Source of the DNA: Verrucomicrobiota bacterium
Lineage (GTDB): Bacteria > Verrucomicrobiota > Kiritimatiellia > SS1-B-03-39 > UBA6053
Length of the DNA stretch: 64,000 bases
Reading direction: 5' to 3'
Assembly (NCBI GenBank): GCA_020831625.1
Contig: JAFIGD010000018.1
Coordinates: forward strand, 1-64,000
The notes under the pieces are model-generated. The model was not told the DNA's origin, made no database searches, and saw only the letters and a list, made by a program, of their open reading frames with translations. Positions 1-64,000 of this stretch are shown here, one piece after another. Made by a program: the position numbers and the translations under genes. The first letter of the stretch is position 1. Each line of letters starts with the position of its first letter.

Positions 1-41
1 AACAGTGTCCGAGGGCGAATTTGAGAATTCCCCAACCTTAT

Positions 42-73
42 CTCACGGATTCAGGTAATAGCTCACGGATTCA
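42..73. repeat. Two 12-nt direct repeats downstream of the GH29 gene
   Basis: CTCACGGATTCA occurs at 42-53 and again at 62-73, so the copies are 20 bp apart. They lie just beyond the stop codon of the minus-strand GH29 gene. Eleven bases of the same word occur in inverted orientation at 50630-50640, just beyond the stop of another minus-strand gene. No hairpin or T-run makes either site a convincing terminator. Function unknown. Confidence 0.5.
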
Positions 74-100
74 AGTTGCTATAATAAAGGCACCGTTTTT

Positions 101-1909
101 TTAGGGGACCCTGCGGAGGATCATTCCGCTCACGGCGAGACCAGCCGGATCCGCCGGATTGATATGTTCTGCTTTCAAAGTAATCCGTACCGTTCCGGGT
201 GAAAGGAGCTCTACCGTTCCGATCCGGCTTCCGGTTTCGGAAAAATAATCATGGCCGGGGATGTCCGGTTTAAAATCCGCGTGAAGGGTTGCGGGGGTGA
301 TTTGACCGGGGACTTCAACGGCCACTTTGTGCCCGCCAACCCAAGGTTTGTATTTTGCGGCGAGCGTGAGTAATTCGATTTGATAGGTTCCCGGAGTGTG
401 CAGAATAAAATCCCAATGAACAGCGCTTTCAGTGTCAAACCAGTTTTGAATGACGCCGGATACATCCACACCGATCCCGCGTTCGGCCTGAAGATTGTGT
501 GCCTCGGCGGCGACGGCGGTGTCTTCCTCTGATGTTTCCGAAGTGTTTCCACATCCTTTTCCGATTCTGACTTCGGAAAGATACGCGGGCAGATGAATGC
601 TGTTGTCCGGCTGTTGGCACGGAATGGAGATGACATCGGGCGATCCTTCGAGTTCCAGCCGGATCACCGAAACCGGAGGGGTGAATGATTCGGGGGAGAG
701 CCGGATGCTGAGCAGATGCTTATCTGTATCCGTTTCATGGGCTTGGGTGAACTCCACGGATTTCAAACCCGCATCCCGGGATAAAAGCGAGGCGCAGACT
801 GTGCGGCTGCGCAGTCCGGCGATTTCCAGCGTGTCTTTCGCTTCAAATAAAAAGAGATACAGCAGATTTTTTTTCGCGGCGGCGCGTCCCCATTTGAAGT
901 GGGTTGGAAACGGCGAGGGGGAGGTTCCGTAAACCGCCTCCCGGTGGATCTCCATCCAATCGCCGACCTCTTTGAGGATCTTCACGGATTCTTCCGGAAT
1001 GGATCCGTCCGCCCGGGGGCCCACATTCAGGAGGTAATTGGCTCCTTTGGACAAGAGTTCAACCAATTGTCGAATCAGCGTGCCGGATGACTTCCAGTTC
1101 TGGTCGTCCCGTTTATATCCCCAGGTGTCGTTGAGCGTCACGGGTGTTTCCCAGTCCCCGGTCACGCGACCGGCCGGCAGTTGGTTGTCCCCCAGGCTTC
1201 CGTAGTCCCCCAGACCGTGTCCGATGCGTCCGCTCACCAGGCATTGCGGCTGAATGGATTTGACAAAACGCTTCAGGTTCAAACTTTGTTCTTTGGTGAT
1301 TTCCTGGGGCACATCAAACCAGATGAGTCCGACTTCCCCGTATTCCGTGAGGAGTTCGCGAAGCTGTCCTTTGCATTTGCCTTCAATGAACCGGTCCATG
1401 ATTTTGTCCTTCGGGTCATAATCCCAGGTGTTCCCCACCGCGTCCGGGTCCTCCCAGTCATGGGCCTGGCTGTAATAGATCCCCAGGACGAGGCCTTCCG
1501 CCCGCACCGCGTCCGCCAGTTCGCGCAAGGGATCTCTTCCGGCCGGTCCGCGTTTCACAATGTTATACTCGCTGACCTTGGAATCCCACATGGCGAAGCC
1601 GTCATGGTGTTTGGCAGTGATCACCACGTATTTCATGCCGGCTTTTTTTGCCAAAGCGGCATATTCACGGGCGTCAAAAGCCTCCAGGGTCAGTTTTTCA
1701 GCAAACGTTGCGTATTCCTTCAGGGGAATTTGTTCCCGGGACTGAATCCACTCACCGATCCCTTTGGATTCAACCCCGTTCCAGCAGCCTTCGGTGGCGG
1801 AATAGATGCCCCAGTGAATAAACATGCCGAACCGCGCCTCCCGCCACCAGGCGAGGGAGTCGGTAAGATCGTTTTGATGTCGGGGTTCCGCGGCAAACAG
1901 TGTGCTCAT
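101..1909 (-). CDS. GH29 alpha-L-fucosidase, cytoplasmic
   Basis: About 602 residues. It is expected to remove terminal alpha-L-fucose by the retaining mechanism of family GH29. The N-terminal half shows the family pattern: RFGMFIHWG near residue 26, AKHHDGFAMWDS at 99-110, and IWFD with the likely nucleophile Asp199. The rest of the catalytic TIM barrel runs to about residue 350 and includes LLNVGPRADG. A beta-sandwich region follows, and the last 120 residues look like an extra carbohydrate-binding-type domain. I start at the ATG at 1909 because GGAG precedes it and the homology begins there; an upstream in-frame extension lacks family-like sequence. No signal peptide, so it probably acts on imported oligosaccharides. 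It lies 32 bp downstream of the heparinase-like gene on the same strand and is probably co-transcribed. The GH29 call is firm; substrate linkage cannot be read. Confidence 0.9.
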   Translation of the reverse strand: MSTLFAAEPRHQNDLTDSLAWWREARFGMFIHWGIYSATEGCWNGVESKGIGEWIQSREQIPLKEYATFAEKLTLEAFDAREYAALAKKAGMKYVVITAKHHDGFAMWDSKVSEYNIVKRGPAGRDPLRELADAVRAEGLVLGIYYSQAHDWEDPDAVGNTWDYDPKDKIMDRFIEGKCKGQLRELLTEYGEVGLIWFDVPQEITKEQSLNLKRFVKSIQPQCLVSGRIGHGLGDYGSLGDNQLPAGRVTGDWETPVTLNDTWGYKRDDQNWKSSGTLIRQLVELLSKGANYLLNVGPRADGSIPEESVKILKEVGDWMEIHREAVYGTSPSPFPTHFKWGRAAAKKNLLYLFLFEAKDTLEIAGLRSRTVCASLLSRDAGLKSVEFTQAHETDTDKHLLSIRLSPESFTPPVSVIRLELEGSPDVISIPCQQPDNSIHLPAYLSEVRIGKGCGNTSETSEEDTAVAAEAHNLQAERGIGVDVSGVIQNWFDTESAVHWDFILHTPGTYQIELLTLAAKYKPWVGGHKVAVEVPGQITPATLHADFKPDIPGHDYFSETGSRIGTVELLSPGTVRITLKAEHINPADPAGLAVSGMILRRVP

Positions 1910-1941
1910 AAAGTGACTCCTGATGTTTTTTGTGAAATTAT

Positions 1942-4900
1942 TTAACGGGCGGGGGATGCGGATGGCGCGTGGAACCATTCGGCGGGCAGCGGACGGGGCG
2001 TGGAAAGCCCGGGACCGCTGACCCGCAGATCCGGAACCGTCCCGGCCCACACGAAGGGGCGAATACCGGGTTTGTTGAGCTGATCAACGGAATTTCCGCG
2101 GAAATCCGCATAGTGCAGTTCGAAAGGATGCAGACCGGCCTCCAGGGCGATGGACCAGGTTCCGAATCCGTGCGCGGAGGTGCCGGGATACCAGCGGTTG
2201 AGCACGCCGGTGTTTCTCCATTGATTTCCCGCGCGGTATTGATCATGTCCCACAAACAGGTTCAATTCATAGCCGGCTTCGATATCCGGCCATACCGCCT
2301 CATCCGGGGCGTGAAAGGTGTAGACGCCGCTTTCCGGAATCTGAATGAATCCCCGGTATTGATAGGCATAGGCTTCACCGTCGCTCCCGAGGGGGAAACG
2401 GAAGGGCTCGGGAACCCTTTGCCGGTCAACGGGCGTCTGCCCGGGCAGGAACCAGACAAGATCCTTCCAGTTTCCGGTGAAATAGAGGGCCTCCAGACCC
2501 GGTTCGAGATTATGGGCCCGCACCGCTTCGAGCATTCGGGTTTTCCGAAACACGGCGCGGGACACGACAGAGGCATGGGTGCTGTCGGCGACCGGCGGTG
2601 TTTCCGACACACCGGGCCGGAACGCGCGGGCTTTGACCACGGCCGTGTGCTCCAGTGTGAAAGGGCCGGTGTACAGCGTGGACTGCGGAGTGGGGTCGGT
2701 GTTGTCCAGCGTGTAGCGGATCTCGATATTCTCCGTCGCGGAGTGCAGGGTGATTTCGGTTTTCTCCACAAAGACGTCGGCTTCGGGGGCGATCCGCACC
2801 GGGTGGATCGGGCGGTAAACCGGATTGAGGTTGTTCAGACCGTTTGCATCCAGTTCAAACGTGAAATCCGCACGGGGAGGAACCGCGGTTAGATCCCCTG
2901 AATAGAGCCGCTCGGCACCCAGCAGGGCGCCGCGTCCGGTACCGTCGGGATGCCGGATCACATACAGGGCCTCGGCATCGGCCGAGAGGTTCCCGATCGA
3001 AAACCTGGCGGGGATCCGGCGCGCGGTTTGCAGGGAAACGTTCCACCCGTCCGGGGAGGTGATCCGGAAGCCCGCGCGCTCGGCGTCACTGATGTCCTCC
3101 GTTTCCGCGAAAGTCATTTGTCCCGGGGCGCGGGGATGCATGGCGGTGAGAGCCGTGTCCTCGTCGACACCGGACCATTCGAAGTCCATCCGCCAGTGCG
3201 CGTACAGCCTGCGGCCGCGGGGGTTTTCATATTCCCGCCTGCCGGTCAGGCCGGAAATGCCGAAGGTGTGGAGGTCCAGGTTCACCGCGTCGTCTTTCAC
3301 AGTGCGGAGGAGGCCCTCCTCCGGGTTCCAGATTAAATCGTCCTCCTCATAGACGTTCCAGGAGCCGTCCGCCGGGGCGGCGGGCAGACGCCAGCGCAGG
3401 GTGAAGGTATGGTCGCCCGGCGCTTTCACCCTGTCGGCAACTGCCCAGATATTGGCTTCGCGCGCATAGAAAACCAATCGCCGGTGGCTCCAGTCCTGTT
3501 CTGTGCGCTCCAGAGGGACGGGCGCGGAAAAATTACCGAAGGGACCGTTATAAAAGCCCTCCATAATGTTCATATACGGATCACTGTGCCATCGGGTGTC
3601 ATGCGGCTCCCGCCAGGACCGCTGCAGCCAGGCTTTGTGCCCGGCGCCTTCCGGGTACCCGTAGAGTCCGGCGTGAAAGAACTGCTGAATGCCGTCGATA
3701 ATCAAAGGGGATTCGCCGGGGGTGTAGTGGCCGTGAACGCCGTCCACGATAATATCCTGCCCATACGCCGCCATTCCGAAACTGTTGTTGTTGCGGCGGC
3801 TTCGTTGACCGCCATAGGATCCGGGTTGGGGTGAACTGAACATAAACCCGTATCCAGCATCCGCCGACCAGCCCTGTCGAACGATGCGGAAGCCGCCGTA
3901 AGGCCAGAATTCATCATAAAAAGAGGGGCGCGGGTGGTTCGTGTTCCCGACCGTTGCCATCGCCACCGCGAGGTTTTCATGATCATGCAGGAGATCGGGG
4001 ACCATCCGCATGCTTTCGCGGCCCCTGGCGGTGACACTGCGTTTGTCTCCCCGGGCTCCGATGGGGCCTTCACCCTGCGGGGTGACCAGGCGAAGCAGGA
4101 AGTCCGCGCGGCCTCTTAAATGTTCATCGATGCCGCTGTGGAGTAAATAGGTGTGATTCAGCACGTCCGCCGCCCAGGACAGGTGGGTCCAGGGCCTTCC
4201 CATGCGGTGAAGATCGCGGATCAGTCCGGTGGCGGATGCCACCAACAAATACCGGTCATTGTACCAGGGGCATTGCTGGGTTTCCGTGCCGTCCGGAAGA
4301 TTCTGCGTAAAGGCGGGATCCTCGATATTCCGGCGGCGGCCCTCGCGGAAATACAGTTCGGCCACCTCGAACTCGTTGATCAGCAGTCCGATCAGCAAGG
4401 GAATGCCGGTGGGGGTCCAGTTGTGGGTGTTGCTTCGGGTATAGGCGAAATTGACCGGGGGGAATTCACGCACGATTTTCGCGGTGACCCGGGCGAAAAC
4501 CTCCGGAGGAATCCCGCCGTTTTCCTCCGGCAGAGCTTTCGCCAGCGCGCGCAGGATGCGGAAATAATGAATAACGTTAAAATTTACCGATGCCGCCTGC
4601 ATGGGGACGTTCACCGGATTGATCTGTTGATCATAGTAGGTGGCGTGGCGGGCCCAGTCGTCCATGTAGCGGACCCATCTGTTCAGATAGCGCCGGTCCC
4701 GGGTGTGGAGAAAGGCCAGTGCCAGCGGGGTGAACGCGGCTCCGGTCCTCAATCCCTGCATGTCGCTGGGAAAATTCCGGTCCCCGTCTCCCCGGGCCTC
4801 ATCCGACCAGTCCACTTCAAACGGTTCGCCCAGATCGATAACGGCGTCCCTCCGTCTGATTTTCCCATCCATCAGCAAATCCGCCGCCGCCATGAAGGGG

Positions 4901-5253
4901 AGCGAGTTCAGATGTTCCCGGCGCAACAGGGGGGGCGGATACGCGTCAAACCCCGCGACACCCTCGGCGGACAGTTCCAACTGGGCCGAACTGATTCCAT
5001 AGTCCTCGGGAAACGCCATTTTCCGCATAAAGTATTGTTGAAACGCCTCCAGGGCCTTTTCGTCCTCTCCCTCTTCGCGCAACTCCCGGACCCGCACCAG
5101 TTCAGGTCGAAAGCGTAAGTTTGTTCGACGCTGTTGGTCTGAATCCAATAGGATCATGTCGAGGAGACGGGTGGCCGCCGTTGCGGCGTCCGCCGCCTGA
5201 AGGTATGGAATCAAAACGGGAAAACTCAGGAGGAAATATAAAAGAAGCTTCAT
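1942..5253 (-). CDS. Secreted heparinase II/III-like polysaccharide lyase with CHB_HEX_C and PA14-like domains
   Basis: About 1103 residues. A signal peptide (about 1-20, ending LQA) is followed by an alpha/alpha-toroid with NTHNWTPTG at 275-283. The beta-sheet region of heparinase II/III-type lyases begins at PYGGFRIVRQGW (451-462). A chitobiase/hexosaminidase C-terminal-type domain (about 826-881, with IRYTLDNTDPTP) and a PA14-like beta-sandwich (about 919-1087) follow. Known lyases of this fold cleave uronic-acid-containing glycans by beta-elimination; the substrate here is unknown. A full-length paralogue with the same architecture is at 47253-50327, so the combination is a reused design. 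It probably forms an operon with the downstream GH29 fucosidase. The start was chosen for the signal peptide; no good Shine-Dalgarno sequence precedes it. Confidence 0.82.
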   Translation of the reverse strand: MKLLLYFLLSFPVLIPYLQAADAATAATRLLDMILLDSDQQRRTNLRFRPELVRVRELREEGEDEKALEAFQQYFMRKMAFPEDYGISSAQLELSAEGVAGFDAYPPPLLRREHLNSLPFMAAADLLMDGKIRRRDAVIDLGEPFEVDWSDEARGDGDRNFPSDMQGLRTGAAFTPLALAFLHTRDRRYLNRWVRYMDDWARHATYYDQQINPVNVPMQAASVNFNVIHYFRILRALAKALPEENGGIPPEVFARVTAKIVREFPPVNFAYTRSNTHNWTPTGIPLLIGLLINEFEVAELYFREGRRRNIEDPAFTQNLPDGTETQQCPWYNDRYLLVASATGLIRDLHRMGRPWTHLSWAADVLNHTYLLHSGIDEHLRGRADFLLRLVTPQGEGPIGARGDKRSVTARGRESMRMVPDLLHDHENLAVAMATVGNTNHPRPSFYDEFWPYGGFRIVRQGWSADAGYGFMFSSPQPGSYGGQRSRRNNNSFGMAAYGQDIIVDGVHGHYTPGESPLIIDGIQQFFHAGLYGYPEGAGHKAWLQRSWREPHDTRWHSDPYMNIMEGFYNGPFGNFSAPVPLERTEQDWSHRRLVFYAREANIWAVADRVKAPGDHTFTLRWRLPAAPADGSWNVYEEDDLIWNPEEGLLRTVKDDAVNLDLHTFGISGLTGRREYENPRGRRLYAHWRMDFEWSGVDEDTALTAMHPRAPGQMTFAETEDISDAERAGFRITSPDGWNVSLQTARRIPARFSIGNLSADAEALYVIRHPDGTGRGALLGAERLYSGDLTAVPPRADFTFELDANGLNNLNPVYRPIHPVRIAPEADVFVEKTEITLHSATENIEIRYTLDNTDPTPQSTLYTGPFTLEHTAVVKARAFRPGVSETPPVADSTHASVVSRAVFRKTRMLEAVRAHNLEPGLEALYFTGNWKDLVWFLPGQTPVDRQRVPEPFRFPLGSDGEAYAYQYRGFIQIPESGVYTFHAPDEAVWPDIEAGYELNLFVGHDQYRAGNQWRNTGVLNRWYPGTSAHGFGTWSIALEAGLHPFELHYADFRGNSVDQLNKPGIRPFVWAGTVPDLRVSGPGLSTPRPLPAEWFHAPSASPAR

Positions 5254-5324
5254 AATGGGTGTTGATTGAATGTGGAGACGTGTGAAACGCTCCTAAAAAA
5301 CAGAATTCAACGCTGGAGGTCAAC

Positions 5325-5348
5325 AAATAAATATATTTATATTTGACA
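5325..5348 (+). promoter_or_regulatory. AT-rich box ending in ATTTGACA upstream of the phosphatase pair
   Basis: An AT-only stretch of 17 bases runs directly into ATTTGACA (5341-5348), 104 bp before the chosen start of the next gene. TTGACA matches a -35 element; no strong -10 follows at 17 bp. Similar boxes precede at least five other transcription units here (10011, 21948, 24434, 34801, 39656). Confidence 0.55.
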
Positions 5349-5452
5349 GGGGCGGGTGGAATTTGTTTTAGTGCCGCCATTCGCTTATGGAGACATATTA
5401 TATGAGATTATCAGACTATTCAACGCCCGGCGCGTTTACAGGGCATAAACAA

Positions 5453-7669
5453 ATGAGCCGTTTTTTTGCGGTGTTCATCGCGTTCCTCGGCGCGTTCCTC
5501 GGCGCGCTTCCGGCCGCCGCTGAATCCTTTGAAGCCTTCCGGGCGGACCGGCTGCTCCTGACCTGGCAACGGGACCCCGCCACCACCATGACGATACAAT
5601 GGTTAAGCGAGAGACGCATAAATCCCCCGGTTGACGTTGAGCCGATTGACGACGGAGGGCCGCTTGCGCTGCCTTATATCGGGCCGGTGCCCCTTGACGG
5701 CTCCGGCGGCTGGACCGGCCGGGGACTGGCCGTGCCGTATCTGGTCCAGATGAACCTCCAGGTTCCGGACCCAAGCGCGTTTTCGGCGAGGGCATGGCTG
5801 GGCTGGAACGAACAGGGTGTGGTGGTTTTCGCCGACGTGCGCGCCCGGGAGCGGCATGAACATGAGGAATCGGAGAGACTCGTGCATGGGGACAGCGTGT
5901 CACTCTACATGATGGATGACAACAGCCGGTTCCAATTGGTCGTGGCTCCCGGCGGACTGGAGGGGCAGCCGAACACCCGGCACATTTTTCAGGACACGGG
6001 CGGCCGTGCCGCGGATGTTGACGAACTGACGGCGGAAATTGCGGTCCGCCACGAAAAGGACGGCAAAGACTACCGGATCGAAATGCTGGTGCCCTGGTCG
6101 AATCTGGGGCGCGATAAGGTCGAGGCGGGCATGGACCTCTTTCTGCAGTTTCATGTGATCAATCATGACGGCCCGCGCGGCTCCCCGGACCGCAACTGGG
6201 TTTCATTGAATGCAAACAACCCGCGCCATCCCCATTACCGGCACACGAAGGACCGGTTGGCGGCTTTCAGGCTGGCTCCGCCGGGCTCCGCCGCTCCCAA
6301 GCTCATTCTTACCGGTACCCGTGTGGAACCCCGCGTGGATGCCCGCGGTGAAGCGGTGCGGGTGCGGGTGACGGGCGGCGAATTTCTCCTGGGGCGAACG
6401 GTCCACCTCTATTCCGGGCGGACGCGGATCGCCTCCGGCAGGTTCACCCCCTGGGAACGTCAGGGGCTGGCGACGATCAACGTGCCTCCCCCGCCTGAGG
6501 GCCGCCGCTGGGACACCCTGCGGGTCCTACTGGAGGATGACACGCCGTTGGGGGTGGTGAGGATCCCGCACTGGTTCATGCAGCGGTCTCCCGAGCCGGT
6601 GCGGGTGCGCTACTGGAAAGCCGGCTCTGATGAACGACACGCCGCCGTGACCCGGGTCAGTCCCGTCGCGCAGTGGAGGAACACGTACACTCAGCGCGTT
6701 GAGTTGACCGGCCTGGAGCCTGACACGGAATACCGGTTTCAGGTTGACGGTTATGATGATTACGGCTTCCGCACCATGCCCGCCACCCTGGATGAACCGG
6801 TCCGCCTCGCCGTCGGCGGGAACGTCCGCCATAATCAGCGGCGGATGGAGCGGACCAACCGGATGGTCATGAAGCACAGACCCCGCGCCATCATTTGGGG
6901 CGGGGGTCTGGCCTATGCGAACGGTGATCCGTCCAATCTTCAGCACTGGCGGGAGTGGTTTGACGCGAACCATAACACCCTGATTGACGGACGGCGTGTG
7001 GTCACGCCGATTTTGGCCGCCATCGGAAATCCTGACGTGTGGTCCGGCCACCACTTCCGGAGCAGTGATTACGAGCCGAACGATGCCTGGCGGGAAAGTG
7101 TCGCGCCGTGTTTCTATTCGTTGTTCGCTTTCCCGGGCCAGCCCGGTCACAATGTGCTCGATTTCGGTGATTACCTGAGCCTGATCATCCTCGACAGTGA
7201 TCATACCGCCCCGGTCGGCGGTGAACAGACCCGCTGGCTGGAAGAGGTGCTGGCCGGGCGCCGGCACGTGCGCAACCTGTTTCCGGTGTATCATGTGCCC
7301 GCCTATCCCTCCGTCCTGAATTTCGACGACCGGACTTCCGCCGCGATTCGTCAGCACTGGGCGCCGCTGTTTGAACAGTCCGGGGTTCGGCTCGTTTTTG
7401 AACATCATGACCACGCCTACAAGCGGAGCCATCCAATCCGCAACGGTGAGGCCGTCGCTTTGGAAGAGGGTGTCGTCTATATCGGCGGAGGCGCCTGGGG
7501 GAGCAACCTCCGCGAGCCGCACGATGTCGACGGGACCTGGTATCTGAAAGAGGCCCGATCCATGCATCATGCGCTCATTGTGACCCTGCACCCGACACAC
7601 ACCGAGGTCAGGGTGCACAGTGCGGACGGCGAGCTGATCGATGAAGTTGACATCCCGGTATCCCCGTAG
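5453..7669 (+). CDS. Secreted purple-acid-phosphatase-like protein with inserted CBM9-type domain; metal site degenerate
   Basis: About 738 residues with signal peptide (about 1-24). The first strand of the purple acid phosphatase N-terminal domain (LLLTWQRDPATTMTIQWLSE) is interrupted by about 340 residues containing a CBM9/DOMON-like sugar-binding domain. The N-terminal domain then resumes at VRVRYWKAGSD and leads into a calcineurin-like metallophosphatase domain. Three of the five metal-binding blocks are altered relative to the tandem twin at 7764: GGD became GGN (Asn457), GGDLAY became GGGLAY (Gly485) and GNHE became GNPD (Pro527). The last blocks, YHVPAYPS and HHDH (651-654), remain. 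It is therefore probably a pseudo-phosphatase, perhaps only a binding protein. The reading frame is fully open, which argues against simple decay. The start at 5453 was chosen for its signal peptide and upstream AGGG; an ATG at 5387 would add 22 uncharacteristic residues. Confidence 0.82.
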   Translation: MSRFFAVFIAFLGAFLGALPAAAESFEAFRADRLLLTWQRDPATTMTIQWLSERRINPPVDVEPIDDGGPLALPYIGPVPLDGSGGWTGRGLAVPYLVQMNLQVPDPSAFSARAWLGWNEQGVVVFADVRARERHEHEESERLVHGDSVSLYMMDDNSRFQLVVAPGGLEGQPNTRHIFQDTGGRAADVDELTAEIAVRHEKDGKDYRIEMLVPWSNLGRDKVEAGMDLFLQFHVINHDGPRGSPDRNWVSLNANNPRHPHYRHTKDRLAAFRLAPPGSAAPKLILTGTRVEPRVDARGEAVRVRVTGGEFLLGRTVHLYSGRTRIASGRFTPWERQGLATINVPPPPEGRRWDTLRVLLEDDTPLGVVRIPHWFMQRSPEPVRVRYWKAGSDERHAAVTRVSPVAQWRNTYTQRVELTGLEPDTEYRFQVDGYDDYGFRTMPATLDEPVRLAVGGNVRHNQRRMERTNRMVMKHRPRAIIWGGGLAYANGDPSNLQHWREWFDANHNTLIDGRRVVTPILAAIGNPDVWSGHHFRSSDYEPNDAWRESVAPCFYSLFAFPGQPGHNVLDFGDYLSLIILDSDHTAPVGGEQTRWLEEVLAGRRHVRNLFPVYHVPAYPSVLNFDDRTSAAIRQHWAPLFEQSGVRLVFEHHDHAYKRSHPIRNGEAVALEEGVVYIGGGAWGSNLREPHDVDGTWYLKEARSMHHALIVTLHPTHTEVRVHSADGELIDEVDIPVSP

Positions 7670-7763
7670 AACATGCAAAAAATTTCTCAGACCATGAATT
7701 CACACTCATCACGATCCATATGAACCCTCAGATTCTGTAATATACCCCAAGGAGATTCACCCC

Positions 7764-10007
7764 ATGACACATTCCCAAACCCGCACACACGGAAATTTGA
7801 CACCCGCGCGGCTGACAGCGCTGGCGGTTTTTGCCGCGGTGTCTCTGTTGAGCCGGCACCGGGCGGACGCCTCAAGCTTTGAGGCCTTCCGGGCGGACCG
7901 GCTGCTCCTGACCTGGCAACGGGATCCAGCCACCACCATGACGATCCAATGGCTGAGCGAGGGGCACACGAATCCCCCTGTGGAGGATGTGTCGGCTGAG
8001 GACGAAAGCCCGCAGGCGCTGCCCTATGTCGGGCCGGTGAGGGTTGACGGCTCAGGGGGATGGGCCGACCGTGGACTGGCCGTGCCGTATCTGGTCAACC
8101 ACAACCGCCATGTTCCCGACCCGGAGGTGTTTATGGCGAGGGCCCGGCTCGGGTGGAACGAGCAGGGCGTGGTTGTTCTCGCCGACGTGCGCGCCCGGGA
8201 ACGGTTTGAACAGGATGAAACGAACAGGCTTGTGCACGGCGATAGCCTCTCCGTCTATATCATGGACGGGAACGCCCGTTTGCAAGTGGTCGCCTCGCCC
8301 GGAGGACTGGCGGACCAGCCCGAGGCCCGGTACACCTTCCACGATACAGGCGGCCGTGTCGCGGATGCCGACGACCTGGAGGTGGAACTTGCCGCCCGTC
8401 ACGCGAATGAGGGGAAAATCTACCGGATCGAAATGCTGGTGCCCTGGTCGAATCTGAACCGGACCGATGTCGAAGCGGGCATGGATCTGCATCTGCAATT
8501 GCATGTGATCAACCATGACGGCCCGCGAGGCAATCTGGACCGCGATTGGGCGGCGATGAACGCGGGACATCTTCGCCATCCCCAATATTCGCACCGTGAG
8601 CATCAGGCCGTGGCCTTCCGACTCGCCCCGCGGGACGCCGCCGTTCCCCCGCCCATGCAGACAAGAACCTCTGTGGACGCCCCGGGCGACGCGGTGCGGG
8701 TGCAAGTGGAAGCGGGCGGGGAGCTGCTCGGTCGAACGGTCAACCTGTATTCCGGGCGGACGCGGGTCGCCTCCGGCGGGTTCACGCCCTGGAGACATCA
8801 GACCCGCGCGACGATCAACGTTCCCGCGCCGCCGGAGGGGCACCGCTGGGGAACCATGGAGACCCGGCTGGATGACGGCACGCCGCTGGGGGTGGTGACG
8901 ATTCCGCAATGGTACATGCAGCGCCCGCCCGAACCGGTGCAAGTGCGCTACTGGAAAACCGGTTCCGATGAGCACCGCACCGCGGTGACCCGCGTGAAAC
9001 AAGTCGCGCAGTGGCAGAGGAAGTTCACCCAGCGCGTGGAACTGACCGGCCTGGAGCCCGACACGGAATACCGTTTTCAGGTTGAAGGCTACGACGATTA
9101 CGGTTTCCGCACCATGCCCGCCACTCTGGATGAGCCGATACGTCTGGCCATCGGAGGCGACACCCGCCATAGTCAGCAGTCGATGGAGCGGACCAGCCGG
9201 ATGGTGATGGAACACAACCCCCGCGCCATCATCTGGGGCGGGGATCTGGCCTATGCCAACGGCGTGGCGTCCAATCTTTACCGCTGGCGGGAATGGTTCG
9301 ACGCGAACCACAACACCCTGATTGACGAGCGTCGTGTGGTCACCCCCATTGTGGTTGCGATCGGAAACCATGAAATGCGGTCCGGCTACTACTTCCGGCA
9401 CAGCGACTACGCGCCGACCGACGAATGGCGGGAAAGCGTCGCGCCCTATTTTTACTCGTTGTTCGCGTTCCCGGGTCACCCCGGTTACAACGTGCTCGAC
9501 TTCGGCGATTACCTGAGCCTGATCATCCTCGACAGCGATCACACCGCCCCGGTCGGCGGTGAACAGACCCGCTGGCTGGAGCGGGTGTTGGCCGAGCGTC
9601 AGCATGTGCGGCACCTGTTTCCGGTGTATCATGTGACCGCCTATCCCTCCGCCCGGGATTTCAATGACCGGACCTCCGCCGCGGTTCGCCGGCACTGGGT
9701 GCCGCTGTTTGAAGAATACGGGGTCCGTCTCGCTTTTGAGAATCATGACCACACCTACAAGCGGACGCATCCGATCCGAAACGGTGAAGTCGTCTCCCCG
9801 GAGGAGGGGGTCGTGTATATCGGCGACGGCGCCTGGGGGGTCGGCCTCCGCAGGGTACACAACGTCGAAGAGACCTGGTATCTCAAGGAGGCCCAATCAA
9901 TTCTGCACGCTTTCATTGTGACCCTGCACCCCACGCACGTTGAGGTCAAGGTTCACAGTGCAAACGGGGATTTGATCGATGAAGTTGACATCACGGTGTC
10001 GCCTTAA
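7764..10007 (+). CDS. Secreted purple-acid-phosphatase-like enzyme with inserted CBM9-type domain
   Basis: 747 residues, a tandem paralogue of the preceding gene with the same order: signal peptide, first strand of the phosphatase N-terminal domain, inserted CBM9-type domain (about 84-270), resumed N-terminal domain, metallophosphatase domain. All five metal blocks are intact: Asp466 in GGDTRHS, Asp494 in GGDLAYAN, Asn535-His536 in GNHE, the histidine of VYHVTAYPS, and His661/His663 in NHDHTYKR. The family hydrolyses phosphomonoesters at a dinuclear metal centre; the sugar-binding insert and the surrounding glycan genes suggest a phosphorylated or otherwise esterified carbohydrate as target (inference). 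AAGGAG lies just upstream of the ATG. It is 94 bp behind its twin and may share its promoter. Confidence 0.85.
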   Translation: MTHSQTRTHGNLTPARLTALAVFAAVSLLSRHRADASSFEAFRADRLLLTWQRDPATTMTIQWLSEGHTNPPVEDVSAEDESPQALPYVGPVRVDGSGGWADRGLAVPYLVNHNRHVPDPEVFMARARLGWNEQGVVVLADVRARERFEQDETNRLVHGDSLSVYIMDGNARLQVVASPGGLADQPEARYTFHDTGGRVADADDLEVELAARHANEGKIYRIEMLVPWSNLNRTDVEAGMDLHLQLHVINHDGPRGNLDRDWAAMNAGHLRHPQYSHREHQAVAFRLAPRDAAVPPPMQTRTSVDAPGDAVRVQVEAGGELLGRTVNLYSGRTRVASGGFTPWRHQTRATINVPAPPEGHRWGTMETRLDDGTPLGVVTIPQWYMQRPPEPVQVRYWKTGSDEHRTAVTRVKQVAQWQRKFTQRVELTGLEPDTEYRFQVEGYDDYGFRTMPATLDEPIRLAIGGDTRHSQQSMERTSRMVMEHNPRAIIWGGDLAYANGVASNLYRWREWFDANHNTLIDERRVVTPIVVAIGNHEMRSGYYFRHSDYAPTDEWRESVAPYFYSLFAFPGHPGYNVLDFGDYLSLIILDSDHTAPVGGEQTRWLERVLAERQHVRHLFPVYHVTAYPSARDFNDRTSAAVRRHWVPLFEEYGVRLAFENHDHTYKRTHPIRNGEVVSPEEGVVYIGDGAWGVGLRRVHNVEETWYLKEAQSILHAFIVTLHPTHVEVKVHSANGDLIDEVDITVSP

Positions 10008-10010
10008 AAA

Positions 10011-10032
10011 AATTAAAAAATAATTTTTGACA
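10011..10032 (+). promoter_or_regulatory. AT-rich box ending in TTTTTGACA upstream of the PEP-CTERM gene
   Basis: Immediately after the stop of the previous gene, AATTAAAAAATAATTTTTGACA matches the box seen before several other transcription units. It ends 74 bp before the next ATG and contains TTGACA at 10027-10032. Confidence 0.5.
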
Positions 10033-10106
10033 TTTTTTATTAAATTTCTCAGCCTGTTGAAGAACTCAATTGTTCTTCACCAACACAACCAACCGGAGTA
10101 ATCGTC

Positions 10107-10922
10107 ATGCAAATCACAAAACTGTGTTCGCCGCCACTGATGCGGTCCCTGAAATCCGCCGCGACGGCGGCATGTATCGCGCTTTGTGCCGCGATCCCCG
10201 CATACGGGACCTTAATCTTTTTCGACGACTTTGAAGGAAACACGATTGGATCGGCGCCCGCCGGATGGACCATCGGCGGAACCACGGCTTCAGTCGAGAC
10301 GGCCGGCCAGTCCGCGGACGGGGCTGCCGGAGATGACAGAGGGGTTCAACTGACGCCAACCGGCGGCAGTATCGGCACTGCGAATCCCAGAATTGAGCGG
10401 TCTTTCAGCCAGGGAACAAACAGTGAACCCTTGAGGATTCAGTTTGATTTTATGTACCTAAACAGCGGCATCAGCAATCCAACCATTCAACTGCGCAGTT
10501 CGGACCCGGTTCAACCGGGGATCAATTTGGCCATGAAGCATGCTCAAGCTGGTGAAGACGGGGCCCGAGTGAACGAAGGGTCTGGATTCGTGACATTGAA
10601 CACCGTAATTGATCCAGACATCTGGTACAGATATACCATCACCACAAATGCTGCGGAAGCTTCAGATAACACCTTTGACCTGAGTATTCAAAGTTTGTCC
10701 GACTCCAGCGCGAATTACAATTTCACCGGGCTGGGGTTTCACAACAATCTCACTTCCTTTTCCTCGATTCGTTTTGTTTATAACAGCACGAGCACAACTG
10801 CAAATGACACTTTCTTCATCGACAATGTTTCTGTTTCTTCGATCCCCGAGCCGTCCTCTTTAATCCTGATGGCTTTGGCGGGGGCGGGATTATTAGTCTA
10901 TCGCAACAAAAAACGCGGGTAA
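10107..10922 (+). CDS. PEP-CTERM-sorted LamG-like protein
   Basis: 271 residues. A signal peptide (about 1-33) is followed by a single beta-sandwich domain of concanavalin-like type and a C-terminal sorting tail: IPEPSSLILM, a hydrophobic span, then basic residues RNKKRG. PEP-CTERM tails are processed by an exosortase that anchors or exports proteins in exopolysaccharide-making Gram-negative bacteria; no exosortase is in this window. Its middle part (IQFDF, then INLAMKH, VIDPDIWYRY, and FDLSIQSL) matches a module in the large beta-helix protein at 39764, suggesting a shared glycan-binding unit. CGGAG precedes the ATG, and a hairpin terminator follows at 10952, so this is a monocistronic unit behind its own AT-rich box. 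Precise role unknown. Confidence 0.85.
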   Translation: MQITKLCSPPLMRSLKSAATAACIALCAAIPAYGTLIFFDDFEGNTIGSAPAGWTIGGTTASVETAGQSADGAAGDDRGVQLTPTGGSIGTANPRIERSFSQGTNSEPLRIQFDFMYLNSGISNPTIQLRSSDPVQPGINLAMKHAQAGEDGARVNEGSGFVTLNTVIDPDIWYRYTITTNAAEASDNTFDLSIQSLSDSSANYNFTGLGFHNNLTSFSSIRFVYNSTSTTANDTFFIDNVSVSSIPEPSSLILMALAGAGLLVYRNKKRG

Positions 10923-10951
10923 AACGTCCGCCAGGCCCGTATTCGTCCTGT

Positions 10952-10978
10952 AAAACCCGGCCTCACCGCCGGGTTTTT
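10952..10978 (+). terminator. Rho-independent terminator after the PEP-CTERM gene
   Basis: A 10-bp perfect stem (AAAACCCGGC / GCCGGGTTTT) with a six-base loop continues into a T-run. It lies 30 bp after the stop codon at 10922. Confidence 0.85.
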
Positions 10979-11072
10979 CAGTTTCAGATCCCCGGCGATC
11001 CCAGGGCAAAGCATTGCTTAGCCCCGGCATGCCACCACCTACATTTCTCATTAGCAACCACAGTATTATATT

Positions 11073-13127
11073 ATGTCTATTCCCCGATTCCTCCGCAGCA
11101 ACATGCTTAAAAGTATCTTTTCTCCGTCGATATTTCTGATCCTGGCAACGGGACCGGGAGTCTGTCACGGGCAAACCAATCTGATTGTCAATCCGGACTT
11201 TGAACAGAGCGGGGCGGGGGAGACCCCGGCGGGCTGGCAGGGCGTTCCCGACCGCATCCCCGATTTGTTCACGACCGTCCAGGATGAACTGACCGGCGGG
11301 AAGGCGGGTTTTGTTCAAAACCGGGAGGCGGCCTGGAACCGGATCCTTCAGCGCCCCCGCATTGAAGCGGGAAAAATTTACACGTTTTCCGCCCGGTTCA
11401 GATCTGTCGAAGATAACACCACCATCATTGTGTCTTTGCATGATCCGGCGCGGCAACTGCCCGTCGAACAGGGAACCCGCACACTCAACGTGGATGACGG
11501 GTGGCAAACTCTGTCCTTTGATTTTGTATCCGGGGATTCCGGCAGACACGAATTGCGTATCCGGAACAGCGGCACGGCTGATTTTTACATACGGGATGTC
11601 AGTCTGAAAGAGGCGGGAAAAGAAATACACGCCGCGGGTCTGCGTCTGATTGTTCCTGAAGCGGCCCCCATACCGGGCAAGCTGGATTTAAAGGCAGAGG
11701 TGTTGAATCAATTCGGAAATTCCGCGGGTCTGGGCCGTGAAACCGTCCGTTGGGAACTCGATCAGACCGCGCCGGACGCGCTGAACCTCCACCGCGAGAG
11801 CGGGAGGCTTGTCATCGGAGACGATCTGCCGTCCGGCACGGAAGTCCATGTGACTGCGGTTGTGGATTTAGATCTCTCTGTCCGGGAAACGGCGAAAATT
11901 CAATTTCTAACTCAATCGGCATTCCGCCGTCCGCGGCAGGTGATTTTAACCTGGCAAAACGATCCCCAAAGCACCCAGACCGTTTCCTGGCGAACCGATC
12001 TCGAAGTGGAAAATCCGAAGGTGTACTTTACGCCCGGGGACGGATCGGTGAACAGAACGGTTTTTTCAGCTTCAGGTGTGTCCGTGAAATTTGACCGGCA
12101 GGCTCCCGATCCGCCCGTTGAGAACACAGTCTGGATCAATACGGTGGAACTGACAGGGTTGACTACCGGCACTCTCTATCGGCTGCGGATTCCCCACGAA
12201 ACAAGCCCGAAAGACGTTCTGTTTAAAACCGCGCCTGAACATCCGGAAGAAATTGTTTTCACTGTTTTCTCGGACACGCACCGCCTTAGGATGGAAGCGT
12301 CTGATCGCGAGTATGTTCGCGGGGCTTTGAGCCGTGTGGCCGAGATCAATCCTGAATTCACCCTCGCGGTCGGCGACCTGTGGTATGCGGACATGCAAAA
12401 CCACACCGACACGCCCGTGGACCTTTTTGTGGATTTCTTTTTTGACCAATATGAGTCCGCGATGACCGCGCCCGACGGGCGGCTGATTCCGATTGTTCCG
12501 GCCGAGGGGAATCATGACGGTAGAAATGACGGTGCTCCCTTTTTCTACAGCCGCTTTCACCTGCCGGCCCCGCACAAATATTACGTTTTCCAATACGGCC
12601 CGGATTTGACAATCATCACGCTGAACTCGGGTCACAGCGCCGGCATCCGCGGGGAGCAAACCGAATGGTTGGAGCGTGTGTTGAAGGACCACCGGGACAG
12701 CAGGTGGATCATTGTTCAGCATCACGTCAGTCCCTATCCCGCGCACCGTCCCCTGGATGGCGGATGGGAGAGGCAGATGAGGCAGAGCTGGGTCCCCCTG
12801 TATGAAAAATACGGAGTGGATTTGGTGATCAATGGACATGATCACGTGTACAAGCGAAGTCACCCGATCCGCAATAACCGGATCGACCACGAAAAGGGCG
12901 TGATCTACATTGGCGACGGCCTGGGTTCAACCCGCGCGCCTGACATGGACCGCTGGTTTGTGAAGGATGCCGCCGCCGTCGACAGTTTTTGGAAAGTGAC
13001 GGTTTCCACGGACCAGGCCACAGGGGAGTCCACCCTCACGGCGGTGCCTGTTTTCCCCTTCAATCCGGAGCATGAGGGGAGTCCGGTTTATTTAAAGAAA
13101 AATGCGGACGGTGTCCGGGTAAGATAA
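11073..13127 (+). CDS. Secreted CBM4/9-like domain plus purple-acid-phosphatase-like metallophosphatase
   Basis: 684 residues. After the signal peptide comes NLIVNPDFEQSG, the typical opening of a CenC/CBM4-9-type beta-sandwich that runs to about residue 190. A linker beta domain follows, then the phosphatase N-terminal fibronectin-like domain (VILTWQNDPQSTQTVSW) and the metallophosphatase domain. Metal blocks are complete: Asp401 in FSDTH, Asp435 in VGDLWYAD, Asn480-His481 in GNHD, the QHH block, and His589/His591 in NGHDHVYKR. It is the third phosphatase-like protein in this stretch but has a different N-terminal binding domain. No clear ribosome-binding site precedes the first ATG; the ATG at 11103 is equally possible and gives a shorter signal peptide. 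Its 3' end overlaps the convergent membrane-protein gene by 68 bp. Confidence 0.83.
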   Translation: MSIPRFLRSNMLKSIFSPSIFLILATGPGVCHGQTNLIVNPDFEQSGAGETPAGWQGVPDRIPDLFTTVQDELTGGKAGFVQNREAAWNRILQRPRIEAGKIYTFSARFRSVEDNTTIIVSLHDPARQLPVEQGTRTLNVDDGWQTLSFDFVSGDSGRHELRIRNSGTADFYIRDVSLKEAGKEIHAAGLRLIVPEAAPIPGKLDLKAEVLNQFGNSAGLGRETVRWELDQTAPDALNLHRESGRLVIGDDLPSGTEVHVTAVVDLDLSVRETAKIQFLTQSAFRRPRQVILTWQNDPQSTQTVSWRTDLEVENPKVYFTPGDGSVNRTVFSASGVSVKFDRQAPDPPVENTVWINTVELTGLTTGTLYRLRIPHETSPKDVLFKTAPEHPEEIVFTVFSDTHRLRMEASDREYVRGALSRVAEINPEFTLAVGDLWYADMQNHTDTPVDLFVDFFFDQYESAMTAPDGRLIPIVPAEGNHDGRNDGAPFFYSRFHLPAPHKYYVFQYGPDLTIITLNSGHSAGIRGEQTEWLERVLKDHRDSRWIIVQHHVSPYPAHRPLDGGWERQMRQSWVPLYEKYGVDLVINGHDHVYKRSHPIRNNRIDHEKGVIYIGDGLGSTRAPDMDRWFVKDAAAVDSFWKVTVSTDQATGESTLTAVPVFPFNPEHEGSPVYLKKNADGVRVR

Positions 13128-13998
13128 ATAAAACATACAACGCCAGCGGTCCCAGATAATGAGAGGCTCTGGTTAAAAGAGCCGGATATTGGGAAAATCC
13201 GACCGGCAGTCCGGGACCGGTGAGGCGGGAGAGGGCGGTGACGAGGCCCCAGCCCGCCAGCCAAAACAACAGCGGAGGGACCAGCCTGCGGCGCGCGGCC
13301 GCCGCTTTGGGGAAACGGTTCCAAAAGGAGTCGGGCGCAAACGGGGGATTCGGATAGAGGAGCAGGGCCAGAGCCACAACCCAATCGACCACGGCGATGC
13401 CTTTCAAGATCGTGACGGCGGCTGATTCATTCATCGGTATGCGGAACAGATTCCGGAAGGTCCCGATGATCAGGTCGATAAATCCCGGATGCTCCATCCA
13501 GGCCAGGCAGCCGTGAACAAAGAAGACGCCCCCGATTCCCAATTGCAGCAGGCCCATGGCGGCGGGCCGGGTCCAGGCCCGCGTCTTTTCAAACCGCGGT
13601 CCCACCGTGAGCACCATCAATACCCAGGGGGTCAAGTAGCGAAGCATGTACGCCGCCGGCATCCACTCACTGAACAGGTGCCCGGTGTTGCGCAATCCTG
13701 AATACGACTCCATGAAGATGTATCCCGAGATCAGAATCAGGAGCGGCCAGGCCGGCGCGAAGACAACGGCAACCGCGGCGGCCAGATAGATGGAGACCAG
13801 AATCCGCTCCACATAAAAGGCCGCTGAAGCCGGATCATCGAGGTTGTGGAAGGCCTCCATAAACAACCAGGTTCCGAATTGGGTGAATTGATAGGTGAAA
13901 ACAGACAGGAAGGTCGCCGCGGCGTGTATGATGATGGCGATTCGCAGGAGCAGAGACGCCGCGGCGATTCCCGAAGGGATCGGCACACGGGCTTTCAT
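13060..13998 (-). CDS. Integral membrane protein of unknown function, coupled to a phosphatase-like gene
   Basis: 312 residues with about eight hydrophobic spans (for example near 10-35, 65-90, 110-130 and 145-165) and a hydrophilic, proline- and lysine-containing C-terminus. I do not recognise the family; the overall look is that of small DoxX-like or HTTM-like inner-membrane proteins, but no diagnostic motif is visible. Its ATG overlaps the stop of the upstream secreted metallophosphatase as ATGA (13995-13998), so the two are probably translationally coupled and may act together at the membrane. The 3' end overlaps the convergent gene at 11073-13127. Confidence 0.7.
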   Translation of the reverse strand: MKARVPIPSGIAAASLLLRIAIIIHAAATFLSVFTYQFTQFGTWLFMEAFHNLDDPASAAFYVERILVSIYLAAAVAVVFAPAWPLLILISGYIFMESYSGLRNTGHLFSEWMPAAYMLRYLTPWVLMVLTVGPRFEKTRAWTRPAAMGLLQLGIGGVFFVHGCLAWMEHPGFIDLIIGTFRNLFRIPMNESAAVTILKGIAVVDWVVALALLLYPNPPFAPDSFWNRFPKAAAARRRLVPPLLFWLAGWGLVTALSRLTGPGLPVGFSQYPALLTRASHYLGPLALYVLFILPGHRPHFSLNKPDSPHAPD

Positions 13999-15359
13999 TG
14001 GTTTGAATCCAGCTCTTTCTGTTCGCGGAGGTACAGGGCTCTGCGGTCCAATGTGATTTTAAAATCATCCACAATTTGACCATCAAGCGAAATGGCTTGA
14101 ATATGAATTTCCTCTCCGGTTATTTTAGCCAGATGGACATGATGATAGCGCTCGTTCACCGCCAGATACCATCGGTCCCGTCCGGCACGGCGCTGCGGCA
14201 CGCCGCCGCCACCGTCACCGAAGTAGATCAGCCCCCGCTCTTGATTGATTTGCCCCTGATAAACAGGATGGGTGCGTTTGAGGGTATGATCATGTGATTC
14301 ATACACGGCATCCACGCCGTATCGCTCAAACAGCGGGACCCAGGCTTCCCGTATCGGAGCCATCGCTTCGTATGAGCGGGCGCTCGGATAGTTGGGCTGA
14401 TGCTGCATCACCAACAGCCACCGCTTCAACGGGCGGAGTTTCGCCAGTTGCTCCTCCAGCCATTGACGTTGATCACCGCCCCGGCTTATTTCCGTGTTCA
14501 GCACCAGCAGCGTGGTGGTTCCGCTCAGGTTGCTGGTGTAATAAAAGTCCCTGACACGGTCCGGCCACCAGAAATACTCCAGGAGTTCCGGGTTCACATC
14601 GTGATTCCCTCTGGCGGGAATGACGGGAAGCAGACGGTTTTCGGAGGTGGTGGAGGTTTCGGAGTGGTCTTTCAGCCACCAGTAAAATTCGCCCCAGCGC
14701 GCATGGTTTGTGTAATCGCCGCCGTGCAACATGGCGACGATATCCGGATGGGTCTCCAGCAATCCGGCCATCAGGGCGTTCACCTGTCTGCGTTCGTTTT
14801 CACGGTCGATCCTTCCCCTGCGGGGGGTCCGGCTGTCTCCCACCATGAGAATCCGTATGTCCCGTTCGTCATCCGGGGCGGTCTTGAAGTGGAACTCCTC
14901 CGAAGCCGCGCCGTCCGACACCACTGTCAGATAATAAAACGTGGCGGGTTTTAGATCGTTCAGGAACACATTGTGTGACCATGCGTGCATCCCCGCCTTT
15001 TTCTCCTCATCCCGCAGGGTGAAGGGGAAGGTGTGCTGACTGGCGAAGTGAACCGGGTATTCCTCCAGCCGGCCCCGCTTCGGATCCGTGGAGAGATAGA
15101 GCTTGTTTTCCGATGTTGCCCGGGTGGTGGTCCAGGAAACCACCGCCTCATTGGCGGGATTGTTCTTAAACTGCACGCGGACATGAATCGGCTGAGGGGA
15201 GGGTTTCAGTTCTTGAAAATGTGCCTGCGCATAGACCGCCGAAGCGGAAAAAAGACAAAGGCATAAGGTCAGAACGGGGCCGAGCGGTGTCAATAGAAGC
15301 CCGGCTGCCGCGGGCGTTTTATTCGGTGTCGGGCGGGCGGGACGTGAGGGGGGATGCAT
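13995..15359 (-). CDS. Secreted purple-acid-phosphatase-like metallophosphatase
   Basis: 454 residues, the most compact of the four phosphatase-like proteins here. A long signal region (hydrophobic core about 20-40, cleavage near VYAQA) is followed by the phosphatase N-terminal fibronectin-like domain (about 55-160) and the metallophosphatase domain. Metal-binding blocks are Asp175 in VGDSRT, Asp215 in GGDYTNHA, Asn252-His253 in RGNHD, His320 in MQHQPNYPSA, and His356/His358 in SHDHTLKR. All ligands appear present, so an active phosphoesterase is likely. A GGAG lies 12 bases before the ATG. The downstream membrane-protein gene starts in an ATGA overlap. There is no inserted sugar-binding domain, unlike the pair at 5453 and 7764. 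Confidence 0.85.
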   Translation of the reverse strand: MHPPSRPARPTPNKTPAAAGLLLTPLGPVLTLCLCLFSASAVYAQAHFQELKPSPQPIHVRVQFKNNPANEAVVSWTTTRATSENKLYLSTDPKRGRLEEYPVHFASQHTFPFTLRDEEKKAGMHAWSHNVFLNDLKPATFYYLTVVSDGAASEEFHFKTAPDDERDIRILMVGDSRTPRRGRIDRENERRQVNALMAGLLETHPDIVAMLHGGDYTNHARWGEFYWWLKDHSETSTTSENRLLPVIPARGNHDVNPELLEYFWWPDRVRDFYYTSNLSGTTTLLVLNTEISRGGDQRQWLEEQLAKLRPLKRWLLVMQHQPNYPSARSYEAMAPIREAWVPLFERYGVDAVYESHDHTLKRTHPVYQGQINQERGLIYFGDGGGGVPQRRAGRDRWYLAVNERYHHVHLAKITGEEIHIQAISLDGQIVDDFKITLDRRALYLREQKELDSNQ

Positions 15360-15396
15360 AGTGTACTCCGGGGTGTTATGGTTTGGTTGCTTCAGT

Positions 15397-15809
15397 TCAG
15401 GATCTATCAGTATTCAGGATAAATTCGATTTTATTGACGGGGGTCACGGATTCCCAGGTTGTGCCGATGCGGATTTCGTCCAGTCTGGAAACCGCGGGGT
15501 TTTCTTCAATTCCGCGGGCATAGACCCGAAGCCAGTCGGCACGGCGTGTACTGCGGAAGGTTTGGGTGTTCACCCATTGCCGGGGTTCGACGCGCTGATT
15601 CTTGCGGAAACAAAGTTGCCTTGCGCGAAATTGATCCAGCCGCCCTCCCATCCCCGGCCGCCGACCGGACCGCCTTCGGCCTGATGAAGCCGGGTTGTTC
15701 CGGGCCTGTAATCAAATCCTTCATAGGCAAGCAATTCGGAGCGTGCTGAAGGAGCGAGAAGTAAAAGGAACGCTGTTAAAACCGGTATCTTGTGAATGAG
15801 CTGTTTCAT
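15397..15809 (-). pseudogene. Decayed secreted LamG/PEP-CTERM-type protein
   Basis: An ATG at 15809 opens a good signal peptide (MKQLIHKIPVLTAFLLLLAP, then SARS) followed by LLAYEGFDYRPGTTR and GWEGGW, the usual opening of Verrucomicrobia LamG-like exported proteins. That frame stops at 15570. A second minus-strand frame, overlapping it and ending at 15397, carries the typical end of the same domain (TFRSTRRADWLRVYARG, then RLDEIRIGTTWESVTPV). Members of the family are normally well over 200 residues, so the middle is missing and the frame has shifted. I read it as a deletion-plus-frameshift relic. A sequencing error could explain the frameshift but not the missing middle. Confidence 0.65.
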
Positions 15810-15883
15810 GGGGTGCTTCGGGTTGGGGGTTGGAAAGCAACAAGAATATCGAGGAGATGGAGTCCGAACAGGCGCATGATATT

Positions 15884-18145
15884 TTAAGGGGTTAACTGAA
15901 TCGTCTCGCCCGCGGAAAGGGTGACGCTGGAGACCGCCGTTTCCGCGCCCCGCGGATATAGAGAGCCTGAGCGAAAGCGGCAGACTCCATCGCGGGATGC
16001 GGAAATCTCCACCGAGGTCAGTTTGGACTCCCGCCATGTGAGACTCACCTCGAAGCCGCCGCGGGCCTGAAGTCCCTTCACCTCTCCTTCGGGCCAGGCG
16101 GAGGGCAGGGCGGGCAGAAAGCGGAGACCGCCGCCGTGACTTTGCAGCAGCATTTCACAGACGGCGGCGGTGTACCCGAAGTTCCCGTCGATATTAAACG
16201 GCGGATGGGTGCTGAAGAGCGAATCGGTGCAGTGCGAGGCAATCGTGCTCAACATGCGGAGGGCATCGTCGCCGCGTCCGAGCCGGGCATACAGACAGGC
16301 CAGCCAGGCGGCGCTCCATCCGGTGTGCCCCCCGCCGTGGGCGAGCCGGGTGTCCAGGGTTTTGTTGACGGCCTTCGCCAGGTCCGGGGTGTCGAGGAGA
16401 TCGATTTGGTGCGCGGGAAACAGCGCCCAGGCGTGGGAAATATGGCGGTGACCGGGTTCAGCCTCCTCTCTTGGCTCCGACCATTCCATCAGCCGGCCGT
16501 CCGCCTGAATACCGGGAGCGGGGAGTTTGGAGAGGGCCGCCCGCACACACTCGGTGAAGGGGAGTGTTTCCTCAAGGCGCCCGGCGGCCTCAAGATAGTG
16601 GGTGAACAGTTCGCGGATGATTTGCATGTCCATGGCCGGGGAGAGACAGAGCCGGGCGGCTCCGCCGTTGGCCAGGCGGTAGGCGTTTTCCGGGCTGGAA
16701 CTGGGGCCGCTTTGCAGCAGACCGTCTTCTCCCTCGAACAGGTAGGCCAGAAAAAATTCAACCGAGGGTTGAAAGACCGGCAGCGCGGTTTCGGCGAGAA
16801 ACCGGGTGTCGCCGGTGTAGAGGAAGTGCTCCCAGAGATGGTCGCAGAGCCAGGCCAGACCCAGCGGCCACAGTCCGGTGGAGGGGGTGTCCGCAGGTGC
16901 GGCAAAATGCCAGGGGGTGGAAAGATGATGCAGGACCGCGCCGGGACAGTCGTAGTGATCGCGGGCCGCCTGCCGGGCGGAGGGGAGGGCGGCGCGCATC
17001 CAGTCGAATAGAGGCCCCTGACATTCAAGAAGGTTTGCCGGACCGGAGGACCAATAACACATCTGGATATTGATATTGGTGTGGTAGTCGCAATTCCAGG
17101 GCGGATCGAGGCGGGCGTTCCAAATTCCCTGAAGGTTCAGGGGGAGGCTACCGGGGCGGCTTCCCGCGATCATGCAGTACCGTCCGAAGTGAAAAAGGTT
17201 CTCCGTGAGATCGGGTTCCAATTTCCCTCCGGACCGGAGCGCGTCAAGCTGTTCGGGAATGGTGCGCGGGTTCTCCGGCCGGGGAGATAAACGCAGGCTC
17301 ACCCGGTTGAACAACCGCTGATGATCCCGGACATGGCGCTCCCGAAGTTCGTCCCAGGTGAAGTCCTCGGCATCGCTCAGTGCCTTCATTGCGGCGGCGG
17401 GTGGATCGGTATGCCGATAGTCGGTGGCGGAGGCGATCCGGTATTCAATCACATTCGCGTCCTCCACGATCAGCCATTCGCCCTGTGTTTTCACGTGTCC
17501 GTCGGTGTTCGCAACATTCAGGCATGCGCAGAAACGGGTGCCGTGACTTCCGGCCCGGCCGTGAAAAGAGAGGGTTCGCGCTGAGACCGGGGTGCGTTGG
17601 CTTGACTCGGGCCGGTCCCAATGGGCCATCAGCGTAAGCGGGGGACCTTCAACCGTCCACCGCATCACCACCAATTGATCCGGATACGAAACAAACACCT
17701 CCCGGGTCACCCGGCGTCCTCTGGCGCGATAGTGAACGCGGGTGATGCCGGTTTCCAAATCCAGGCTCCGCTGATAGTGGCTGTACTCGCGGTGGGTTTC
17801 CGGTCCCGGTTTGATCATCACCGTTCCCAGCGGCTGATAGGGCTCCACCCGGGAGGGAACCCCCATGAAGGCCTGTTCCGCCAGAAACTCCGCCTCTTCG
17901 GCCTGTCCGTTGGCCAGCAGTTCACGCAGGCGGTTCAGGTGAAGGTGGGCCTCCGGGTTGCGGTGGTCGCCCGGAGCGCGGGACCAGATTGAATCCTCGT
18001 TGAGGACCAGGCATTCCCAGACCGGGCTCCCGAAGACCAGCGCGCCCATACGGCCGTTGCCGAGGGGCATGGCGTGTTCCCATCGGTCGGGGAATCCGAC
18101 AGGCTTATTCCAATTCAGTAGATGGGGATTCACAGGGGACATCAT
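15884..18145 (-). CDS. GH95 alpha-L-fucosidase (or alpha-L-galactosidase), cytoplasmic
   Basis: 753 residues. GH95 enzymes invert the linkage and remove terminal alpha-1,2-type L-fucose or L-galactose. Family landmarks are in order: AMPLGNGRMGALVFG near 25-39 and LNEDSIWS near 48-55 in the N-terminal beta domain; NLQGIWN and then NINIQMCYW (about 338-368), holding the catalytic Asn pair; SGPSSSPEN; the MEWSEP acid region (about 556) with EPGHRHISH; and NIDGNFG (about 650). No signal peptide, so it likely works on imported oligosaccharides, as does the GH29 enzyme. Its start overlaps the stop of the secreted esterase gene upstream (ATGA at 18142-18145), indicating translational coupling. Confidence 0.92.
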   Translation of the reverse strand: MMSPVNPHLLNWNKPVGFPDRWEHAMPLGNGRMGALVFGSPVWECLVLNEDSIWSRAPGDHRNPEAHLHLNRLRELLANGQAEEAEFLAEQAFMGVPSRVEPYQPLGTVMIKPGPETHREYSHYQRSLDLETGITRVHYRARGRRVTREVFVSYPDQLVVMRWTVEGPPLTLMAHWDRPESSQRTPVSARTLSFHGRAGSHGTRFCACLNVANTDGHVKTQGEWLIVEDANVIEYRIASATDYRHTDPPAAAMKALSDAEDFTWDELRERHVRDHQRLFNRVSLRLSPRPENPRTIPEQLDALRSGGKLEPDLTENLFHFGRYCMIAGSRPGSLPLNLQGIWNARLDPPWNCDYHTNINIQMCYWSSGPANLLECQGPLFDWMRAALPSARQAARDHYDCPGAVLHHLSTPWHFAAPADTPSTGLWPLGLAWLCDHLWEHFLYTGDTRFLAETALPVFQPSVEFFLAYLFEGEDGLLQSGPSSSPENAYRLANGGAARLCLSPAMDMQIIRELFTHYLEAAGRLEETLPFTECVRAALSKLPAPGIQADGRLMEWSEPREEAEPGHRHISHAWALFPAHQIDLLDTPDLAKAVNKTLDTRLAHGGGHTGWSAAWLACLYARLGRGDDALRMLSTIASHCTDSLFSTHPPFNIDGNFGYTAAVCEMLLQSHGGGLRFLPALPSAWPEGEVKGLQARGGFEVSLTWRESKLTSVEISASRDGVCRFRSGSLYPRGAETAVSSVTLSAGETIQLTP

Positions 18146-19056
18146 TCATTCTCGAAACAGAGTTGCAGAAAACGGGTGAGGACGGGACGGAGATCCAGGT
18201 TGCCATGAGACAGTCGAAAGCTGTGGGGGCCACCGGGAACCCGCAAAAACTGGTGCGGAAGGCCTTTCGCTCTGAGAATTTCAACGAATTCAACGCTAAG
18301 ATCAAAGGCCACGGTTTCATCGGCGTCGCCATGAATGATCAGCATCGGGGGGCTGTTGGGAGAGAGGTGTTCGACGGGAGAGGCCATGGCCCAGGTTTCG
18401 GGGGACTCCTCCCGGGAAACGTCGATAAAACTGTTTCCGCCCCAGCGGCGCACATCGGGAATCCCATAGAAGCTGATGATGCCGCTGACATGATTGGACT
18501 GATCGGTATACATGCCGAGTTGATTTAATCCGTCGTGTTCGGCGGTCAAGCCCGTCAGCAGGGCCAGATGACCGCCGGCGGAACCGCCCATGACCGCGAT
18601 GCGGTTCGGGTCAATGCCGAAGCGTTCGTGTTCGGCCCGCAGAAAACGGAGGGCGGTTTTGCAGTCGCGGATATTGTCCGGCCAGGCGCCTTTGATTTTT
18701 TCGGATCGCCAGGGACGCCCCTCGTATTCGGTCAGGGTATAACTGATGCTGGCGGCGACCATCCCCTGTCCGGCGATAAATTCGGCGAAGGCCCGTTCGC
18801 GCGGACCGTCTTTGCGCCCTGAGGCCCACCCGCCGCCGTGAATGATTAACACCGCCGGGCGAAGCCGGGGGGCGTGTGCCGACGGAGTGTACACATCCAT
18901 TCGCTGAGCCTGATCCTGACCCATATACGGTATATCGCGTTCGACCTTAACAGGTTTTTCCGTCCGGGATGTGTTTCCCAACGCGGGAGGCGAAAGACTC
19001 AGGGCGATCAATGCGGTTGCCATTATGAGGGGTCGGGAATGTGTGTGAAGCATCAT
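18142..19056 (-). CDS. Secreted alpha/beta-hydrolase esterase (BD-FAE type)
   Basis: About 304 residues with a signal peptide ending near PPALG. The catalytic layout of bacterial sugar/feruloyl-type esterases is visible: oxyanion motif HGGGW (about 73-77), nucleophile in GGSAGG (Ser about 159), acid in HGDADETV, and histidine in GGPHSF. It probably removes acyl groups from the glycan before fucosidases can act (inference). I start at the ATG at 19056. A longer frame begins at 19095, but that start lies inside the AT-rich promoter-like stretch. It is the first gene of a two-gene unit with the GH95 fucosidase. Confidence 0.82.
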   Translation of the reverse strand: MMLHTHSRPLIMATALIALSLSPPALGNTSRTEKPVKVERDIPYMGQDQAQRMDVYTPSAHAPRLRPAVLIIHGGGWASGRKDGPRERAFAEFIAGQGMVAASISYTLTEYEGRPWRSEKIKGAWPDNIRDCKTALRFLRAEHERFGIDPNRIAVMGGSAGGHLALLTGLTAEHDGLNQLGMYTDQSNHVSGIISFYGIPDVRRWGGNSFIDVSREESPETWAMASPVEHLSPNSPPMLIIHGDADETVAFDLSVEFVEILRAKGLPHQFLRVPGGPHSFRLSHGNLDLRPVLTRFLQLCFENE

Positions 19057-19377
19057 GCCACAGGTTTTAGAAGCAGGCGATCTGATTTCAAGCATTAAAT
19101 AATAAAAATAACATTTGATATTTTTCCGCCTGTCAGTTGTGTTTTAACCACGAATAAACACCAATTAACACGAAGGAAAATCCGGGAAGTTTCACGCGAC
19201 CTCCTTCGGCTATGGCGGGCAATAGCATATATTCATGGATTGATTCGCTCCCAAACGCGGCCTTCGGCGGAGCCATGCAGCCGTACCGGTTGCCCTCCTT
19301 GATTTATCAGTCAGCTTATTTATTCCTCCCAATCGTCGGCGAGGTTTTCGATGCGCGAGACCATGAAGTGCTCGGGT
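19057..19377. other. Non-coding spacer with AT-rich promoter-like region and three 10-nt imperfect repeats
   Basis: The stretch at 19085-19125 is AT-rich (ATTAAATAATAAAAATAACA and then TTTGATATTTTT) and lies where the promoter of the esterase-GH95 unit should be. At 19146-19175 three imperfect 10-nt units occur in a row: AACCACGAAT, AAACACCAAT, TAACACGAAG. Between about 19190 and 19320 there is GC-rich sequence in which CCTTCGGC recurs. I see no gene in it, apart from the possible frame-shifted tail of the sulfatase at 19320-19380. Confidence 0.5.
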
Positions 19378-20814
19378 TCATCTCCGCCACATCCCTTCCA
19401 TCCAGCGCTTTCCCAGTTCCCCCCGCAAGTGGCGCAGCGTGTCCCTGCATTCCTCTGTTTCAGCCAAATTGTGCAATTCCCGGGGATCGTTCTCCAGGTC
19501 GTACAACTCCTCCCGATCATTGTGGCTCACCACGAGTTTCCATTTTCGGGTGCGCAGGCAGCGGAAATGATTTTCGGCCGAGAGGATGCTGTCCCGGTGT
19601 TCGCCTCCTTTTCCTGAGAAGAGCGGCAACAGGCTGCGCGCGTCGGTTTCCGGCAAAGGCGGAGCGCCGGCCAACTCGCACAGTGTGGGGTTCAGATCGA
19701 TCAGCTCAACCAGATCATCCACCACCGCGCCCCGGGGAATGCCGGGGCCGGCGAAGAGCATGGGGATTCGAATCGAGGCCTCGTAGGGAACATGTTTCAT
19801 ATAGAGTCCGAAATCACCGAGCATTTCGCCGTGATCGGATGTCATGACGATGATCGTGTTGTCTCTCTGCCCGGTCTCCTCCAGCAGGGCGAGCAGGCGG
19901 CCGACCTGGGTGTCGAGCTGTTCGACCACCCCGGAATACTGGCGGCGGGAAAACCGGACCTGTTCGGGGTCATCCATGATAAACCGTTTGCCAACCCATT
20001 CCGGCTTGCCGTCGAAGTTCGCCGGAATGGCGTCCGGAACCGCCGCACTGCGATATTTTTGACCATACTCGGCGGGCGGATCGAAAGGATCGTGCGGGCC
20101 GAAAAAGTTGACCTGAAGAAACCAGGGGCCGGAACGGTCGACCGAACCCAACCAATCAAGCGCCCGGTCGGCAATGAAAGGGTCCGGATGGTGCTCCGAC
20201 GGCAGGGGGGAGTCGGCGCAGGCGGCCTCAAACCAGCCCGGCGGCATTTCCTCGCGGCGCAGATCGACCTTGCCATGGGAGAAATTGCTGACCGCGACGA
20301 TTCCTGGGCGGGAGATGCGCCGCTTACGGTCGTCGTTAAAGGCATCGAGAAGGCCCCGCTTTGCCAGGTAACGTCCATATGGACTGCTTTCCCCGTCGAC
20401 CGGCAACATGCCCACATCCGTATCAAAGGGGGCGCAGAATCCGACGGCAACATCCCGGGGGCAGCGTCCGGAGGCCCAGGTGATCTTCTCTGGGTGGGCC
20501 GGCTTTGCCAGGTCGAGTTTCCCCACGTAACCGGTCCAATACTGATGGTCACGCAGTTGCTGATAGAATGTCCGGGCCGAATGCGGAAGAAAGGAACCGT
20601 TGTCGAGGCAGCCGATGCGGTGGGGCTGCATTCCGGTGGCCAGGGCGCAACGGGCCGGCGAGCAGACCGGAGAATTTGTGAAGGCGTTCGTGAACCGGGT
20701 GCCAATGGACGCAAGCGCGTCGAGGTTCGGGGTCGACAGCCAGTCCGCTCCCCGGCAACCCAGGTAGTCGTGGCGGTGTTGGTCGGTGCAGATCAGCAAG
20801 ATATTGGGCTTCAT
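19378..20814 (-). CDS. Type I formylglycine sulfatase, cytoplasmic, probably glycan-directed
   Basis: 478 residues. The N-terminus MKPNILLICTDQHR is typical of alkaline-phosphatase-fold sulfatases, and CSPAR at 51-55 is the C-x-P-x-R signature whose cysteine is converted to formylglycine. MTSDHGEMLGD supplies further metal ligands. No signal peptide is present, so it would desulfate imported fragments. Maturation needs a formylglycine-generating enzyme not encoded here. The gene starts directly after the stop codon of the propeller protein upstream (TAGATG), so they are coupled. At its 3' end another frame continues past the stop with protein-like sequence (GDEPEHFMVSRIENLADDWE, ending at about 19320), suggesting a one-base frameshift or a recently shortened C-terminus. 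Confidence 0.9.
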   Translation of the reverse strand: MKPNILLICTDQHRHDYLGCRGADWLSTPNLDALASIGTRFTNAFTNSPVCSPARCALATGMQPHRIGCLDNGSFLPHSARTFYQQLRDHQYWTGYVGKLDLAKPAHPEKITWASGRCPRDVAVGFCAPFDTDVGMLPVDGESSPYGRYLAKRGLLDAFNDDRKRRISRPGIVAVSNFSHGKVDLRREEMPPGWFEAACADSPLPSEHHPDPFIADRALDWLGSVDRSGPWFLQVNFFGPHDPFDPPAEYGQKYRSAAVPDAIPANFDGKPEWVGKRFIMDDPEQVRFSRRQYSGVVEQLDTQVGRLLALLEETGQRDNTIIVMTSDHGEMLGDFGLYMKHVPYEASIRIPMLFAGPGIPRGAVVDDLVELIDLNPTLCELAGAPPLPETDARSLLPLFSGKGGEHRDSILSAENHFRCLRTRKWKLVVSHNDREELYDLENDPRELHNLAETEECRDTLRHLRGELGKRWMEGMWRR

Positions 20815-21843
20815 CTATTTTTTCCTTTCGTTATGGGTTCTCAGCGGCACTGCCATGTTCCAGGTGTTGTCCGCAAGGGAATATCCACCGGGTCCATCCG
20901 CAGTGGCGGCAAAGAGATGGGTGGGGACCCCGTCCTGAATCAACAGCTGCGGACGCTCAAAGGCCCCCTGCGTGGTCACGGTTCCGTCTGTCCAGCGGAT
21001 GTTTCGGGAATAAGCTTTGGGGACCGGCGCGAGTTGCCAGTGGATCCCGTCCGCGGAAACGGCGTGGGCGCCCCCGTGATCTTCGCCGGTCAGCAATCCC
21101 GTCATGTCATTGAACAGCATGTGAAAGCGGTCATTTTCAATCCACAGGCAGGCGTCCTCGTACGGAATGGAGGCGTCCTGAAAAGTGATCGGGGCGTCGG
21201 GACCGATTCTTTCGAAGGGTTCACCCGGCGACGGCGCCCGGGCCGCCCCGTATTGGAGCGGAGAATGCATCCCGGTTCTCGATTTGTAGAGCAGCAGGAT
21301 TTCTCCGCCGGGCATCACGCAGGGTGCCGGATTCGTGGTCATGTACGAATCCCAGTGATCGGGGCGCACATCCAGGCAGGGGCGGTCCGGCCGCCGCCAG
21401 GGGCCGTTGGGCGATGACGCCACGGCCATGCCGATACGCTGGTTTCCCCGGGCCTCGAGTCTCAGCGCCTCGGAGATGCGGTCCGTTGGACGGCCTCCCC
21501 GGTGGGTGGTGCCGGTATAGAACAGCAGATACGAGTTCCCGTGGCGGTGAAGGGTCGGGTTGTGCGTCATCATCCCGTCCCAGTATTCGTTCCCGCGCGG
21601 CGGGAGAACATCCTCCACGTAGGTATAGGGACCCTCGGGGGTGCGGCTGACGGCATGAACAATCATCGAATTCGTCAGCCAGTTCGGGGTGAACGGAACG
21701 CTTTTTTCCCACATGGAGGCAAACATGTGATAACGGTCGTCCTCTCCTTTGATCACCGAGCCGCACCACACCCAAAACCCCTCCCGCCGAAATCCGCCGT
21801 CCACCGGCGCGGCAAGCAGGCGATCCGCGAAAGCTTTGTTCAA
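20815..21843 (-). CDS. Five-bladed beta-propeller glycoside-hydrolase-like protein (GH43/GH117-type fold)
   Basis: 342 residues, no signal peptide. Repeated motifs such as WVWCGSVIKGEDDRYHMFAS, THNPTLHRHGNSYLLFYTGT, AVASSPNGPWRRPDRP and PYEDACLWIENDRFHMLFND follow the blade pattern of the five-bladed propeller glycosidases and of annotated but uncharacterised relatives that sit beside sulfatases and fucosidases. I cannot assign a family or substrate. Its stop codon is followed directly by the ATG of the sulfatase, so the two form a coupled pair whose products probably process the same sulfated oligosaccharide. The first ATG at 21843 fits the domain start. Confidence 0.75.
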   Translation of the reverse strand: MNKAFADRLLAAPVDGGFRREGFWVWCGSVIKGEDDRYHMFASMWEKSVPFTPNWLTNSMIVHAVSRTPEGPYTYVEDVLPPRGNEYWDGMMTHNPTLHRHGNSYLLFYTGTTHRGGRPTDRISEALRLEARGNQRIGMAVASSPNGPWRRPDRPCLDVRPDHWDSYMTTNPAPCVMPGGEILLLYKSRTGMHSPLQYGAARAPSPGEPFERIGPDAPITFQDASIPYEDACLWIENDRFHMLFNDMTGLLTGEDHGGAHAVSADGIHWQLAPVPKAYSRNIRWTDGTVTTQGAFERPQLLIQDGVPTHLFAATADGPGGYSLADNTWNMAVPLRTHNERKK

Positions 21844-21947
21844 GCGTCCGCCTCCCGCATGCAGCCAATCGACCGGACACCGTTATTGGCGACGAAATTA
21901 AGCAACATTCTTGTATCCGTCATCAACCATCTACATATACAATCAAA

Positions 21948-21988
21948 TTTGTGATTAAAATATAAAAATAAAATAATAATATTTGACT
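21948..21988 (+). promoter_or_regulatory. AT-rich box ending in ATTTGACT upstream of the beta-helix gene
   Basis: TTTGTGATTAAAAT, further A/T bases, then AAATAATAATATTTGACT end 110 bp before the ATG at 22098. The last 17 bases match the box at 24447-24463 almost exactly, including AATAATAATATTTGAC. Confidence 0.6.
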
Positions 21989-22097
21989 TTGTCTGTTTTC
22001 TTTTTCACGGTACACGACAAGGTATCGGATTATCTGTCCAAATTCGAATGCGAGACATTCAATTTCAGGGCGTTGAAACTTAAAACGGAGTGAAAAT

Positions 22098-23111
22098 ATG
22101 AAGAAGAATCGACGTGAAATGTTTCGTCGCGGATTGGCCCTGATTTTCAGCTTTGGCGCATGCAACGCCCCGGCCTGGACAAATCCCTCCGGCATTGATG
22201 TGGCGCGGGCGCCGTTCATCACCGCCGCGGATGAAGAGGTGCACGAACTGGTGATACGCCATGGCGACATGGAATCGGTGCAACGCCGCATCGAGGAGGC
22301 GAGGGCCTCTCATCCCGACGCCGTGTTGGTGATTCGCTTGGACGGACGCTTTGTTGTGGGGCAGACTTCCCTGCAACTCGGTTCACGCATGAATCTGCTT
22401 CTGGAGCCCGGAGCCGAGTTGGTGGCGGATTCCGAATGGGCGGGCAATGTGATCGAAATACGCGACGCGGAATTGTCCGGTGTGTACGGCCCGGGTCCGG
22501 GGCACCCCCTGGCGGTGATCGACGGCAACATGCGGTCACCGGTGGTGATTCGCGTGGTCAACAGCGCCAAAATTCATTTTTCCTATTTGGACATTCGAAA
22601 CGCGCTGGGGGAGGGCATCCGCTTTCAAGGGCGCGGCGGCGACCGTTTCGGCGAGGCGAGTTCGATTGTCCACTGCCTGATTCGGGACCATAGCGGCTCC
22701 GGTGCGCAAATCAGCGACGCGGAACAGTTTGTATTTATACACAACGAGCTGAGATCGAACAGCGGGCACGGGGTTGAGATTACGTCCCACACCTCCGTCG
22801 TGGCCGACAACCTGTTTCGCGGGCATGAGGGATTTGGAGTGGTCAGCCATTCCGAGAACGGCACGGTGGCCCGCAACACGATTCACGGCGGAAAGGGCAT
22901 CCGCCTTTCGGGTCGCAGTCGCTTGAATCTGGTTACCTACAACCGCCTGTTGCGTAACGAGGGCGTGGCCATTGCCGTGGACGGACGGCAGAACTCCGTT
23001 TATTACAACGAGCTGGACCGGCCGGATCAGCCGTTCACGATCGGGGGCTGCGACAATATCATCGCATCGCATCGAAACGTGTCCGGTGGCGACGTGGTGG
23101 CGATCTTGTGA
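22098..23111 (+). CDS. N-terminal half of a split parallel beta-helix protein
   Basis: 337 residues. A weak signal-like N-terminus (MKKNRREMFRRGLALIFSFG) is followed by a helix-forming lead (VQRRIEEARASHPDA) and then right-handed beta-helix turns such as IVHCLIRDHSGSGAQISDAE and NTIHGGKGIRLSGR. The frame ends with TGA at 23109-23111, but the same frame continues open for about 1.2 kb, and the residues just after the stop (NNHYFNPPTRSNRHTDEVIV) look like normal coding sequence. The following gene is therefore the second half of the same protein. The two halves are also homologous to each other. Function is unknown; the fold suggests polysaccharide binding or cleavage. Confidence 0.7.
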   Translation: MKKNRREMFRRGLALIFSFGACNAPAWTNPSGIDVARAPFITAADEEVHELVIRHGDMESVQRRIEEARASHPDAVLVIRLDGRFVVGQTSLQLGSRMNLLLEPGAELVADSEWAGNVIEIRDAELSGVYGPGPGHPLAVIDGNMRSPVVIRVVNSAKIHFSYLDIRNALGEGIRFQGRGGDRFGEASSIVHCLIRDHSGSGAQISDAEQFVFIHNELRSNSGHGVEITSHTSVVADNLFRGHEGFGVVSHSENGTVARNTIHGGKGIRLSGRSRLNLVTYNRLLRNEGVAIAVDGRQNSVYYNELDRPDQPFTIGGCDNIIASHRNVSGGDVVAIL

Positions 23112-23162
23112 AATAACCACTATTTCAACCCGCCCACGCGCAGCAACCGCCATACGGATGAG

Positions 23163-24299
23163 GTGATTGTCGCCGGCATGGGGCGGCGCGATATTGAAAT
23201 CGACACCGGAGGCCTCACCACCCGCAGACCCCGACAGGACGGAGTGGCGGGGGCGGTTTCCGAGGCGCTGGAGGAACTTCCGCATATGGATTTGGCGGAG
23301 GTGCAGGCGCGCATTGAAGAGGAGCGCAACGCGCATCCGGAAGATTATCTGGTGGTCCACCTGCGGGGCATGTTTCTGTCAACCGAAGGGGAAACGGGCT
23401 TACACATTCCGGATGATGTGTCGGTGGTGCTGGACGGCTATTTTATGGCGCGCACGGCGGGGCAGGCGCGGATGGTCCTGCTGGAGGGGCGCGGCTTTTC
23501 CTCGATGTCCGGCGGATACCTGCACGGTGGCGGCGGCAAAGCCTCTCACGGCATTGACACCCCGGGATCGGCCATACACATCGTGGACGGTGTGACGGTT
23601 TCCTCCATGCGGGCGCAGGGGATCAGCACGGTGGCGGATTATCGTCCGCCGCATACGGTGGAGGGAAAGAAACGCGGCCGCGGTGCGACGCGCGGCCGTC
23701 CCGTGTTCATGCGTGGAAATCAGGTCGTGAACATCGGGGGGCGCGGCATTTGGGGGCATGTGGTGTCGGATGTCTATTACATCGACAATGTGGTGTCCGA
23801 TGCCGACAGCGACGGCATTGACATCGACGCGTTCAATAATTACAGCAAGCTTCTCTTTAATGTGCTGCGCGGCAACACCCGGTCCGGTGTTTTCTATGAA
23901 GAGGGCGTTCACAGTAATATTGTGTACGGCAATTACATGACCGCCAACCGGGGCCGACACTCCACCGGGATCCTTTACTACTCTTTTCTGGCCCGTCGCG
24001 CCAACGAGCAAGGCGATGAAGAGTGGACGCGTTTCCGCAACCGGAACAATGTGACCGTCGGCAACTTGGTGGAGGAGCATCAAACCGGCATGAACACCCG
24101 GTACTCGGAGGGCTGCGTGTTTATGCACAACATTTTCCGACACAATGAGACCGGTATCAAATTGGGCTTTAACTCCTTGGGAATCTATTTGGCTCAAAAT
24201 ACGGTGTATGACAACACGGAAACCGATGTTTCGGAGGAGGAGGAACCCCTCAAGCCCGGCGAATTTTATTCGTTTTCATCCTACATGCTGTCTCCATAA
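23163..24299 (+). CDS. C-terminal half of the split parallel beta-helix protein
   Basis: 378 residues in the same frame as the preceding half. The only upstream start options are GTG at 23163 or internal ATGs, and no ribosome-binding site is seen. It begins with the same helical lead (VQARIEEERNAHPEDYLVVH) as the first half and continues as a beta-helix: NVVSDADSDGIDIDAFNN, YEEGVHSNIVYGNYMTANRG, MHNIFRHNETGIKLGFNSLG. The acidic run DGIDIDAFNN recalls active-site turns of beta-helix hydrolases and lyases, but no family can be named. It may be untranslated unless the TGA at 23109 is read through, corrected or bypassed. Confidence 0.6.
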   Translation: MIVAGMGRRDIEIDTGGLTTRRPRQDGVAGAVSEALEELPHMDLAEVQARIEEERNAHPEDYLVVHLRGMFLSTEGETGLHIPDDVSVVLDGYFMARTAGQARMVLLEGRGFSSMSGGYLHGGGGKASHGIDTPGSAIHIVDGVTVSSMRAQGISTVADYRPPHTVEGKKRGRGATRGRPVFMRGNQVVNIGGRGIWGHVVSDVYYIDNVVSDADSDGIDIDAFNNYSKLLFNVLRGNTRSGVFYEEGVHSNIVYGNYMTANRGRHSTGILYYSFLARRANEQGDEEWTRFRNRNNVTVGNLVEEHQTGMNTRYSEGCVFMHNIFRHNETGIKLGFNSLGIYLAQNTVYDNTETDVSEEEEPLKPGEFYSFSSYMLSP

Positions 24300-24303
24300 G
24301 CCA

Positions 24304-24344
24304 AGTGCGGGGTTCAGATCGATCCGCAAGATATTGGGCTTCAT
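24304..24344 (-). pseudogene. 41-bp relic of a sulfatase gene (two joined pieces)
   Basis: Read on the minus strand, 24344-24321 repeats the first 24 bases of the sulfatase gene at 20814-20791 with one mismatch. From 24324 to 24304 it repeats an internal part of the same gene (19702-19682, encoding IDLNP) with one mismatch. The two pieces meet at a shared GATC. The result reads MKPNILRIDLNPALG, an in-frame internal deletion of about 1.1 kb. It is too short to be a working enzyme. Confidence 0.7.
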
Positions 24345-24346
24345 TG

Positions 24347-24397
24347 TGAGATCCGGGGGTGAGATCCGGGGGTGAGATCCGGGGGTGAGATCCGGGG
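24347..24397 (+). repeat. Four tandem copies of a 13-bp unit
   Basis: TGAGATCCGGGGG is repeated at 24347, 24360, 24373 and 24386, the last copy slightly degenerate (CA replaces GT). It lies next to the sulfatase relic and 37 bp before the AT-rich box of the large operon. Tandem units of this size can vary in number by slippage. Confidence 0.9.
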
Positions 24398-24433
24398 CAC
24401 AGGGCGATGCGACCATCGCGGACTTTTTCAGCC

Positions 24434-24465
24434 ATTGTGTAGAATTAAAATAATAATATTTGACA
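24434..24465 (+). promoter_or_regulatory. AT-rich box ending in ATTTGACA upstream of the transporter operon
   Basis: ATTGTGTAGAATTAAAATAA and then TAATATTTGACA end 71 bp before the ATG at 24537. The whole arrangement, including ATTGTGTAG, recurs at 39656-39687, and the 3' part recurs at 5325, 10011, 21948 and 34801. TTGACA at 24460-24465 is a perfect -35 consensus; no good -10 is obvious. Confidence 0.65.
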
Positions 24466-24536
24466 GCCGTCTTTTGCTTTGTCATCGCATCGGTTTAAAC
24501 AACAAATCGGAGTATGTGTTCGAAAGTGAGGAATTT

Positions 24537-26597
24537 ATGATGTATACGGTAAAAATTATATTGGTTGCGCTGAGTATGAGCTTTAATACAAATGCTTTGG
24601 CGTTGGAGCTTCACCTGTCCCCTCAGGGAAAACCGGATGCGCCGGCAACCCGTGAGCGACCTCTGCAAACCCTGGAACAGGCGCGTGACCGGATTCGCCT
24701 GCAGCGGGAAGACGGTGTCCCGGTCACGGTATGGCTGCATGAGGGGGATTATGAGCTTCGGGAGAGCTTTGTTCTTTCCGAAGAGGACAGCGGAACCGCG
24801 GAGGCGCCGGTATATTACCGGGCCTGGCCGAATGCGACCGCGCGTCTGCTGGGAAGCCGGAACGTAACGGGCTGGCGTCCGGTTTCCTGCCCCGACATGC
24901 GGCGGCGTTTCCCGCAATCCGTCCGGGGAGAGGTGATGGAGGTGGATCTGAAGGCGAACGGGATTTCAGGGTACGGCGAATTGCACAGTCGCGGGTTCAA
25001 GCGGTCTGGCGTGATACCCGCGGGCATGGAATTGATTTTTAACGGGGAGGTGATGACCCTCGCCCGCTGGCCCAACCGGGGGGAATTTGTTAAAATCGCC
25101 GGTTTTCCGGAGGCTCACGCCACCCGGAGTTCCCACGGGCATCCAAAAGGGGCTCTGGAGGGGGGCTTCCACTATGAGGATGATCGTCCATCCACCTGGG
25201 AACGGCCGGATGAAGTCTGGATGCACGGGTATTGGATGTTTGACTGGGCGGACACGCATGAGCGAGTCAAGCGGATCGATCCGGAGACACGGCTGATCGA
25301 AACCGCGCCGCCACACGGGGAATACGGCTTCCGCACCGGTCAACGGTATTACTATTATAATATTCCCGAGGAGTTGGATGAGCCGGGAGAATGGTATGCG
25401 GACCGTGAAAACGGAATGCTCTATTTCCTGCCGCCGGCTCCGGTCGAAGAGGCGGAGGTGATGGTTTCAACCTTGGACGCGCCCCTAATGGATATCCGTG
25501 ACGCGCGGCATGTGATCGTGAAGGACCTTCATTTTATGGGTGGACGGGGGATCGCGGTTTCTGTGGCCGGAGGCGGGGGGGTAATCCTTGATTCCTGTAC
25601 CATCCGCAACAGCGGGACCATGGGGATCAGGATAATGGACGGGACCTCCCATCAAATTCGGGGCTGCACGGTTTCGCATACCGGGGAGGAGGCGATGAAC
25701 GTTCAGGGAGGGGACATGGAAACGCTGGAGCCGGGAAATCATCAGGTGATCGGAAATCATCTGCACAACATGGGGCGCTGGAGTCGATCCTACCGGCCGG
25801 GAATTTTGATGCGGGGGGTGGGGAATCGAATTGCGCACAACCTGATCCATGACGGTCCACACAGCGGAATTTCCTTCAGGGGCGTTGATCTGCTGATCGA
25901 ATACAACGAGATTCATTCGGTTTGCCGGGAGTCGGGTGATGTGGGCGCCATTTACACGGGGCGGTCCTGGACGGCCCGGGGAAATGTGATCCGGCACAAT
26001 TATATCCATCAGTTGGGGGGGAGAGGCGGCCATGGATCTATGGCGATCTATCTGGATGATATGGCCAGCGGATTCACGGTCTATGGAAATATCATTCACA
26101 ACGCCCAGCACGGGGTCTACATCGGCGGCGGCCGGGACAACCGGGTGGAAAACAATCTTTTCATCAACATGGAGCGGAGGCCGGTACACGTGGACGGCCG
26201 CGGAATCTCACCGATTGCGCATTGGCGCAGGATGGTTCATGCCCGTATCAAAACGGAATTGTTTGAAATTCTGGAATCCTCCCCCGTGTACGCTGAACGC
26301 TTCCCGGATTTAGTGAGAATCCGGGAACTCTATGAGCGGGAGGAAGGCTTTATCGGACCGGAGGGGACCGTCATTCGCGGAAATGTGATTGTGGATGACA
26401 CTCCGATCCATCTTCCTGTCGAGGAGGCCGCGAAGGGGATGGTTGAAGTGGGCCGGAATCTCATCGGGGTGGATCCGGGTATGGTCGATCCGGACCGGGG
26501 CGATTTCAGATTTAAGGAGGATTCTCCGGCGTGGGAAATCGGGTTTCAACCCCTGCCTCAGAATAAAACAGGCCTTTCAGGATATATCCGTCCGTGA
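24537..26597 (+). CDS. Secreted right-handed parallel beta-helix protein, GH141-like
   Basis: About 686 residues, first gene of the transporter operon. A signal peptide (ending near LALA) precedes LHLSPQGKPDAP. The N-terminal part has VTVWLHEGDYELRESF, LIFNGEVMTLARWPNRG and a DEVWMHGYW motif. YYYYNIPEELDEPGEWYADR and then beta-helix coils (NLIHDGPHSGISF, YNEIHSVCRESGDVGAIYTG) follow. The same landmarks occur in the proteins at 54546, 58267 and 62524. They resemble family GH141, which includes an alpha-L-fucosidase acting on rhamnogalacturonan II and a xylanase; that assignment is by recollection of the family and needs a profile search. GAGGAA precedes the paired ATGs at 24537. The substrate-binding protein gene begins 13 bp downstream. 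Confidence 0.72.
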   Translation: MMYTVKIILVALSMSFNTNALALELHLSPQGKPDAPATRERPLQTLEQARDRIRLQREDGVPVTVWLHEGDYELRESFVLSEEDSGTAEAPVYYRAWPNATARLLGSRNVTGWRPVSCPDMRRRFPQSVRGEVMEVDLKANGISGYGELHSRGFKRSGVIPAGMELIFNGEVMTLARWPNRGEFVKIAGFPEAHATRSSHGHPKGALEGGFHYEDDRPSTWERPDEVWMHGYWMFDWADTHERVKRIDPETRLIETAPPHGEYGFRTGQRYYYYNIPEELDEPGEWYADRENGMLYFLPPAPVEEAEVMVSTLDAPLMDIRDARHVIVKDLHFMGGRGIAVSVAGGGGVILDSCTIRNSGTMGIRIMDGTSHQIRGCTVSHTGEEAMNVQGGDMETLEPGNHQVIGNHLHNMGRWSRSYRPGILMRGVGNRIAHNLIHDGPHSGISFRGVDLLIEYNEIHSVCRESGDVGAIYTGRSWTARGNVIRHNYIHQLGGRGGHGSMAIYLDDMASGFTVYGNIIHNAQHGVYIGGGRDNRVENNLFINMERRPVHVDGRGISPIAHWRRMVHARIKTELFEILESSPVYAERFPDLVRIRELYEREEGFIGPEGTVIRGNVIVDDTPIHLPVEEAAKGMVEVGRNLIGVDPGMVDPDRGDFRFKEDSPAWEIGFQPLPQNKTGLSGYIRP

Positions 26598-26610
26598 CGG
26601 AAACCGTAAA

Positions 26611-28638
26611 ATGATGATGAAACGAAAACGAATCCTGTCCCGGACCATTTCGAAGCGTATGCGCGGAGATGCCGGAAGTTTGATCCCCGGAAGTTTGATT
26701 CTCCTGGCGGGAGGCTGTCTGTGTTTCGCGGGATCGGTGTCCGCGGACGCGGGGCCCATGATCCCCCGCGACGCCTGGCCGGCCTCCTGGTTTGAGCATC
26801 CGAAAACCGCATCCGAAATGGGCATCACCGAATTTTCCCAGGCTCCGGAATGGGAGCAACGGGAGCGCGAGGGCACGCTGCCGCCTTTGTCGGAACGGCT
26901 GCCGGCGGATCCGCCGGTGATTGAGCCGTATGCCGAGACAGGGCGGTACGGGGGATCGGTCCGCACGGCGGGATGGCTGGAGTACTATTTTAATCCGCTG
27001 GAGTTTCCGTTGCGCATGTGTCCCGAGGGGGCGACCACCCGTTACAGTCTGGTGAAAGAGGTTGAGGCCAGTGACAATCTCACCACCTATACCCTGCGTT
27101 TGCGCGAGGGGATCCGCTGGTCGGACGGGCATCCCCACACCGCCGATGATTATTTGTTTTGGTTTGAGCATGTGTATATGAACCGGGAATTGACACCGGT
27201 CCGCTACTCCCCGTTTTATGACAACACCCGGATGCGGGCACCGGATCCCCACACCCTGGAAATTGTGTTTGAGGAACCCAACGCGTACTTTATGCAGCAA
27301 TTGGCGCACCCCTCGCCCCAGTTTCGGATGCCGCTGCCCGCGCATTACGCCAAGACCTATCACCCTGATTTTGCCGACGGGGAGGAGATAAAGCGACGGA
27401 CCCGGGATCTGGGACTCATGAGCTGGACTTCGCTTTTTGACGCGGCGGTGATCCGCGGGGTTCACGGAAACAGGGTGTTCGATCTGCCGGTATTACGGGC
27501 GTACCGGTTGGAGCGCGTTCACGGCCGGAATTTTTATTACAGGCGGAATCCCTATTATTGGAAAATCGATCCCGCGGGTCAACAGCTCCCCTACATCCGG
27601 GAGATTGCCCGCACGGACGGGATTACCCGTGAAATGGCGGTGGCCCAGGCCGCCTCGGGGGCGTTGACGCTTTCGGCCACCTTCTTTCGCTCTTCCGATA
27701 TCCCGTTTTTGTTGGAAAACGAGGTGCGCGGAAAGTACCGGACGCTGATTTGGAAAAATTATCTGGGCGCGGACACCCTGCTGGCGCTGAACCAGACTCA
27801 TCCGGACCCCGGAATTCGGGAAATTATCGGCGATGTCCGTTTCCGCCGGGCCTTGTCGCTGGCCATCGACCGTGATGAAATCAATGATATTTTCTATTTC
27901 GGTCAGGCGGTTCCCCGGCAGATGTTTGTGGCGCCCATGAGCAAATTTTATGAAGCGGATGTCGCGCGGAACGCCTACGTGGACTTTGACCCGGAGGAGG
28001 CCCGCCGCCTGCTGAATGAAATGGGACTGGTGGATTCGGACGGGGACGGTTTCCGCAACCGTCCGGACGGGTCCAGACTGAATTTGATCGTGGAAACCAC
28101 CGGTGAGGAGGAAACCATGGAGCTGGTGCTGGAGCAATGGCGGGAGGTTGGATTGAATCTGTTTCTCCGGCCCTCCACGCTGATGCTCATGCGGCAGCGG
28201 GGGCAGGGGAATCAGTTGCAAATGATCGCCTGGTACGGGGACCGGGTCGGTGACACCCTTTTTCCCGCGGATCCGCGCTATTTTGTCCCCACGGTTCTGT
28301 CCGGAGAAGCTGCGACCTGGGGGCTTTGGGCGGTTTGGTTTCAAACCGGCGGGGCCGAGGGAATCGAGCCTCCGGACGAAGCGAAAGAGTTGATGGCCTG
28401 GTGGATGGAAATGCGTTCCAGCCCGGACCGCGACCGCCGGATTGAGCTGGGTCGAAAAATCATGCGGAGCCAGGCGGAGAATCTTTGGACCATCGGAACC
28501 GTCGGCTTCAGTCCCAAACCGGTGGTGGTGTCGAATCGACTCCGCAACGTTCCCGAACAGGGGTACTGGGGATGGGACACCAAACTGATTCTTCCCTATC
28601 ACTCCGAAACCTTTTTCCTTGAATCCGAGACGCCGTAA
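26611..28638 (+). CDS. ABC transporter substrate-binding protein, peptide/oligosaccharide (SBP_bac_5) type
   Basis: About 675 residues. An N-terminal signal (hydrophobic core GSLILLAGGCLCFAGSVSA) is followed by a family 5 solute-binding fold: LRLREGIRWSDGHPHTADDY, FEEPNAYFMQQLAHPSP, and RFRRALSLAIDRDEINDIF are typical. This family serves Dpp/Opp peptide importers and, in several bacteria, oligosaccharide importers. Placement between a beta-helix enzyme and a full Dpp-type permease/ATPase set in a glycan region suggests a sugar fragment as ligand (inference). It is longer than most members, with an extra N-terminal segment (residues about 45-90). The permease gene starts 14 bp after its stop. 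Confidence 0.9.
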   Translation: MMMKRKRILSRTISKRMRGDAGSLIPGSLILLAGGCLCFAGSVSADAGPMIPRDAWPASWFEHPKTASEMGITEFSQAPEWEQREREGTLPPLSERLPADPPVIEPYAETGRYGGSVRTAGWLEYYFNPLEFPLRMCPEGATTRYSLVKEVEASDNLTTYTLRLREGIRWSDGHPHTADDYLFWFEHVYMNRELTPVRYSPFYDNTRMRAPDPHTLEIVFEEPNAYFMQQLAHPSPQFRMPLPAHYAKTYHPDFADGEEIKRRTRDLGLMSWTSLFDAAVIRGVHGNRVFDLPVLRAYRLERVHGRNFYYRRNPYYWKIDPAGQQLPYIREIARTDGITREMAVAQAASGALTLSATFFRSSDIPFLLENEVRGKYRTLIWKNYLGADTLLALNQTHPDPGIREIIGDVRFRRALSLAIDRDEINDIFYFGQAVPRQMFVAPMSKFYEADVARNAYVDFDPEEARRLLNEMGLVDSDGDGFRNRPDGSRLNLIVETTGEEETMELVLEQWREVGLNLFLRPSTLMLMRQRGQGNQLQMIAWYGDRVGDTLFPADPRYFVPTVLSGEAATWGLWAVWFQTGGAEGIEPPDEAKELMAWWMEMRSSPDRDRRIELGRKIMRSQAENLWTIGTVGFSPKPVVVSNRLRNVPEQGYWGWDTKLILPYHSETFFLESETP

Positions 28639-28652
28639 CCCGGAAAAGCCGA

Positions 28653-29636
28653 ATGATGAATTACACCATACGCCGAATATTGCTGATGTTCCCGCTTTTG
28701 GGGGCGATTTCCATTCTGGTGTTTGTGCTGATGGACCTTCCTCCCGGGGACGCGGTTTCCGCCCGGCTGGACATGCTGGCCATGGAGGGGCAGCCGGTTT
28801 CGGAGGAGCTGGTGACCGCTCTCCGCGCCCGCTATCATCTGGATGACCCGCTCTTTATCCGCTATCTTCGGTGGGCGGGGGGATTCCTTCGCGGGGATTT
28901 GGGATATTCCATTACGATGGAGCAACCGGTGAATGAGTTGGTGCGGGAGCGGCTGGGCTACACCGTGGTGATTTCCCTCCTGTGTGTGCTGTTCACGTGG
29001 CTGGTGGCGTTTCCGGTCGGTTTCTTTTCCGCAATCCGCCAGTATTCCATACCGGATCATGTGTTCACCTTTCTGGCATTTCTGGGTATGGCCACGCCGA
29101 ATTTTGTGTTGGCGATTGTGTTGGTTCATTATTCCCACAACCTGTTCGGGACCAGTGTGGGAGGGCTCTACTCGTTTGAATACGAGGGGGAGCCCATGAA
29201 TACGGCGAAGTTTGTCGATATTCTACGGCACATTTGGATTCCCGTGGTGGTGGTGGGGACCGCGGGCACGGCGGGGATGGTGCGGACGCTGCGGGCGAAC
29301 CTTCTGGATGAGCTGCGGAAACCGTATGTCACCACCGCCCGCGCCAAAGGAGTGGGGCCGATCCGCCTGATCCTTAAATACCCGGTGCGGATCGCCATCA
29401 ATCCGTTTGTGAGCACCATCGGCTGGCTGCTTCCGTCCCTGTTTTCCGGGGACGCGATTGTCGGGGTGGTGCTGGGCCTGCCCACCATCGGCCCGCTGCT
29501 GCTGAGCGCGGTGATGCAGATGGATATGACGCTGGCGGGCAGCCTGCTCATGCTTATGAGCATTCTAACGGTGTTTGGAACCCTTCTTTCCGATCTTTTG
29601 CTGGCCGTCGTTGATCCAAGGATACGATACGAATGA
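28653..29636 (+). CDS. ABC transporter permease, DppB/OppB type
   Basis: 327 residues with six membrane spans and the Opp/Dpp B-type opening (YTIRRILLMFPLLGAISILV). A cytoplasmic EAA-like loop is present around YVTTARAKGVGP. The ending LLLAVVDPRIRYE is typical. It forms the inner-membrane channel with the next gene product. ATG overlaps with that gene (ATGA at 29633-29636) imply coupled translation. Two consecutive ATGs occur at 28653; either could start the protein. Confidence 0.93.
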   Translation: MMNYTIRRILLMFPLLGAISILVFVLMDLPPGDAVSARLDMLAMEGQPVSEELVTALRARYHLDDPLFIRYLRWAGGFLRGDLGYSITMEQPVNELVRERLGYTVVISLLCVLFTWLVAFPVGFFSAIRQYSIPDHVFTFLAFLGMATPNFVLAIVLVHYSHNLFGTSVGGLYSFEYEGEPMNTAKFVDILRHIWIPVVVVGTAGTAGMVRTLRANLLDELRKPYVTTARAKGVGPIRLILKYPVRIAINPFVSTIGWLLPSLFSGDAIVGVVLGLPTIGPLLLSAVMQMDMTLAGSLLMLMSILTVFGTLLSDLLLAVVDPRIRYE

Positions 29637-30832
29637 CTGATTTCCCCCTCCTGCCTTTTAAACCTGTTACCGACCCGGACCGCGCGGACATACCCGCCGA
29701 TGATATGCCCGCCGATGACATATCCGCCGATGACATATCCGCCGGGGACGGGTCCGCGGACTACACCTCGCAGCGCGTACTGATCCTGCGAAGGTTCCGC
29801 CGTCACCGGCCCGCGATGGCGGGCGGGATTGTCCTGCTGCTTTTTTACATGCTGGCGATGTTTTGCGAATTTTTTTCACCCAATCTGCCGACCACCCGGA
29901 ACCGGGAGGCCGTCTATGCGCCGCCTCAACGTGTCCGGTTTGTCGACGCGGAGGGGCGGTTTTCTGTCCGGCCGTTTGTGTATGCCCACAAACCCGTTGC
30001 GGGCACCGGGCTGGAGCGCCGTTACGAACCGGATTTCGACCGGAAACAGCCGCTGCATCTTTTCGTCCGCGGAGAACGGTATCGATTCTGGGGCCTGTTT
30101 GAAACCGACCGGCGTTTGTTCGGGTCTCCGGAGGGTCCTGTGTATCTGTTCGGCACGGATTCGCTGGGACGGGATCTGTTCAGCCGAGTGATTTACGGGG
30201 CCAGAATTTCTCTGACCATCGGCCTGATCGGGGTTACGCTCACCTTTGTGATCGGTGTGTTGCTGGGCGGCGCGGCGGGATATCGGGGCGGATTCATTGA
30301 CGCGGCCGTTCAACGCGTGATCGAAGTGCTGATGTGTATTCCCCAACTCCCGCTGTGGATGATTCTCAGCGCCTCGCTTCCCCTGCACTGGTCGCCCCTG
30401 GCGGTGTATCTGGGGATCACTGTGATATTGTCGCTGCTGGGGTGGACCGGACTGGCCCGGGAGGTGCGGGGGAAATTTCTTTCTCTGCGGGACGAGGATT
30501 TCGTGGTGTCGGCACGGCTGTGCGGCACGAGTGAATACAAAATTATCACCCGCCACCTGCTGCCTCAGTTCACCAGTCATATTATCGCCAGAGCCACCCT
30601 GGCGATTCCGGGCATGATTCTGGGTGAAACCGCGCTGAGCTTTTTGGGGATCGGCCTGCGCGCCCCGGTGGTCAGCTGGGGGGTGTTGCTTCAGAAAACC
30701 CGGAATTTCGAGGCGGTCGCCCTTTATCCGTGGCTGTTGATCCCGGCCTTGTTTGTGATCGTTGTCGTCCTTTCTTTCAACCTTCTGGGCGACGGGCTTC
30801 GTGATGCCGCCGACCCCTATTCCACCATTTGA
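29633..30832 (+). CDS. ABC transporter permease, DppC/OppC type, with repetitive N-terminal extension
   Basis: 399 residues, longer than the usual roughly 300. The first 50 residues contain a short acidic repeat (ADDMP, ADDIS, ADDIS, AGDGS) encoded by four 15-bp units, then basic residues and the first membrane span (MAGGIVLLLFYMLAMF). A periplasmic insertion (about residues 80-170) precedes the core, which carries FGTDSLGRDLFSRVIYGARI and ending FNLLGDGLRDAADP, hallmarks of DppC. The start overlaps the upstream permease by four bases. The following ATPase starts 8 bp after the stop. Confidence 0.92.
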   Translation: MTDFPLLPFKPVTDPDRADIPADDMPADDISADDISAGDGSADYTSQRVLILRRFRRHRPAMAGGIVLLLFYMLAMFCEFFSPNLPTTRNREAVYAPPQRVRFVDAEGRFSVRPFVYAHKPVAGTGLERRYEPDFDRKQPLHLFVRGERYRFWGLFETDRRLFGSPEGPVYLFGTDSLGRDLFSRVIYGARISLTIGLIGVTLTFVIGVLLGGAAGYRGGFIDAAVQRVIEVLMCIPQLPLWMILSASLPLHWSPLAVYLGITVILSLLGWTGLAREVRGKFLSLRDEDFVVSARLCGTSEYKIITRHLLPQFTSHIIARATLAIPGMILGETALSFLGIGLRAPVVSWGVLLQKTRNFEAVALYPWLLIPALFVIVVVLSFNLLGDGLRDAADPYSTI

Positions 30833-30839
30833 TGCGCGT

Positions 30840-31862
30840 ATGTCCGACTCCTCACTCCTTTTAGATGTACAACACCTCAAGGTCGATATTTGCCGGGACG
30901 GGGTGACGGCCCATCCGTTGAACGACATCAATTTCCAGGTGGAAAAGGGGGGCGCCGTGGGGCTGGTGGGGGAAAGCGGATGCGGGAAAACCATGAGCGC
31001 GTATTCACTCCTGGGATTGCTGCCTCCGGGCGGGCGGGTGCTTGGAGGCGACATTCTGTACCGCACCTCGAAGGGAGACGTTCTGAATCTGGCCAAACTC
31101 GATCCCGACGGAAAAGAGATGCGCCGGATCCGCGGCGGGGAAATCTCGATGATTTTTCAGGAACCGATGACCGCGTTCAGTCCGGTACACACCATATATA
31201 ATCAGATTGCCGAGTCGATCCGTCTGCACACCGACACTCCCAAGCGTAAAATCAGGGACCGCGCGGTGGAATTGCTTGATCTCGTCGGCATCCCGGATCC
31301 GGGGGAGCGGGTGGACTGTTATCCCTTTCAGTTCAGCGGGGGGATGCGACAGCGGGCGATGATCGCCATGGCGCTGGCCAGCAATCCCTCCCTGCTGATC
31401 GCGGATGAACCGACCACGGCGCTGGATGTGACCATTCAGGCGCAGGTGCTGCGGCTGCTGAAGGATCTTCAGAAGAAATTAAACCTGTCCCTGGTGCTCA
31501 TCACCCATGATCTGGGGGTCGTCGCCCATATGGTTGAGCATGTGTACGTGGTGTACGCGGGCCGGGTGATTGAATCCGCGCCGGTCGAAAAACTGTTTTA
31601 CGCCCCCGGACATCCTTACACCCGGAACCTGTTGCGGTCTGTGCCGCGGTTGGACGGCCCCAAAGTCCCTCTCGCGCACATTGAGGGTTCCGTTCCCGAA
31701 CCCTCCCGGATTCCGCCGGGCTGCCCCTTTCATCCCCGCTGTAAAGAGAGGGTGGGGCCGGTTTGCCTGCAAAAACTTCCGCCCGCTTTTGAGCTGTCGG
31801 AAAACCATACGGCCTGCTGTTTTAAGCACAGCCCGGCCGGGGAGAAGACACCGCATGAATGA
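30840..31862 (+). CDS. ABC transporter ATPase, DppD/OppD type
   Basis: About 340 residues. Walker A GESGCGKT (44-51), signature FSGGMRQR, Walker [13 protein letters not shown] and the switch histidine in THDLGVVA are all intact. The C-terminal cysteine-containing oligopeptide-transporter tail (CPFHPRC) is present. The start at 30840 was chosen because homology begins at once there; an upstream ATG at 30804 would overlap the permease. It overlaps the second ATPase gene by 8 bp, and the two should form the heterodimeric motor of the importer. Confidence 0.93.
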
Positions 31863-32715
31863 GTTGAGCGATGAGCTGTTGCTGAACGTGGAAAATCTGC
31901 GGAAATATTTTCCGGTGAAGAAAGGGATCCTCCGGCGGACGGCGGGAGAGGTGAAGGCGGTCCGTGACGTGTCTTTCGAAATCAAACGCGGTGAAATCCT
32001 CGGACTGGTGGGAGAAAGCGGTAGCGGCAAAACCACCACCGGCCGTATGATTTTAAGGGCGATTGATCCCACCGCGGGACGGATTCTTTTCCGGCAGGGG
32101 GAGCGGGTGGTGGATATCGCCCAACTGGACAAAGCCGGACTCCGGGAAATCCGCAAGGATGTTCAGATGATTTTCCAGGATCCCAATTCGTCCCTGAATC
32201 CGCGGATGACCGTGTTGGAGCTGATCGCGGAGCCGCTCCGCGCGCACGGCTGGAGGGAAAAGGCCTGCCGGGAGCGGGTTCGGGAATTGCTGGATCTGGT
32301 CGGGCTGCCGCCGGGAGCGGTCCAGCGTTTTCCCCACGCCTTCAGCGGAGGCCAGCGCCAGCGAATCGGCATCGCGAGGGCCCTGGCCCTGTCGCCCTCC
32401 CTGATTGTGGCCGATGAGCCGGTTTCCGCTCTGGATGTTTCCGTGCAGGCCCAGATTCTGAATTTGCTGCTGCGCATCCGGAAGGAGATGAATTTGACGT
32501 TTTTATTCGTGGCCCATGATCTGGGCGTGGTGCGGTATCTGTGCGATCACGTGGCGGTGATGGTGAACGGAGCCCTGGTGGAAAAAGGTGAAACGGAATC
32601 GCTGTTCCGCAATCCCCAGCATCCGTACACCCGGTCATTGATCGACGCCTCTCCGCCTCCAGATCCGCATGCGGACTGGCCTTTGTTTCATCAACCTGAA
32701 AAAGAAAGTGTGTAA
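31855..32715 (+). CDS. ABC transporter ATPase, DppF/OppF type
   Basis: 286 residues. Walker A GESGSGKT (53-60), signature FSGGQRQR, Walker B SLIVADEPVSALD and AHDLGVVRYL are complete. The N-terminal LRKYFPVKKGILRR is characteristic of DppF/OppF. It is slightly short because the usual C-terminal cysteine tail is missing, ending in QPEKESV. The start at 31855 overlaps the preceding ATPase by 8 bp; the next gene begins immediately after its TAA. Confidence 0.93.
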   Translation: MNELSDELLLNVENLRKYFPVKKGILRRTAGEVKAVRDVSFEIKRGEILGLVGESGSGKTTTGRMILRAIDPTAGRILFRQGERVVDIAQLDKAGLREIRKDVQMIFQDPNSSLNPRMTVLELIAEPLRAHGWREKACRERVRELLDLVGLPPGAVQRFPHAFSGGQRQRIGIARALALSPSLIVADEPVSALDVSVQAQILNLLLRIRKEMNLTFLFVAHDLGVVRYLCDHVAVMVNGALVEKGETESLFRNPQHPYTRSLIDASPPPDPHADWPLFHQPEKESV

Positions 32716-34758
32716 ATGTACAGCCTCACGTTGAAAAATCCCGGGGGGAGGGCGTATGTGCTGATGCCCGGCGCCCTGTTGAACGGGAACCGTTTTGAAT
32801 CCATACCGGCCCCCTATTTGCCGATGTATCCGGCGAACCGGTCGGGACCGGACATGCCGACGTTGATCAGCAACGTTCCGCGTTTGGCGAAGCGGTTGGA
32901 TGAAGCTTCCCGGGTTCAGTTTTTCGCCGGGCACATGTCCTGGCCGGCACTGATGTGCTGGCATCCGGACACCCGGGAGGCCTTGTTTGTGACCGCGCCC
33001 TCGCATGTGGAGGGCTATGAGGTGCTTTGGGAACTCTCTGAGCCGGAAGGACACGAAACGCTCGGCCTGGTTCTGTGCGCCCCCGGGGCGCGGGACAGCC
33101 GTTATGTGCCGATTCGAACGGACGAGCCCGCTCAGGATCCCTGTCCCCCGGGCCTTGACTTCGAGATCCCGGCAACCGTAATCCGTTTCCGGGCGGAGGA
33201 TTTGCCGTCGTTTTTTGAACAGGTCTTTTCGCTCTGGGCGGAGGCCCTGGGGCAACATGCCGCCCCGGCAAGCTGTCCCCTGTCCCGCGCGGCGGACATC
33301 ATCACCGGGAAATACGATGAGGAAAACTGGTTTGAGGATTGGGGATTGTATCTGACCGCGCCGGATCCCGACGGGAAATATCCGTATCAGACCGGCTGGT
33401 GCGGGGGAGGGATCGCGGCCTATGCGCTGGGCGCGGCTCCCGGGTCTCTGACCCGCCAACGCGCCGCCGAAAATCTGCGGCGGGTCTGCGCCGAATCCGC
33501 GACCCCGTCGGGCCTGCTGTACGGCTGCCGCCGCCGCGCGGGCTGGGTTCCTGATTTTGAAGGAGTCACCGCCCCCCCGCACGCGCGGCGCTGGACGCTC
33601 ACCCGCCGTCAGGGTGACGCGCTTTATTATCTCGCCAAAGATCTGCTCCGCCGCCCGCCCGAATCCGATGACCCGCGCCTCGGAACCGTCCGGAATCTCG
33701 CCTCGTCACTGGTCAAATGTTTCTTGTCACAAGCAGCTGACCTCCGTCCTACGACCTCCGACCTCCAACCTCCGACCTCTCCCTGGGGGCATTATCTGGA
33801 CAACGACACCGGAGAAATTGCGGCGGGCGGAACCGCTTCCGGCGCGGTCATTCCCGGGGCCCTGGCACTGATGCACCTGCTCGACGGCGACGCGGAAATG
33901 CTGGGTGTCGCGGAATCCGCCGCGGAATTCTATTTTCAAAACTTCACCCTGAAGGGGATGTGCAACGGAGGACCGGGCGACGCGCTGGGATGTCCCGACA
34001 GCGAGTCGGCGTTCGCGCTGATGGAATCTTTTGTCTGGCTTTGGCAGGTGACCGGAAAACCGGACTGGCTTGACAAAGCCCGCGCGGCGGCGCAACAGGC
34101 CCTGCTGTGGGTGATGCCTTATGGCTGGCTGTTTCCGGCCGACACGGAATTCGGTCGGCTGGGCATCGACAGCACCGGCACCGTGTTCGCCAACGTGCAG
34201 AACAAGCACAGCGCCCCCGGGATTTGCACGCATTCCGGCGAGGGGCTGCTGCGCCTTTTCCGCGCCTCCGGCGACCAACGCTTCCTCCTTGCGCTGCGGG
34301 CGCTTGTCCGGGCGCTTCCCCAGTGTCTGAGCCGGGAGGACCGGCCTGTCCACGATCCCGCCGGCCACCCGCTGCCTCCGGGCTGGATCAACGAGCGGGT
34401 CAACACCAATGACTGGGACAACAATGTCGGCGGGGTGTTTTGCGGCAGTTGCTGGTGTGAAATCTCCCTGTTGCTGTCTTACCTGGAACTCCCCGGCGTG
34501 GTGGCGCAGCCGGACACCGGGCTTGTTTCCTGTCTGGATCACGTACACGCGGAATGGGTGGACCCCGACCGCCATGCTTTGCGGATCACCAATCCCACCC
34601 GGTACCCCGCCCGTGTCCGGTTACTCCTCGAAACCGCCGGTTCCGCCAAAAGTACGCCGATGAATCCCGGAGACGTGGAAACCCTTCCGGTTGTGCACCT
34701 GGAACCCGGTGAACAAATCATTCTGCGGGTATCTGAGTGCACGGATTTTTCCGGATAG
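32716..34758 (+). CDS. Cytoplasmic protein of unknown family, last gene of the transporter operon
   Basis: 680 residues, no signal peptide or membrane span. An N-terminal beta-rich part (about 1-190) is followed by helix-rich sequence with GWCGGGIAAYALG, then LALMHLLDGDAEML and ICTHSGEGLLRLFRASGD, suggesting an alpha/alpha-toroid as in many glycosidases, epimerases and lyases. I do not recognise the family. Starting directly at the stop of the ATPase gene implies that it handles what the importer brings in. At about residues 340-353 the DNA (33735-33778) is a run of GACCTCC-like repeats encoding DLRPTTSDLQPPTSP, which looks like an in-frame insertion. The C-terminal 80 residues form a small beta domain (VRLLLETAG). 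Confidence 0.75.
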   Translation: MYSLTLKNPGGRAYVLMPGALLNGNRFESIPAPYLPMYPANRSGPDMPTLISNVPRLAKRLDEASRVQFFAGHMSWPALMCWHPDTREALFVTAPSHVEGYEVLWELSEPEGHETLGLVLCAPGARDSRYVPIRTDEPAQDPCPPGLDFEIPATVIRFRAEDLPSFFEQVFSLWAEALGQHAAPASCPLSRAADIITGKYDEENWFEDWGLYLTAPDPDGKYPYQTGWCGGGIAAYALGAAPGSLTRQRAAENLRRVCAESATPSGLLYGCRRRAGWVPDFEGVTAPPHARRWTLTRRQGDALYYLAKDLLRRPPESDDPRLGTVRNLASSLVKCFLSQAADLRPTTSDLQPPTSPWGHYLDNDTGEIAAGGTASGAVIPGALALMHLLDGDAEMLGVAESAAEFYFQNFTLKGMCNGGPGDALGCPDSESAFALMESFVWLWQVTGKPDWLDKARAAAQQALLWVMPYGWLFPADTEFGRLGIDSTGTVFANVQNKHSAPGICTHSGEGLLRLFRASGDQRFLLALRALVRALPQCLSREDRPVHDPAGHPLPPGWINERVNTNDWDNNVGGVFCGSCWCEISLLLSYLELPGVVAQPDTGLVSCLDHVHAEWVDPDRHALRITNPTRYPARVRLLLETAGSAKSTPMNPGDVETLPVVHLEPGEQIILRVSECTDFSG

Positions 34759-34800
34759 CTAAATATAGTTAATTCCGCTCTTGACATATTCCAACCGAAG

Positions 34801-34827
34801 TGTGAAATTTAAAAAATAATATTTACA
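34801..34827 (+). promoter_or_regulatory. AT-rich box ending in ATTTACA upstream of the PEP-CTERM gene
   Basis: TGTGAAATTTAAAAAATAAT followed by ATTTACA ends 67 bp before the ATG at 34895. It aligns with the box at 24438-24465 apart from small gaps; TTTACA replaces TTGACA. Confidence 0.5.
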
Positions 34828-34894
34828 TCCTTTACATCGTTGTATCGCATTCGTGAATGCGCATGACCCCTGAACACACCTACAAGGCAGAAAA

Positions 34895-35701
34895 ATGAAA
34901 AATACCCATATCACGGCCGCTCTCGCCGTCTTTTTGTCCGCGATCACCACGCAGGCGTCCATTATAACAAACGGCAACCTCGAAACCCAAGTCAACAAAG
35001 AAACGAAATCGATCACAGCCGTAGGTACTAACGTATATTTTCTGGACCCGGAACTTGATGTTAGTGTGTCCAGTGGCGTAACCTCCGGTAGTGGCGAAAA
35101 AACCGATACGTCTGCAAATGAATGGCTCTGGACACAGATGAATGGAGGTTTCCAGTACAGCGAGACCGGAGGCGTCGGAGGCGGCGGCGCTTTTATTGCC
35201 AATGATCAGAGGACAAATCCCCGCGCGGTGGGCTTTTTCGCGGATGACGGCAAGGCGTCGACCGGACTGTACGATTTCTCGATGGATGTGTATTTTGATA
35301 CTCATGAATCGCGCAACCCGATTTTCAATGTCGAGCTGTATGCCTGGAACGATGGTGATAACAGACCGAGACTGACCATGGGAGGGGCACCACCGGATAA
35401 CGGCGACTTTGCCTATAACGACAGCCATTTCGGTGATGCCGTCGCGATTCTGGACAATGTGCAGATCGCCTCTGATTCCGTAACCGCCTCGACCTGGACC
35501 ACGATTTCTTTGGGTTCCTACGATTTAGGGGGCGGCTATGACTTCTACGCCTGGCGGATCGGTGTTGTCGGGGCTGATGGAAATGATGACTACCGCTTTG
35601 ACAACGTCACCGCGATCCCCGAGCCATCCTCCCTGATGTTGATGGCCCTGGCGGGCCTGAGCCTGTATGGCCTGCGGTTTCGGAAAAACTCCACGCGCTG
35701 A
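34895..35701 (+). CDS. PEP-CTERM-sorted exported protein
   Basis: 268 residues. A signal peptide ends near TTQAS, followed by an acidic, glycine-rich beta-sandwich region (NGNLETQVN near the start, later FSMDVYFDTHESRNPIF and YDFYAWRIGVVGADGNDD). The sorting tail is IPEPSSLMLMALAGLSLYGL and then RFRKNSTR. The tail is almost the same as in the protein at 10107, but the body is different. The ligand is unknown; being in this region and behind the same box, it may bind glycan at the surface. The gene converges on the LacI-type regulator with only 19 bp between stop codons and no visible terminator. Confidence 0.83.
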   Translation: MKNTHITAALAVFLSAITTQASIITNGNLETQVNKETKSITAVGTNVYFLDPELDVSVSSGVTSGSGEKTDTSANEWLWTQMNGGFQYSETGGVGGGGAFIANDQRTNPRAVGFFADDGKASTGLYDFSMDVYFDTHESRNPIFNVELYAWNDGDNRPRLTMGGAPPDNGDFAYNDSHFGDAVAILDNVQIASDSVTASTWTTISLGSYDLGGGYDFYAWRIGVVGADGNDDYRFDNVTAIPEPSSLMLMALAGLSLYGLRFRKNSTR

Positions 35702-35720
35702 ATCGCTTCCGCGATCCATT

Positions 35721-36770
35721 TCAGGACTGGCCGCCCTCCACCAGGGCGGGCGGGATTTTGATGGTTTGAGGCGGTTCGTCGGGATTTTCGATGCGCCAGA
35801 GCAGTTGCTGAACCGCCCGTTTTCCGATTTGAGACGCATGAATATCCAGAGACGCGGGAATGGGGGAGAGGGTGGCCAGAATCGGCTCCTCGTTGTTGCA
35901 GGAGATAACGGTCAGATCTTTCCCGGGCGTCAAGCCTCTGATATGCATGGCGGAATACAACGCCTGCGCCACCATGTCCGCCTCAGTGAACACCGCGGTC
36001 GGCCGCGGTTTCAGGGCCATCAGCGCATCCAGGGTTTCGAGCATGGCCTCCTGATGGATTCCATGCACCCGGCGGGTGATGAAGAGCAGATCGCGGATCA
36101 ACAGCTCCGCCGTCCCTCCGTTTTCCTGCACGGTGTTTTTAAAGTCGATGCCGCGCTGCTGAAAAAAGAAGTCCGTGTCCCCGCAGATGTGCCCGATGAA
36201 CGCCGTATGCCGGTGTCCCTGTTGCAAGAGGTATTCCGCAGCCATCACGCCCAGAAGCCGGTTGTCGTAGGTGACCCGGTCCCAAGGTTCACCGGGCTGC
36301 GCATTCCGCATCATTTGCACCACGGGCACCCCTTTCAACTCTTTCAAATTCTGCATCGGCCGGGTTCCTCCGAACATCAGGGCTCCGTCCACGGTGGCGG
36401 GAAGGATCTTTTTCTTTTTTTTCTGCAGAAACTCCTGATTTAAATGCCGGAGGATGAAAATTTTACCGGCTTTGTTTACGGCGTTTTCCACGCCGTGCAA
36501 CAGATCGGCATACACGGGAGCGTAAAGGGTCGAGAGCGTGATCCCGGGCACGATTAGAGCGATACGATTGGTGCGTTTGGTTCCGGGCGGCTCGTCAGGG
36601 TCTTTTTTTGGCCGTCCGGGAGGGTTATGAACATAGCCAAGTTCTTTGACGGTTTTTAATACAATATCACGGGTCTCCGGAGCGACCCGGGGCAGTCCCC
36701 GGAGCGCGAGTGAAACGGTGGAGGGTGAAACACCCGATTTTTGTGCGACTTCTTCAATACTGACTGGCAT
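35721..36770 (-). CDS. LacI-family transcriptional regulator
   Basis: About 349 residues. The N-terminal helix-turn-helix (SIEEVAQKSGVSPSTVSLAL, 4-23) and hinge (KELGYVHNPP) are typical, followed by a periplasmic-binding-protein-like sensor (IALIVPGITLSTLYAPVYAD, later VISCNNEEPILATLSPIPAS). These proteins repress or activate sugar-use genes in response to a sugar ligand. It is the only regulator in the window, so it is the best candidate to control the shared AT-rich boxes, although those boxes are not the classic CG-centred LacI palindrome. The start at 36770 follows AAAGGAAA. A longer frame from 36830 is less likely because the domain begins at MPVSIEEV. A lysine run (KKKKKK) lies in the sensor domain. 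Confidence 0.92.
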   Translation of the reverse strand: MPVSIEEVAQKSGVSPSTVSLALRGLPRVAPETRDIVLKTVKELGYVHNPPGRPKKDPDEPPGTKRTNRIALIVPGITLSTLYAPVYADLLHGVENAVNKAGKIFILRHLNQEFLQKKKKKILPATVDGALMFGGTRPMQNLKELKGVPVVQMMRNAQPGEPWDRVTYDNRLLGVMAAEYLLQQGHRHTAFIGHICGDTDFFFQQRGIDFKNTVQENGGTAELLIRDLLFITRRVHGIHQEAMLETLDALMALKPRPTAVFTEADMVAQALYSAMHIRGLTPGKDLTVISCNNEEPILATLSPIPASLDIHASQIGKRAVQQLLWRIENPDEPPQTIKIPPALVEGGQS

Positions 36771-36927
36771 CCGATGGTTTCCTTTCACGGAATCGTTGCT
36801 GAGGTAATCATTCCTGCTGACATAATTCACATACGGTATATCCGGCGAAAATCCCAGTAAAATCGCATATTTTTTTTATATTTTTTCGTCTTGATTTCAT
36901 GATGAATTTAAATAATAAATTTTTATT

Positions 36928-37692
36928 ATGCCGAGTTTCAGATACACTAAAGCCGGAAAGCAGGGGTTCACCTTAATGGAAATGCTTGTGGTTGTGGTGA
37001 TTCTGGTCTTGCTGGCGGCGTTGATTTCCGGGGGCGTGAACCGTTCCATCAACCGGGCACATGCCGCCACCTGCATGAGTAATCTTCGACAAATCGGGAA
37101 TCTGGTTACGATCTACGCGATGGATAACAACGGGTATTTCCCGTGGGCCCGTCCGGCGGAAACCGCTGAAAGAGATCAGGGATGGAACTGGAACAGTTAC
37201 GGGGCCGCTCCGATCGGCAACCGGGAAGGGTGGAACGGACGGACGTTTGGAGGGGAGCTTCCCTATCTGGCGGGTTATAACGAGGAGGGCGGGATGTCGG
37301 TTGAAGAATACCGAAGGCCGGGCAGCCGGATCATTTTCGACTGTCCGGTCGGCGCGGGCTCTGCGCTGGCCGGGGAAAAGGGATATGCCATGAACCGGGT
37401 GGTCGGCGGAATCGCCGGCAGAGACGATTATCGACTGACTCTTGCGGGATTGCCGAATCCGGAGAGGGTTATTTTGATTGTGGACAATTCACGCGGCGAG
37501 GATCCGGACCCGTATCCGAACACGCAAACGCCGCCCTGGTTTTCGCCCTCAATGTCCGGGTACGCCTCCTGGACGAACACCATCGGGTTTCACCGTCATT
37601 CGAACAAAGCGCAGATGCTGTTTGCGGACCTGCATGCCGGCGCCATGTCCAGGGAGCAGGTGACGTTGGACAATATCAGATCGGGGCTCTAA
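36928..37692 (+). CDS. Type II/IV pseudopilin-like protein (prepilin N-terminal motif)
   Basis: 254 residues. The prepilin peptidase motif is G13-FTLME, with the conserved glutamate at mature position 5, followed by a hydrophobic helix (MLVVVVILVLLAALISGG). The body ends with a variant of the processing-associated motif, HRHSNKAQMLFADLH. Such proteins are abundant in Verrucomicrobia, Lentisphaerae and Planctomycetes and are often next to degradative enzymes; the exact role is unsettled. The ATG follows an A/T-rich leader (36901-36927) with no ribosome-binding site, so translation may be leaderless or the start misplaced. It is divergent from the LacI-type regulator. Confidence 0.85.
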   Translation: MPSFRYTKAGKQGFTLMEMLVVVVILVLLAALISGGVNRSINRAHAATCMSNLRQIGNLVTIYAMDNNGYFPWARPAETAERDQGWNWNSYGAAPIGNREGWNGRTFGGELPYLAGYNEEGGMSVEEYRRPGSRIIFDCPVGAGSALAGEKGYAMNRVVGGIAGRDDYRLTLAGLPNPERVILIVDNSRGEDPDPYPNTQTPPWFSPSMSGYASWTNTIGFHRHSNKAQMLFADLHAGAMSREQVTLDNIRSGL

Positions 37693-37696
37693 AGAC

Positions 37697-37740
37697 CGGA
37701 TTCGGGATGCATCCGTCTCGATGAGGCGGAACAGGTGATC
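37697..37740 (+). pseudogene. 44-bp relic of the heparinase-like gene (two joined pieces)
   Basis: 37697-37715 is identical to 47651-47669 of the heparinase-like gene, and 37709-37740 matches 49018-49049 of the same gene with one mismatch. The pieces overlap at GCATCCG, which is present at both parental sites. This is what a deletion between short repeats would leave. It sits in the 70-bp spacer between the pseudopilin and the next beta-helix gene and codes for nothing by itself. Confidence 0.7.
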
Positions 37741-37762
37741 TGAAAACCTAAAGGAGTCAGAG

Positions 37763-39589
37763 ATGGAATACCATGTGTCTAAAGAGGGAAATGACCAAAA
37801 TCCGGGAACGGAAAAGAAACCGTTGTGCCACATCCGGGCGGCGGCCCTGCGGGCGGAGCCGGGAGACTGTGTCACTGTGCACAGCGGGGGGTACCGGGAA
37901 CGGGTCGATCCACCCCGTGGCGGGCTGTCCGATGAAAAGCGGATCACGTATCGGGCGGCGGAGGGGGAGGGGGTCGCGATCAAAGGATCGGAAATTCTGA
38001 GTGGATGGAGGCTGATTGACGGGAGGGTGTGGATGGCGCGGATGCCGAATGATCTTTTTGGCGGGTTCAATCCGTTTGCGAACGAGTTGAGGGGAGACAG
38101 GTTTTTTCCGCAGGGACGGACGCATCACAGCGGCGCGGTGTATGTGAACGGTCAGGCCTTGGGTGAAGCCAAAGTTCTGGAGGCCCTTTTCGATGTGGGA
38201 GGCGAGGCCTGGTTCGCGAAAAGCGGCGCGTATGAGACGCTTGTTTGGGTCAATCCCGGAGACCGGGACCCGAATGAGGAACTGATGGAGGTGAATGTGC
38301 GGCCCTGCGTGTTTTATCCCTCCCGGCCGGGGGTCAATTATTTGACCGTGCGGGGCTTCACCCTGAGTCAGGCGGCCACGCCCTGGTCCCCGCCCACCAC
38401 CGAACAGATCGGACTGATCGGGGTGAACTGGAGCAAGGGCTGGGTGATCGAAGAGAACACGGTTCTGCATTCCCGCTGCACCGGGCTCACTCTGGGAAAA
38501 TATTTCGACCGGGAGGACGGGGCGAATGAATACGGCTTCAACGCGCACTTCCAAACCGTGAAACGGGTGCTGGCGCGGGGCGACTGGACCCGGGAGCATA
38601 TTGGACATCATCTGGTGAAAAACAACCATATCGCCTTTTGCGGTCAGGCCGGTATTGTGGGAGGCCACGGCGGCGCGTTTTGCACGATCACCGGGAACGT
38701 GATTCACGATATTCACACCCGGGAGCGGTTCAGCGGGTTCGAGCAGGCGGGGATTAAACTGCACGCGCCGGTGGATACCGAAATCCGCCGGAATCTGATT
38801 TTCAACTGCAACATGGGGATCTGGCTGGACTGGATGACCCAGGGCGCGCGGGTGAGCGGGAACTGTCTTTACGGGAACCGCGAACAGGATTTGTTTATTG
38901 AAATCGGTCACGGCCCCTGTCTGGTGGACAGCAACGTGCTGTTGTCGCCGACCTCGTTGATCGACTCCGCCCAGGGCGGGGCCTATGTGCACAATCTGTT
39001 TGGCGGGGAAGTGCGGCAGCGGGCGGAGGCGGTGCGGAAGACACCCTTTTTCAATCCCCATTCCACGGAGTGGGCGGGAGAGGCCGGGGTGGGGGACGGG
39101 GATGAGCGATTTGTGAACAATCTGTTTCTGGCCGAAGGAGGCCTGGCGGGGTACGACGGGAACCGGGAGCCGTTGTCGATGGAGGGCAACGTCTTTCTGT
39201 ACAGATCGAAGCCCTGCCGCCTGGAATCCGGTGCTTTGCGAATTCCCGAAGCGGACAACCGGTTCGGGGTGGAAACCCGGGAGGGAGGACGGGAACTGCG
39301 GCTGAGGATCAAACCGCAATGGCGGAAGCGCGGGTGTCGGCTGGTGCGCGGCGGGGATCTGGGAAAGACAGTCGTGAGCGGACAGGGATTCGAAGCGCCG
39401 GATGGAAGCCCGATTGTGTTTGACCGGGACTATTTCGGGGGGGCGCGGAACCCGGATGGTCCCTTCCCGGGGCCTTTCGAATGCCGGGAGGATATGGAAA
39501 CGTTTCAGGTCTGGCCCCCGGAGGATGATGTGCGCGGGGTGGAGGAGCTTCGGCAGACCGGGACGGATTTCGAGGAGGAGCCGAGATAG
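37763..39589 (+). CDS. Cytoplasmic right-handed parallel beta-helix protein
   Basis: 608 residues without a signal peptide, in contrast to the other beta-helix proteins here. It opens with YHVSKEGNDQNPGT and CHIRAAALRAEPGD, the usual start of DUF1565-type beta-helix enzymes, then GYRERVDPPRGG, a pattern repeated in the protein at 39764 (VYRERVKPPRGG). Beta-helix coils follow: NNHIAFCGQAGIVGGHGGAF, NVIHDIHTRERFSGF, NLIFNCNMGIWLDW. The C-terminal 90 residues look beta-sandwich-like. A strong AAGGAG precedes the ATG. The fold is common to glycosidases and lyases; the family is not recognised. It may act on imported oligosaccharide. Confidence 0.75.
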   Translation: MEYHVSKEGNDQNPGTEKKPLCHIRAAALRAEPGDCVTVHSGGYRERVDPPRGGLSDEKRITYRAAEGEGVAIKGSEILSGWRLIDGRVWMARMPNDLFGGFNPFANELRGDRFFPQGRTHHSGAVYVNGQALGEAKVLEALFDVGGEAWFAKSGAYETLVWVNPGDRDPNEELMEVNVRPCVFYPSRPGVNYLTVRGFTLSQAATPWSPPTTEQIGLIGVNWSKGWVIEENTVLHSRCTGLTLGKYFDREDGANEYGFNAHFQTVKRVLARGDWTREHIGHHLVKNNHIAFCGQAGIVGGHGGAFCTITGNVIHDIHTRERFSGFEQAGIKLHAPVDTEIRRNLIFNCNMGIWLDWMTQGARVSGNCLYGNREQDLFIEIGHGPCLVDSNVLLSPTSLIDSAQGGAYVHNLFGGEVRQRAEAVRKTPFFNPHSTEWAGEAGVGDGDERFVNNLFLAEGGLAGYDGNREPLSMEGNVFLYRSKPCRLESGALRIPEADNRFGVETREGGRELRLRIKPQWRKRGCRLVRGGDLGKTVVSGQGFEAPDGSPIVFDRDYFGGARNPDGPFPGPFECREDMETFQVWPPEDDVRGVEELRQTGTDFEEEPR

Positions 39590-39655
39590 CGGTTTCTGTT
39601 CGGCATATTGAATCCGGTCAAAGGAAACGCCCCATTTCAGAGCACCCCGGATGGG

Positions 39656-39687
39656 ATTGTGTAGTAATTATAAATATTATATTTTAC
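39656..39687 (+). promoter_or_regulatory. AT-rich box upstream of the large beta-helix gene
   Basis: ATTGTGTAGTAATTATAAAT and then ATTATATTTTAC align over the whole length with the box at 24434-24465. A second GATTGTGTAG at 39699-39708 is followed by ATTTGACA (39709-39716), giving a TTGACA at 39711, about 50 bp before the ATG at 39764. Confidence 0.5.
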
Positions 39688-39763
39688 TTTTGAACTCTGA
39701 TTGTGTAGATTTGACAGTATCGATCTCATTACATCCTTCTTCTTCTTAAAGACTTTCAGACTC

Positions 39764-42700
39764 ATGCACCGCACTCCTGTCTCCCCGCCCGCTCCGCCGC
39801 GATCTATTGGACCTGCCGCCTGGACAACGTCGGTCAGCTCCGGCAGAAAAGCGGTTCTTTTGCTTTTGGGGCACCTCATGGTGAGCGGGTCTGTCGCTTT
39901 CGCCGCCGATATCCATGTTGACGGCGGCGGAGGGGGCAGTGGGGATGGATCTGTCGATGCGCCTTTCCTGACAATCCAGGAGGCCGCTGATGTGGCGCAG
40001 CCGGGCGACACGATTCTGGTCGCGGCGGGGGTGTACCGGGAAAGGGTGAAGCCGCCCCGGGGCGGAACCGCGGAAAGTCCTATTACCTATAAGGCCAAGG
40101 CGGGAGAGAAGGTCGTCATTACCGGTCTTGATCTTTGGAATCCGACGTGGGTGCCCGATACCGGAAATGTGTTTTCGGCGATCCCGGATGAGGCCCTGTT
40201 TCAGGATGATCAGTACGTTGACGGCGGGAACCCTTACCGCATTGCGACGGTGGAGACCTCGAACATGGTGGGCCGGAATCACACGCACACGCTGAGTCTC
40301 GGCCATGTCGTGGTCGACGGGGTGATGTGGGAGGAGATGGGCCGTAAAGAGGATATGAGGACGAGGATCCGCTCCTGGTGGTGCGACCTCAACACGGGCC
40401 GAATTTACATGCATTTCCCGGGGAATAATCCGTCCGCCCATCAGGTGGAGATCACCACCCGGCGGGGCGTTTTCCGGCCCCATCTGAGGGGATTGGGACA
40501 TATCGTGGTCGACGGGTTTATCATGGAGTACTGCGCCAATCAGTTCCCGCATCAATTCTGGTCGACCGACGCCACGCATCAAAGCGGTCTCATCGGGACG
40601 CGGGCGGGCCATCACTGGACAATCCGCAACTGTTTGTTCCGGAGAGCAAAGAGCATCGCCATGAGCGTGGGGCGGGGGGGCACCGCCTCCGGCGTGGACA
40701 ACGAGGTCCCGAAGCAGTTGCCGCCTCCCATTGCGCAGATCGGCTTCCATCTGATTGAAAACAACGTCTTTGAGTTCAACGGATCCGGAGGAATCCAGGG
40801 GCTCGGACACAACGGGGTTGTTGTGTCAAACAATTACTTCCGCAATAACAATTACCTGCAGCATCAATCCCATGAAACGGGCTGTATTAAGTTTCACCTC
40901 ACCAATGACGCCGTGGTCGAGGGGAACCGGTTTGAAAAAAACAACTGCGTGGCCGTCTGGTATGACAATACGGTCCGGCGCTCCCGGATTTCCGGGAACC
41001 TGATCCACGGATCCCGCGGGCCGGGAATTTCCGGGGACGGTATTTTTCTGGAAATGCTGGAGGAGGGTGCCGGGAATGAAATTATTGTGGATAACAATGT
41101 GATCATCGGTGTTCAACGCCACGGCATCTACACACACGACGCGTCCCACTCCATCATCACGAACAATCTCATCATGGACAGCGGGAGGGGGGGGCTTCAT
41201 TTCAGGGATCAAAGCAACACGCGCAAAGGCAACTGTCACAACCACTGGATACACAATAACCTGATTCTGAGAAATCAGAGCCCGATCCAGCTGCCGGTTG
41301 ACTGGGGGGACAGCGCATACAATAATCAATCCGACTTCAATGTCTTCTGGCCGGCCTCGGAACGATTCGCGGTGACCACACACGGGGATGCGGGGGGGAA
41401 CCGGAACCACATGATGGCGGCGATTCTGGATGCCTGGGAGAATGCGGGCTCGATCCCGCCCGATCTGAACGGGCTCGAGTGGGAAACGCCGGGATCCATC
41501 CTGGGATACTGGACTAACCTTGCCCAGTGGCGGGCGATTCGCGAGAACGATTTGAACAGCGTCTATGCCGACATCCACAGACTGCATTACGATCCGAACA
41601 CCTTCACCCTGACGATTGAAACCGATCAGGCCCCTTTGCTGGCGGGCGCTCCGTCCGTTCCGGAAGTAAACAGCGACTATTGGGGCAATCCGATCGGTGA
41701 GTATGCCAAAGCGGGGCCGTTTCAGAATCTGGCGGCGGGCCTCAACATCCTTCAGTTGTGGCCGGATTATGAGAACGCGATTCCGGAGAGTAACCCGGAA
41801 GATACCCTGACCGCATGGAGGGTCACGGGAGAGACGGTTGCGTCGACCGTTCCCTTCGGATTGGAAAGACGGGCGGATTATCTGGGGGTGACCCTGAAGG
41901 ACGGGACCGGCTATGTCACCGGCATCGAGAGGCCTTTGTCCATTTCCGCGGGGGCGCCGCTCTTCATTCAATTCGATTATTTTCACACGGATTCCGCTTT
42001 GAATTCGGGGCTGCAGCTTTCCAATGGATCCCAGCGCGGTATTAACCTGCACATGGCCGGCGCTTCGGGCGCTCCCGCCTTGAATGAGGCGGGGTCGTGG
42101 ACCACGTTGAATGCGGTCCTGCAACCCGACACCTGGTACCGTTTCACGCTGCTCATTCATCCGCTCGTGTCCGCGATCCATACCTTTGACCTGCAGGTCC
42201 AGTCCCTGGATCCCGCGGTTTCTTTGCATAAAGTGTTTCCCTCGCTGCGCTTTCAGACCGAAGTGGAATCGCTCAACACCCTGAAATTTCATTTCAATCT
42301 TCCGGCCGGCACGGACGGGGGAGAATATCATCTGGGAAATCTCGTGGTATCCGGTTACCGCTCCGGTTTGGAGTCCCCGTTTAAAACATGGCTGGCGGCG
42401 TACCGCGACGTGGGAGAACGGGATCCCGACACGGGGCGGCTGCTTGACGATGCGGATGGAGACGGAGTGCCCAATCTCTACAAATATGTTTTCGGGGGGG
42501 AGATCGGCATTCACAACCGGAACCCGGCATCTGAAAAGGTGGAGTATGTTTGGGAAAACGGGTCCTTCATCCTCAGCCGCAGAACGATCTCCATCGAGGA
42601 CACTGAACAAGTGCTGGGATACAGCCTGGATTTGCAGACCTGGACGGATGTGAGCCTGACCCCTCCGCTCTCACCCGGAGTGAGCCTTGGCGCGGATGTG

Positions 42701-42799
42701 AACGGTATGCAGGAGATCAGCGTCACTGCGGACCCGGCGTTGACCGGGGATGACAACAGGATCTTTTGGCGGCTCCAGGTGTCGGAGGTGTTCGAGTGA
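39764..42799 (+). CDS. Secreted beta-helix protein with C-terminal LamG-like module
   Basis: About 1011 residues. The start at 39764 gives a long signal peptide (core KAVLLLLGHLMVSGSVAFAA). The mature part begins DIHVDGGGGGSGDGSVDAPF, then VYRERVKPPRGG and a beta-helix (NVFEFNGSGGIQGLGHNGVV, NNLIMDSGRGGLHF). From about residue 690 a LamG-like module (FIQFDYFHTDS, INLHMAGASG, QPDTWYRFTLL, FDLQVQSL) closely resembles the PEP-CTERM protein at 10107. A calcium-site-like DDADGDGVPNLYKYVFGG and a final small beta domain complete it. It shares its N-terminal design with the cytoplasmic protein just upstream. Likely an extracellular glycan-active enzyme; family unassigned. Confidence 0.78.
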   Translation: MHRTPVSPPAPPRSIGPAAWTTSVSSGRKAVLLLLGHLMVSGSVAFAADIHVDGGGGGSGDGSVDAPFLTIQEAADVAQPGDTILVAAGVYRERVKPPRGGTAESPITYKAKAGEKVVITGLDLWNPTWVPDTGNVFSAIPDEALFQDDQYVDGGNPYRIATVETSNMVGRNHTHTLSLGHVVVDGVMWEEMGRKEDMRTRIRSWWCDLNTGRIYMHFPGNNPSAHQVEITTRRGVFRPHLRGLGHIVVDGFIMEYCANQFPHQFWSTDATHQSGLIGTRAGHHWTIRNCLFRRAKSIAMSVGRGGTASGVDNEVPKQLPPPIAQIGFHLIENNVFEFNGSGGIQGLGHNGVVVSNNYFRNNNYLQHQSHETGCIKFHLTNDAVVEGNRFEKNNCVAVWYDNTVRRSRISGNLIHGSRGPGISGDGIFLEMLEEGAGNEIIVDNNVIIGVQRHGIYTHDASHSIITNNLIMDSGRGGLHFRDQSNTRKGNCHNHWIHNNLILRNQSPIQLPVDWGDSAYNNQSDFNVFWPASERFAVTTHGDAGGNRNHMMAAILDAWENAGSIPPDLNGLEWETPGSILGYWTNLAQWRAIRENDLNSVYADIHRLHYDPNTFTLTIETDQAPLLAGAPSVPEVNSDYWGNPIGEYAKAGPFQNLAAGLNILQLWPDYENAIPESNPEDTLTAWRVTGETVASTVPFGLERRADYLGVTLKDGTGYVTGIERPLSISAGAPLFIQFDYFHTDSALNSGLQLSNGSQRGINLHMAGASGAPALNEAGSWTTLNAVLQPDTWYRFTLLIHPLVSAIHTFDLQVQSLDPAVSLHKVFPSLRFQTEVESLNTLKFHFNLPAGTDGGEYHLGNLVVSGYRSGLESPFKTWLAAYRDVGERDPDTGRLLDDADGDGVPNLYKYVFGGEIGIHNRNPASEKVEYVWENGSFILSRRTISIEDTEQVLGYSLDLQTWTDVSLTPPLSPGVSLGADVNGMQEISVTADPALTGDDNRIFWRLQVSEVFE

Positions 42800-42923
42800 A
42801 CGGGGAATATCCCGCTTGTAATCCTCCGGGAGATGTATTAGCCTGAATCAAAGTTTTTATTTATTGTTAAGTGAGCATTCAGTTACCGACAGCATCAGGC
42901 CGATTATTTTGAATCCTTCTCGC

Positions 42924-45900
42924 ATGAAAGCACTCGAACCCCGAAAATCCGGCTCCGCTCTGCTTATCACCCTGCTGGTGGTGAGCCTGCTGCTGGTGAT
43001 GGTGCTCTCGTTTACAGCCTACGTTCGAATGGAGTTGCGAACAGCTTCGAACAGAATGACTTTGATCCAGGCTCAGTCAAACGCCAGACTGGGGATGAAT
43101 CTCGCTCTGGCCCAACTGCAGAAGGCGGCCGGGCCGGATCAGCGGGTGACCGCCCGGGCGGAAATTCTGGACGCCGACCCGGGCAGCCCGGCGGTGACAG
43201 GTGTCACCCAACCGTTCTGGACCGCGGTCTGGCACACCGGTGCCGCCGGCCTGGATGTTGTCGACAGCGGCACCCCGCAGCGTCAAATCAGCCTCGGCTC
43301 CACCACGCCCACACGCGCGGAAAAATCCGCCTCCGCAACCTGGCTGGTCTCCAATCCCGATCCCGCCGCGCCGCTTGATCCCGCCACGTGGACCGGCGCC
43401 CATCCCTCCGCCGTCACGCTGGCGAAAAATCTGGGTGTCGATGAACTCGACGTGGCCGTGCCGCTGGTTGGGGTTCCCAACGGCCGCTACGGCTACTGGG
43501 TTTCCGATGAAGGCGTGAAGGCCAAGGTGAACCTGACAGCCTCCACGTTCAATTCCGATGATGCCGCGTTGAGCCAGTTGCACCTGTGGAGTGCTCATGC
43601 GCTGCCCATGCATACCATCCTGCCCGTGAACACGCAGGAGGACTTCCGCACAACCCCGCCCGGCGAGCTTGGCAAGGTGCAGAGCCATGCCAGTCTGGCT
43701 TTCCTGTCCACACTCGACACCCCGTTGGTACTGAACACTTACAGCCCGGATATCACGACCCACAGTTACGGTGTGCTTTCCGATGTCCGCCGCGGCGGTC
43801 TGAAAATAGATCTCACCGCCGCCTTCGAGGATGAAAGCAATTTCAACACCTTTGCCGACACCTACGGCAACGGCGACCGCAGTCTTTACCGTTCCGGGCT
43901 GAATCTTCCCAACGACGGGCCGCTCTGGTATTCGCTCTTTTATTTTTATAACACGTACAAGTCGGTGATGCCCACGCCCCCGGGCCTGTCGCCGAACGCG
44001 GATCATGCGCCGAGGTCGGGGATCGATATCGCCAACCCGCCGTACACGCTGACCCCCCGGGGGTATCGGATCCGTTATCCAAACGCCTCGAATCCGACGT
44101 TTTTAAACGGCCCGCTTCCCATCGTGATCGCCTACCGGGTGGATGTCGCAATCTCGAGTTATCAGGACGGTGCGGGAAACTGGCGACTGCAATTACACTA
44201 TTATCCCCAACTGGTCGTCCATAATCCTTACAGCGTGGCGTTGAGCTTGCCGGATTTCTGGATCCGGAAAGGATTGAATGCGTTTCGCCACACGGAACTT
44301 AACCTCACCGTGGGGGACACCGTGCTGGATTCGATAAATATTAATCAGAATTTGACCGGTGGACGGTTCGGGCTCCGTACGGAGCCAGGAGCGATGGACA
44401 GCTTGCAGCCGGGCGAAATACGGGTGTTCGCTCTTGACGAGGATATACGGAAACCCTCCGTTCGGGAAGCGGGAAACTTCAGGGCGTTGAAATCGGCGGG
44501 GGATGAGAACGTCTCGGCCGATTTTTATCAATATGTCCAACTGACCGATGAATTCGAAGGGACGATGAATGGTGATGACCTCGTGAAAATGGCGCTGTCC
44601 GGATATGGGCACCGCCCGGAGGGAGACAGCGTAAGGGTGGGTTATATGGATTATCAGGTGGGACCGGAGGAAATCAGCTGGCCGCTCAGGAGTAGCGGAC
44701 GCTACGGGATGGTCCCGGTCGAAGCGTTCGCATCCCCTTTCGTGCCCGGCGTGTGGACCGACCGCCCTGTTTCGGCTTTGGTCACGCCACACCGCGTGCT
44801 GGGCTTTTTCGCCCGCCGCAAAGGATTATCCGCTTCAAATTCGCCCGACACGTATACCCACGGCGCCGTCGGTGTTCCGGTCTTCATCGGAAACTCATCG
44901 GTGGTGACCCCCTTTGAGGATGAGAGTTCGACCCAATGGATGGAGGTGTTTCTTTCCCCACTCGGCAGCTTGTATACGGACAGCCAAACCGACATCAACA
45001 CCTTGCCAAGCGGGGAAACAAGCTGGGGCGACCACAGCGTGGGGGAGGAGGTCAGCACGATCGCCCACCGCCATATTCTGCGGGACATCCCCAGTCAGCC
45101 GCTCGTTTCCCTGGGCCAGTTTATGCACATGCCCGTGTACAGATTCATAGATGGGACGGCGATCCATAATCATCTAAAAACGGGGTCCATGTTTACGGGC
45201 GGCTCGGTCATTCCGGTCAACATCCCCGCCGAAAAAACAGCGCTTGTCCGGGAGTGGGATAATCAATTCAATCAGCGACTGTATATGGACGACAGCTTTC
45301 TTGCCAATGAGGCGCTTTTCGACCGGTTTTTTCTCTCCACGGTCCCCCCCGCGCATTTGCAGAGTCTTGACAACCCGCCCGCCTACTGGACGCAGTTCAA
45401 CGCGGCGAACAGCGGCCCCCGGCTGACGGATGTGTCCACCCCGTTTTTGAATACCCGTATGAAACCCTATTTAAGGGAAGGTCCGGCCCCCGCGTTGGCG
45501 GATTTGCGCGATCCGGAACAGGCGGCGGCACACCTCATGCTGGATGGCGCGTTTAACATCAACTCCACCTCGGTCCCCGCGTGGAGGGCGCTGCTTTCGA
45601 GTCTGTCGGGCAACCGCCTCGGGATCTGGAACGCGACGGGAGGGACGATGGCCGTCCTGGACGGCACGTCGGTGGAGGACACGAATCCGATTCCCCGCTT
45701 CTGGTCGGCGTCCAGCTCGGGCACGCCCAACGCTGCGTGGGACGGCCTGCGGGTGTTGACCGATGCCGAAATCAACGATCTGGCCGAACAGATTGTCAAA
45801 CAGGTGAAGACCCGCGGACCTTTCCTCTCCATGGGCGATTTTCTGAACCGACGGCTGGGAACCGAGAGCAGCGCGGTCACCCGGGCGGGCGCTCTGCAGG

Positions 45901-46364
45901 CCGCGATCGACAACACCTCGCCGGATATTAATCAGGCGGCCAAGGCCCGAGGCACGGATGTCACGATGACAGGGGGGAGACCTCCGGTCATTCCGGGAAA
46001 TCTCCGGGACGCGGCCGGGCGCACCCTCAATACCGCCATTGGCATACCCGGTTACCTTATGCAGCAGGATCTTGTGCAGGCCTTTTCCGCGGTGATGACC
46101 GCCCGGTCGGACACCTTTGTGATCCGCAGCTACGGGGAATTCGCCGGCACGGCCGCCGGGGAGCCGACGAAGGCCTGGCTGGAGGCTGTCGTCCAGCGCA
46201 CGCCCGACTACATTGACCCGTCCGACAGCCAATTAGCCGCGGCGGGGAATGCCACTTCTCCTTACAACAGCGACGGCAGCGCCAATGTCGGGGCTGTTAA
46301 TCTCCAGTTTGGCAGAAGATACAAAATCGTCCAGTACCGATGGCTCAAACCTCATGAACTCTAA
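42924..46364 (+). CDS. Verru_Chthon cassette protein A-like
   Basis: About 1146 residues. The short basic N-terminus, one membrane span (ALLITLLVVSLLLVMVLSFT) and NARLGMNLALAQLQKAAGPD are the signature of Verru_Chthon cassette protein A, a very large pseudopilin-like protein known from Verrucomicrobia (family recalled, not searched). The rest is a long beta-rich extracellular region with no recognised motif. The usual cassette partners B, C and D, which have short prepilin-like starts, are not visible beside it. The start at 42924 was chosen because the span follows directly; the longer frame uses a TTG. The next gene overlaps its stop by 11 bp, so the two are probably co-translated. Confidence 0.78.
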   Translation: MKALEPRKSGSALLITLLVVSLLLVMVLSFTAYVRMELRTASNRMTLIQAQSNARLGMNLALAQLQKAAGPDQRVTARAEILDADPGSPAVTGVTQPFWTAVWHTGAAGLDVVDSGTPQRQISLGSTTPTRAEKSASATWLVSNPDPAAPLDPATWTGAHPSAVTLAKNLGVDELDVAVPLVGVPNGRYGYWVSDEGVKAKVNLTASTFNSDDAALSQLHLWSAHALPMHTILPVNTQEDFRTTPPGELGKVQSHASLAFLSTLDTPLVLNTYSPDITTHSYGVLSDVRRGGLKIDLTAAFEDESNFNTFADTYGNGDRSLYRSGLNLPNDGPLWYSLFYFYNTYKSVMPTPPGLSPNADHAPRSGIDIANPPYTLTPRGYRIRYPNASNPTFLNGPLPIVIAYRVDVAISSYQDGAGNWRLQLHYYPQLVVHNPYSVALSLPDFWIRKGLNAFRHTELNLTVGDTVLDSININQNLTGGRFGLRTEPGAMDSLQPGEIRVFALDEDIRKPSVREAGNFRALKSAGDENVSADFYQYVQLTDEFEGTMNGDDLVKMALSGYGHRPEGDSVRVGYMDYQVGPEEISWPLRSSGRYGMVPVEAFASPFVPGVWTDRPVSALVTPHRVLGFFARRKGLSASNSPDTYTHGAVGVPVFIGNSSVVTPFEDESSTQWMEVFLSPLGSLYTDSQTDINTLPSGETSWGDHSVGEEVSTIAHRHILRDIPSQPLVSLGQFMHMPVYRFIDGTAIHNHLKTGSMFTGGSVIPVNIPAEKTALVREWDNQFNQRLYMDDSFLANEALFDRFFLSTVPPAHLQSLDNPPAYWTQFNAANSGPRLTDVSTPFLNTRMKPYLREGPAPALADLRDPEQAAAHLMLDGAFNINSTSVPAWRALLSSLSGNRLGIWNATGGTMAVLDGTSVEDTNPIPRFWSASSSGTPNAAWDGLRVLTDAEINDLAEQIVKQVKTRGPFLSMGDFLNRRLGTESSAVTRAGALQAAIDNTSPDINQAAKARGTDVTMTGGRPPVIPGNLRDAAGRTLNTAIGIPGYLMQQDLVQAFSAVMTARSDTFVIRSYGEFAGTAAGEPTKAWLEAVVQRTPDYIDPSDSQLAAAGNATSPYNSDGSANVGAVNLQFGRRYKIVQYRWLKPHEL

Positions 46365-47205
46365 CCTCATTTTATTTTTCATGCACTTCATTCTGCACCG
46401 CCTGTTTCGGCTTGCTCCGGCTCTGGTTGCCGACATGAAAACATCGGCGGCCCTCCGCCCGCTTTTGGCTCAAGGGGGGGGGGGGAATCGGCGGGCGCGT
46501 CCGGTCCTGGCAGGGGTTTTGCTGGTTTTGGGCATGACACCCGCTGTATTCGCGCAACCCCAGGGCGACAGCGGCGGCGTGCATTTTCGCACGCTGGGCT
46601 GGGGCGTGGCGAGCGCCGACCTGTACTATTTTGTGGACGGAGAGGATGTCGGCGTGAGAATCTTCGATTCCGTGCGCTCCGGGTTCCACGCGTATCCCAA
46701 AGAAGGAAAAATCAGCTTTTATCGAATTGTCAAACATGACGATGACACCCTTGAACGCGTCATCGTGGCTCAGGGAGATTTGACCGGCACCGGGCCGACA
46801 CCGCTGCTCATCCTGACCAAGAGCAAGACGGACCCGGATAAACTGACTGTGAACGTGATCGCGGATGATTTGGCGGCCTTTCCGGAGCGGACCTGTCGTT
46901 TTGTCAATTTCACGCCGGTCGAAATCGGAGTCACCGTGGGGCCGCAAATAGACACCGTTCCCCCGGGAGGCATACGGTTAGTGGATACAAATCTGGAAGA
47001 GGACGAACGCACCCGCTACGTCACGGCGTTTGTGTCGGTAAGCGACGATCAACTCTTCCTGACTTACAACAATTGGGTGTTTCGTCCCGGTCAGCGTGTC
47101 ATGGTGCTTATCCACGTGGATAAAGATGGTCAACCCAGGGTTCTCCGTCTCGTGGACGCCGTGGCGCAGCTCAAGGCACTGCGCCCCCCGGATGATTCCC
47201 GCTGA
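46354..47205 (+). CDS. Exported protein of unknown function with 12-G tract, partner of Verru_Chthon protein A
   Basis: About 283 residues from the ATG at 46354, which lies inside the end of the preceding gene; ATGs at 46381 and 46435 are alternatives. A hydrophobic segment (RPVLAGVLLVLGMTPAVFAQ) follows an unbroken run of twelve G bases (46474-46485, encoding four glycines). The mature part is a beta-rich domain (FRTLGWGVASADLYYF, RFVNFTPVEIGVTVGP, IPPGG-like TVPPGGIRLVD). I do not recognise the family. Because the G-run sits between start codon and export signal, gain or loss of one G would switch off the exported protein. Confidence 0.65.
   Translation: MNSNLILFFMHFILHRLFRLAPALVADMKTSAALRPLLAQGGGGNRRARPVLAGVLLVLGMTPAVFAQPQGDSGGVHFRTLGWGVASADLYYFVDGEDVGVRIFDSVRSGFHAYPKEGKISFYRIVKHDDDTLERVIVAQGDLTGTGPTPLLILTKSKTDPDKLTVNVIADDLAAFPERTCRFVNFTPVEIGVTVGPQIDTVPPGGIRLVDTNLEEDERTRYVTAFVSVSDDQLFLTYNNWVFRPGQRVMVLIHVDKDGQPRVLRLVDAVAQLKALRPPDDSR
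46474..46485 (+). repeat. Homopolymer run of 12 G in the 5' part of a gene
   Basis: Twelve consecutive G bases follow CAA and precede AATCGG. This is the longest G-run in the window; others reach seven or eight. Tracts of this length are classic slipped-strand phase-variation sites but are also prone to sequencing error. Confidence 0.95.
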
Positions 47206-47252
47206 TACGCCTGTCCGTTTTTACAACTTTCCCGGATTACAGAAAGGACCCC

Positions 47253-50200
47253 ATGAAGATTAAACAACATCGGATACTGTCGACGCTGATTCTGTGCATG
47301 TGCCATACCGCCCGCTTTGCGGTTTTTGCAGGGACGGAGCCCCTGTTCAGTGAGCGGAGGGATGAGGAAAGCGTCACCCGTCTGGCCCGCCGTTTTTTCT
47401 CGTTTATCGATTTGGAGCGCGATGAACTTGCCTCCGTGCGGAGCGCATACGGGGAATCGGCCTGGCTTGAGGCGCTGGAGGCTTATCGGGATTTCTTTTT
47501 TGAACGCTTAACGGAAATGGACGAACAGCACTGGGGCTGGATGTGGGGGTATGATAATCTCAGCAGGAACTGGGCGGATCCTGAAGTGCCCCCAAGAGCT
47601 GAACAGTGGGCGGACGGGGACCGGGGGCTTCCGGGCGAAATCGACTGGAGCGGATTCGGGATGCATCCGGATCAGGAGTTTCACTCACTGCTGCGCGCCT
47701 ATCTTGCCACCGGAGAAGAGCGGTTTTTGCACACGTGGGCCGATGTGACGGATGACTGGACTCTGCGGGATTCCCGCTGGCCGAATTTAGCGGCCGCCGA
47801 CCTGAAAGACGCTGATTTCAGCGGTATGAGTTTAAATTCGCGGCTTTATGTGTTGCGGGCTGTCGGCATCAAAGCGCCCGGGGGAGGCCGGGAGGTTCCG
47901 GCGACCACTCTGGCCCGTTATCTCTTGCGGCTGGTGGTGGACCAGCAGCCGCACACCGTTCCGTATCTCCGGTCGAATCCGCAGAACTGGACCACGCTGG
48001 GGGCGACGGGTATGTTGGTCTCCGGAGTTCTGTTGGACCGGCTGGGATTCAAGCCGGGAGAACGGTACACCCGGGAGGGATTGCGTCTTGTCGAATCCCA
48101 GGGAGCCACTCAACAGTTGCCGGACGGCGTGGATCAGGAACAGAATCTGCACTACATGAAACATTATGTGGAATACACCACCGGACCGGTTTCGGGCCTG
48201 ATCAGGGATCTGTATCCGGATCTCCGCCCGGAAGCGTGGCTGGAGGAACTGGAGCATCACGGAAACCTGCGCATGCAATTCGCCCTGCGCATGTTGACTC
48301 CGCGCGGGCGTTACAGCCCCGGAAACCGCCGGGACACCCGGGACCGGGCCGGGGAGGCCTATCGCGCAATGCACCATGCCCCCGCGGTTTTGGAGAATGA
48401 AAACAACCGCCGCATTCTCGATTTAACCTGGGGCAGGGACACCCCGCAGCCTGATTTCAATTCCGAAGCGTATCCCTTCGGCGGTTTTTACAATCTGCGA
48501 AGCGGTTGGGGCAGACAGGATCAACAAGGGTATCTGTTTACCTCTCCGCAACCCGCGAATTCGACCTGGCGCACCCGGCGGGGGAACAATGTGTTCACCC
48601 TCAGCGCCTTTGATCAGGAGCTTATCGTGGCCCGTCAGGTGGGCACATACGATGAGGTGCATTCGCCGGTGCGGGTGAACGACCGTCAGCAGGATTTTCA
48701 TGCGGTGATTCCCGCCTGGGAGCATCGACACCGCATGACCACCGCCTGGGATCAGCCCGCCGACGGACGCTGGCACGATTCCGAACGCTTCGCTCTGGCG
48801 GAGACGACCTACGCCGGTCCTTTCGAGGACATGGACGGAGAGATTTCCCACCGCCGGAAAATTGTTTTTCTGAAAGAGCCGGGTGTCTGGATTGTGCTGG
48901 ATCATCTTCGGGCGGCGGATGAAGAGCGCAGAACGTTTACGCAGGAATGGGTGTTGCCCGTGCAGCCTGTCAACCCGGGCCGGGCGGGGGCGGATTACAA
49001 GGCGTTCACCTTTGACAGCATCCGTCTTGATGAGGCGGAACAGGTGATCGCCACGGAGGATGAGGGCATGGCCAATCTGACGTTTCTTCAAATCGGCACT
49101 GGGCCCTTGCGTTTTGAAAAGCGGGAGGTTGAGGTGGAGGATGGGGGATGGTACCGTCCGAAACTTTCCAACTTCGGTTTGATCCGAACCCATGTGGAGG
49201 GCGGGCGCGACACACGGCTGATTTCCGTGATCTATCCGCGTCCCGAAGGCGTGGAGGGGTTTGCCTCCGCAGTTCCGGTGATCGAAAACCGCGAAGAGGC
49301 CGGGGAGGTTCTCGGCGGTTCGGTTGCAATGCCGGACGGCACGCGCATTGAATTCCGCGACCGGGGGAACGGTCCGGCGGTCATGACGGTGGCGGGACAT
49401 CGTATCGAGGCGGAATCGGCGCTGGTCGTGACCGCGCCCGACGGCGGGAAGAGCGGATTGATTTTTGGCGCCGCCTCCATGGAGGCTCCGGATTTTGAGT
49501 TTACGATCGGTGAGGAGGGCTTTCTGGATGCGATCCCGATTCACCGCCCGATTCAACCGGTTCGCATTGACCCGGCTCAACCGGTTTTCCACGATACGCT
49601 CACGGTGCGGTTACGGAGTGACAGTGAAGGGGTGGAGATCCGGTATACCCTGGACGGCACGGAGCCGACGCCCGCTGCCACCCTCTATGAAGAACCGTTT
49701 GTTTTGGAGGGAGATGCCGTGGTGAAGGCGAGGGCTTTCAGACCGGGCGTGGATGAGGTTTCGGATGTGATGAGCGGCACCCATGCCACCGGAATCTCCA
49801 GAGCCTTCTTTGAAAAGCGCCCGCTGCGGGCCGCGGAGCGTGTGGAAACGGCTCAGCCCGGCCTGCGGTCCGCCCGTTATGAAGGGAACTGGCAGGAGCT
49901 GTTCACCGGTCTCGACCGTTTGTCTCCGGTGGGGGAGGCGCGCGCGGAGGGATTGTTTGATCCGGCTCCGGGGCGGATGGACATTCCCTTTGCCCTCCGT
50001 TACACCGGGTACATCCAGGTGTCCGAACCGGGGATCTATACGGTTCAGGCTCCCGAAGAGTTGATTTTAAATTCGATCATGGGCGGATATGAGCTTCGGA
50101 TCTTTGTTGGAGAGAAGGAGTGGTATCCCTCCACCCGCCGCCATGCCTTTGGTCTTTGGACGATAGGCCTGGAGAAAGGGCTGCACCCGCTGAGAGTGGA

Positions 50201-50327
50201 TTACGTGGATTTCCGGGGAGACACCCCCGAGCGTTATAACCGGCCCGGATTCAACGACCTGATTTGGACCGGGGACGCTCCAGAGGTGCGCATATCCGGT
50301 CCCGGAACCGTGGAGTTTCGTCAATAA
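47253..50327 (+). CDS. Secreted heparinase II/III-like polysaccharide lyase with CHB_HEX_C and PA14-like domains
   Basis: 1024 residues. After the signal peptide (ending near AVFAG), the helical toroid contains NPQNWTTLGATGML at about 245, and the beta region begins at PFGGFYNLRSGWG. A chitobiase-type domain with IRYTLDGTEPTP (about 769-834) and a PA14-like domain (about 865-1015) follow. It is a full-length paralogue of 1942-5253, but the two are diverged in the toroid, so they may cut different linkages. AAAGGA lies just upstream of the ATG. Short pieces of this gene recur as a scar at 37697-37740. Beta-elimination of a uronic-acid glycan is the family activity; the substrate is not readable. 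Confidence 0.82.
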   Translation: MKIKQHRILSTLILCMCHTARFAVFAGTEPLFSERRDEESVTRLARRFFSFIDLERDELASVRSAYGESAWLEALEAYRDFFFERLTEMDEQHWGWMWGYDNLSRNWADPEVPPRAEQWADGDRGLPGEIDWSGFGMHPDQEFHSLLRAYLATGEERFLHTWADVTDDWTLRDSRWPNLAAADLKDADFSGMSLNSRLYVLRAVGIKAPGGGREVPATTLARYLLRLVVDQQPHTVPYLRSNPQNWTTLGATGMLVSGVLLDRLGFKPGERYTREGLRLVESQGATQQLPDGVDQEQNLHYMKHYVEYTTGPVSGLIRDLYPDLRPEAWLEELEHHGNLRMQFALRMLTPRGRYSPGNRRDTRDRAGEAYRAMHHAPAVLENENNRRILDLTWGRDTPQPDFNSEAYPFGGFYNLRSGWGRQDQQGYLFTSPQPANSTWRTRRGNNVFTLSAFDQELIVARQVGTYDEVHSPVRVNDRQQDFHAVIPAWEHRHRMTTAWDQPADGRWHDSERFALAETTYAGPFEDMDGEISHRRKIVFLKEPGVWIVLDHLRAADEERRTFTQEWVLPVQPVNPGRAGADYKAFTFDSIRLDEAEQVIATEDEGMANLTFLQIGTGPLRFEKREVEVEDGGWYRPKLSNFGLIRTHVEGGRDTRLISVIYPRPEGVEGFASAVPVIENREEAGEVLGGSVAMPDGTRIEFRDRGNGPAVMTVAGHRIEAESALVVTAPDGGKSGLIFGAASMEAPDFEFTIGEEGFLDAIPIHRPIQPVRIDPAQPVFHDTLTVRLRSDSEGVEIRYTLDGTEPTPAATLYEEPFVLEGDAVVKARAFRPGVDEVSDVMSGTHATGISRAFFEKRPLRAAERVETAQPGLRSARYEGNWQELFTGLDRLSPVGEARAEGLFDPAPGRMDIPFALRYTGYIQVSEPGIYTVQAPEELILNSIMGGYELRIFVGEKEWYPSTRRHAFGLWTIGLEKGLHPLRVDYVDFRGDTPERYNRPGFNDLIWTGDAPEVRISGPGTVEFRQ

Positions 50328-50403
50328 ACCGGTCACACCGTATCCCTGAACCGCCCGCCGGGGTGCATGAACTGTGCCTGTTGTTCCGGGAACCGAAGGT
50401 GCC

Positions 50404-50546
50404 TGCCGACACAATCAATTGATAACGGCAGCTCGACGTACACACTCGACCGGATGGTTCTGATACCCGAACCGGGCACGTTGACGTTGGTGGGTCTTGC
50501 GGGCTTGGGACAGCTGGCCTCCAGGCTGAAACGCCTCAGATCCTGA
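50404..50546 (+). pseudogene. Remnant of a PEP-CTERM gene (C-terminal tail only)
   Basis: One frame reads SIDNGSSTYTLDRMVLIPEP and continues GTLTLVGLAGLGQLASRLKR up to a TGA at 50544-50546. This is a complete PEP-CTERM sorting tail with the end of the preceding domain. Upstream of about 50404 the frame loses protein-like character and no signal peptide is found in any frame, so only the 3' end of a gene remains. A strong hairpin terminator follows at 50569. Confidence 0.7.
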
Positions 50547-50568
50547 TCCGGCCGTTTGAGCTTCCACG

Positions 50569-50598
50569 AAAACCCGGTTTAAAAAACCGGTTTTTTTT
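50569..50598. terminator. Hairpin terminator after the PEP-CTERM remnant
   Basis: AAAACCCGGTTT and AAACCGGTTTTTTTT form a stem with a three-A loop and one unpaired C, followed by eight T. The A-run on the other side makes it potentially bidirectional, which would also serve the minus-strand gene ending at 50644. Confidence 0.75.
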
Positions 50599-50643
50599 GT
50601 CAGGAAAATGGAACGGTTGACAAGATACCGAATCCGTGAGGGT

Positions 50644-52155
50644 TCATTGGTTTTCGATCTGGGTGACGTTGTTAAGATGAAGCGCGTCGAGCAATGGCTG
50701 GCCGCCAGCGAATGAGTTTTGAATCAGCAAATTGTCCGTGTCGGAGATGGATGCCATGCGCTGAAATGAACGGCTGAAGGTGACATCGGTGAATTCAAGC
50801 CGTTCGACGCCCTGGATTCTAATGCCTGAGTTTTGATCGAAGCCGCAGTTCCGGAAGCGGATGGCGCCATAACGCAGATTATCCGGAAGAGCATGGACGA
50901 CAATGCCGCTGCAGCCGATAAAATCGCAGTTTTCGAAATCATAGCTGCCCTGGGGGCTCTTGCAGGCCCAGCCGAGGCGGACACCGTTTGCCCGCGGGTT
51001 GTAACCCACCAGTCCCAGAACCCGAATGGCGTCATCCCCGCCATCCAGATAAGGGGCCATGTGGTGCGCCCCGGCGAAGGGGTCGTCATTGCAGACCATC
51101 AGACAATCCTCAATCAGCACGTCCCGGCAGCCGCCAAGATTGAAGCCGTCCAGCCATTCGGGATTGCTGGCCGGCGGGGAAAGCACTTTGCACCGCGCAA
51201 AGTGCAGATGGTCGCTGTTTTTGACATTGATGTTCCAGACCCGGCCGTTGCGGAGGGTGAGGTCGTGGATCGTGATGCGGCTGGAGTTGGTTATAAACAG
51301 GGGGGACTGCATGAGCGGGTCATCCGTAGCCACGGGTTGCAGGGATTGCCAGTATTCATTGGCTTGCATTCCGGCGGCGTAGTCGTTGCGCCCCAATCCG
51401 AAATTTTCGCAGGAGCGCTGATCCAGGCATCCTAATCCGGAGATGACAACGTTTTCGCATTCATGAAGCCACAGACCGGCACCCGCACGGCGGTTTTCTC
51501 CCGGCGCGCCGATGGCGATATTGATCAATGCTCCGGCTGAGAAATGGATATGGCAATTTCGGGCGTTGTGCAGCCGCAGAGGCTCCGTCTGGTAAATGCC
51601 GGCGGGGATGTGGAGGGTGCGACCGGTGTCATTGATTTCCCGGAAGGCCTGTCGGAATGCGTCGGTGTGATCTCGATCCGAAGGGGTGGTAAACGAGCGA
51701 AAGTCAAGCATCTCCCGTCCGGCACGCAGCTCCCTTCCCGTCTGGGCGGGTGTTTTATTTTCAAGAATCAGGCAGAAAACCGGCAATTTGTTGATTTGCA
51801 CGATCAGGCAGGGTGCATCGTCCCGAAGAGAAAGGCAAAGGCGAGTCTTGTCGTCCCCGTCGACCCCGGCCCGGATGTGCTTGCGCAACGGATAAACCGC
51901 GAACGAGTTGATCGGTTCGTTCACTTGAATCGACGCCACCCCGCCGGCATTCACGACATGCGCGTAGTGATAGGCCATAAGCCTCGGTGGCAGGCGCATA
52001 TTTTCGTGGGGCATGCTCTGGAGGAAGGCACTGAGTTTTTCGCACTCTCCGGGATCGATTCCCGGAGAAACCGTCACGGGGATTTCCGTGTAGTCAATGT
52101 GAAGCGAGAAGACGGTGCTGGTCAAGTCGCCGGGGAAATGATTGATTCGCCGCAT
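50644..52155 (-). CDS. Beta-helix glycosidase-like protein (GH28/GH49-type), cytoplasmic
   Basis: 503 residues without a signal peptide. An N-terminal beta domain (about 1-145) precedes MLDFRSFTTPSDRDHTDAFR, the usual beginning of pectate-lyase-fold glycosidases, then coils with NPEWLDGFNLGGCRDVLIED and MVCNDDP, where paired acidic residues lie as in GH28/GH49 active sites. The N-terminal beta domain plus helix layout recalls GH49-type enzymes. A family cannot be fixed by eye. It is transcribed away from the SGNH gene across an AT-rich divergent spacer (52156-52286). It probably cleaves imported fragments. Confidence 0.7.
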   Translation of the reverse strand: MRRINHFPGDLTSTVFSLHIDYTEIPVTVSPGIDPGECEKLSAFLQSMPHENMRLPPRLMAYHYAHVVNAGGVASIQVNEPINSFAVYPLRKHIRAGVDGDDKTRLCLSLRDDAPCLIVQINKLPVFCLILENKTPAQTGRELRAGREMLDFRSFTTPSDRDHTDAFRQAFREINDTGRTLHIPAGIYQTEPLRLHNARNCHIHFSAGALINIAIGAPGENRRAGAGLWLHECENVVISGLGCLDQRSCENFGLGRNDYAAGMQANEYWQSLQPVATDDPLMQSPLFITNSSRITIHDLTLRNGRVWNINVKNSDHLHFARCKVLSPPASNPEWLDGFNLGGCRDVLIEDCLMVCNDDPFAGAHHMAPYLDGGDDAIRVLGLVGYNPRANGVRLGWACKSPQGSYDFENCDFIGCSGIVVHALPDNLRYGAIRFRNCGFDQNSGIRIQGVERLEFTDVTFSRSFQRMASISDTDNLLIQNSFAGGQPLLDALHLNNVTQIENQ

Positions 52156-52286
52156 GGGGGTGTTCCTGGTTTTCCGGGGTTTTTTAATATTATCTTTTTT
52201 TTGATTGGATTTGCAAAATAAATATATTATTATTTATGATATTCCTTCATGAATCGACATCTTTTCTGAATCCCGAGGTATTTCAA

Positions 52287-54473
52287 ATGGTCTATAAAAA
52301 AGCTCTCAATAGCGCGCGCACCCGTTCCTTTACATTTCGTGACATTATCATTTGTCTTATTCTGATGCTGACCGGCACGGGGGGCAATCTGAGTGCCGGG
52401 GTTGTGCTCAATGATTTGTTTTCCCCGGGAATGGTCCTGCAGCAGGGGGTTCCGATTCCAGTATGGGGTGAGGCCCCCGCCGGAATGGAGGTGCTTGTGC
52501 GGCTTAACGGAGCGGAGCGGAGGGCCGGAGCCAACCAACAGGGGCGGTGGCGGGTTGAATTCCCGCCCATGCAGGCCTCAACGGAGCCGCTGACGTTGGA
52601 AATCACCGGAGAAAACACCCGCCGGATCGAACCGGTGTTTATCGGAAATGTGGTGGTTGCGGCGGGCGGACGGCAGTGGAGGCCTTCTGTGAGAGTCCGA
52701 ACCGGAGAAATACAGGAGGGGCTTGCTGTTTTCACGGTTTCCGGAGCCTCCGCTTTGGCGCCGTTGGATGAGATCAAGGGTGAGTGGAGTTCGGGTTCCG
52801 GCATGGTTTCCTCCCTTGCCCTGGAAATCGGGAGGCGCCTGCGGGAACAGACCGGCGCGCCAGTGGGCATCCTGTTGGTTCATGCCGCGACATCGCTGGA
52901 GAGCTGGATTCCCCGGGACCTGTTGGAGGAACTGCCGGCGGCGGCGCCGATTATTGAGTTTTTTGATCAACGCGGCTGGTCGGAGGACACGGAATCCGCG
53001 GTGGCGGACTATGAAACACGGCTTGCCGCCTGGGTTCGGGAAGGCCGGAACCTGCCCCTTGAGCCCGAGCCCCGGCCCACCCCGGAACCGCCGCCGTCAC
53101 GGTTGAATGAAGCCCCGGCCACCCGGTTCAACGGGATGCTTGCTCCACTGAGCGGACTTCCCGTGCGGGGAGTGATTTGGGCCCACGGGGAGGAGGAGTC
53201 GATTGTGGGGCGGGCGGCGCAGTATGGCGAAGTATTGCCGGCGGCGCTGTTTGGCTTCCGCCGTTTGTTTGACCGGGAGGATTTGCCGATTACGGTGGTT
53301 CAGTTCGGACAGTTCCGCGCGAACCGGCTCGATGACCGGGCGGGTGCTGAAATGAGGGAGGGACAATGGAACGTTCAGAAAAATCCGGCGAACCGGGTGG
53401 TGGTGAGTCTGGACCTCGGAGCCTCCCCCGATCCCGGAATCCTGGCGGATCGAATATCCGCGATGCAGATTGCCCAGTGGAGCGGGGAGGCTGAATATTA
53501 TCCCCACCTGATATCGCATGAACGAAATGGGGAGCACATTCTGCTGACCTTCGCCCGTACCGGGGGAGGCCTTGAGATCAGGGGCGGTGAAGTGAAGGAT
53601 GTGATTCTGGAGGATAAGAAACGCTCCCGGTGGGTCAGGGCCGAGGCGGTTGTCCGGGGGGACCGGATGGCGGTGCGGGCGCAGGGTGTGGACCAGCCGG
53701 GTGCCGTCCGGTATGCCTGGGGAAGCCAATTGTCAGCCGAAGGAACTCTGTTTGGCATGAACGGCCTGCCGGTCCCGTCTTTCCGCACGGATGAATCCCG
53801 TCTTGCCACGGCGGGGACGGTGAGGCCCGATGCGGTTTTTCGTCACTCCCTGATTTCGGAGCAGTATGTGGAGGATCCGAAGCTTCCCCGGGTGCTGCTG
53901 ATGGGGGATTCGATTGCGATCGGCCAAATCCCGACCATGCGCCGTTATCTTGAGGGAAAAGCGAATGTGCTGGTGGGAAATAATTTCAAGGGGAACGGGA
54001 TGTTCACAAGCGGGCATGCGCTTGGGGGTGACACGCTTAAATCCTTTCTGAAGGCGACCGGACCGTACGACGTCATTCAGTTCAATATGGGGGTGCACGA
54101 GTTTGCATCCGCAACCCGGCCCGAAGAGCAGGCGAAGGCCTATGCGGAGCGCTTGCGCAGAGTGGTGGAGGTGTTCCGAACGCACAATCCGGATGGACAT
54201 CTGATTTGGTGCAGTTCTACCGGCACCCATGGGGACAATCTGATTGACCGGTTTCCTCTCTATTTGTCGGGTGCGACCGCGTTCAATGCCGCGGCGTTGG
54301 AGGTGATGGAGGAGCTGCGGGTTCCGGTCAGCGATCTCTTCGCCTTAACCCAGCCGCGGGTGGAGGAGTTTATCGGCAGCGACCGGATTCACATCCGGGG
54401 GGAGGCGCGGACGGAGGTCACGGAGTTCCTGGCCCGGAATATCCTTCGCGCTCTGGGCGAGGACATTCCATGA
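52287..54473 (+). CDS. Secreted two-domain esterase: degenerate sialate-O-acetylesterase-like domain plus SGNH hydrolase
   Basis: About 728 residues with signal peptide. The first part follows sialate O-acetylesterases (FSPGMVLQQGVPIPVWGEAP), but the GQSNM nucleophile block is replaced by AAGGRQWRPS, the WYQGESN block by WAHGEEES, and the expected DIHP block by DPGI, so this half looks catalytically dead. The second part (from about residue 530) is an SGNH hydrolase: GDSIAIG with the nucleophile serine, a downstream G-rich block, NMGVHE, and the SDRIH acid-histidine pair, all consistent with activity. GAGGT precedes the ATG. It probably deacylates the same glycan as its neighbours; the dead domain may bind it. 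Confidence 0.78.
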   Translation: MVYKKALNSARTRSFTFRDIIICLILMLTGTGGNLSAGVVLNDLFSPGMVLQQGVPIPVWGEAPAGMEVLVRLNGAERRAGANQQGRWRVEFPPMQASTEPLTLEITGENTRRIEPVFIGNVVVAAGGRQWRPSVRVRTGEIQEGLAVFTVSGASALAPLDEIKGEWSSGSGMVSSLALEIGRRLREQTGAPVGILLVHAATSLESWIPRDLLEELPAAAPIIEFFDQRGWSEDTESAVADYETRLAAWVREGRNLPLEPEPRPTPEPPPSRLNEAPATRFNGMLAPLSGLPVRGVIWAHGEEESIVGRAAQYGEVLPAALFGFRRLFDREDLPITVVQFGQFRANRLDDRAGAEMREGQWNVQKNPANRVVVSLDLGASPDPGILADRISAMQIAQWSGEAEYYPHLISHERNGEHILLTFARTGGGLEIRGGEVKDVILEDKKRSRWVRAEAVVRGDRMAVRAQGVDQPGAVRYAWGSQLSAEGTLFGMNGLPVPSFRTDESRLATAGTVRPDAVFRHSLISEQYVEDPKLPRVLLMGDSIAIGQIPTMRRYLEGKANVLVGNNFKGNGMFTSGHALGGDTLKSFLKATGPYDVIQFNMGVHEFASATRPEEQAKAYAERLRRVVEVFRTHNPDGHLIWCSSTGTHGDNLIDRFPLYLSGATAFNAAALEVMEELRVPVSDLFALTQPRVEEFIGSDRIHIRGEARTEVTEFLARNILRALGEDIP

Positions 54474-54545
54474 ATCAGGCGCGCCTTTATGATTGAAATT
54501 TTGCATTTGAGAAAAAAAACTGTCTAACGCAGAATATAGGAGGCC

Positions 54546-57500
54546 ATGATGTATCTGTATAAAATCCGTGCCTTGTTGACCGCCCTGTTGTATACAACAT
54601 TCAGGCTGGCGGCCCACGAGTTTTTTGTGTCTCCAAATGGAGATGATGCGCATCCGGGCACGCAGGCACTGCCGTTCGCCAGTCTGGAACAGGCCCGTGA
54701 CGCTGTGCGGGATCTTCGAAGTCAGGTGAGCGTAAGCGAACCGGTCACGGTGTGGCTTGAGGGTGGCGATTATATCCTTGAAAACAGACTGCAGTTCACC
54801 ACGCTGGATTCCAATGTCCGATACCGGGCGCTGCCCGGTGAAATTCCGCGTGTGCTGGGCGGTCCCTCGATCAGTGCCTCCGACTTCCAGCTTGTGACCA
54901 GCCAGTCCCCTGTCTGGAACCGTTTGCTTACATCGGCCCGGGGAAATGTGGTGGCGGCCGATCTCGCGGCGTTGGGGATCAGCGATTACGGCACCCTGCG
55001 AAGCCGGGGGTTTTCCGGCGTGAGCAATTCACCGATGGAATTATACGTGAACGGGCGGCCCATGACCCTCGCCCGGTGGCCGAACCGGGGATCATTCGCC
55101 AATACGTCCTCTCCGGTAAGCGCCCTGCAGTTCACGTACACCGGAACGCGCCCGGAGCGGTGGACGGAGGCGGATGAGCTTTGGGTTCACGGATATTTCC
55201 AGCATTTATGGGCGGATTTCGCCCGCCCGGCGGTGTTGGATACCGCGAACAAAACCATCACCTTGACAGAAGAAATGACCTACGGAATGCAAACCGGCCG
55301 TCCGTGGTTCGCCTTCAATCTGCTGGAGGAGCTGGATATTCCGGGGGAATACTACATTGATCGAAGCACAGGGATGCTGTATTATTGGCCCTCGGCTCCG
55401 TTGGAGGAATCGGATTTTGTGCTGTCAAAACTGGAAAACGAGTTGATCCGGATTCAGGGAGCAGCGGATATGCTGTTTGAGGGTGTGACGTTTCTGGCGG
55501 GAAGGCAATCCCTGTTGAGAATCACAGAGGGAGAAAACAACCGCTTTGTTCACTGCCGGTTTCTCGGTTCCGGTCATGCCGGGGTGATAATTGACGGAAC
55601 CGGAAACGGGCTTGAGCGCTGTGAGGTGGCGTACACCGGGGGCGCGGCTGTCATCCTGGACGGAGGGGACCGGGCCACACTGACCCCCGGGGGGAATTAT
55701 GTGAAACACAGCCGAATCCATCATTTCGGACGGTTGACGCTGACCTATCAGGGAGGCGTTCATTTCCGGGGAGTCGGCCAGGTCGCCCGTCACAACCGGA
55801 TTCATGACGGCGATCACACGGGGGTTCGGATTATCGGGAATGACCATGAGCTGGCCTATAATCATATACATGATGTCCTTAAATGGACCTACGATATGGG
55901 GATGATCTATACGGGCCGGGACTGGAGTTTCCGGGGAAATGTCATCCGGCGTAATTTTCTGCACGACGGACTGAGCGGATTCAGTTCGTTTGTTTTTGGC
56001 GTGTATCTGGATGATGCAGCCAGCGGTTACGAAGTGGACAGTAATGTGTTTTATAAGGTCGGAGGAGCCGCGATGTTTAACGCGGGCGGGCATGAAAACC
56101 GCTGGATCAATAATTATGTGGTGGATTCCGGCGCGTTTCACCGTGGCGAATTCCGTAACAGTCAGCTTTCGAGCAATCAAAATACCGGAAATTCCTGGGA
56201 TATGCTGCATAAACTGAACCAATTCCCCTGGAAAGAGGAGACCTGGCTAAACGCTTATCCCGAACTGGCCCCTGTTCCCAACACTTATTCCGGTGCCAGA
56301 AGCTGGTACGACCCCATTTATAATCGGGTGAATCAGAACATCAGTTGGCTGAATAACGTACAGTATCAAGGATCGGTCTACGGTTTTTATGAGAGCCGGG
56401 CGAATAATTTGAACGATTTCGGTGATTCACCGTTGAATCCGAAATTCCGGGATATCCAGACGCTGGATTTCACATTGGAGGCGAATTCCCCGGCGCATGG
56501 ACTTCCCGGCTTTGAGGAAATTCCGTTTTATGAAATCGGTCTGCCGCCGCTGTGGACGGGAGCCCGGAGTCAAAACTGGCAGGATCCGCAGAACTGGTCT
56601 CCTTCCTTTGTTCCCGATCAACTGGATACCGCTTTGTTTGACCGTTCGGTATCAGACACCCCGGAAGTGGAGGTCCAGGCGGAAATCCGGGTCCGGCGGA
56701 TCATGATTTCGGGTGCGGACCCGCTGGAAATCTCGGGGCTGAGTCCGGATCGGCGTTTGTTTCTCGGCGGGGGCGGGTTTCGGGTAACCGAAGGCACGCA
56801 TATGATTCTGGGCGAAAAAAGTGTGGCCCCGGCCGCGGGGGATCTGCTGCTGCAGAATAATACCGATTTTGAGATCGCAGAGGGCGCGGAGCTGAGAATC
56901 AACGCCCGACTCCATCACGGGAATAATCAAAACCGGACCCACAGGAAAACCGGGGAGGGCGTATTGAGTATCCTCTCGAACAACGGGGATCTCCCCGGCA
57001 CCTGGAAATTATCGGATGACCTTGGTTTTGAGGTGTGGAACGGAACGCTGCGGATCGAGCATCCTTATGCGTTGGGAGCCCTCTCCAACCGGGTCAGAGT
57101 GTTTGCCGGCGGCAGTCTTGAGTTGGCGGACAATTTTCCTTCTTCAAGCGGGCATTTTTATCTAAACGGAACCGGCCACAACCTGCAGGGCGCGCTGCGC
57201 ACGGACGGCGGCGGTGACCGGGTGGTCGCATCGCATCCGGTGGGACAGGTTGTGATAGAATCCGGAAGCGCGATTCGGGTGGACAGCCACAGTCTGGTGA
57301 TCGGCCGCGCCCTGTCCGGGGAAGGGGATCTGTCCAAAACCGGGGAGGGAACCCTCATTCTCGCGGCCGGTGAGAACAGTCACAGTGGTGAAACAGCGGT
57401 GGAGGGGGGCGCTTTATTCGTGAACGGGACCCTGAATTCTGGCGCGGTCCGGGTGTCTGCAGGCGCGGCGCTGGGCGGGAGCGGATCGTTTGCGGGAGGT

Positions 57501-58244
57501 GTCCGCATAAAGGACAGCGGAGAGCTGTACGCGAATCCGGAAGCCGGATATCCGGTTTTTGCCAATGATCTGCATCTGGAATCGGAGGCAGTGTTCAGGT
57601 TTACGCCCGACCCCGCGAACGAGGGTGTTGCCGTGGCCGGAACGCTCACGCTGGACGGCACGCTGAATGTGGTGTCCGGTGATTCCCTGGAAACCGGCGT
57701 GTATACCCTGTTCAGCTATGAGGGTGACCTTGAGGATCAGGGACTGGAAGTGGGAGAGGTGACGGACGGCTCCAGAGTATACCGGATTGACACCTCTGTT
57801 CAAGGCATCGTGCGTCTGACGGTTCGCACGCCTTTTGATCAGTGGGTGCTGGACATCTTTGAAGACCCGGAGGCGCCGGAGGCGGATCCGGAGTATGTGG
57901 ATCCCGAGAAAAGAATGACGACGTATCAGCAGTTTCTGGCCGGACTCGATCCGCTGGATCCGGAGTCACGGTTTGAACTGCAAACGGCCAAACAGACAAC
58001 CGAAGGGGAGTTCCGGATCCGCTGGTCCACAATCGGCGGCAGACGGTACCGGGTGATGTACAGCGATCACCTGGGCGGCACGGATCCGGATCCTTTTGTC
58101 GATGTGGTCCGGGATGTGGAATCAGAAACCGCGCCCGGTCCGGAGGGAGAAGCGGGGATGATGGAATTCATAGACGACTTCTCGCTGACCCCCGAACCCG
58201 CCAACCCTTACCGGTTTTATCGAATCCGGCTGGTGCTTCCGTAA
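54546..58244 (+). CDS. Very large secreted GH141-like beta-helix protein with autotransporter-associated repeats
   Basis: 1232 residues. A signal peptide is followed by HEFFVSPNGDDAHPGTQALP, then the GH141-like landmarks: MELYVNGRPMTLARWPNRG, ELWVHGYF, FNLLEELDIPGEYYIDRSTG, and beta-helix coils (NRIHDGDHTGVRIIGNDHEL, YDMGMIYTGRDW). From about residue 670 an extracellular beta region begins (WTGARSQNWQDPQNWSP), including an autotransporter-associated strand repeat (GEGDLSKTGEGTLILAAGEN). A C-terminal domain has FLAGLDPLDPESRF. No autotransporter barrel is present. TAGGAGG precedes paired ATGs at 54546. It is followed 22 bp later by a paralogue with an almost identical first 40 residues. Confidence 0.78.
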   Translation: MMYLYKIRALLTALLYTTFRLAAHEFFVSPNGDDAHPGTQALPFASLEQARDAVRDLRSQVSVSEPVTVWLEGGDYILENRLQFTTLDSNVRYRALPGEIPRVLGGPSISASDFQLVTSQSPVWNRLLTSARGNVVAADLAALGISDYGTLRSRGFSGVSNSPMELYVNGRPMTLARWPNRGSFANTSSPVSALQFTYTGTRPERWTEADELWVHGYFQHLWADFARPAVLDTANKTITLTEEMTYGMQTGRPWFAFNLLEELDIPGEYYIDRSTGMLYYWPSAPLEESDFVLSKLENELIRIQGAADMLFEGVTFLAGRQSLLRITEGENNRFVHCRFLGSGHAGVIIDGTGNGLERCEVAYTGGAAVILDGGDRATLTPGGNYVKHSRIHHFGRLTLTYQGGVHFRGVGQVARHNRIHDGDHTGVRIIGNDHELAYNHIHDVLKWTYDMGMIYTGRDWSFRGNVIRRNFLHDGLSGFSSFVFGVYLDDAASGYEVDSNVFYKVGGAAMFNAGGHENRWINNYVVDSGAFHRGEFRNSQLSSNQNTGNSWDMLHKLNQFPWKEETWLNAYPELAPVPNTYSGARSWYDPIYNRVNQNISWLNNVQYQGSVYGFYESRANNLNDFGDSPLNPKFRDIQTLDFTLEANSPAHGLPGFEEIPFYEIGLPPLWTGARSQNWQDPQNWSPSFVPDQLDTALFDRSVSDTPEVEVQAEIRVRRIMISGADPLEISGLSPDRRLFLGGGGFRVTEGTHMILGEKSVAPAAGDLLLQNNTDFEIAEGAELRINARLHHGNNQNRTHRKTGEGVLSILSNNGDLPGTWKLSDDLGFEVWNGTLRIEHPYALGALSNRVRVFAGGSLELADNFPSSSGHFYLNGTGHNLQGALRTDGGGDRVVASHPVGQVVIESGSAIRVDSHSLVIGRALSGEGDLSKTGEGTLILAAGENSHSGETAVEGGALFVNGTLNSGAVRVSAGAALGGSGSFAGGVRIKDSGELYANPEAGYPVFANDLHLESEAVFRFTPDPANEGVAVAGTLTLDGTLNVVSGDSLETGVYTLFSYEGDLEDQGLEVGEVTDGSRVYRIDTSVQGIVRLTVRTPFDQWVLDIFEDPEAPEADPEYVDPEKRMTTYQQFLAGLDPLDPESRFELQTAKQTTEGEFRIRWSTIGGRRYRVMYSDHLGGTDPDPFVDVVRDVESETAPGPEGEAGMMEFIDDFSLTPEPANPYRFYRIRLVLP

Positions 58245-58266
58245 CGTTTATTTATCAAAGGTGATC

Positions 58267-61200
58267 ATGATGTATCCATATAAAATCCGCCTTTTGTTTG
58301 CCGTCCTGTTCTATACAATATGCAGGCTGTCGGCCCACGAGTTTTTTGTGTCTCCGAATGGAGATGATGCGTATCCGGGCACGGAGGCGCTGCCTTTTGC
58401 GACCTTGGAGAGAGCGCGTGATGCAATTCGGGATCTGAAAGCTCTTCCAGAAGGCTTGCCGACCGGCGGGGTTACCGTGGTGCTGGGAGGCGGGGTGTAC
58501 CATGTGGAGAACTCCATCCACCTGACCGGTCAGGATTCAGGAACCGCTGACGCCCCCGTCATCTACCGCTCCGCTCCCGGAGAAGTCGCCACACTCTATG
58601 GCGGCCGGGTGTTGGATCGATCCGCCTTCACGCCCGTTACGGACACGGATATCTTGAACCGCATCATCAGTGAAACCGCCCGCAGCAATTTGCTGGAGGT
58701 GGATCTGGCCGCACAGGGAATAAAGGACTACGGCCAATTATCCCGGCGGGGGTTCGCATTGGGAAACCCCGTAACTCCGCTGCAGCTGTATGTCGACGGC
58801 GAGCACTTGACCCGGGCCCGTTATCCAAATAAAGGCGATGGCTACATGCAAATCCATTCGATCGTGGATGCGGGGCCGGTCCTGGGGGATGGGGATTTCA
58901 ACACGCGCGGCGGCACCTTTGTTTCTTCGGATCCCCGTCCGGAACTGTGGGCGGATGTGACCAATGCCTGGGTTAACGGTGTCATCAGCAGGGACTGGTC
59001 GTGGACCTTCAACCGGATTGCGGACTATACCCCGGGCAACAGACGGATTACCATGGCCGAAGGCGAGGTCTATGGCATTCGGACCGACTCTAATTTCTTT
59101 TTCGTGGAGAATGTCCTTGAGGAAATCGACCAACCGGGTGAGTACTTCCTGGATCCCTCCACCGGCATGCTCTACCTGTGGCCGCCCGAGGGTTTTGATG
59201 AGGCTGAAATAAGCGTTTCAATTCTAGCGGATCCGATGCTCATCCTTACGAATACCGAGTATGTCACGTTTCGCGGGATCCGATTCTTTGTATCACGGCA
59301 TAGAGCCATAAACGCAACCGGCAATCACCTGCGCTTTGAAGCTTGTGAAATCTCCGGGTTTGGACACTCCGGCGCCAATCTAACGGGGTCGGATATCGTC
59401 GTTGACTCCTGTAACATCCATAATATCGGGGGGCAAATCATCAGGCTGGAGGGCGGGGACTGGGACACATTGACCCCCTCGTCCAATCTTATACACAACA
59501 ACCATTTCCACGACTGGGGGGAATGGGTGCGCGTCTATAATCCGGCGGTCAGCCTGCGTGGCGTTGGCAATATCGTCCGGCATAACCGGTTCAATGATTT
59601 TCCGCACAATGCCATTGAGATCAGGGAGAATGATCATCTCATCGAGTACAATCTCTTTCATGACGGCATGACGGATTTCCAAGACCTTGGTGTGATCTAC
59701 GGGAACCAGGGCATGAATCCGCATCATCGCGGCACGGTCATACGGCGGAACTTCTTCCGGGATGTCGCATCCAGCCTTCCGAAGCAGAATGCGATTTACC
59801 CTGACAATTCCACGATGGACTGGACGATCGAGGAAAACGTGTTTCTCCGCGTCGGCAATGTTGAGGGTTCGTATGGGGCCATATCCGGAAACGGGCCATC
59901 CTATATGCGTTTGCGCAACAATGTTTTCGTGGATTGCGCCAACACGTTCGACGTGAGTTTCTATTTGAACACATGGGGTGCGAACCAACTCCCCGCCTAT
60001 CAAGCCAGATGGGAGGAGGTCATGAGCATCTACAACAATTTCACCGACATGCCGCATGGGCAGAAATATCCCGGCCTTCCGCTTTTGCTGGAGGAAGACC
60101 GTATCCTGCCCGACAGCAACACCTTCAAACGGAACTTGATCTGGAACCCGACGGTTTCCCGCTGGTATTCCACCACCCATTCGACCCGGGGCGGCGATTT
60201 GTCACTGATTCAGGCGCAGGACAATCTTATTGCCGGAAGTAATCCGGGATTCGTCGATTGGGAGAATGGCGACTTGTCCCTGCGGGATGACGCCTCCGTA
60301 TTTTTAGCGATACCGGACTTTGTCGCGCCTCCGTTTCACAAGATGGGATTACGGGATGCGGTGGGCATCCCCGCCGCCGCGGAGGTTCTTTCCACAGAGC
60401 CGGCCGCGGCACTGCAGGCGACAAGCGCTGAACTCAACGGGGTCTGGCGGCGGAAGTGGGGAACGACCTTCGAGATTGAGGTGTTCTGGGGCCGGACCGA
60501 TGGGGGAACCCATCCGGCGGCATGGGAGCATAACGCCCCGCTGGGCCTCCTGAATAACGGGGAGATCCCCAGTTTCAGCCACAGCGTCACCGGCCTTGAC
60601 GCCGGCACCACCTATTATTACACCTTCAGAGCAACCAATACCCTGGAAACCGTCTGGGCCGAAGAAAGCGGATCGCTGGCAACGCTCGGTGTTTCCGGCG
60701 TTGACACGGCGGGTGGCCCGACAGCGGTGGCTGCGGATTCAGCTGTGTTGCGCGGAAGGCTTACTGTCGGAGGAGCTGCAACGGCCTGGATCTGCTGGGG
60801 ACCGACGGATGGCGGACTACAGAGTACCGAAAACTGGGATCAGGTCATATCCATCGGGACGGTGCAGGCCGGCGAGGAATTCAGTGCGGTTGTGGAAGGG
60901 CTTTCCAATGAAAGCAGTTACTGGTACCGCTGCTACGTGGCGAATGAGTACGGCAAGGCATGGTCCGAGGCCGAAGTGTTCAACGCGGAGGCCGAGCAGC
61001 AAGCCGGCGGGTGGACCCCCATGGCGCTCGCCCCTTACGCCTGGTACGATGCCTCGGACACCAACACATTATGGGCGGATGTGGCTGCAACCACACCCGC
61101 AACAGCGGCCGTTGCACGATGGGACGACAAGAGCGGAAACAACCGTCATGCGACACGTGACGATCCGAATCGGCAACCTCGAACCGGTGTGCGGACAATA

Positions 61201-62427
61201 GGGGGGCTGAACGTCGTGGACTGCGACGGCAACGACAGTATGCTTTCCAGTGGATTCTCGTTGGATTGCACGAATCTCTCCGTGTTTGTCGTGCGTCAAT
61301 GGGATAATATATCCGGCACTTCCTCCAGATCCTTTAATCTTATCCACAGTCAAACCATATACAGCATCAATGAAAGAACCCGAAATTGCGGATCACTCGT
61401 GCTCGGTGTTAACAATCCGGACAATGAAAGAGTGCCGACAGGCACATCGCTGGCTCCCGGCCTCGTCAGTTATGTCAAATCAGGCACGAATTCCCAGAAG
61501 GCCTGGCTGGACGGTCACAGTCTGGGCGAGAACGTGAACACGGTGCAAAATTTTCCGATAAATCTGATCTATCCGGTTGCCGAACAAAATGGCGCCGCTG
61601 CGGAATTGATTGTCATCAACGGGGCCCTGTCGGACGCTGATCGTAAGAAGGTTGAAGGCTATCTCGCGCACAAATGGGGGTTGGAAGCCAGCCTGCCTTC
61701 GACGCATCCCTACAAAAGCCAAGCGCCGCACGGCGGCATGATCGTACCCCGTCCCCCGTCCGACATCACCTCCAATTCCGCAACCTTGTGCGGCGAACTC
61801 AACGTCTTGCAGACCCATGCCCTTGTGACCGTTTACTGGGGCGAAACCGATGGCGGCGCCAACGCTGAAAACTGGGACCACAGTGCCGTCTTGGGCGAGT
61901 GGACAGACACAACGGACACTGTTACCCATCAAGTGGACTCGCTGTTCAAGGACACCACTTACGCCTATACGTTTCGCGCAGAGAACGACGAGGCGGATAA
62001 CTGGGCGCAACCCTCGTGGTTTTTCACGACTTCGCCGGCGCTTGTCACGGAGAATTATGCTGTGCCGCACATGTGGTTAACCCGTGTTGACCCACACTGG
62101 AACGACGATTTCGAGTCCATGGTGTATCAGGATCTGGACGGTGACGGTTTTTTGCTTTGGCAGGAATACTGGAGCAGAACCGACCCTCTGGACCCTGAAT
62201 CTCACTTCAAAATCGATTCAATCACTTTTGACGGAACGACGATTACGCTTCAATGGGAACATGCTCACGGTGATCCCGCCTTTCCCCCCATAATCATTGA
62301 GGGCTCTACAGATCTCCAGGAATGGAGCGAATTGGGCAGTAAAACGCCCGTGGAAGGCACCAACACCTGGTCCCTTCCGGTATCCGGCCGTCAATTTTAT
62401 CGCATCTCCGTTCAAATCCCCGAATGA
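58267..62427 (+). CDS. Very large secreted GH141-like beta-helix protein with Fn3-like and LamG modules
   Basis: About 1386 residues. The start at 58267 matches the paralogue's paired ATG; a GTG six bases upstream is also possible. AAGGTG precedes it. The N-terminal half repeats the GH141-like design (LQLYVDGEHLTRARYPNKGD, NVLEEIDQPGEYFLDPSTG, YNLFHDGMTDFQDLGVIYGN). The C-terminal half differs from the neighbour: two or three fibronectin-like modules (VFWGRTDGGTHPAAWEHNAP, VYWGETDGGANAENWDHSAV), a LamG-like module (YAWYDASDTNTLWADVA, AHKWGLEASLPSTHPYK) and a final domain after QDLDGDGFLLWQEYWSRTDP. Likely a surface or secreted glycan enzyme with several binding modules. Confidence 0.78.
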   Translation: MMYPYKIRLLFAVLFYTICRLSAHEFFVSPNGDDAYPGTEALPFATLERARDAIRDLKALPEGLPTGGVTVVLGGGVYHVENSIHLTGQDSGTADAPVIYRSAPGEVATLYGGRVLDRSAFTPVTDTDILNRIISETARSNLLEVDLAAQGIKDYGQLSRRGFALGNPVTPLQLYVDGEHLTRARYPNKGDGYMQIHSIVDAGPVLGDGDFNTRGGTFVSSDPRPELWADVTNAWVNGVISRDWSWTFNRIADYTPGNRRITMAEGEVYGIRTDSNFFFVENVLEEIDQPGEYFLDPSTGMLYLWPPEGFDEAEISVSILADPMLILTNTEYVTFRGIRFFVSRHRAINATGNHLRFEACEISGFGHSGANLTGSDIVVDSCNIHNIGGQIIRLEGGDWDTLTPSSNLIHNNHFHDWGEWVRVYNPAVSLRGVGNIVRHNRFNDFPHNAIEIRENDHLIEYNLFHDGMTDFQDLGVIYGNQGMNPHHRGTVIRRNFFRDVASSLPKQNAIYPDNSTMDWTIEENVFLRVGNVEGSYGAISGNGPSYMRLRNNVFVDCANTFDVSFYLNTWGANQLPAYQARWEEVMSIYNNFTDMPHGQKYPGLPLLLEEDRILPDSNTFKRNLIWNPTVSRWYSTTHSTRGGDLSLIQAQDNLIAGSNPGFVDWENGDLSLRDDASVFLAIPDFVAPPFHKMGLRDAVGIPAAAEVLSTEPAAALQATSAELNGVWRRKWGTTFEIEVFWGRTDGGTHPAAWEHNAPLGLLNNGEIPSFSHSVTGLDAGTTYYYTFRATNTLETVWAEESGSLATLGVSGVDTAGGPTAVAADSAVLRGRLTVGGAATAWICWGPTDGGLQSTENWDQVISIGTVQAGEEFSAVVEGLSNESSYWYRCYVANEYGKAWSEAEVFNAEAEQQAGGWTPMALAPYAWYDASDTNTLWADVAATTPATAAVARWDDKSGNNRHATRDDPNRQPRTGVRTIGGLNVVDCDGNDSMLSSGFSLDCTNLSVFVVRQWDNISGTSSRSFNLIHSQTIYSINERTRNCGSLVLGVNNPDNERVPTGTSLAPGLVSYVKSGTNSQKAWLDGHSLGENVNTVQNFPINLIYPVAEQNGAAAELIVINGALSDADRKKVEGYLAHKWGLEASLPSTHPYKSQAPHGGMIVPRPPSDITSNSATLCGELNVLQTHALVTVYWGETDGGANAENWDHSAVLGEWTDTTDTVTHQVDSLFKDTTYAYTFRAENDEADNWAQPSWFFTTSPALVTENYAVPHMWLTRVDPHWNDDFESMVYQDLDGDGFLLWQEYWSRTDPLDPESHFKIDSITFDGTTITLQWEHAHGDPAFPPIIIEGSTDLQEWSELGSKTPVEGTNTWSLPVSGRQFYRISVQIPE

Positions 62428-62523
62428 GGCTTTGACGCTTGGCGCTCATTTCACCGAGATCAGCGCAGACGACGCAAGAGGGAGATCGTTAAGAACCCCA
62501 CATCCCGTTCCCCGGTCGTGGTT

Positions 62524-64000
62524 CTATCGCTGATGGGGGCGCATGCCATAACGTCCGATGCGGTCGAAGGGGATCGGACGGAAGCCCGGCAATTCGCGGT
62601 AGATCCAGGAATGCTCCGGAATGGCGAAGTCAAAGGCCGCCGGATTTCTGAATCCGGGGTCGCGGTTTGTGCTGAGGTTGTGTTCCTCCTGATTATGAGG
62701 CCGCGCGTCATTGGCAATTTCGATGCCCCCGGATTTATACAGCACGTTGTGTGTGATCACATTCTTCTGGGCCGTGCTGAGATCGGGATCCCGGTCGAGG
62801 ATGCCTTCCAGTTCCGGGTATTCACGAAGCCAGACCGGACGGTTGACGACCTTCTCCAATCCGGAGAAGAGGTTCGGGAGCATATGTCTGGCCCAGGTTT
62901 TAAACCTCAGATCCACCCGCACCGGGATTTTACATTCAACAAAGATATTGTTGATCACCCGGTTGTGATGCCCGTTTCCGATCAGCACCGCACGGTCATA
63001 GGTCCCGTGAAAGATGTTGCCGAACACAAGATTTCCACTGAGTCCGTCGTCAAAATACACCGGAAAGGCTCCGTGGCCTCCGTCCATGCCCGCGACACTG
63101 TGGAAGAGGTTGTGTCGAATGACGGTGCCGCGTGAGGTCCAGTCCCGTCCGCCGTACATGCCGCCCACATCCCCGGTTTCGGTCGCGATATTGTGGATGA
63201 TATTGTATTCGAGGAGATGATTATTGCCGGAAAACGAGACGCCCATGTGGGGGGCGTTGTGAATTTCATTATGCGCGAGCCGGTTTCCGACCCCGGTCAC
63301 CGCGACCGCGGGTGAGTAGGTGCGGCGCAGGCGGGCGAAAGCATGAATATGATTGTTTTCCGCCAGATGCCCCGCCGGACTCAGGGACTCCCGGTCTCCG
63401 CCCTCCAGCCGTATCCCGGTGGCGCCGATGTTGTGAATGTGGCAACTGTGCACGGTGTGGTTTTGTCCGCCGTTCACGTGAATTCCGTCCCGGGCGAAGT
63501 TGCGGACGGCGCAGGCGTACAGCGTGTTGTGTTCCCCGCTGCGGATGTTGACCGCGAGGCCCCGACCGTGTTCGAACGTCAGGCCCCGCAGGGCCATATG
63601 AGAGACGCTGTCCAGGAGGATCATGGGCTCACTCATTTGGGAGAGCACCACGTCGGCCTGTTCAAACCCGCGCGGCGGGTACAGATACAGAATTCCCGAT
63701 TGACGGTCCAGGTACCACTCGCCCGGGCGGTCGATCTCCTCCAAAAGATTGAAAATGAAGAAACGGTGCTTCCGCATCACCCCGTACGTGGAAGCCTGGC
63801 GGAGATTTATGCTTTTGTTTTCGGCGGAGACGGATTCGAGTTGAATGGTTTGATCCGACCATTCATTTCCCCAATACCCGAAGAGCCACGCGTCTTCCGC
63901 ATGCTTCCAGCGTTCGGGGCGCGGGTCGTTATATCCCAGTACCGGTGTGCGGTATCCCGGATCCGGCGGCTTTGCGCCGTCTCTGGGTCTGGAGCCCGGT
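62524..64000 (-). CDS. GH141-like beta-helix protein, 5' end beyond the window
   Basis: The last 492 codons are present. The frame is open to the window edge: beyond the internal GTG-ATG at 63780 it continues upstream as ERWKHAEDAWLFGYWGNEW and then SINLRQASTYGVMRKHRFF, so those codons are not the start. Landmarks match the proteins at 24537, 54546 and 58267: FNLLEEIDRPGEWYLDRQSG, NHIHAFARLRRTYSPAVAVT, NIIHNIATETGDVGGMYGGR. The C-terminus (FRPIPFDRIGRYGMRP) is short, without extra modules. It converges on the preceding gene with a 96-bp spacer that shows no clear terminator. Confidence 0.8.
   Translation of the reverse strand, partial: PGSRPRDGAKPPDPGYRTPVLGYNDPRPERWKHAEDAWLFGYWGNEWSDQTIQLESVSAENKSINLRQASTYGVMRKHRFFIFNLLEEIDRPGEWYLDRQSGILYLYPPRGFEQADVVLSQMSEPMILLDSVSHMALRGLTFEHGRGLAVNIRSGEHNTLYACAVRNFARDGIHVNGGQNHTVHSCHIHNIGATGIRLEGGDRESLSPAGHLAENNHIHAFARLRRTYSPAVAVTGVGNRLAHNEIHNAPHMGVSFSGNNHLLEYNIIHNIATETGDVGGMYGGRDWTSRGTVIRHNLFHSVAGMDGGHGAFPVYFDDGLSGNLVFGNIFHGTYDRAVLIGNGHHNRVINNIFVECKIPVRVDLRFKTWARHMLPNLFSGLEKVVNRPVWLREYPELEGILDRDPDLSTAQKNVITHNVLYKSGGIEIANDARPHNQEEHNLSTNRDPGFRNPAAFDFAIPEHSWIYRELPGFRPIPFDRIGRYGMRPHQR

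Follow-up and report, generated by a model that had tools for sequence, protein, structure and literature searches.

The stretch analysed here (the window) comprises bases 1-64000 of C12, an 84-kb contig in a 4.89-Mb assembly of 111 contigs. Together with a second contig, C11, C12 encodes fucosidase, GH95, sulfatases, heparinase-like and GH43/GH116/GH28/GH120-like proteins, alongside beta-helix, purple-acid-phosphatase-like, alkaline-phosphatase-like and PEP-CTERM proteins; sulfatases, glycoside hydrolases, beta-helix and PEP-CTERM proteins are found on each of the two contigs, and the two dipeptide-type ABC importers of the locus lie on C12. From this gene content, C12 and C11 would make up a sulfated-polysaccharide utilisation island. 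For the GH95-family protein (window 15884-18145), no relative listed from 289 genomes of the phylum exceeds 46% identity, and open frames of 680, 1166 and 318 aa (window 32716-34758, 42864-46364 and 46249-47205) are without a Pfam match. The A/T tracts, boxes and related elements in the window are as follows.

5325-5348, plus strand: A/T tract with TTTGACA box, before a purple-acid-phosphatase-like gene (start about 5402)
10004-10032, plus strand: A/T tract with TTTGACA box, before the PEP-CTERM gene 10107-10922
19096-19120, plus strand: related A/T stretch ending ATTTGATA (AATAACATTTGATA), directed away from the adjacent minus-strand gene
21954-21988, plus strand: A/T tract with TTTGACT box, before the beta-helix gene 22098-23111
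24434-24442, plus strand: ATTGTGTAG, common to 39656 and 39700
24443-24465, plus strand: A/T tract with TTTGACA box, before the beta-helix gene 24537, which is followed by dipeptide-type ABC importer genes 26680-32715
34805-34827, plus strand: degenerate box, A/T tract with TTTACA and, upstream of the tract, a TTGACA; the PEP-CTERM gene 34895 follows
35721-36830, minus strand: LacI-family regulator, the controller originally suggested
36867-36929: two A/T tracts, neither with TTTGAC, between the LacI-family gene (minus strand) and 36928 (plus strand)
39656-39664, plus strand: ATTGTGTAG, first of two neighbouring copies
39665-39688, plus strand: degenerate box, A/T tract with TTTTACT; TAGATT lies 17 nt downstream and ATTTGACA later, at 39709
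39700-39716, plus strand: second ATTGTGTAG with ATTTGACA directly after it, before a beta-helix gene (start about 39764)
52215-52237: A/T tract without TTTGAC, between the divergent genes 52155 (minus strand) and 52236 (plus strand)

All six A/T stretches that the original prediction placed upstream of genes are present, at or a few bases off the expected positions. Their proposed TTTGACA-type ends are less uniform, since four of the six end in TTTGAC and those at 34801 and 39656 are degenerate (TTTAC variants). In the strict boxes, four in the window and three on C11, a pure A/T tract of 14-31 bp abuts TTGAC, and the -35-like hexamer is TTGACA or TTGACT in the window boxes and TTGACA, TTGACA and TTGACG on C11. 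All seven are intergenic and directed at a gene start (the 10107 gene is absent from our gene calls and was read from the sequence when box orientation was scored). Box and start codon are about 53-110 nt apart. For the first boxed gene a start at 5402, with GGAG just upstream, is more likely than one at 5453. The boxed genes on C11 encode a 630-aa protein without a Pfam match, a PEP-CTERM protein and a sulfatase.

Each of the three copies of ATTGTGTAG (24434, 39656 and 39700) adjoins a box, and no copy was found in 1.79 Mb of other contigs. Aligned by hand, the 24434 and 39656 sites, originally said to align over 32 bases, have 26 matches in 32 positions and a single gap. Four exact repeats of a 13-bp unit, GTGAGATCCGGGG, lie directly upstream of the 24434 box (window 24346-24397).

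Box density was compared in a sample of about 2.15 Mb of distinct sequence of the genome, the exact W12TTTGACA pattern was searched for genome-wide, and genes were called with a home-made caller on 1.9 Mb of the same genome. Plain ATTTGACA is only mildly enriched, with 7 copies in the window against 2.05 expected. The pattern [AT]11TTTGAC occurs four times in the window and three times on C11, that is, seven times in the 103 kb of C12 and C11, for which dinucleotide shuffling gave a mean of 0.02 and a maximum of 1; there are no occurrences in 1.79 Mb of other contigs, nor in a further 0.26 Mb (2.05 Mb in total). Exact W12TTTGACA matches fall in just five places in the whole genome, the window holding three of them and C11 the other two, so the box is not equally frequent before housekeeping genes, in keeping with the original prediction.

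The association of the A/T tract with the hexamer is itself local: A/T runs of at least 14 are followed by TTT|GAC in 7 of 42 oriented runs on C12 and C11 versus 0 of 148 elsewhere (Fisher p=1.7e-5). Upstream regions were taken as non-convergent intergenic regions of at least 100 bp, of which there are 18 on C12 and C11 and 488 elsewhere. The full box is present in 7 of the 18 and in none of the 488 (Fisher p 2e-11), an A/T run of at least 14 in 14 and 36 respectively (p 3e-12), and a run of at least 19 in 12 and 7 (p 2e-15). Counted from run lengths, 45 of the genome's 99 20-W positions fall on C12. The box is real and locus-specific, and taken whole it cannot be put down to chance. Being confined to C12 and C11, it is not a genome-wide promoter consensus. 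Neither is it tied to PEP-CTERM genes as a class, as had been suggested, because the boxed ones among the genome's 54 PEP-CTERM matches are on C12 and C11 only.

Short-repeat arrays are a common feature of this genome, 125 of them being found in 2.05 Mb. The intergenic arrays, present on most contigs, are built from a degenerate heptamer, (ACTCGTC/ATTCGTC)n, or from the hexamers (TAATCT)n and (GATTAC)n (for example L059:7716, L100:9606 and L087:11566). De novo word counts of upstream regions were swamped by short tandem repeats and were set aside.

We lean, with a little better than even confidence, towards reading each strict box as a sigma70-type -35 directly preceded by an UP element of A/T sequence, a type of promoter that would belong to one atypical, perhaps acquired island. 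TTGAC(A/T) would be the -35 hexamer, the upstream half of a sigma70-type promoter, and the A/T-only tract of 14-31 bp would act as an UP element for the alpha C-terminal domains of RNA polymerase, a contact that could permit good polymerase binding despite poor -10 hexamers. The regulon-like look would then reflect the promoter style of one atypical island, the promoters of the rest of the genome being without such tracts. In E. coli, UP elements are A/T-rich sequences located at -60 to -40, upstream of the -35 (PMC2613000). The boxes resemble E. coli promoters of the rrnB P1 sigma70/UP type in having an intergenic A/T-rich tract directly upstream of a TTGACA-like -35 and directed at a start codon. 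They differ in their weak island -10s and in a tract that runs without a gap into TTGAC and reaches 31 bp of A and T alone, the genome as a whole being about 60% G+C.

Elsewhere in the genome, -10-like hexamers that score better than control follow TTGAC[AT] motifs located upstream of genes (p=7e-8), which indicates that ordinary sigma70-type promoters are used by this organism. On the island itself we agree with the original prediction that no common -10 follows the boxes; the best hexamers 16-18 nt past the box are marginally above control (mean -0.56 versus -2.35), with p=0.05 against the rest of the genome and 0.15 against island intergenic DNA. Among 240 genomes of the class, a hand count gave 75 occurrences of W12TTTGACA versus 31 for the reversed control, and across 29 of these loci -10 scores rise at a distance of 16-18 nt (p=2.5e-4), their mean peaking at spacers of 17 and 18. 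Because the island -10s are poor and placing the -10 inside the tract scores no worse, the promoter claim rests mainly on this class-wide pattern. We infer that the box acts as a promoter, that alpha C-terminal domains bind it and that the island was acquired.

The box might instead be the site of a dedicated regulator, or of an alternative sigma factor, that serves the island alone, making it a local regulon under the LacI-family protein at 35721 or another protein; we consider this unlikely. Its presence in 7 of 18 island upstream regions and none of 488 elsewhere, the island-specific occurrence of TTT|GAC after A/T runs (p=1.7e-5), the weak -10s past the box and the adjoining of ATTGTGTAG to three boxes all fit such a regulator, as does a second Opp importer operon, on C39, that is without a box. 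The box, however, amounts to an A/T tract plus a plain -35 and is non-palindromic, and further genomes of the class carry it too, with -10-like hexamers 17-18 nt on. LacI-family operators are typically even palindromes with a central CG. The island has a LacI-family gene within the locus, but no central-CG palindrome lies upstream of its genes: CG-centred 16-bp near-palindromes (7 of 8 positions) are absent from all 35 upstream regions of C12 and C11. A/T tracts without TTTGAC precede other C12 units, the LacI gene included. The non-palindromic box, the lack of an operator-like palindrome and the LacI gene's own upstream tracts speak against the LacI-family protein as controller.

What survives of the original regulon is that the boxes join the transcription units of a single locus and are not found outside it; its trans-acting, LacI-driven part is not supported. 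It is quite unlikely that [A/T]14-31-TTTGAC is recognised by a dedicated DNA-binding protein or sigma factor, which would govern one large sulfated-polysaccharide utilisation island in a PVC-group bacterium as a single, locus-confined regulon. A regulator specific to the island may exist, but the pattern does not call for one, since a -35 with an UP element, set in DNA of atypical composition, accounts for it.

C12 does stand apart in composition. Its RSCU correlation is r=0.959, versus at least 0.986 for every other contig with at least 60 kb sampled, making it the most codon-deviant large contig, and its GC3 is 0.705 versus about 0.74 elsewhere; its tetranucleotide correlation is below typical, though not uniquely so. 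Native intergenic hexamer/heptamer repeats number 0 on C12 versus 5.1 expected (P=0.006), and C73 (120 kb sampled) is likewise without them. These properties suggest that the C12/C11 island was probably laterally acquired or is otherwise of different ancestry; it may be acquired, specialised or misbinned. Against foreign origin, several C12 proteins match best within the sampled part of the same genome, the Opp importer (C39) among them. Other C12 proteins have paralogues on C18, C69 and C76, and beta-helix paralogues lie on C69, C73 and C26; a GH120-like C12 protein has a 63% match on C18. The Opp-type operon on C39 (L287 4181-10533) encodes permeases and ATPases 61-68% identical to those of window 28653-32715 and a binding protein with 47% identity to its window counterpart, and neither a box nor an A/T run precedes it. 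With 289 genomes compared, the nearest relative of the C12 Opp permease is the one on C39.

If C12 and C11 had been misbinned from another organism in which such promoters are ordinary, there would be a regulon in neither. This we think doubtful. In its codon usage, tetranucleotides, density of A/T tracts and content of native repeats, C12 deviates as a misbinned contig might, and the genus relatives G001-G003 have no exact box; footprinting in genus relatives gave only partial, weak matches to the 24537 protein. Against it, the estimated contamination is 1.2%, the Opp, GH120-like and beta-helix proteins of C12 find their best matches elsewhere in the genome, and a 54-nt sequence at one end of C11 recurs at ends of C8 and C35.

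It is very unlikely that the -10 lies inside the A/T tract, with a -35 about 17 nt upstream and TTTGAC in or past the start region. TTGACA does occur 16-17 nt before the 34801 tract, and TTGTGA-17-AATAAT at 21948 and TTTTCA-18-AATAAT at 24434 would suit this arrangement. However, averaged over nine tracts the score falls short of significance (p 0.06 and 0.13), the 10004 tract has its upstream TTGACA within the coding end of the preceding gene, and the recurrence of TTTGAC at tract 3' ends is left without an explanation. The Bacteroidota -7/-33 promoter (TAnnTTTG), with which the box shares a terminal TTTG, fits poorly: by eye, just 3 of the 7 strict boxes carry TAnnTTTG at the 3' end, and the spacing of the -33 TTG is inconsistent.

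Promoter anatomy in Verrucomicrobia looks poorly documented, a limited literature search on mapped promoters having returned only a sigma-factor paper. Read as candidate -35 and UP elements, the boxes provide a short list of candidate promoters for studying the expression of polysaccharide islands, and, in metagenome assemblies, a box that marks one such island so cleanly could serve to spot stretches that were acquired or misbinned.

At their right ends, C12 (L336) and C11 (L172) run out into at least 45 consecutive G, unlike any other end in the sequences examined. These poly-G ends, and the 54-nt end common to C11, C8 and C35, are probably assembly artefacts.
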